Made by a program: the position numbers and the translations under genes. Source: Actinomycetospora sp. (GTDB taxonomy: Bacteria; Actinomycetota; Actinomycetes; Mycobacteriales; Pseudonocardiaceae). Taken from it: a stretch of DNA of 18,069 bases. The notes under the pieces are model-generated. The model did not search any database and was not told the origin of the DNA. It saw only the letters and a list, made by a program, of their open reading frames with translations. The stretch covers positions 1-18,069 of the forward strand of contig JAICLN010000034.1 in assembly GCA_025925615.1 (NCBI GenBank). Direction: 5' to 3'. Positions 1 to 18,069 of this stretch are shown piece after piece. Each line of letters opens with the position of its first letter. Within the stretch, counting starts at the first letter, position 1.

Positions 1-1
1 G

Positions 2-94
2 AAGGTCCTCGGCCTGGACCCGAACCTGTTCGTGGCCACCAGCTGCCTGGCCGCGCTCGGGGCGGCCGTCGGGCTGGCGCGCTCGGCCCGCTGA
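2..94 (+). CDS. C-terminal end of an unidentified protein (partial)
   Basis: An open frame enters from the left edge and ends at TGA 92-94, giving 30 residues that finish in GAAVGLARSAR. The piece is rich in Ala, Gly and Leu and includes the stretch GLDPNLFVATSCL. Codon use is like that of the rest of the window, so this is probably the true end of a gene that begins outside it. The tail is too short to name a family. It converges on the IclR gene ending at 142, with 47 nt between the stops. That gap has only a weak CGGGA/TCCCG inverted repeat with a long loop and no convincing terminator. Confidence 0.5.
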   Translation, partial: KVLGLDPNLFVATSCLAALGAAVGLARSAR

Positions 95-141
95 GGGAAC
101 GCCGGGAGGAACGCTTCGCTGGCATCCCGAGGCCGGAGCCC

Positions 142-978
142 TCAGGCGGTCGCGCGGTCCAGCGCCGCCGTGATCCGCTCCGCCGCCCGTCGCACTCCCT
201 GCACGACCGCCGGCTTGCGCGGACCCAGCACCCGCGACGTCGAGCCCACGATCGACACCGCGGCCACCGCCCGTCGCCCGGAGCGCCCGCTCCCGCCGAG
301 GATCGGCGCCGCGATCGAGGACCAGCCCAGGTCGTACTCGTCGCGGCAGGTCGCGTACCCCTGCTCGCGGGTCTGGACGAGGGTGCGGTGCCAGCGCTGC
401 GGGTCGACGACGGTGAAGGGCGTCCGCCGCTCCAGCCCGCGCTCCAGGATCGCCATCACCAGCTCCCGGTCCGAGGCCGCGAGGACCCGACCGATCGACG
501 ACGAGTGCGCCGGATTGCGGTGGTAGTCGGTGCGGAACCGGAGCCCTGCCCCGGCAGTCTCGAGCCGCTCGAGGTAGAGCACGTCGGTCCCGACGGCCAC
601 CCCGAGCTGCACCGTCTCGCGGACGGTCTCGCGCAGCTCCCCGAGCACCGGCATGGCCACCTCGCGCAGCAGCAGCCGGTCGACCGCGAGCTGGCCGTAC
701 TCGAACAGGCGCAGGCCCAGGCGATACCGTCCGGAACCGGACCGTTCGAGCAGGCCACCGGCGGCCAGCGCCGCCAGCATCCGGCAGGCCGTCGACTTCG
801 CGATCCCGAGCCGCGCCGCCACCTTCGTCGCGCCCAGCTCGGGCTCGGCGGTGAAGCAGTCCAGCACGGCGACCGCGGTCGAGACCGACCGCAGCGGGGA
901 GTCCTCGGCGTCCTCGGCCTCTCCCGTCGCCCCGCTCGCCCTGGAAGGCAGCACCGCGGAGAAGGGCAGCACCGTCAT
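142..978 (-). CDS. IclR-family transcriptional regulator (first of two)
   Basis: The 278-aa protein has the two-domain IclR layout. An N-terminal winged helix-turn-helix lies at about residues 28-95 (RSVSTAVAVLDCF, then LGIAKSTACRMLAAL and the wing RYRLGLRLFEYG). A C-terminal effector-binding domain follows at about 110-275 (VLYLERLE, SSSIGRVLAA, GYATCRDEYDLGWSSIAAPI). Length and layout are normal for the family, which often controls aromatic catabolism. It is the last gene of a leftward operon. Its ATG (978) lies 3 nt after the stop of the histidine phosphatase gene, so it is probably co-transcribed with the extradiol dioxygenases. An Ala/Glu/Asp-rich extension of about 27 residues precedes the helix-turn-helix, so a later start cannot be excluded. 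It is a candidate to bind the palindrome at 4057-4075, in competition with the second IclR protein (4821-5642). The effector is unknown, probably a phenolic compound or pathway intermediate (inference). Confidence 0.93.
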   Translation of the reverse strand: MTVLPFSAVLPSRASGATGEAEDAEDSPLRSVSTAVAVLDCFTAEPELGATKVAARLGIAKSTACRMLAALAAGGLLERSGSGRYRLGLRLFEYGQLAVDRLLLREVAMPVLGELRETVRETVQLGVAVGTDVLYLERLETAGAGLRFRTDYHRNPAHSSSIGRVLAASDRELVMAILERGLERRTPFTVVDPQRWHRTLVQTREQGYATCRDEYDLGWSSIAAPILGGSGRSGRRAVAAVSIVGSTSRVLGPRKPAVVQGVRRAAERITAALDRATA

Positions 979-981
979 CGC

Positions 982-2097
982 TCAGGCCTCCCAGTTCGGG
1001 AACTCGTCCGCCGGGGGCACGTTCACCTCGGTGACACGGTTGCGGTACGAGACGAAGGCGGACCGGCCGCCCTCGCGCATCTTGACCCGGATCTCCTCGG
1101 TGTTGAGGGGCTCGCCCGGGTCGTAGCCGTGCGCCCACGTCGCGAACGCGCGCATCGGGCCGGAGTGCGTCGCCGCGAGGATGCGGCGGTGGGTCAGCGA
1201 GCCGTCCGCGCGACGGGACTCGTCCAGCAGCCGGTGGAACCCCCGCCAGAACCGCCGCACGCACATCGCCGGCGGCTCGAAGTACATCATCGGGACGGTC
1301 AGCCACTCCTGGATCGGGTCGGCCCCGCCCAGCTGCGTCCGGTAGAAGCGGTCGATCTCGACGAGCCAGCGGGGCCGGTCGCCGACGGCGAGGCGCTCGA
1401 GCGTCTCGTTGGTCGCCTGGTACTGCCGGAACGCCGAGGTGACGTCGCGCAGGCCGTCCGGGGTCCACACCCCGAAGTTGCGCAGCTCCGGGATGGGCTC
1501 GGGGTTGGTGACGTCCGCGTCGATGCCCCACATCGACAGCCCGTCCTTGGCGCCGCGGAAGAGCTGGTCGGCGGTCTGGCGGGCGCGGTTCGTGTCCGCG
1601 CACACGAGGCGGACCTGATCACCGGCATCGAAGCGCCGCGCGAGCTCGTGCCCGCGCCGGTGGGCCTGCCAGGCGCCCATCGGGGTCAGGCCGGCATCGG
1701 TCGAGTACCCCTGCGTGATGCCGTGCCGGATGATCGAGATCTCGCAGACGATCTTCTCGGACGCCCGGCGCTCGATCGGCGCCGCGATCTCCTTGCCGCG
1801 GCTAGCCTCGGCCAGCGCGGGGGTGAACCGCCGGCCGTCGTAGCTGACGCTCGTATCCACGGACCCGGCGACGGACCCACTGCCCGACGACGTCCCTCCC
1901 GACGACGGCGCGGCCGCGTCCGGGTGGGCGGGCGACGGCGCCGTCGTGGCCCGGTCCCGGAAGCGCCGCAGGTACAGGGGGGTGCCGTCGGCCTCCGGCG
2001 CCGCCTCGGCGTCGGGAACGCCCTGCCGCCGGGACCGGTACTTCGACAGGTAGTCCGGCGTCTCGTAGCGGTCCACGGACCGCGGGTCGCGGCCCAT
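982..2097 (-). CDS. Histidine phosphatase (phosphoglycerate mutase-like) in a ring-cleavage operon
   Basis: The 371-aa protein belongs to the histidine phosphatase superfamily. The phosphate-accepting motif is at R124-H125-G126 (SIIRHGITQG). The downstream arginines follow in the family block ADTNRARQTADQL (R171/R173), and the second catalytic His is H311 in AATHSGPMRA, so the catalytic core looks intact. About 115 residues precede the core, including a low-complexity Ser/Gly/Ala/Pro stretch at about 50-85, so the protein is longer than a simple phosphatase of the family. Its ATG shares one base with the TGA of the upstream dioxygenase (TGATG), a sign of translational coupling. Two extradiol dioxygenases lie upstream and an IclR regulator 3 nt downstream. 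A phosphatase is unexpected in a ring-cleavage operon. With an aryl-phosphate-synthase-like gene pair at 14463-17377, the likely job is removing phosphate from an oxidised aryl phosphate (inference). A mutase or general phosphatase role is possible but less fitting. Confidence 0.88.
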   Translation of the reverse strand: MGRDPRSVDRYETPDYLSKYRSRRQGVPDAEAAPEADGTPLYLRRFRDRATTAPSPAHPDAAAPSSGGTSSGSGSVAGSVDTSVSYDGRRFTPALAEASRGKEIAAPIERRASEKIVCEISIIRHGITQGYSTDAGLTPMGAWQAHRRGHELARRFDAGDQVRLVCADTNRARQTADQLFRGAKDGLSMWGIDADVTNPEPIPELRNFGVWTPDGLRDVTSAFRQYQATNETLERLAVGDRPRWLVEIDRFYRTQLGGADPIQEWLTVPMMYFEPPAMCVRRFWRGFHRLLDESRRADGSLTHRRILAATHSGPMRAFATWAHGYDPGEPLNTEEIRVKMREGGRSAFVSYRNRVTEVNVPPADEFPNWEA

Positions 2098-3041
2098 CAG
2101 GAGTGCACCGTGAAGAAGCGCTCGTTGACCTGGCGGTGGTAGTAGAAGATGGCCCGCCCCATCTCCTCCTCGGTCCAGGTGATCGGCTCGAAGTCCGGGT
2201 CCACCCAGTAGCCGCCGGTGAAGAGCTCGTTGCGGTTGCCGGCCGGGTCGAAGAAGTAGGTGGTGTAACCGCGGGTGACGCCGTGCCGCGTCGGCGCCAC
2301 GTCGATGGTGACGCCGTGGTAGGCGAGCGTGTCGGCGGCGTCGCGGATGCCGTTCCAGTCGTCCATCCAGAACGCGAAGTGGTGCAGCGCCCCGTTCGGG
2401 CCGGTGATCACCGCGATGTCGTGCGGGGTGTGCGAGTGCTCCAGGAACGTCGCGAGCTGGTGCCCGTCGTTGGCGAGGATCTGCTCGGTGAGCCGGAACT
2501 CCAGCAGTTCGCAGAAGAACGCGGTGAACGCCTCGACGTCCTCGGCCATGACGAACAGGTGGTCCAGCCGGGGCGGCGCGATCCCGACGAGGTCCATCGG
2601 CCGGGGCGGCGGGTTGGTCTGCGGGAGCATGTTGCCGACCCGCTCGGTGCCGTGGGTGAGCTCGACGAGGTGGCCCGACGGCGCCTCGAACCGGATCGCC
2701 TCGCCCCAGCCCGGGCCGAGCTCGCGCAGCGCGAACCGCTTGACCGGGACGCCGGCCGCCTCGAGCTTCGTCGTGAAGTGGTCGAGGTCCTCGGGCGCGT
2801 GGAGCTTGAACGACATGTGGTCCAGGCCGTAGGTGGGCGCGGCGCGCAGGATCACCGAGTGGTGCTCGCGCTCGTCCCAGCACTTGAGGAACACCCGCTC
2901 GGCGCCGTCGCGCTCGTCGCGGGCGGTCTCGACGAGCCCGAGGACCTCGGTGTAGTAGGCGGTGGCGAGCTCGAGGTCGGGGACGCGGACCTCGACGTGC
3001 TGCAGCCTGAGGATGCGGTCGGACGTGGAATTTACGGGCAT
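2097..3041 (-). CDS. Type I extradiol dioxygenase, catechol 2,3-dioxygenase-like (second paralog)
   Basis: The 314-aa protein has two vicinal-oxygen-chelate halves (about 10-130 and 155-280), as in XylE-type catechol 2,3-dioxygenase, which opens a catechol ring next to the diol using Fe(II) and O2. The iron ligands are visible: H161 (RLDHLF), a His of the pair H220/H221 (GALHHFAFW) and E272 (NRNELF). The second-shell residues that align with XylE are also present: H207 (PHDIAV), H253 (PTRHGVTRG) and Y262 (TTYFFDP). The C-terminal half carries the family signature ending in FTGGYWVDPD. The ATG has a strong ribosome site (GAGGAG) that overlaps the stop of the preceding dioxygenase, 9 nt away. 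The next gene overlaps by one base. The protein is clearly a paralog of 3051-3965, so the pair probably differs in substrate range. The exact catechol is not readable from sequence. Confidence 0.93.
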   Translation of the reverse strand: MPVNSTSDRILRLQHVEVRVPDLELATAYYTEVLGLVETARDERDGAERVFLKCWDEREHHSVILRAAPTYGLDHMSFKLHAPEDLDHFTTKLEAAGVPVKRFALRELGPGWGEAIRFEAPSGHLVELTHGTERVGNMLPQTNPPPRPMDLVGIAPPRLDHLFVMAEDVEAFTAFFCELLEFRLTEQILANDGHQLATFLEHSHTPHDIAVITGPNGALHHFAFWMDDWNGIRDAADTLAYHGVTIDVAPTRHGVTRGYTTYFFDPAGNRNELFTGGYWVDPDFEPITWTEEEMGRAIFYYHRQVNERFFTVHS

Positions 3042-3050
3042 TCCGGCTCC

Positions 3051-3965
3051 TCAGGTGTGCATGCGCAGGAAGCGCTGGCTGATGACGTTCTCGTAGTAGA
3101 AGAGGCCCTTGCCGAAGTTGTCCTCGGTCCACGTGAGGATCTCGGTGTCGGGGTCGACCCAGTAGCCGCCGGTGAAGACCTCGTTGCGGATCCCGAGCGG
3201 GTCGAAGAAGTAGATGGTGTTGCCGCGGGTGACACCGTGGCGTGTGGGGCCCTGGTCGATCTGCACGCCGTTGTAGGCGAGGGTGTCGGCCGCCTTGCGG
3301 ACGTGGTCCCAGTCGTCGAGCCAGTAGGCCCAGTGGTGCAGCGCACCGTTGGGGCCGTTGACGATCGCGATGTCGTGCGGGGAGTTCGTCCGCCCGGCGA
3401 GCCAGACGCCGAGCTGGTGGCCGTTGCCGTCGAGCACCTGCTCGGTGAGCCGCAGGCCCAGCACGTCGATGAAGAACCGCGCGGATTCGGCGACCTCCTC
3501 CGCGTTGACCAGCATGTGGTCCATGCGCGGCGGGGCGATGCCGGGCAGGTCGGGCGGCGGGACCGGCGCGGGGTTGTGCTTGCCGAGCAGGTTGCCGGTC
3601 TTCTCGACGTCCCAGACCAGTTCCATGACCTGGCCGGACGGGACCTCGAAGCGCAGCGACTCGCCCTGGCCGAGCGCCTCGCCCCGGCTGACGCGGCTGG
3701 TCGGGCAGCCGTAGGCCTCGACCTTGTTCTCGAAGTCCGCGAGGTCGTCCTCGGCCTCCACGCGGAACGTGAAGGAGTCCATCCCGGTGCGCGGGTTGTA
3801 GCGCATCCGCAGCGAGTGGTGGTCCTCCTCGTCCCAGCACTTGAGGTAGACCGCGTCCTCGGTCCGGGCGACCTGCTGCAGGCCCATGACCTCGGTGTAG
3901 TAGGCGGTCGACAGGTCCAGGTCGGGAGTTCGCACATCCACGTGTGCGAGCCGCAGGATGCCCAC
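3051..3965 (-). CDS. Type I extradiol dioxygenase, catechol 2,3-dioxygenase-like (first paralog)
   Basis: The 304-aa protein is the first gene of the leftward operon. It has the same two-half extradiol fold as its neighbour, with Fe(II) ligands H150 (RMDHML), a His of H210/H211 (GALHHWAYW) and E262 (IRNEVF). Second-shell residues are H197 (PHDIAI), H243 (PTRHGVTRG) and Y252 (TIYFFDP). The segment around PTRHG and YFFDP is close to XylE of the toluene/xylene meta pathway. One oddity is LGIRNE where most family members, including the neighbour, read xGNRNE. The start is GTG at 3965, preceded by GAGAGGA about 7 nt upstream. The transcript probably begins near 4013 from the promoter at 4020-4025, leaving a leader of about 48 nt with a small perfect hairpin. 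The expected product is a 2-hydroxymuconic semialdehyde-type compound. The substrate, catechol or an alkyl/methoxy catechol, is not known. Confidence 0.93.
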   Translation of the reverse strand: MGILRLAHVDVRTPDLDLSTAYYTEVMGLQQVARTEDAVYLKCWDEEDHHSLRMRYNPRTGMDSFTFRVEAEDDLADFENKVEAYGCPTSRVSRGEALGQGESLRFEVPSGQVMELVWDVEKTGNLLGKHNPAPVPPPDLPGIAPPRMDHMLVNAEEVAESARFFIDVLGLRLTEQVLDGNGHQLGVWLAGRTNSPHDIAIVNGPNGALHHWAYWLDDWDHVRKAADTLAYNGVQIDQGPTRHGVTRGNTIYFFDPLGIRNEVFTGGYWVDPDTEILTWTEDNFGKGLFYYENVISQRFLRMHT

Positions 3966-3988
3966 GTCCGGTCCTCTCGGGTGGGGTG

Positions 3989-4003
3989 CCGGCGCGTCGC
4001 CGG
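3989..4003 (-). other. Perfect 6-bp hairpin in the leader of the dioxygenase operon
   Basis: CCGGCG-CGT-CGCCGG forms a perfect 6-bp stem with a 3-nt loop in the predicted leader of the leftward operon, about 24 nt from the GTG start at 3965. It may only be leader structure. No run of T follows, so it is not a terminator. Confidence 0.35.
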
Positions 4004-4008
4004 TGTGC

Positions 4009-4038
4009 TTGACGTCACGACGCTAACCGCCCTACCGT
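4009..4038 (+). promoter_or_regulatory. Predicted sigma-70-type promoter for the rightward catabolic operon
   Basis: TTGACG (4009-4014) is followed after 18 nt by TACCGT (4033-4038), a good match to an actinobacterial housekeeping promoter. Transcription would start near 4045, about 65 nt before the GTG at 4112. The operator half-site 4036-4042 overlaps the -10 box and the palindrome 4057-4075 sits just downstream of the predicted start, so a bound regulator would be placed to repress. This is predicted from sequence only. Confidence 0.5.
4020..4025 (-). promoter_or_regulatory. Predicted -10 box for the leftward dioxygenase operon
   Basis: On the minus strand TAGCGT (4025 to 4020) fits TANNNT. 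No -35-like hexamer is seen at the right distance, where the sequence reads TCTCTG. The operator palindrome lies about 32 bp upstream. A promoter with a poor -35 and an upstream operator is typical of activator-dependent expression. The same TAGCGT hexamer recurs before the Rieske oxygenase (12027-12032) and the HAD gene (17508-17513). Confidence 0.4.
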
Positions 4039-4075
4039 TCCGCAGAGAAGAGCAGCCGTTCCGGTGTTCGGAACG
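4036..4075. promoter_or_regulatory. Probable IclR operator: 19-bp perfect palindrome plus a direct half-site
   Basis: The core at 4057-4075 reads CGTTCCG-GTGTT-CGGAACG, with 7-bp arms matching perfectly. A third copy of the half-site, CGTTCCG, lies at 4036-4042 in direct orientation, exactly 21 bp (two helical turns) from the left arm. Palindrome plus one direct repeat is the layout described for the IclR-family regulators PobR and PcaU. IclR genes lie in both flanking operons. Related 19-bp sites occur at 17443-17461 and 12062-12080. The layout is seen directly; which protein binds is inference. Confidence 0.65.
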
Positions 4076-4100
4076 CGTTGGCGCTGCGCGCTGAAGGCGA

Positions 4101-4107
4101 AAGGAGG
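4101..4107 (+). promoter_or_regulatory. Ribosome binding site fixing the GTG start at 4112
   Basis: AAGGAGG ends 4 nt before GTG 4112. The frame is open further upstream to an ATG at 4064, but that ATG sits inside the operator palindrome and has no ribosome site, so GTG 4112 is preferred. Confidence 0.75.
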
Positions 4108-4111
4108 CGGC

Positions 4112-4819
4112 GTGGCCGATCCGATGGCGATGCGCCGCGCCGTCGCGGGCTACGTCGAGGCCATCCACCGCGCCTACGTCGGTCAGGCGTCGACGTTCCC
4201 GCCCGCGGTCCGCGGCCGGATGCCGCTGCTGGCCGCCGGGCGGTTCACCGTCGTCGCCGCGGGCGCCCGCAACCTGCACGTCCTGGCCACGACGGAGCCC
4301 CTCGGCCCGCTGCAGGGCGAGGAGGTCGAGCTGCCGGGCTCGCTCGAGGGCATGGACTGGACGGTGCGGTTCTACGACCCGGTCGTGCTCCCCGCGCTCG
4401 GCCTGATCGACGAGGGGGCGGCGCCGCGTCCCGACGAGGTGCGCGGCTGCCTGGGGATCTCGACGGTGCTCTACCACCTGGTCACCCAGCCGGGCTCCGG
4501 GCTCTCGCCGCACCACGCGGGCCACGTCGGGTCCGGCCTGGCCAGTGGGCACTCCGCCGCCGCCCGGGACTTCGACACGCTGCGCTCCCGCGCCCGGGGG
4601 CGGGAGGCGCTGGTCGACGAGATGCAGGGGGCCGCGGTCGCCGGCCTCGCCCGCGCCCAGGTGCTCCTGGCCCGCGCGATCGCCCCGCACAACCCGGCGG
4701 TCGGCGACGCCGTCGACGCCGCGCTGCGCCCCGGGGCCGACCTCGACCCCGATGGCGTCCGCCGGGTCCTCGTCGGCGCCCTCGGGGGCACGGCGGCGAG
4801 CACCGTCGGGGCGGTCTGA
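4112..4819 (+). CDS. Unknown 235-aa protein heading the rightward catabolic operon
   Basis: I do not recognise this family. The GTG start is set by a strong AAGGAGG. The protein looks soluble, with no signal peptide or membrane segment. The N-terminal part reads AGYVEAIHRAYVGQ and FPPAVRGRMPLLAAGRF. A central, probably beta-rich region follows (FTVVAAGARNLHVLATTEPLG, MDWTVRFYDPVVLPALGLIDEG), then a stretch with GISTVLYHLVTQPGSGLSPHHAGH (residues about 112-136). The C-terminal half is helical and Ala/Arg-rich. The paired histidines in SPHHAGH could bind a ligand or metal, but this is speculation. It is separated by 1 nt from the IclR gene and is the first gene after the shared operator, so it is probably made together with the meta-cleavage enzymes. 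Possible roles include an accessory or substrate-handling protein; no function is claimed. Confidence 0.82.
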   Translation: MADPMAMRRAVAGYVEAIHRAYVGQASTFPPAVRGRMPLLAAGRFTVVAAGARNLHVLATTEPLGPLQGEEVELPGSLEGMDWTVRFYDPVVLPALGLIDEGAAPRPDEVRGCLGISTVLYHLVTQPGSGLSPHHAGHVGSGLASGHSAAARDFDTLRSRARGREALVDEMQGAAVAGLARAQVLLARAIAPHNPAVGDAVDAALRPGADLDPDGVRRVLVGALGGTAASTVGAV

Positions 4820-4820
4820 C

Positions 4821-5642
4821 GTGGACGCCACGCTGCAGTCGGTCAGCAACGCCGCCCGCCTGCTCAAGGCGTTCCTCTCCCGCGAGGAGACCCTCGGGGT
4901 CTCCGAGCTGGCGCGGCGGCTCGGGCTCGGGAAGAGCGCCGTGCACCGGCTCCTGGCGACGCTCGCCGCCGAGGGCCTCGTCGCGCGGGATCCCGACGGC
5001 GGGTACCGGCTCGGCCTGGTCATGTTCGAGCTGGGCGAGGCGGTGCGGTCGCACATGGACCTGCACGGAGCGGCCGGCCCGGTGCTCGTCGAGCTGCGCG
5101 AGCAGACCGGGGAGTCCTCGCAGGTGGGGGTGCTCGACGACGACCAGGTCGTCTACGTCGACCGCCTCGAGAGCAGCCACTCGCTGCGGCTGATGCACGA
5201 CGCCGGGCGCCGGGTCCCGCTGCACTGCACCAGCTCGGGGAAGGTGCTGCTGGCCGAGCTGGGAGAGGAGCACCTCGAACGGATCCTCGCCCGCGGCCTG
5301 CGGGCGCACACCCCGCACACCATCGTCACCCCGGAGGCGCTGCGCGCCGAGCTGGCCACCGTCCGGGAGCGCGGCTGGGCGGACGCGGTGAACGAGCGCG
5401 AGCTCGGCGTCGCGTCGCTGGCGGCGCCGGTCCGGGGTCCCGGGGGCAGCGTCGTGGCCGCGATCAGCGTCGGCGCCCCCATCACCCGCTTCCGCGCGAT
5501 CCCCCGCACCCGTCTGGCCCGCTGGGTGGTGGAGGCGGGAGAGGCGGTCTCCCGACGGCTCGGGTGGGCCCCGGAGGCGGAAAGATCGTCGTCGTCCCCC
5601 GTCCGCACGAACGGCCAGGAGGCCGCGCATGCCCGTGTCTGA
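4821..5642 (+). CDS. IclR-family transcriptional regulator (second of two)
   Basis: The 273-aa protein starts at GTG 4821, 1 nt after the previous stop. An IclR winged helix-turn-helix occupies about residues 5-70 (LQSVSNAARLLKAF, LGLGKSAVHRLLATL, YRLGLVMFELG). The effector domain spans about 80-250 (VVYVDRLES, LHCTSSGKVLLAEL, GWADAVNERELGVASLAAPV). A hydrophilic tail of about 20 residues runs into the start of the hydratase gene, with a 14-bp overlap. Placement among catabolic genes and close to the palindrome at 4036-4075 suggests it binds that site and controls its own operon, as many IclR proteins do (inference). The protein is clearly distinct from the other IclR protein (142-978), so a division of labour is possible, for example one sensing the substrate and the other a ring-cleavage product. 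Confidence 0.94.
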   Translation: MDATLQSVSNAARLLKAFLSREETLGVSELARRLGLGKSAVHRLLATLAAEGLVARDPDGGYRLGLVMFELGEAVRSHMDLHGAAGPVLVELREQTGESSQVGVLDDDQVVYVDRLESSHSLRLMHDAGRRVPLHCTSSGKVLLAELGEEHLERILARGLRAHTPHTIVTPEALRAELATVRERGWADAVNERELGVASLAAPVRGPGGSVVAAISVGAPITRFRAIPRTRLARWVVEAGEAVSRRLGWAPEAERSSSSPVRTNGQEAAHARV

Positions 5643-6441
5643 CTCCCTGGACGCTCCCGGAAAGGCCCGCGCGCTCTACGAGGCGCGGCGCACCCGGATC
5701 CCGATCGCACCCTTCACCGACGCCGACCCGTCGCTCGGGATGGCCGAGGGCTACGCGATCCAGCGGGAGCTGCTGCCGCTGCTGCTCGCGGACGGCGACC
5801 GCGTCGTCGGCTACAAGGTCGGGCTCACGTCGACGGCGATGCAGCGCATGGTCGGCGTCGACTCGCCCGACCACGGCCCGGTCCTCGCCTCCACGATCTA
5901 CCGCGACGGCGACGCGCTCCCGCTCGACCGCTTCATCGCCCCCAAGGTCGAGGCGGAGATCGTCTTCGTGATGGGGGAGCGGCTGCTCGGGCCGGGCGTG
6001 GGTCCGACCGACGCGGCGCGGGCCGTCGCCGGGGCGGCGGCGTCGATGGAGATCGTCGACTCCCGCATCGCCGACTGGCGGATCAAGCTCGCGGACACCG
6101 TCGCGGACCTGGCCTCCAACGGCGCCGTCGCCGTCTCCTCGCGGGTGGTGCCGCTCGAGGGCCTGGACACCCGCCTGATCGGGATGACGCTCACCCGCAA
6201 CGGCGAGCTGATCGACACCGGGGCGGGCGCGGCGGCGCTGGGCGACCCGCTCGCGGTTATCGCGTGGCTGGCGAACGTGCTCGGGGAGCACGGGGTGGCG
6301 CTGGAGCCGGAGCACCTGGTGATGACGGGGGCCCTGCACGCGGCGGTCCCGCTGGCCGCCGGCGAGGTGTACCGGGCGGAGTTCGACCGGCTGGGTCCGG
6401 TGTCCGTGCGGGTGACGGCGGGAGCGGGGGTGGCGGCATGA
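5629..6441 (+). CDS. dmpE: 2-oxopent-4-enoate (2-hydroxypenta-2,4-dienoate) hydratase
   Basis: The 270-aa protein adds water to 2-hydroxypenta-2,4-dienoate to give 4-hydroxy-2-oxopentanoate in the lower meta-cleavage pathway. It belongs to the MhpD/DmpE branch of the fumarylacetoacetase-like hydratase/decarboxylase family. Visible marks are GYKVGLTS (K63), the acidic metal-binding pattern KVEAEIVFV (E108, E110), SMEIVDSRIADWRIKLADTVADLAS (E141) and TGAGAAALGDPLAVIAWLANVLG. The wording DSRIADW...ADTVAD and GAGAAALG is close to DmpE, and length is normal. AGGAGG precedes the ATG at 5629, which lies inside the end of the IclR gene. The stop overlaps the next start as ATGA, so hydratase and decarboxylase are translationally coupled. 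In the known pathway these two enzymes form a complex, which fits the coupling. Confidence 0.92.
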   Translation: MPVSDSLDAPGKARALYEARRTRIPIAPFTDADPSLGMAEGYAIQRELLPLLLADGDRVVGYKVGLTSTAMQRMVGVDSPDHGPVLASTIYRDGDALPLDRFIAPKVEAEIVFVMGERLLGPGVGPTDAARAVAGAAASMEIVDSRIADWRIKLADTVADLASNGAVAVSSRVVPLEGLDTRLIGMTLTRNGELIDTGAGAAALGDPLAVIAWLANVLGEHGVALEPEHLVMTGALHAAVPLAAGEVYRAEFDRLGPVSVRVTAGAGVAA

Positions 6442-7205
6442 GTGCTGACGTGCAGCAGCTGGCGGCGCGGTTGTCGAAGGCGGTCGCGGAGCGGACGGCG
6501 ATCGACCCGCTGACCGACGAGGTGCCGGACCTCGACCTGGAGACCGGCTACGCGGTGCAGCGGGTGCTGCGCGACCAGGCGGGTCCGCTCGCCGGCTGGA
6601 AGCTCGGGGTCACCTCGCGGGCGAAGCAGGCGCAGGTCGGGGTGTCCGCGCCGGTGTGCGGGTTCCTCCCGGCGGCCGCCGCGCTCGACCTCGGGGAGCC
6701 GCTGTCGGTGTCCCCGCTGATCCAGCCGCGGGCGGAGCCGGAGATCGTGTTCGTGCTGGGCCGCGATCTCGCGGGCGCGCACTGCACGGCGGTGGACGTG
6801 CTCTCGGCGACCGCGGGCCTCGCCGTCGGGATCGAGGTCCTCGACTCCCGCTTCCGCGACTACCGCTTCACGATGGCCGACGTCGTCGCCGACAACACGT
6901 CGGCCGCCCGCTACCTCGTCGGGACCCCCGTCCCGCCGGCCGGCATCGACGCCCGCCTGGTGGGCGTGGTGCTCGAGAAGAACGGCGAGCTGGTCGCGAC
7001 GGCGTCCGGGGCCGCCTCGCTGGGGCACCCGGCGGCGGCGGTGGCGTGGCTGGTCCGCCGGCTCGCGCTGTCCGGGGAGGGTCTGCGGGCCGGCGAGGTC
7101 GTGCTCTCCGGCGGGCTGACCGCCGCGACCCCGGTGGTCGCGGGCGACGTGGTGACCGTGTCGATCGACCGGCTCGGCACCGTGGAGATGGCCATTTCGA
7201 GCTGA
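6438..7205 (+). CDS. dmpH: 4-oxalocrotonate (2-oxo-3-hexenedioate) decarboxylase
   Basis: The 255-aa protein decarboxylates the keto form of 4-oxalocrotonate to 2-hydroxypenta-2,4-dienoate. It is a paralog of the preceding hydratase but resembles DmpH/XylI in its specific blocks: GWKLGVTSRAKQAQVGV (K55) followed by CGFL, AEPEIVFVLG (E100, E102), GIEVLDSRFRDYRFTMADVVAD (E133), VVLEKNGELV and GHPAAAVAWL. The ATG at 6438 overlaps the hydratase stop (ATGA). With the tautomerase that follows, it marks the oxalocrotonate branch, which needs a 2-hydroxymuconic semialdehyde dehydrogenase upstream in the pathway. No such gene is in this window. After its stop a 93-nt gap with inverted repeats separates it from the tautomerase gene. 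Confidence 0.9.
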   Translation: MSADVQQLAARLSKAVAERTAIDPLTDEVPDLDLETGYAVQRVLRDQAGPLAGWKLGVTSRAKQAQVGVSAPVCGFLPAAAALDLGEPLSVSPLIQPRAEPEIVFVLGRDLAGAHCTAVDVLSATAGLAVGIEVLDSRFRDYRFTMADVVADNTSAARYLVGTPVPPAGIDARLVGVVLEKNGELVATASGAASLGHPAAAVAWLVRRLALSGEGLRAGEVVLSGGLTAATPVVAGDVVTVSIDRLGTVEMAISS

Positions 7206-7211
7206 CGCTCT

Positions 7212-7273
7212 CGTGCGTGCGTTCTCGTGCCCAGGCACGGAAGTGTTCTGAGCACACCGATAGGGCACGCACG
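7212..7273 (+). repeat. Nested inverted repeats between decarboxylase and tautomerase genes
   Basis: An outer pair, CGTGCGTGC (7212-7220) and GCACGCACG (7265-7273), is a perfect 9-bp inverted repeat. A small perfect hairpin, CGTGCC-CA-GGCACG, lies at 7226-7239 between the arms. No T-run follows. The structure could slow transcription, adjust mRNA stability between the two parts of the operon, or bind a regulator. The rest of the 93-nt gap shows no clear promoter. Confidence 0.4.
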
Positions 7274-7298
7274 GAGCACGACGAAGGAGTGCCGAACG

Positions 7299-7502
7299 AT
7301 GCCCCTGGTCCAGATCACGCTCGCCCGCGGGCGGACCCCCGAGCAGCTCGCCGCGCTCGGGGAGAAGGTCACCGCGGCGGTGACCGAGGCGGTGGGCGCC
7401 CCGGCGGGCAACGTCCGCGTCGTCGTCACCGAGTGCGAGCCGGAGCACTGGTTCGTCGGCGGCGAGTCGCTCGCCGAGCTGCGGGCCTCCGGCCGGCGGT
7501 GA
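7299..7502 (+). CDS. dmpI: 4-oxalocrotonate tautomerase
   Basis: The 67-aa protein is a short 4-oxalocrotonate tautomerase that converts the enol (2-hydroxymuconate) to the keto form used by the decarboxylase. Numbering from the proline exposed after Met removal, Pro1 (the catalytic base), Arg11 (ARGRTPEQ) and Arg39 (NVRVVVTE) are all in the canonical positions, and the HxxxGGE turn is kept. Position 50 is Trp (EHWFVGGE) where the classic enzyme has Phe50. An aromatic residue there is still compatible with activity, though substrate preference may differ. AAGGAG lies about 9 nt before the ATG at 7299. An in-frame ATG exists at 7227, but starting there would bury Pro1, so it is rejected. The Rieske ferredoxin gene follows after 4 nt. 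Confidence 0.92.
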   Translation: MPLVQITLARGRTPEQLAALGEKVTAAVTEAVGAPAGNVRVVVTECEPEHWFVGGESLAELRASGRR

Positions 7503-7506
7503 CGAG

Positions 7507-7863
7507 GTGCTCGTCGACCTCGGCGACCCGGCCGGGCGCTCCGCCTGGACGGTGAGCGCCGACGACGGCCGCGCGTTCGCCGTCTTCGCGCTCGACGATC
7601 AGTCGCTGCGGGTGACCGACGCCGCCTGCCCGCACAACGCCGGCCCGCTGGTCGAGGGGCAGGTCCGCGGGGCCGAGGTCCGCTGTCCGTGGCACTGGTA
7701 CCGCTTCGACCTCGACTCCGGGGCCTGCCGCACCACCGACCTGTTCGCGCTCACCGTGTACCCGGTGGTCGAGGTCGACGGGCGGCCGCACGCGGATGTC
7801 GGGGAGGCGCCCCCGACGATGTCGTGGTCCGAGCGGCTGCGCGCGCACGCCCGGGAGAGCTGA
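7507..7863 (+). CDS. Rieske-type [2Fe-2S] ferredoxin
   Basis: The 118-aa protein carries one Rieske centre: C41-P-H43, then C60-P-W-H63 (RCPWHWYRF), a complete Cys-X-His ... Cys-X2-His set with the usual spacing. Size and layout are those of the ferredoxin component of ring-hydroxylating oxygenases or of NirD-like small Rieske proteins. It would pass electrons from an unseen reductase to an oxygenase. The start is GTG 7507, only 4 nt after the tautomerase stop. The ribosome site is weak, so coupled translation is likely. It lies between the tautomerase and a P450, while the Rieske oxygenase that would be its natural partner lies at 10646-11992 on the other strand. It could serve either one; P450s normally use other ferredoxin types, so pairing with the P450 would be unusual. 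Confidence 0.9.
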   Translation: MLVDLGDPAGRSAWTVSADDGRAFAVFALDDQSLRVTDAACPHNAGPLVEGQVRGAEVRCPWHWYRFDLDSGACRTTDLFALTVYPVVEVDGRPHADVGEAPPTMSWSERLRAHARES

Positions 7864-8042
7864 GCGGGGCCTCGACCCGTGATCACGAGCACGTGGGGCA
7901 GGAGCTGGGCGCGCCGATCGTGCGTGGTGTGCCCTTCGCCGTGGGCAGTGCGACGCTCGAGCGCCTCACCTCCTCGAAACGGGAGGCAACTTCCGGTTCA
8001 CGTGTACGGTCGGTGGGGCCGCCGTTCTGAGGAGTCACCACC
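7864..8042 (+). other. Intergenic leader before the P450 gene
   Basis: This 179-nt gap holds no convincing gene. It contains a 10-bp palindrome CGTGATCACG (7878-7887), two CACGTG hexamers (7890-7895 and 7999-8004) and a short hairpin CCTCC/GGAGG (7969-7986). A possible -10 box TACGGT (8005-8010) has no good -35. A clear ribosome site, GAGGAG, lies about 8 nt before the P450 ATG. A separate P450 promoter is possible but weakly supported. Confidence 0.35.
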
Positions 8043-9230
8043 ATGTCGATCGACGCCGCCGAGCTGCCGCTCCACGTGCAGCGTGACCAGTTCGACCCGC
8101 CCGCGGGCATCAGCGCCCTGCGCGAGAAGCCCGGGCTCGAGCGCGTCACCGACAGCCTCGGGCACCCGGCGTGGCTGGTCACGCGGTACGACGAGGCCCG
8201 CGAGGTCCTCGGCGACGCGACCCGCTTCTCGAACGAGCGCGTGACCGCGGTCCGGATGCCCGGGGTGGACCCGGAGGAGATGCGCGCCGGTCAGCTCCTC
8301 GCGCTCGACCCGCCCGACCACACCCGGCTGCGGCGGATGCTGACCGGCGAGTTCACGGTGAAGCGCATCCGGCGCCTCCAGCCGCGCATCGCCGAGATCG
8401 TCGACGAGCACCTCGACGCGATGGAGCAGGCCGGGCCGCCCACCGACCTCGTCCCGGACTTCGCGCTGCCGATCCCGAGCCTGGTGATCTGCGAGCTGCT
8501 CGGCGTCCCGTACGACGATCGCGAGGCGTTCCAGAGCCGGGCGGGCAAGCAGATCGACCTCACGCTGCCGTTGGAGGAGCGGGGCCGGGTGGCGGTGGAG
8601 TCCCGGGCCTACATGGGCGATCTGGTCGACCGGGCGGTCGCCGCACCGGGCGACGACATGCTGGGCATGCTCGTGCGGGAGCACGGCGACGACCTCACCC
8701 GCAACGAGCTGATCGGGATCGCCTCCCTGCTGCTCATCGCCGGTCACGAGACCACGTCGAACATGCTGGCGCTCGGGACGCTGGCCCTCCTGCGCCACCC
8801 GGCCCAGGCCGCCGCCGTGCGCGCCGGGGGCGACGCGATCACACCCGCCGTCGAGGAGCTGATGCGCTACCTGTCGATCGTCCACGCGGCCGTGCCCCGG
8901 GTGGCGATCACCGACACCGAGGTCGCGGGTCAGGCGATCGCGGCCGGGGACATGGTGCTGGTCCAGCTGGCCTCGGCGGATCGCGACCGCGCGCTCGTCG
9001 AGGACCCGGACCGGCTCGACATCGGGCGGGCCGCCGCCCCGCACGTCGCCTTCGGCCACGGTGTGCACCACTGCCTGGGGGCACCGCTGGCCCGCATGGA
9101 GATGGCCACGGCGTTCCCGGCCCTGCTGCGCCGCTTCCCGACGCTGGCCCCGACCACCGACCTCGAGCGGGCCGACTTCCGCGAGGGGACCTTCATCTAC
9201 GGGATGCGCAGCCTGCCGCTGACCTGGTAG
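8043..9230 (+). CDS. Cytochrome P450 (bacterial class I type)
   Basis: The 395-aa soluble P450 has all the core marks. The I-helix oxygen-activation motif is AGHETT (233-238). The K-helix ExxR is E272-L-M-R275. The haem loop is FGHGVHHCLG with Cys344 as the haem thiolate ligand. There is no membrane anchor, so it needs separate electron-transfer proteins. The general look is of the CYP105/107-like actinobacterial group; the exact family needs an identity comparison. The gene ends the rightward operon and is followed by the strong hairpin at 9246-9285. In this context it may hydroxylate or dealkylate a phenolic or aryl-phosphate substrate, as the P450 does in the 4-cresol (cre) pathway of Corynebacterium glutamicum (inference). 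A reductase is not present in the window. Confidence 0.93.
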   Translation: MSIDAAELPLHVQRDQFDPPAGISALREKPGLERVTDSLGHPAWLVTRYDEAREVLGDATRFSNERVTAVRMPGVDPEEMRAGQLLALDPPDHTRLRRMLTGEFTVKRIRRLQPRIAEIVDEHLDAMEQAGPPTDLVPDFALPIPSLVICELLGVPYDDREAFQSRAGKQIDLTLPLEERGRVAVESRAYMGDLVDRAVAAPGDDMLGMLVREHGDDLTRNELIGIASLLLIAGHETTSNMLALGTLALLRHPAQAAAVRAGGDAITPAVEELMRYLSIVHAAVPRVAITDTEVAGQAIAAGDMVLVQLASADRDRALVEDPDRLDIGRAAAPHVAFGHGVHHCLGAPLARMEMATAFPALLRRFPTLAPTTDLERADFREGTFIYGMRSLPLTW

Positions 9231-9245
9231 GTGCGCTCCGCGCTC

Positions 9246-9285
9246 GTGAGCACTTTCCGGGGCTATCGCCCCGGAATGTGCTCAC
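9246..9285. terminator. Bidirectional hairpin terminator between convergent operons
   Basis: An 18-bp stem (9246-9263 with 9268-9285) pairs at 17 of 18 positions (one T/T mismatch) around a TATC loop. The arms begin GTGAGCAC and end GTGCTCAC. It lies between the P450 stop (9230) and the leftward UspA-like stop (9301). It lacks a T-run, which is common for terminators of high-GC actinobacteria. Confidence 0.8.
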
Positions 9286-9300
9286 AGGCCCGGAGGGCAC

Positions 9301-9744
9301 CTAAGGAACCACCGTCACCGGCCACTTGCCGGCCTTGATCAGACGCCCGGCCAGGGAGCCGACGAACCGGTGCCCGGCCTTCATCGAGGCCCCGACGACG
9401 ACGGCGTCCGCGCGCAGGTCGTCCGCGGCGCGGACGATCTCCAGGTAGGGGTCGCCGTGCACCATCATCAGGCGGGCCTCCATCTCGAGCAGGCGGAGAT
9501 ACTCCTTGGCCTGCTCGTGCAGATCGGCCGCCAGGTCGTGGGCGGACTCGGCCAGCACCGTGACCGCGTCGGCCGACAGGGAGGACATCGCGGGGGTCGT
9601 CGTGACCGTGATGACGACCAGCTCGGAGTGCTGCCGCCGCGCCTGGCCCACCGCGTAGGCGCCGGCGCGCAGCGACGTCGTCGACCCGTCGACGGCGGCG
9701 AGGATCAGCTTCGGACCGTCGGTGCCGAGCTCGAACCCGTCCAC
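9301..9744 (-). CDS. Universal stress protein (UspA) family protein
   Basis: The 147-aa protein is a single UspA domain. It begins LILAAVDGSTTSLRAGAYAV, has the middle block MMVHGDPYLEIVRAADDLRADAVVVGAS and ends GSLAGRLIKAGKWPVTVVP, all family-typical. The nucleotide-binding loop normally reads G-x2-G-x9-G-(S/T). Here the stretch from G118 to G129-S130 reads GASMKAGHRFVGS: the second glycine is replaced and the loop is two residues shorter, so ATP binding may be lost or altered. The start is GTG 9744 with only a weak ribosome site. The unknown gene upstream ends 36 nt before it, so the two are probably co-transcribed. Its link to catabolism is not evident; it could serve in a general stress response. 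Confidence 0.85.
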   Translation of the reverse strand: MDGFELGTDGPKLILAAVDGSTTSLRAGAYAVGQARRQHSELVVITVTTTPAMSSLSADAVTVLAESAHDLAADLHEQAKEYLRLLEMEARLMMVHGDPYLEIVRAADDLRADAVVVGASMKAGHRFVGSLAGRLIKAGKWPVTVVP

Positions 9745-9780
9745 GGGATCAGTCTGCTCCCGCGGCGCCGGTCCCGTCGA

Positions 9781-10377
9781 TCAAGCCGGGCGGATCATCG
9801 GCCCACTGGTCGGGACCGGCGGCAGCCCCTGGGCCGCCCGGACCTCGAGCACCATCTCCTCGAGCAGCCCGGCCACCTCGTCGTCGTCGCGTCGGTGGCT
9901 CCACGACCACTCGAAGGCCCGGTCGATCCAGAGGTACCGCTCCCGGGCGGGCTCCACCGCGACGGGCCGGTCGAGGACGGCGGTGCCGCCGCCGGCACCG
10001 GGATCGAGCCGGTCGGCGAGCGCCGAGCGCGGTGGGGGAGGGACCGGGGCGCCGCGGCGTTCCAGGTGACGCCGGTACACGTCGGCGATCGCCCGGGACA
10101 CGACGCCGGGATCCCCGTCCGGGCCGAGCGGCTGCGCGGTCCCGATGAGGGCGGGCACGAGACGGACGAGGCCCGCGCGGGTGTCGTCCCCGAGGCGGTC
10201 GTTGGTGCGGCGGCAGAGGTCGGCCAGGAGTGGGTGTACCCGGGCCGGGTGGTCCGAGTGGGCCTCGCCGCCGAGCAGGGCGGCGTACTCCATGACGCAC
10301 GCGCCGACCTCGACGGACCGGTGACTGCTCCGGCTCGGGACCGGCAGCGAGGCCGGTCCCGTCTCGAATTCGTCCAT
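9781..10377 (-). CDS. Unknown 198-aa protein
   Basis: I do not recognise this protein. It looks soluble. The N-terminal half contains VMEYAALLGGEAHSDHPARVHPLLADLCRRTNDRL and continues with GLVRLVPALIGTAQPLG, a helical pattern. A Pro-rich, variable stretch follows (APVPPPPRSALADRLDPGAGGG), then a short helical C-terminal part with YLWIDRAFEWSWSHRRDDDEVAGLLEEM. The ATG at 10377 has GGGAG about 6 nt upstream. The frame is open further upstream, but those codons run through the spacer and lack a better start. The zinc-ribbon gene ends 53 nt before it and the UspA-like gene starts 36 nt after its end. Similar short proteins occur widely in actinobacteria without known function (from memory, not checked). 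Confidence 0.75.
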   Translation of the reverse strand: MDEFETGPASLPVPSRSSHRSVEVGACVMEYAALLGGEAHSDHPARVHPLLADLCRRTNDRLGDDTRAGLVRLVPALIGTAQPLGPDGDPGVVSRAIADVYRRHLERRGAPVPPPPRSALADRLDPGAGGGTAVLDRPVAVEPARERYLWIDRAFEWSWSHRRDDDEVAGLLEEMVLEVRAAQGLPPVPTSGPMIRPA

Positions 10378-10430
10378 CCCGACTCCCGTGACCCGCGCCT
10401 CACTCGAAAGGGGCAACGGTACCAGGATGC

Positions 10431-10649
10431 TCAGTGGGGCGGTTCGTGCCCGATCGCGGTGTCTCCCGTCGGGGCGATCTCGCCGGTCCACCCGCACGCC
10501 GCGCACCAGCAGTAGAACCGCCGGTCGTCGCCCTCCCAGAACTCCGACGCGAGGTCGACCGGCTCCGCGCAGTTCGGGCAGAAGCGGGGGGCGTCGCGAC
10601 GGTGCGCCTCGGCGTCGGCGGCGAAGCGACGGTCGGGCGGGGAGCTCAC
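10431..10649 (-). CDS. Small zinc-ribbon protein coupled to the Rieske oxygenase
   Basis: The 72-aa protein has two Cys pairs, C24-P-N-C27 and C49-A-A-C52, plus an extra C47, forming a probable zinc ribbon (FCPNCAEPVDL ... YCWCAACGWTGEI). Its GTG start (10649) overlaps the TGA of the Rieske oxygenase in a GTGA junction. No separate ribosome site is seen, so translation is coupled to the oxygenase. This arrangement suggests a function linked to that enzyme, for example assembly, metal delivery or subunit contact (inference). A single CxxC-CxxC protein could instead bind iron like a rubredoxin, but the spacing and the surrounding residues look more like a zinc ribbon. No family name is claimed. 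Confidence 0.75.
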   Translation of the reverse strand: MSSPPDRRFAADAEAHRRDAPRFCPNCAEPVDLASEFWEGDDRRFYCWCAACGWTGEIAPTGDTAIGHEPPH

Positions 10650-11992
10650 CCGACCGGTCCCGAGTCCACCTGGGCGTCGGTGCCCGCGGCGAGCGTCGCG
10701 TCCCCGATCCCGCCCGCGGGCGTGAACGACGGACGCCCCGCGGCCTTGTCCTTCCCGACCTGCTCCGCGGCCGAGAGGTGGACCTTGCGGATGGTGTCGA
10801 GCATCGGGGAGTAGCGCGTGGAGCCCATGTCGCAGAAGTCCAGGGCGAACTGGGCGCCGCCGGCGTGGAACTTGTCCTTCTCGCACGGCAGGTCGATGCG
10901 CTCGTGCGGCTCGCGGATCGTGCCCAGCGGGTCCTGGCCGTTCTCCACCGCCGCCATCTGCTGCTTGAACATCTTGCGCAGCATCGAGACGCCGATGTCG
11001 GAGCGGCCGAGGTGCTCGGTGGTGCGGTCCGTGATCGGCCCCTGTGTGCACCAGGCCATGATGTCCTGGCCCTCGACGTAGTTGACGACGTGCTGCCCGC
11101 GCTCGTCGAACACCGGGATCTCGTAGTCCGGGATCGCCGGCTGCTCGATCGCCTCGTACCCCTCCGGGGCGTGGACGGTGTAGAGCATGAACCGCGTCGT
11201 CGTGCGGTTCACCGGCACGCGGATCTGCATCTGGTGGACGCCGCCGCCGCCGACGCGCATGTTGTACGGGAAGACCAGCGGGTGGCCGACCTTCCAGTCG
11301 TCGTTGTCCTCCGACGCCCCGGACAGGATCCGGCGCTTGATGATGCCCCACTCGAACGCGTCGAACCCGATGCGCTGGTGCTGCTTGCCGAAGGACGCGG
11401 GCGCCGTGAAGCCCTCGTGGTTGCCGATGAACTCGAAGTAGCGGCCGTGCAGGTGCTCGACGTGGTGCGGGTCGACGGCATTCTCCATGACCTGCACGTA
11501 GTTGCAGGGGATGTCGGCCCACCCGATGTCGCGGTAGCCGTCCATCACGTAGACGTCGAAGCGCGGCAGGAGCGGCGCGGGGTCCGGGCCGAGGAAGGCC
11601 CAGACGAGCCCGCCGAGCTCCTCGACCTTCCCGGCGGTCGCGCGGACCCGGCTCTGGAAGTTCGTGTTGTCCTTCTCGGCGGGCTGGTCGGTGCACGCGC
11701 CCTCGGTGTCGAACTTCCACCCGTGGTAGGGGCAGCGCAGCCCGTCGCCCTCGACGACCCCGTAGGCCATCGACGCCTTCCGGTGCGGGCACGGCTCCGG
11801 GATGATCCCGTACCGGCCCGACGGCGAGCGCCACAGCGCGAAGAACTCCCCGAGCAGCTCCACCCGCTTGACGGGGAACTCGGCCATCTCGCGGGCGAAC
11901 GCGACCGGGTACCAGTAGCGGCGCAGGACCTCGCCCATGCGGGTCCCGGGCTCGACGGCGGTGAGCTCGTCGTTCTGCTCGGCGGTCAGCAC
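10646..11992 (-). CDS. Rieske non-haem iron oxygenase, large subunit (phthalate dioxygenase/LigX type)
   Basis: The 448-aa protein has an N-terminal Rieske [2Fe-2S] domain with C68-P-H70 and C87-P-Y-H90 (RCPYHGWKF). A catalytic mononuclear-iron domain follows in which ENAVDPHHVEHLHG supplies D174 (the bridge to the neighbouring Rieske centre), H177 and H182. The opening LTAEQNDELTAVEPGTRMGEVLRRYW is typical of the phthalate 4,5-dioxygenase and LigX O-demethylase group, which act on anionic aromatic substrates. An aryl phosphate would also be anionic, which fits the synthase in this window (inference). The start is GTG 11992, preceded by GGGGAGG at 11998-12004. An upstream in-frame GTG at 12028 would overlap the predicted -10 box and is rejected. 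The zinc-ribbon gene overlaps its end. Ring dihydroxylation, monooxygenation and O-demethylation are all possible activities. Confidence 0.92.
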   Translation of the reverse strand: MLTAEQNDELTAVEPGTRMGEVLRRYWYPVAFAREMAEFPVKRVELLGEFFALWRSPSGRYGIIPEPCPHRKASMAYGVVEGDGLRCPYHGWKFDTEGACTDQPAEKDNTNFQSRVRATAGKVEELGGLVWAFLGPDPAPLLPRFDVYVMDGYRDIGWADIPCNYVQVMENAVDPHHVEHLHGRYFEFIGNHEGFTAPASFGKQHQRIGFDAFEWGIIKRRILSGASEDNDDWKVGHPLVFPYNMRVGGGGVHQMQIRVPVNRTTTRFMLYTVHAPEGYEAIEQPAIPDYEIPVFDERGQHVVNYVEGQDIMAWCTQGPITDRTTEHLGRSDIGVSMLRKMFKQQMAAVENGQDPLGTIREPHERIDLPCEKDKFHAGGAQFALDFCDMGSTRYSPMLDTIRKVHLSAAEQVGKDKAAGRPSFTPAGGIGDATLAAGTDAQVDSGPVG

Positions 11993-11997
11993 GGCTG

Positions 11998-12004
11998 CCT
12001 CCCC
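11998..12004 (-). promoter_or_regulatory. Ribosome binding site fixing the Rieske oxygenase start
   Basis: On the minus strand GGGGAGG ends 5 nt before GTG 11992. This site supports the shorter protein, whose N-terminus then matches the usual family start. Confidence 0.75.
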
Positions 12005-12026
12005 GTGGCTCGTGGTGGTGCGGCCC

Positions 12027-12032
12027 ACGCTA
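12027..12032 (-). promoter_or_regulatory. Predicted -10 box for the Rieske oxygenase operon
   Basis: TAGCGT on the minus strand is the same hexamer as in the dioxygenase promoter. It would place the transcript start near 12020, giving a leader of about 28 nt with the ribosome site inside. The degenerate operator at 12062-12080 lies 30 bp upstream, close to the 32 bp seen at the dioxygenase promoter. Confidence 0.4.
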
Positions 12033-12061
12033 GGGGCGCCGACACCGGGGGAGAAGCGCGC

Positions 12062-12080
12062 TGTGCCGGTGTGCGGGACG
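12062..12080. promoter_or_regulatory. Degenerate copy of the shared operator
   Basis: TGTGCCG-GTGTG-CGGGACG matches the perfect operator at 4057-4075 at 15 of 19 positions, including most of the spacer. It lies 30 bp upstream of the predicted -10 box of the Rieske oxygenase. On its own it would be weak evidence in a GC-rich genome; the position relative to the promoter is what supports it. Confidence 0.4.
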
Positions 12081-12085
12081 GCCCG

Positions 12086-13024
12086 CTATCCGTGCTCGCG
12101 GTGCAGCCGGGCCAGCATCCGGTTGTAGGCCTCGAGCGCCGAGTCGTCCTCGTCGAGGTCGCCGTCGTCGGACGCGGACCCGTCGTCCCCGGTGATCGCC
12201 GAGCGGCGCGCCGACTCCAACCAGGGGCCGAAGTCCACCCGTCCGCTGGGGTCCGAGACCCACATCCGGCCCAGCAGCACCATGATCACCATCATCAGCG
12301 CGTCGCCGCCGACCCACATGATCCCACCGCCGAGGTGGACGCCCTCCACGTCGTAGGCGGGGAACATCGTCGCGGGCGCGAGCATCAGCACGACGCCGAC
12401 GAGGGTGTCCACGCCCATCGCGACGAGCATCAGCACGAACCGCGCGAAGTACGCCGGGCGCTGCGGGAGGACGTCGACGCCGATGGCGGTGTGGAAGAAC
12501 AGCAGCCCCGTGACGAGGTAGAGCACCTGCTCGGCGTGGTGCAGCGCCATCGAGCCGGCCATCGCCTCCATGAACCCGGTGAGGTGGGTCAGGACGACGA
12601 CCGCCCCGTAGACGACGAGGACGGTGGCCGGGAAGGTGACCACGCGCGCGACGCGACCCGTGACGACGGCGTCGAACGCCCGGGCCCCGGAGCCGTGCAG
12701 GTGGTGGCGCAGCAGCTCCAGCGGGTGCGCGGTCACCCAGAACGCCGGGATCACCATGATCAGCATGAGGTGCATGACCATGTGCACCGCGAACGCGCCG
12801 TGCCCGAAGACCGCGATCCCGGAGTTGAAGGTCAGGACGGCGGCCGCGAGCGCGGCGGCGAAGGCGGCGGTGCGCCGGATCGGCCACGCGCCGTGCCGCA
12901 GCGCCCCGGTCAGGTAGAGCGCGCCCAGCACCAGCAGGACGGCGTCGACCCCCCACGAGGGCTCCCACGTGGTGAGCACGTCCGCCCACGCCGGTCCCGG
13001 CGTCGGACCCATCGGCCCCATCAT
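12086..13024 (-). CDS. ctaG: Cytochrome c oxidase assembly protein, CtaG family
   Basis: The 312-aa membrane protein has about seven hydrophobic segments (roughly 24-42, 52-73, 79-99, 128-148, 164-184, 193-216 and 232-252). The family mark is in segment three, VHMVMHLMLIMVIPAFWV, with the His pair H81/H85 and the following AHPLELLRHHL. Further histidines (HLTG, LHHAEQ, FFHTAIG) lie near other membrane segments and could bind copper. The cytoplasmic tail is acidic (SASDDGDLDEDDS). CtaG-type proteins help mature cytochrome oxidase, probably in copper handling (family knowledge). The ATG at 13024 has CTGGAG about 8 nt upstream. An L,D-transpeptidase gene lies upstream beyond a hairpin. I see no direct catabolic role; it is probably a housekeeping neighbour. 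Confidence 0.88.
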   Translation of the reverse strand: MMGPMGPTPGPAWADVLTTWEPSWGVDAVLLVLGALYLTGALRHGAWPIRRTAAFAAALAAAVLTFNSGIAVFGHGAFAVHMVMHLMLIMVIPAFWVTAHPLELLRHHLHGSGARAFDAVVTGRVARVVTFPATVLVVYGAVVVLTHLTGFMEAMAGSMALHHAEQVLYLVTGLLFFHTAIGVDVLPQRPAYFARFVLMLVAMGVDTLVGVVLMLAPATMFPAYDVEGVHLGGGIMWVGGDALMMVIMVLLGRMWVSDPSGRVDFGPWLESARRSAITGDDGSASDDGDLDEDDSALEAYNRMLARLHREHG

Positions 13025-13043
13025 TCGACCACTCCAGCCACGC

Positions 13044-13062
13044 CCACCATGGTGCTCCGCCC
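13044..13062. repeat. Copy 1 of a 19-bp repeat with palindrome CACCATGGTG
   Basis: CCACCATGGTGCTCCGCCC lies 20 to 38 nt upstream of the ctaG start. A second copy with one mismatch is at 14398-14416, upstream of the L,D-transpeptidase gene. Both contain the 10-bp palindrome CACCATGGTG in the same orientation. A regulator site is possible, but so is chance in this GC-rich sequence. Confidence 0.3.
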
Positions 13063-13065
13063 CCG

Positions 13066-13095
13066 CCCACCCGGCAGCGCGCCGGGGCGGGTGGG
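13066..13095 (-). terminator. Probable hairpin terminator after the L,D-transpeptidase gene
   Basis: CCCACCCG (13066-13073) and CGGGTGGG (13088-13095) form a perfect 8-bp stem around a 14-nt GC-rich loop that can pair further. It lies between the transpeptidase stop (13110) and the ctaG start. There is no T-run. Confidence 0.5.
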
Positions 13096-13109
13096 TCAGC
13101 GGACGTCGG

Positions 13110-14309
13110 TCACACCGGGAGCGCGGAGAGCTTCTGCCACTCCGGCCAGGTGAGCGACCAGTCGTAGATGTCGGTGCGCGGCATCGGGACCGGGCTGCCG
13201 GTGACCTCGACCGGGTCGCCGAACAGCGCGGTGTTGAAGTAGTTCTCCGCGTCCTGCGTCGAGAGGTTGACGCAGCCGTGGGTCACGTTCTCGCTGCCCT
13301 GGGCGCCCTCGGAGAGCGGGTTGGCGTGGATGAACTCGCCGTTGTTGGAGATCCGGACCGCCCAGTGCTCCGGCACGTTGTTGTAGCCGTACGCGGGGTT
13401 GGACATGAGCACCGTCTGCTGCTTGCTCATGACGACGTGGACGCCGTTGGTGGTGTTGCGGTTCGGGTCCGAGCCCAGCCCGTAGCTGGCCGGCACGTCC
13501 ATGAGGGTCTTCCCGGCCCCGTCCACCACGGTCATGTGGAACGAGTTCACGTCGGCCTTGACGATCTGCGCCCGGCCGATGGTGAAGTGTGAGCTCACGT
13601 TCTCCGCGCCCCAGCTGCCGCCGCCGACGTCGACACCCTGCAGGTTCGCGGCCACGGTCACCTGCGTCCCGGGCTTCCAGTAGCCCTCCGGCCGCCAGTG
13701 CACCCGCGAGCCCTGCTCGGTGTCGGGCAGCCAGCCCCACGAGCCCGTGGTCGGCACCGAGGTCTGCACCGAGAGCGCCCGCTGCGCGGCCGCCTTGTCG
13801 GCGACGGTGCCGTCGAACTGCACGATGATCGGCGCCGCGATCCCGACGGACGCCCCGTCCGCGATGTTGAGGTTCGCGCCGACCTTGTTCTGGGGCGTCA
13901 CCGTGGTGAACGAGCCGGTCAGCGGCTGGGCCGCGCCGTTCCCGTCGAGCACGACGCCCTTCCACGTGTACGTGGCGGCGTAGGCGAGGGTCACGGTGCT
14001 CGTCCAGCCGTCCGGGGTGGGACGCCCGGCCACCGCCGCGCCGTCCGGGCCGACGAGGGCGATGTCGGTGAGCCGGCCGTCGGCGACGTGGACGCTCGCC
14101 GGCTGGGCGGGAGCGACGTCGGTCGCGCCGGCGGCCGGCGTCGTCGTGACCCGCACCGGTGGGGCCGACGGGGCCTCCGCCTCCGACGACGACCCGCCCG
14201 ACGAGCCGGGACCCGCATTCGCCCGTTCGATGTTGCCCCACACGGTCACCGCGGCGAGCGCCACCGCGAACACGACCATCACCCCGAGCAGAGCCCGCCC
14301 GAGCGCCAT
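13110..14309 (-). CDS. L,D-transpeptidase (YkuD domain) with Ig-like modules
   Basis: The 399-aa exported enzyme makes 3-3 crosslinks in peptidoglycan in actinobacteria (family knowledge). An N-terminal hydrophobic segment (LLGVMVVFAVALAAVTVWG, about 7-25) is a signal peptide or membrane anchor; no lipobox cysteine follows it. A Ser/Glu/Pro linker (33-52) leads to two Ig-like modules (about 52-137 and 140-245) and a YkuD catalytic domain (about 246-372). The active-site motif is H344-G-C346-V-N-L-S, with H328 in EFIHANPL as a further active-site His, so the enzyme looks intact. I chose ATG 14309 because it begins directly before the hydrophobic segment. In-frame GTG codons at 14339 and 14324 would add a Cys-containing leader and have no better ribosome site, so the start is uncertain. 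It is not evidently linked to catabolism. Confidence 0.9.
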   Translation of the reverse strand: MALGRALLGVMVVFAVALAAVTVWGNIERANAGPGSSGGSSSEAEAPSAPPVRVTTTPAAGATDVAPAQPASVHVADGRLTDIALVGPDGAAVAGRPTPDGWTSTVTLAYAATYTWKGVVLDGNGAAQPLTGSFTTVTPQNKVGANLNIADGASVGIAAPIIVQFDGTVADKAAAQRALSVQTSVPTTGSWGWLPDTEQGSRVHWRPEGYWKPGTQVTVAANLQGVDVGGGSWGAENVSSHFTIGRAQIVKADVNSFHMTVVDGAGKTLMDVPASYGLGSDPNRNTTNGVHVVMSKQQTVLMSNPAYGYNNVPEHWAVRISNNGEFIHANPLSEGAQGSENVTHGCVNLSTQDAENYFNTALFGDPVEVTGSPVPMPRTDIYDWSLTWPEWQKLSALPV

Positions 14310-14462
14310 CGACCCACACCCCACACACGTCGGCGTCACCTACGGCCACGGACCGTCCCCGGGCCTCACCGTCGGACGTCCTGCGCCCGACACGGTTCCA
14401 CCATGGTGCCCCGCCCGTGACACGGACGTGGAGCGGCGCACCGGTGCGGCGCGATTCGTGAC
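14310..14462. other. Intergenic region upstream of the L,D-transpeptidase gene
   Basis: These 153 nt hold no gene I can support. They contain the second 19-bp repeat (14398-14416) and a 12-bp perfect palindrome CGCACCGGTGCG (14437-14448) just after the synthase stop. The palindrome has no loop and no T-run and is not a good terminator. No clear -10/-35 pair is seen for the transpeptidase. Confidence 0.3.
14398..14416. repeat. Copy 2 of a 19-bp repeat with palindrome CACCATGGTG
   Basis: CCACCATGGTGCCCCGCCC differs from the copy at 13044-13062 at one position. It lies about 90 nt upstream of the chosen transpeptidase start. See copy 1 for the comparison. Confidence 0.3.
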
Positions 14463-15596
14463 CTACCGCCCCGGGATGGGCCTGCCCGAGAAGAGGTACT
14501 TCTGGGCGAGGGCGACCGGGTCGTAGGCGGGTGCGGTCGACACCGCGGGCTCGGACTCGGCGGTCGTCACCGGCCGGGTCTGGACGATGCACACCGGATC
14601 GCCCGCGCGGCGGTGCCGGCCGATCACCCACTCCACGTCGACCGGGTGCCCGTAGTGCTCCTCGATCGAGATGACGGCCGCGGCGATCGCGCCGATCTGC
14701 TCGTCGTCGAGCACCCGCCGGTCGGCGAGCTTCGCGGGCATCTCGATCTCGGTGACGGCGCCGACCGCGAAGTCGAACGCGCTCACGATCTTCTTGTGAG
14801 CCACGTCGTAGCGCAGCACGCGGCCGTCGGCCTTGCCGATCTCGACGTGGTCGGGGTCGACGAGGCCCTGGACGATCGCCTCGCCCCAGCCCCAGCTGGT
14901 CTCGACGACGATGCGGTCGCGCTTGCCGGTGACGGGGTGCACCGAGAACGCCACGCCCGAGGCGCGGGCGTGGATGAGCTCGATGACACCGACCGCGATC
15001 GGCATGTCGTGGTGGCTGATGCCGCGGCGCAGCCGGTAGGCCAGGGCCCGGGCGGTGAACAGCGACCCCCAGCAGCGCCGCACCGACTCGAGCACGCGCT
15101 CGATCCCCGAGACGCCGAGGTAGGTGTCGAAGATCCCGGCGAACGACGCGTCGGCGGCGTCCTCCCCGGTGGCCGACGAGCGCACCGCGACCGGCACGTT
15201 GACGTCGACGCAGCGCAGGCACAGCTCCTCGTAGGCCTCGGTGAGCCGTCCGGCGAGGTGCTCGCTCATCGGTGTGGCCGTGAACAGCTCGCGGATCGCG
15301 GCCGAGGCCTGCTCGACCTCGGCGTCGGTCGGCCCGGTGCCCAGCCCGGCGAGCACCTCGTCGATCCGCCCGTCGAGACCGGACTCCCGGCAGTGGCGCC
15401 GGTAGGCGTCCACGGTCACGGCGAAGCCCTGCGGGACCTGGACCCCGGAGGCGAGCAGCTCGGCGAGGCGGCCCATCTTCGCGCCGCCGCACGCCACCGC
15501 CTGCTCGGGCGCGACCTCGTCGAGCCAGGCGATCGCCTCGCAGCTGTGCCGTTCCGGCGCGGCGCCCGTGGCGGGCTCCACCGGCGCCGACGTCAC
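14463..15596 (-). CDS. ATP-binding (PEP synthase N-domain) subunit of a probable aryl phosphate synthase
   Basis: The 377-aa protein is a stand-alone pyruvate-phosphate-dikinase/PEP-synthase ATP-grasp domain. The glycine-rich start is CGGAKMGRLAELLASG, followed by VPQGFAVTVDAY. The nucleotide-binding block is VPVAVRSSATGEDAADASFAG (about 135-154). Then come ASGVAFSVHPVTGKRD, ETSWGWGEAIVQG and the closing DVEWVI with VCIVQTRPVT. It lacks the phosphohistidine domain, which is encoded by the overlapping upstream gene (GTGA overlap; GTG start at 15596). Size and order match subunit 2 (about 40 kDa) of phenylphosphate synthase of Thauera aromatica and the CreH/CreI type 4-cresol-phosphorylating pair of Corynebacterium glutamicum (family knowledge). 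It would use ATP to phosphorylate the His of its partner. A true PEP synthase is unlikely, because that is one polypeptide with the ATP domain first. Confidence 0.87.
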   Translation of the reverse strand: MTSAPVEPATGAAPERHSCEAIAWLDEVAPEQAVACGGAKMGRLAELLASGVQVPQGFAVTVDAYRRHCRESGLDGRIDEVLAGLGTGPTDAEVEQASAAIRELFTATPMSEHLAGRLTEAYEELCLRCVDVNVPVAVRSSATGEDAADASFAGIFDTYLGVSGIERVLESVRRCWGSLFTARALAYRLRRGISHHDMPIAVGVIELIHARASGVAFSVHPVTGKRDRIVVETSWGWGEAIVQGLVDPDHVEIGKADGRVLRYDVAHKKIVSAFDFAVGAVTEIEMPAKLADRRVLDDEQIGAIAAAVISIEEHYGHPVDVEWVIGRHRRAGDPVCIVQTRPVTTAESEPAVSTAPAYDPVALAQKYLFSGRPIPGR

Positions 15597-17377
15597 GCGG
15601 GCACCTCCGGAGCGCTCCCGACGGCGGACGGCGCGACGTCCGCCGCCCGGGTCAGCACCGTCACGGTGCCGCTGGTGCCGTCCACCTCGACCTCGTCGCC
15701 ATCGTTGATCGACATCGTCGCGATGCCGGTCGCGGTCACCGTCGGGACGCCGTACTCGCGCCCGACGATCGCGGCGTGCGAGAGCATGCCGCCGCCGTCG
15801 CAGACCGCGCCGGCGATCTTGCCGAACGCCGGGGTCCAGTTCGGCGAGGTCGACTCGCAGACCAGGATCGAGCCGGGCTCGAGCCGGTGGAGCTCGTCCG
15901 AGGACTGCAGGATCCGTGCGATCCCACGCGCGGTGCCCTTCGCCGCGGCCACGCCGGTGATCGTCGTCTGGGCGGCGGCATCCGGGTTCTGGACGGCCCT
16001 GATCGACTGCGGGTTCAGTCCGAAGATCTCGATGAGGATCGGGTCCTCGACCGCCTCCGGGATGGTCCCCAGCACCTTGGGCATCTCGCCGCGGCGGTGG
16101 TGCCAGTGGTCGAAGTACTGGCGGCGGGCGTCGACCAGGCTGCGCAGGTTCGCGTCGTAGGGCTTGTCGCCGGTGGCGACGTCGCGCAGCTCGGGCCAGA
16201 ACAGGTAGAGCATGTCGTCCTGGTGGTCGGCCTTGACCCGGTTCGCCAGCTCCTGGCAGCCCCAGCGCAGCGGCAGCATGACCTTGAGATCGATGTAGTA
16301 GTTGTGGTCGTCCTGCCACCAGGGGAAGTTGGCCTCCTGGTTGGACGCGAGCCCGGCGTCGAAGACCGCCTGCTCCTCGCGGGTGAGCCCGGCGCGGGCG
16401 TTCTCGATCGCCTCCTCGCGCTCGGCCATCGCGTTGGCGGCCGCACGGTCGAAGTCGTGGGGGTCCTTGCGCTGCAGGAACGTCTTCACCAGGTCCAGCG
16501 GGATCGTGTTGTCCTCGATCCAGCTCGGGACGCCGACGTCGCAGGTCGCCTCGGCGCGGTAGCCGTAGATCTGGAGGAAGGCGTCGAACTCGGTCAGCCA
16601 GACCGAGGCGGCGCCGCCGTGGCGGGCGAGGGCGTCGCGCAGCTGCCCGCCGTCGTGTGCCTCGAAGACCGGCTCGAGCCCCGCGGCCCGCGCCGCCAGG
16701 GCGAGGTCGTAGAGCTTCCGGTCGGTCTCCATGATCTTGGTGTCCTCGCCCTGGAGGAACTTGCCGATCTCGTTCGGGTTGATGCCCATGTCCGCGCAGG
16801 CGCCGTAGAAGCCCAGGAAGTTCGCGAGCATCGGGTACATGACGCCGAAGTGGATCTCCATCGCCCGCTTGTGGTAACGCCGGGACTGCCCGAGCAGGGT
16901 CGGGAGGTCGTCGCCCCGGACCTGGGTGAAGTCGATGCCGCGGAAGTACGACCAGGTGTTCTCCAGCTCGTCCCGGCCGGACTCCCAGATGCTGCGGTAG
17001 TTGGTGAGGAAGTGCGGGAGGTTGGTCGCGATGCGCCCGGCGCGCGCCTCGATCTCGCGGGGGTCGGTCTCGGGCAGCGCCGAGCCGTAGAGGTGGGTGC
17101 CGGCGAACCGGGCGGTGACACCGCGGCCGGGCGGGAGCGGCAGCGACTCCGCGGCGTGCTGGGTGCCCCAGCAGTAGCCGTCGCCGCTCCAGAGCGTCGA
17201 GCCGAGCGGCGTCAGGCCGCGCGACCAGTGGAAGTCGAGGAACCAGAACGAGTTCTCGTCACCGGGCCGGAACGGGCCCGCGGGGTCGACGATCCACGGC
17301 ATGTCGAAGTACTCGGGCTTGTAGCCCGGGTACCACTCGCCCGTGCTGTACGCGTCGACCGGCACGACGTTCGCCAT
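15593..17377 (-). CDS. Phosphohistidine subunit of a probable aryl phosphate (phenylphosphate) synthase
   Basis: The 594-aa protein has a long N-terminal and central part (about 1-465) of PEP-utilising-enzyme type, rich in Trp, Tyr and Phe, for example ENSFWFLDFHWSRGL and NFPWWQDDHNYYIDL. A C-terminal swivelling phosphohistidine domain follows (about 470-577). The phospho-accepting residue is H534 in DGGGMLSHAAIVGREYGVP, the family TSH/LSH motif, preceded by STSPNWTPAF. It has no ATP-grasp domain and no PEP/pyruvate-binding barrel, so it must work with the overlapping gene product. Size fits subunit 1 (about 70 kDa) of phenylphosphate synthase. It would carry phosphate from ATP to the hydroxyl of a phenol. 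The ATG at 17377 has GAGGAGGG 4 nt upstream; a longer in-frame start at 17443 would run through the operator and is rejected. Other phosphohistidine transferases of this superfamily act on drugs such as rifampicin, so the substrate remains an inference from context. Confidence 0.85.
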   Translation of the reverse strand: MANVVPVDAYSTGEWYPGYKPEYFDMPWIVDPAGPFRPGDENSFWFLDFHWSRGLTPLGSTLWSGDGYCWGTQHAAESLPLPPGRGVTARFAGTHLYGSALPETDPREIEARAGRIATNLPHFLTNYRSIWESGRDELENTWSYFRGIDFTQVRGDDLPTLLGQSRRYHKRAMEIHFGVMYPMLANFLGFYGACADMGINPNEIGKFLQGEDTKIMETDRKLYDLALAARAAGLEPVFEAHDGGQLRDALARHGGAASVWLTEFDAFLQIYGYRAEATCDVGVPSWIEDNTIPLDLVKTFLQRKDPHDFDRAAANAMAEREEAIENARAGLTREEQAVFDAGLASNQEANFPWWQDDHNYYIDLKVMLPLRWGCQELANRVKADHQDDMLYLFWPELRDVATGDKPYDANLRSLVDARRQYFDHWHHRRGEMPKVLGTIPEAVEDPILIEIFGLNPQSIRAVQNPDAAAQTTITGVAAAKGTARGIARILQSSDELHRLEPGSILVCESTSPNWTPAFGKIAGAVCDGGGMLSHAAIVGREYGVPTVTATGIATMSINDGDEVEVDGTSGTVTVLTRAADVAPSAVGSAPEVPA

Positions 17378-17381
17378 CTGA

Positions 17382-17389
17382 CCCTCCTC
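17382..17389 (-). promoter_or_regulatory. Ribosome binding site fixing the start of the phosphohistidine subunit
   Basis: On the minus strand GAGGAGGG ends 4 nt before ATG 17377, the best ribosome site in the window. It rules in this start over the in-frame codon at 17443. Confidence 0.8.
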
Positions 17390-17442
17390 GGCGATGAGAT
17401 CGAGCAGACCGTGATCCAAGCGCGAGAGTGACGCAAGCAACA

Positions 17443-17461
17443 CGTTCGCGGGGACGGAACG
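17443..17461. promoter_or_regulatory. Second copy of the shared operator, upstream of the synthase operon
   Basis: CGTTCGC-GGGGA-CGGAACG has the same 7-5-7 layout as the operator at 4057-4075, with a perfect right arm and two changed bases in the left arm. It lies 66 nt upstream of the synthase ATG, in the divergent gap before the HAD gene. An ACGTTC/GAACGT inverted pair extends it by one base at each side. A possible further half-site GCGAACG lies at 17472-17478. No clear -10 box was found for the synthase on this strand. Confidence 0.6.
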
Positions 17462-17507
17462 TTGCTCCCGGGCGAACGGGATGGTCCCGGGTCATCCGGA
17501 GGGGGCC

Positions 17508-17513
17508 TAGCGT
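17508..17513 (+). promoter_or_regulatory. Predicted -10 box for a leaderless HAD transcript
   Basis: TAGCGT ends 7 nt before ATG 17521, so transcription would begin at or next to the start codon. This is the usual layout of leaderless actinobacterial genes. The nearest purine-rich sequence (GGAGGGGG, 17498-17505) is too far away for a normal ribosome site. Confidence 0.45.
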
Positions 17514-17520
17514 TCGGGCG

Positions 17521-18069
17521 ATGAGCACCCCCCGAGCGCTGCTGCTCGACATCGGCGGAGTCCTGCTCACCTCGGCGCACGAGCGGATGTCCGACCTCGG
17601 GGCCCGGCACCCGGACCTCGCGGCGTTCTTCGACGTCCGCGGTCTGCTCGGTCCGCGCCCCGACGAGGCCTGGGACGCCGTGCTCGCCGAGCGGGCGAGC
17701 GAGCGCGGGTACTGGGCGGCCCGGGCGGCCGAGTACGCGGAGCTCGTGGGGGACCGGTCGGGTCGGGGCGTGCCGGCCCTCATGGACGTGCTCTATCCCG
17801 ACGACGAGACCGACCCGGTCGGGCCCTTCCGCCCCGAGGTCATCGCGCTCATGGACGACGCCCGGGCGGCGGGCCTCGTCGTGGCGGCGCTGACCAACGA
17901 CCTCGCGGCCTTCCACGGCGAGGCGGACCTGGGCGACCACCCGGTGCTCGGCCGCTTCGACGTGGTCGTCGACGGGTCCGTGACGGGGGTGCTCAAGCCC
18001 GACCCGGGCGCCTACCGGCTGGCGGTCGAGGCCGTCGGCCGGGCCGCGGACGAGATCGTGTTCCTCGAC
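17521..18069 (+). CDS. HAD-superfamily hydrolase (partial, runs off the right edge)
   Basis: The 183 visible residues have the haloacid-dehalogenase motifs in order. The nucleophile D10 is in LLLDIGGVLL, motif II is T125-N126 in AALTNDLAAF, motif III is K159 in GVLKPDPGAYRLAV, and motif IV begins at the edge (IVFLD). A cap insert of about 80 residues lies between motifs I and II. The DIGG form, with Gly in place of the second Asp, is common among phosphatase-like members of subfamily I. The gene is divergent from the aryl phosphate synthase operon, with 143 nt between start codons, and may share the operator at 17443-17461. It could be a phosphatase for aryl phosphates or another small phosphate ester, or a dehalogenase-like hydrolase. 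The sequence does not decide. The stop codon lies outside the window. Confidence 0.85.
   Translation, partial: MSTPRALLLDIGGVLLTSAHERMSDLGARHPDLAAFFDVRGLLGPRPDEAWDAVLAERASERGYWAARAAEYAELVGDRSGRGVPALMDVLYPDDETDPVGPFRPEVIALMDDARAAGLVVAALTNDLAAFHGEADLGDHPVLGRFDVVVDGSVTGVLKPDPGAYRLAVEAVGRAADEIVFLD

Follow-up and report, generated by a model that had tools for sequence, protein, structure and literature searches.

Two overlapping genes in a contig of Actinomycetospora sp. encode a split kinase resembling PEP synthase, near enzymes that use O2. Does this kinase begin an aerobic catabolism by phosphorylating a phenol, and what would the oxygenases then do with an aryl phosphate? We analysed the whole 18,069-nucleotide stretch, here called the window. 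A first-pass annotation had proposed the order phenol, aryl phosphate, oxygenation, dephosphorylation and meta cleavage, likened the pair to phenylphosphate synthase (PpsAB) and the 4-cresol kinase (CreHI), and considered the combination with a Rieske oxygenase new.

The split kinase pair

The pair is confirmed. On the minus strand the gene for the H subunit (15593-17377; 594 aa, ATG start) is followed by that for the ATP-grasp subunit (14463-15596; 377 aa, GTG start), its first 4 bases being also the last 4 of the H gene; the computed masses are 65.5 and 40.3 kDa, close to the 66 and 41 kDa first given. The phosphohistidine candidate of H, His534, sits within CDGGGMLSHAAIVGREYGVP. By Pfam, PPDK_N spans most of the ATP-grasp subunit (E 1.8e-95) and the PEP-utilizers mobile domain lies close to the C-terminus of H (E 3.5e-23), with no further PEP-utiliser domain in the pair. 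Chance can be set aside, because H was found in 17/17 Actinomycetospora-type congeners searched, at 81-92% identity.

Characterised two-component phenol dikinases have separate ATP-grasp and swivel/substrate-binding proteins from adjacent genes, as does this pair, and an H subunit folded like rifampin phosphotransferase (RPH). The modelled fold of the window H is likewise predicted to be that of RPH minus the ATP-grasp domain, RPH being the nearest solved fold among the matches listed, and the same description has been published for HpeH (PMC12167813, in excerpt). This architecture supports a small-molecule (phenol) dikinase, not a PEP synthase.

The likeness to PpsAB and CreHI holds for the split architecture but does not extend to the sequence. 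H forms a clade of its own, clade X, outside the CreH/PpsA/HpeH clade (100/100), and is 29.2-32.1% identical to reference H proteins of these three types, drawn from clusters found by plasmid tblastn; the references share 44.6-48.1% among themselves, and the window H falls short of the ~45% mutual identity typical of characterised H subunits. For the ATP-grasp subunit, identity to its counterparts in Cre-, Pps- and Hpe-type clusters is 33.5-39.6%. Residues around the histidine differ as well: instead of the motif T/S-xx-GG-xxx-H with Met two before the His, the window has Cys526 and Leu532, both nearly invariant in the alignment. The tree that had been suggested as a check was made for the C-terminal region of H only, with six single-chain proteins from relatives; H groups with the split phenol kinases, away from all six (96/89; midpoint-rooted).

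Among known systems, HpeHI, the hydroxyphenylethanone kinase of Rhodococcus rhodochrous GD02 (PMC12167813 and PMC9618137, both in excerpt), has in common with the window pair the separate ATP-grasp and substrate-binding/swivel proteins, the RPH-like H fold, a conserved phospho-acceptor His and a setting in aerobic aromatic catabolism. It differs in that the window H is 32% identical to the Hpe-type reference (L009), reads CDxGGxLSH where HpeH has SDIGGIMCH, and lies in a window with a Rieske oxygenase and catechol dioxygenases and without a biotin carboxylase cluster. CreHI, from Corynebacterium glutamicum (PMC12167813, in excerpt) and compared through two Cre-type clusters (L005 and L006), is also an aerobic split kinase in a pathway with an oxygenase and a phosphatase. 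The window H is 32% identical to the Cre-type H, and besides a P450 the Cre-type clusters encode an SDR, a ferredoxin and an aldehyde dehydrogenase; within the stretch seen they lack genes for a Rieske oxygenase and for a catechol dioxygenase. PpsAB, for which Azoarcus sp. KH32C (L007) stood in, is split with H before ATP-grasp, but the window H is 29% identical to its counterpart there, and PpsAB is followed by phenylphosphate carboxylase genes, none of which is among the annotated genes of the window. The claim of novelty is narrowed accordingly: aerobic pathways that a kinase of this kind initiates have been described before, for CreHI and HpeHI (PMC12167813 and PMC9618137, in excerpt), while the combination with a Rieske oxygenase does appear new; a search of the open-licence PMC literature listed no paper that pairs a split phenol kinase with a Rieske enzyme.

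The surrounding genes and their conservation in the genus

The Rieske oxygenase (10646-12028, minus strand; clade F3b) is of the phthalate type, with Rieske and LigXa_C-type C-terminal domains and phthalate dioxygenases as its closest solved chains (nearest 7fjl, E 2.2e-44). Directly after it comes F10 (10431-10649, minus), a 72-aa Cys-rich protein whose gene adjoins F3b in 15/15 fully covered congeners; a relative of it in L071 had no Pfam match. A weakly CtaG-like gene and a gene without an NCBIfam match (12086-14309) separate the kinase pair from the Rieske gene, so in this window the two are separate transcription units, with ~2.4 kb between, rather than a single operon.

The other enzymes listed by the first-pass annotation (the P450, two extradiol dioxygenases and a phosphatase) are also present by Pfam or NCBIfam. 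On the minus strand lie an IclR-family regulator (142-978), the histidine phosphatase F38 (982-2097; PF00300), a candidate aryl phosphatase, and two catechol 2,3-dioxygenases (2097-3041 and 3051-3965), which score 360.7 and 360.4 bits and pass the curated TIGR03211 cut-off of 320.2. On the plus strand follow F19 (4124-4819), a 231-aa protein without an NCBIfam match, whose relative in L076 had no Pfam match; a second IclR-family regulator (4821-5642), both regulators matching NCBIfam IclR-type models below their cut-offs; a 2-oxopent-4-enoate hydratase-like, DmpE-like protein (5629-6441; TIGR03220, 235.3 bits, below the cut-off of 408.8); a 2-oxo-3-hexenedioate decarboxylase-like, DmpH-like protein (6450-7205; TIGR03218, 234.8 bits, below 350.55); a 4-oxalocrotonate/2-hydroxymuconate tautomerase (7302-7502; NF002571, 65.1 bits, cut-off 55); a Rieske-type ferredoxin (7507-7863; PF00355), a candidate electron donor; and a cytochrome P450, probably accessory (8043-9230; PF00067). 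A HAD-family hydrolase (F5; 17521-18069, plus; PF00702), another candidate phosphatase, is divergent from the H gene and runs off the window.

Clade X and the F3b Rieske oxygenase are each present in 18/18 Actinomycetospora genomes. Cluster genes were counted in the 15 fully covered congeners, all of which keep the ferredoxin, both regulators and F19, with F38 directly following the two catechol dioxygenases. The P450, named earlier as part of the pathway, appears dispensable: it is at this cluster in 7/15 covered congeners, against 15/15 for the Rieske gene, and for this reason was dropped as the main oxygenase. A Cre-type kinase (F62b) was found in 0/18 genomes of the genus at an identity of at least 65%, and in 8/18 there was no match at all to a kinase of the Cre/Pps/Hpe clade; yet the rest of the cluster is retained (15/15 covered congeners), together with clade X.

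Split kinases beside Rieske oxygenases in other genomes

Elsewhere, all 12 clade-X genomes that also have a Cre/Pps/Hpe-clade split kinase carry it directly next to the F3b Rieske gene, one of these kinases being a fragment at a contig end. An even, class-wide sample of Actinomycetes gave F3b in 14 of 393 genomes (the window's own excluded), directly beside such a kinase in 13; the 14th is cut by a contig end, and three of these 14 genomes were already in the set of 12. F10 adjoins F3b in every one of the 14. Phosphatases and catechol 2,3-dioxygenases are typical of these neighbourhoods, and six operons carry, in this order, two catechol dioxygenase genes, a histidine phosphatase gene and then those for ATP-grasp, H and Rieske. 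Such compact operons mirror the order of steps originally proposed and, as gene content, are consistent with it.

Among 72 clade-X loci surveyed, 41 have a Rieske oxygenase and six a LigM/DesA-type O-demethylase (LigM and DesA depend on tetrahydrofolate), with none having both; for close subtypes the exclusion also holds genome-wide (30 genomes). A HAD gene is found in 39/72. The LigM-like neighbour matches DesA at 526 bits and LigM at 479 bits, below the curated cut-offs (800 and 580), and in both Nocardioides loci it is adjoined by an MTHFR-like gene. Relatives with this swap have H subunits 57-62% identical to that of the window, at whose locus there is no LigM/DesA gene. A class-wide check for the LigM-like subfamily at a threshold of at least 67% returned a single, already known genome, too few to count. 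A MetE-like family, F32, has in its ten called copies a pattern of H-x-C, E and C, which we take to resemble the zinc ligands of MetE; a PDB search with F32 gave no match. F32 is at most a possible demethylase, since it is found beside phenol hydroxylase genes too.

A proposed route and its rivals

This soil bacterium appears to start the breakdown of a simple lignin-type phenol by phosphorylation, which would turn it into a Rieske substrate before ring opening. From gene content we infer the substrate and each chemical step. The two-component dikinase would transfer phosphate to the hydroxyl group of a simple phenol, with a methoxyphenol, guaiacol for example, as the likeliest substrate; the phthalate-type Rieske oxygenase would take off the O-methyl group to leave catechol monophosphate; the HAD or the histidine phosphatase would free catechol; and catechol 2,3-dioxygenase with the lower meta pathway would complete degradation. 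We put the chance of this whole scheme at about even. O-demethylation is favoured over ortho-hydroxylation because Rieske and LigM/DesA-type genes never occur together beside clade X, and the swap of one for the other in relatives points to O-demethylation, not ring hydroxylation. Counting against the scheme are the 12 of 72 clade-X loci that adjoin phenol- or toluene-type monooxygenases instead (mycobacteria, Gammaproteobacteria and others), the separation of kinase and Rieske genes, the absence of a reductase gene within the window, the occurrence of the LigM swap outside the genus, the presence in four of 30 genomes of F3b without an adjacent F62b, and further Phenol_Hydrox-family monooxygenases in 16/18 genomes of the genus. 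At the four loci compared, the latter are 23-26% identical to DmpN-type queries, with one at 47% to a TmoA-type query. The window's Rieske family is absent at E 1e-60 from 11/11 genomes of the phenol/toluene-monooxygenase type (with L116).

The best-known substrates of phthalate-type Rieske oxygenases carry carboxylates. The phosphate may thus be a removable anionic handle on a neutral phenol that makes Rieske attack possible. A Rieske enzyme that normally needs a ring carboxylate could then demethylate carboxylate-free phenols of the guaiacol type, as could, in relatives, a LigM/DesA-type methyltransferase with the same need but no homology to it; we judge this to have somewhat less than an even chance of being right. 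If it is, purified proteins can put the question to the test, and lignin use gains a new O-demethylation route. The conserved kinase-Rieske arrangement would then have a function, and aryl phosphates would have a further aerobic fate, next to oxidation by a P450 as in Cre and carboxylation as in Hpe; two different split kinases would feed it, F62b where the operon is compact and clade X in the window.

It is rather unlikely that the substrate is phenol itself, with the Rieske enzyme either hydroxylating phenyl phosphate at the ortho position before dephosphorylation or dioxygenating C1/C2 with loss of phosphate to give catechol, and with the LigM-type neighbours of relatives belonging to a separate methoxyaromatic pathway. 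Kinase-Rieske operons that lead to catechol 2,3-dioxygenase without another oxygenase would fit, as would the phenol hydroxylase genes beside clade X in mycobacteria and others, and HpeHI phosphorylates phenol, slowly (PMC12167813, in excerpt). However, a LigM/DesA-type enzyme, which stands in place of the Rieske in six loci, cannot hydroxylate a ring, and the C1/C2 version would make the phosphatases superfluous.

Less probable still is a clade-X kinase acting apart from the Rieske enzyme, for example by trapping a phenol in the cell, while the window Rieske takes an unphosphorylated aromatic. Trapping has been proposed for HpeHI (PMC12167813, in excerpt), an aryl phosphate is not needed at loci beside phenol hydroxylases, and the separate transcription units of the window agree with separate roles; but a split kinase adjoins F3b in 13/13 sampled genomes with a long enough flank, and in 18 loci F3a and clade X are separated by 1.4-2.9 kb.

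In the Cre pathway, P450s act on the aryl phosphate. With this precedent and a P450 gene in the cluster, a Cre-like route in which aryl phosphate oxidation falls to the P450 and the Rieske enzyme belongs to another pathway could be imagined, but is improbable given their unequal retention among congeners. A split PEP synthase or drug phosphotransferase is the most improbable reading: besides the fold match to RPH, NCBIfam models of both kinds do match both subunits, but all below cut-off (TIGR01418, 285.8 and 87.4 bits against 739.75; RIF_Ptrans_rph, 227.7 and 102.4 against 999), RPH joins ATP-grasp, substrate and swivel domains in one chain of ~860 residues, at 20% identity, where the window has two genes and two proteins, and the Pfam content, the position of H in the tree and a constant catabolic neighbourhood all argue the other way.

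The split pair and its proposed reaction

The first-pass annotation had described a split kinase, with an H subunit bearing His534 and a separate ATP-grasp subunit, and this is borne out by coordinates, sizes and Pfam domains. The H subunit (15593-17377, minus strand; 594 aa, 65.5 kDa, His534) matches PEP-utilizers and the ATP-grasp subunit (14463-15596, minus strand; 377 aa, 40.3 kDa) matches PPDK_N; their genes overlap by 4 bases. The window corresponds to contig C220 in a 3.5 Mb draft genome, which is 59.8% complete. Aerobic pathways begun by split phenol kinases (Cre, Hpe) are already known; what we rate as new is the pairing of such a kinase with a Rieske oxygenase, which was not found in a literature search of open-licence papers.

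We propose that ATP and a phenol would yield aryl phosphate, AMP and Pi, relayed through His534 as described for PpsAB, HpeHI and RPH in PMC12167813. Rieske O-demethylation of the aryl phosphate would give catechol monophosphate, from which a phosphatase would release catechol for extradiol cleavage. All support for this scheme comes from genes, fold, tree and linkage.

Clade X and its neighbours

Clade X, the group of H orthologues, is represented in all 17 congeners (81-92% identity). In genome_contigs it is found at 70 loci, from Actinomycetospora, Pseudonocardia, Amycolatopsis, Nocardioides, mycobacteria, Gammaproteobacteria and other groups, and among 394 genomes sampled evenly across the class it occurs in 4, one of them the window's own. 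A further H-like protein, sharing 38-40% identity with the window's H, occurs in eight Actinomycetospora genomes (G002, G005, G006, G009, G011, G012, G013 and G017).

The window, one congener and the 70 loci make 72 places, about half of which are Actinomycetospora or Pseudonocardia and therefore not independent. A Rieske oxygenase is within reach in 41, a LigM/DesA-type protein in 6 and a phenol- or toluene-type monooxygenase in 12, with zero overlap; 13 places, several on short contigs, have none of the three. F32 (~384 aa; MetE-like, with a pattern resembling zinc ligands) adjoins the kinase in 11 of the 72 (including L097, L099, L105, L106, L111, L118, L121 and L123), beside LigM-type, Rieske-type and phenol-hydroxylase-type genes alike. 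Between the window's kinase and Rieske genes (12086-14309, minus strand) stand a weakly CtaG-like gene and a gene that by eye resembles an L,D-transpeptidase; each family occurs in 8 of the 72 clustered places.

On the H tree the two Nocardioides LigM loci nest among Amycolatopsis and Haloechinothrix Rieske loci, and three more lie near Rieske loci L096 and L111 (the sixth, L123, was left out for its partial H), so that by inspection LigM/Rieske exchange occurred at least twice. Genome-wide counts used 30 whole genomes picked from clade-X loci: 7 carry LigM-like copies (at least 67% to the L093 protein), 6 carry the kinase-linked Rieske type F3a (at least 75% to L092) and one more has it at 63%, and no genome combines the two. 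LigM relatives of lower identity (41-50%) are present in the genomes of L092, L093 and L076. The LigM-like protein gives strong matches to the DesA and LigM models, yet under both cut-offs, and an MTHFR-like gene adjoins its gene in both Nocardioides loci. Because LigM/DesA-type and Rieske genes replace each other beside clade X, with these matches and this neighbour, we prefer O-demethylation as the Rieske step; the main rival starts from phenol and invokes ortho-hydroxylation.

Neither version accommodates well the clade-X loci beside phenol hydroxylases: none of 11 such genomes (mycobacteria, Nocardia, Phytohabitans, Streptomyces, Gammaproteobacteria and the archaeal-labelled L116) gave a match to the window's Rieske family at E 1e-60. 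In these organisms the kinase may serve to trap phenols, a role proposed for HpeHI in PMC12167813, or may have a different substrate. Its genes lie in or beside phenol-hydroxylase and meta-cleavage clusters at L101, L103, L105, L106, L109, L110, L112, L114, L115 and L117. Other Phenol_Hydrox-family monooxygenases occur in 16 of the 18 genomes of the genus, so that the genus may have routes into phenols besides the kinase; none of four such loci compared is DmpN-like above 26%.

Linkage of F3b to a reference-clade kinase

The Rieske protein tree divides into F3a and F3b, the latter including the window's protein. F62b, a split kinase of the reference clade (at least 65% to L142), occurs in 12 of the 30 genomes, all of which have F3b, and its gene directly precedes F3b in all 12, although in one the kinase is a fragment of 69 residues at the end of a contig. 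Six loci (L135-L139 and L142) share the order C23O, C23O, histidine phosphatase, ATP-grasp, H, F3b, followed in most by F10, a Cys-rich protein, and a HAD protein, and in two Nocardioides by a reductase and genes of the lower meta pathway. The remaining six loci have part of this gene set elsewhere or cut off.

The 394 class genomes served as a check sample chosen independently of clade X. Besides the window's own, 14 have F3b; F62b adjoins it in 13, and the remaining locus, L191, breaks off at that point. Three of the 14 have clade X, and by contig number these three are the same assemblies as G069, G064 and G067 of the first set, leaving 11 new ones (10 adjacent, 1 cut). A HAD protein lies near F3b in 11 of the 14. 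F10 (10431-10649, minus strand, in the window; 72 aa, four Cys pairs) comes directly after F3b in all 14 sampled genomes and all 15 covered congeners; its L071 relative has no Pfam match. F10 may carry electrons for the oxygenase or assist its assembly.

Retention in Actinomycetospora

F3b and clade X are each present in all 18 genomes of the genus, and F62b at 65% identity or more in none. More distant kinases of its clade (46-49%) occur in 10; the other 8, among them the single-contig genome G003 and the incomplete G000, showed no member of that clade at E 1e-60, which leaves clade X as the sole split kinase of this type detected in these eight.

Cluster retention was counted in the 15 fully covered congeners (G011 was covered in part, G004 not at all). 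All 15 keep the Rieske gene, F10, the Rieske ferredoxin, DmpH-like and DmpE-like genes, two IclR genes, F19, the histidine phosphatase and both catechol dioxygenases (92-99% identity); 7 of them have the P450 at the cluster. F19 (4124-4819, plus strand; 231 aa) is flanked by an IclR gene and the catechol dioxygenases in all 15; it has no NCBIfam match, and its L076 relative no Pfam match. In G002, G017 and G006 a Cre/Pps/Hpe-clade kinase (L179, L180 and L181; 47-48% to F62b) with an ATP-grasp partner lies ~15 kb from the clade-X pair.
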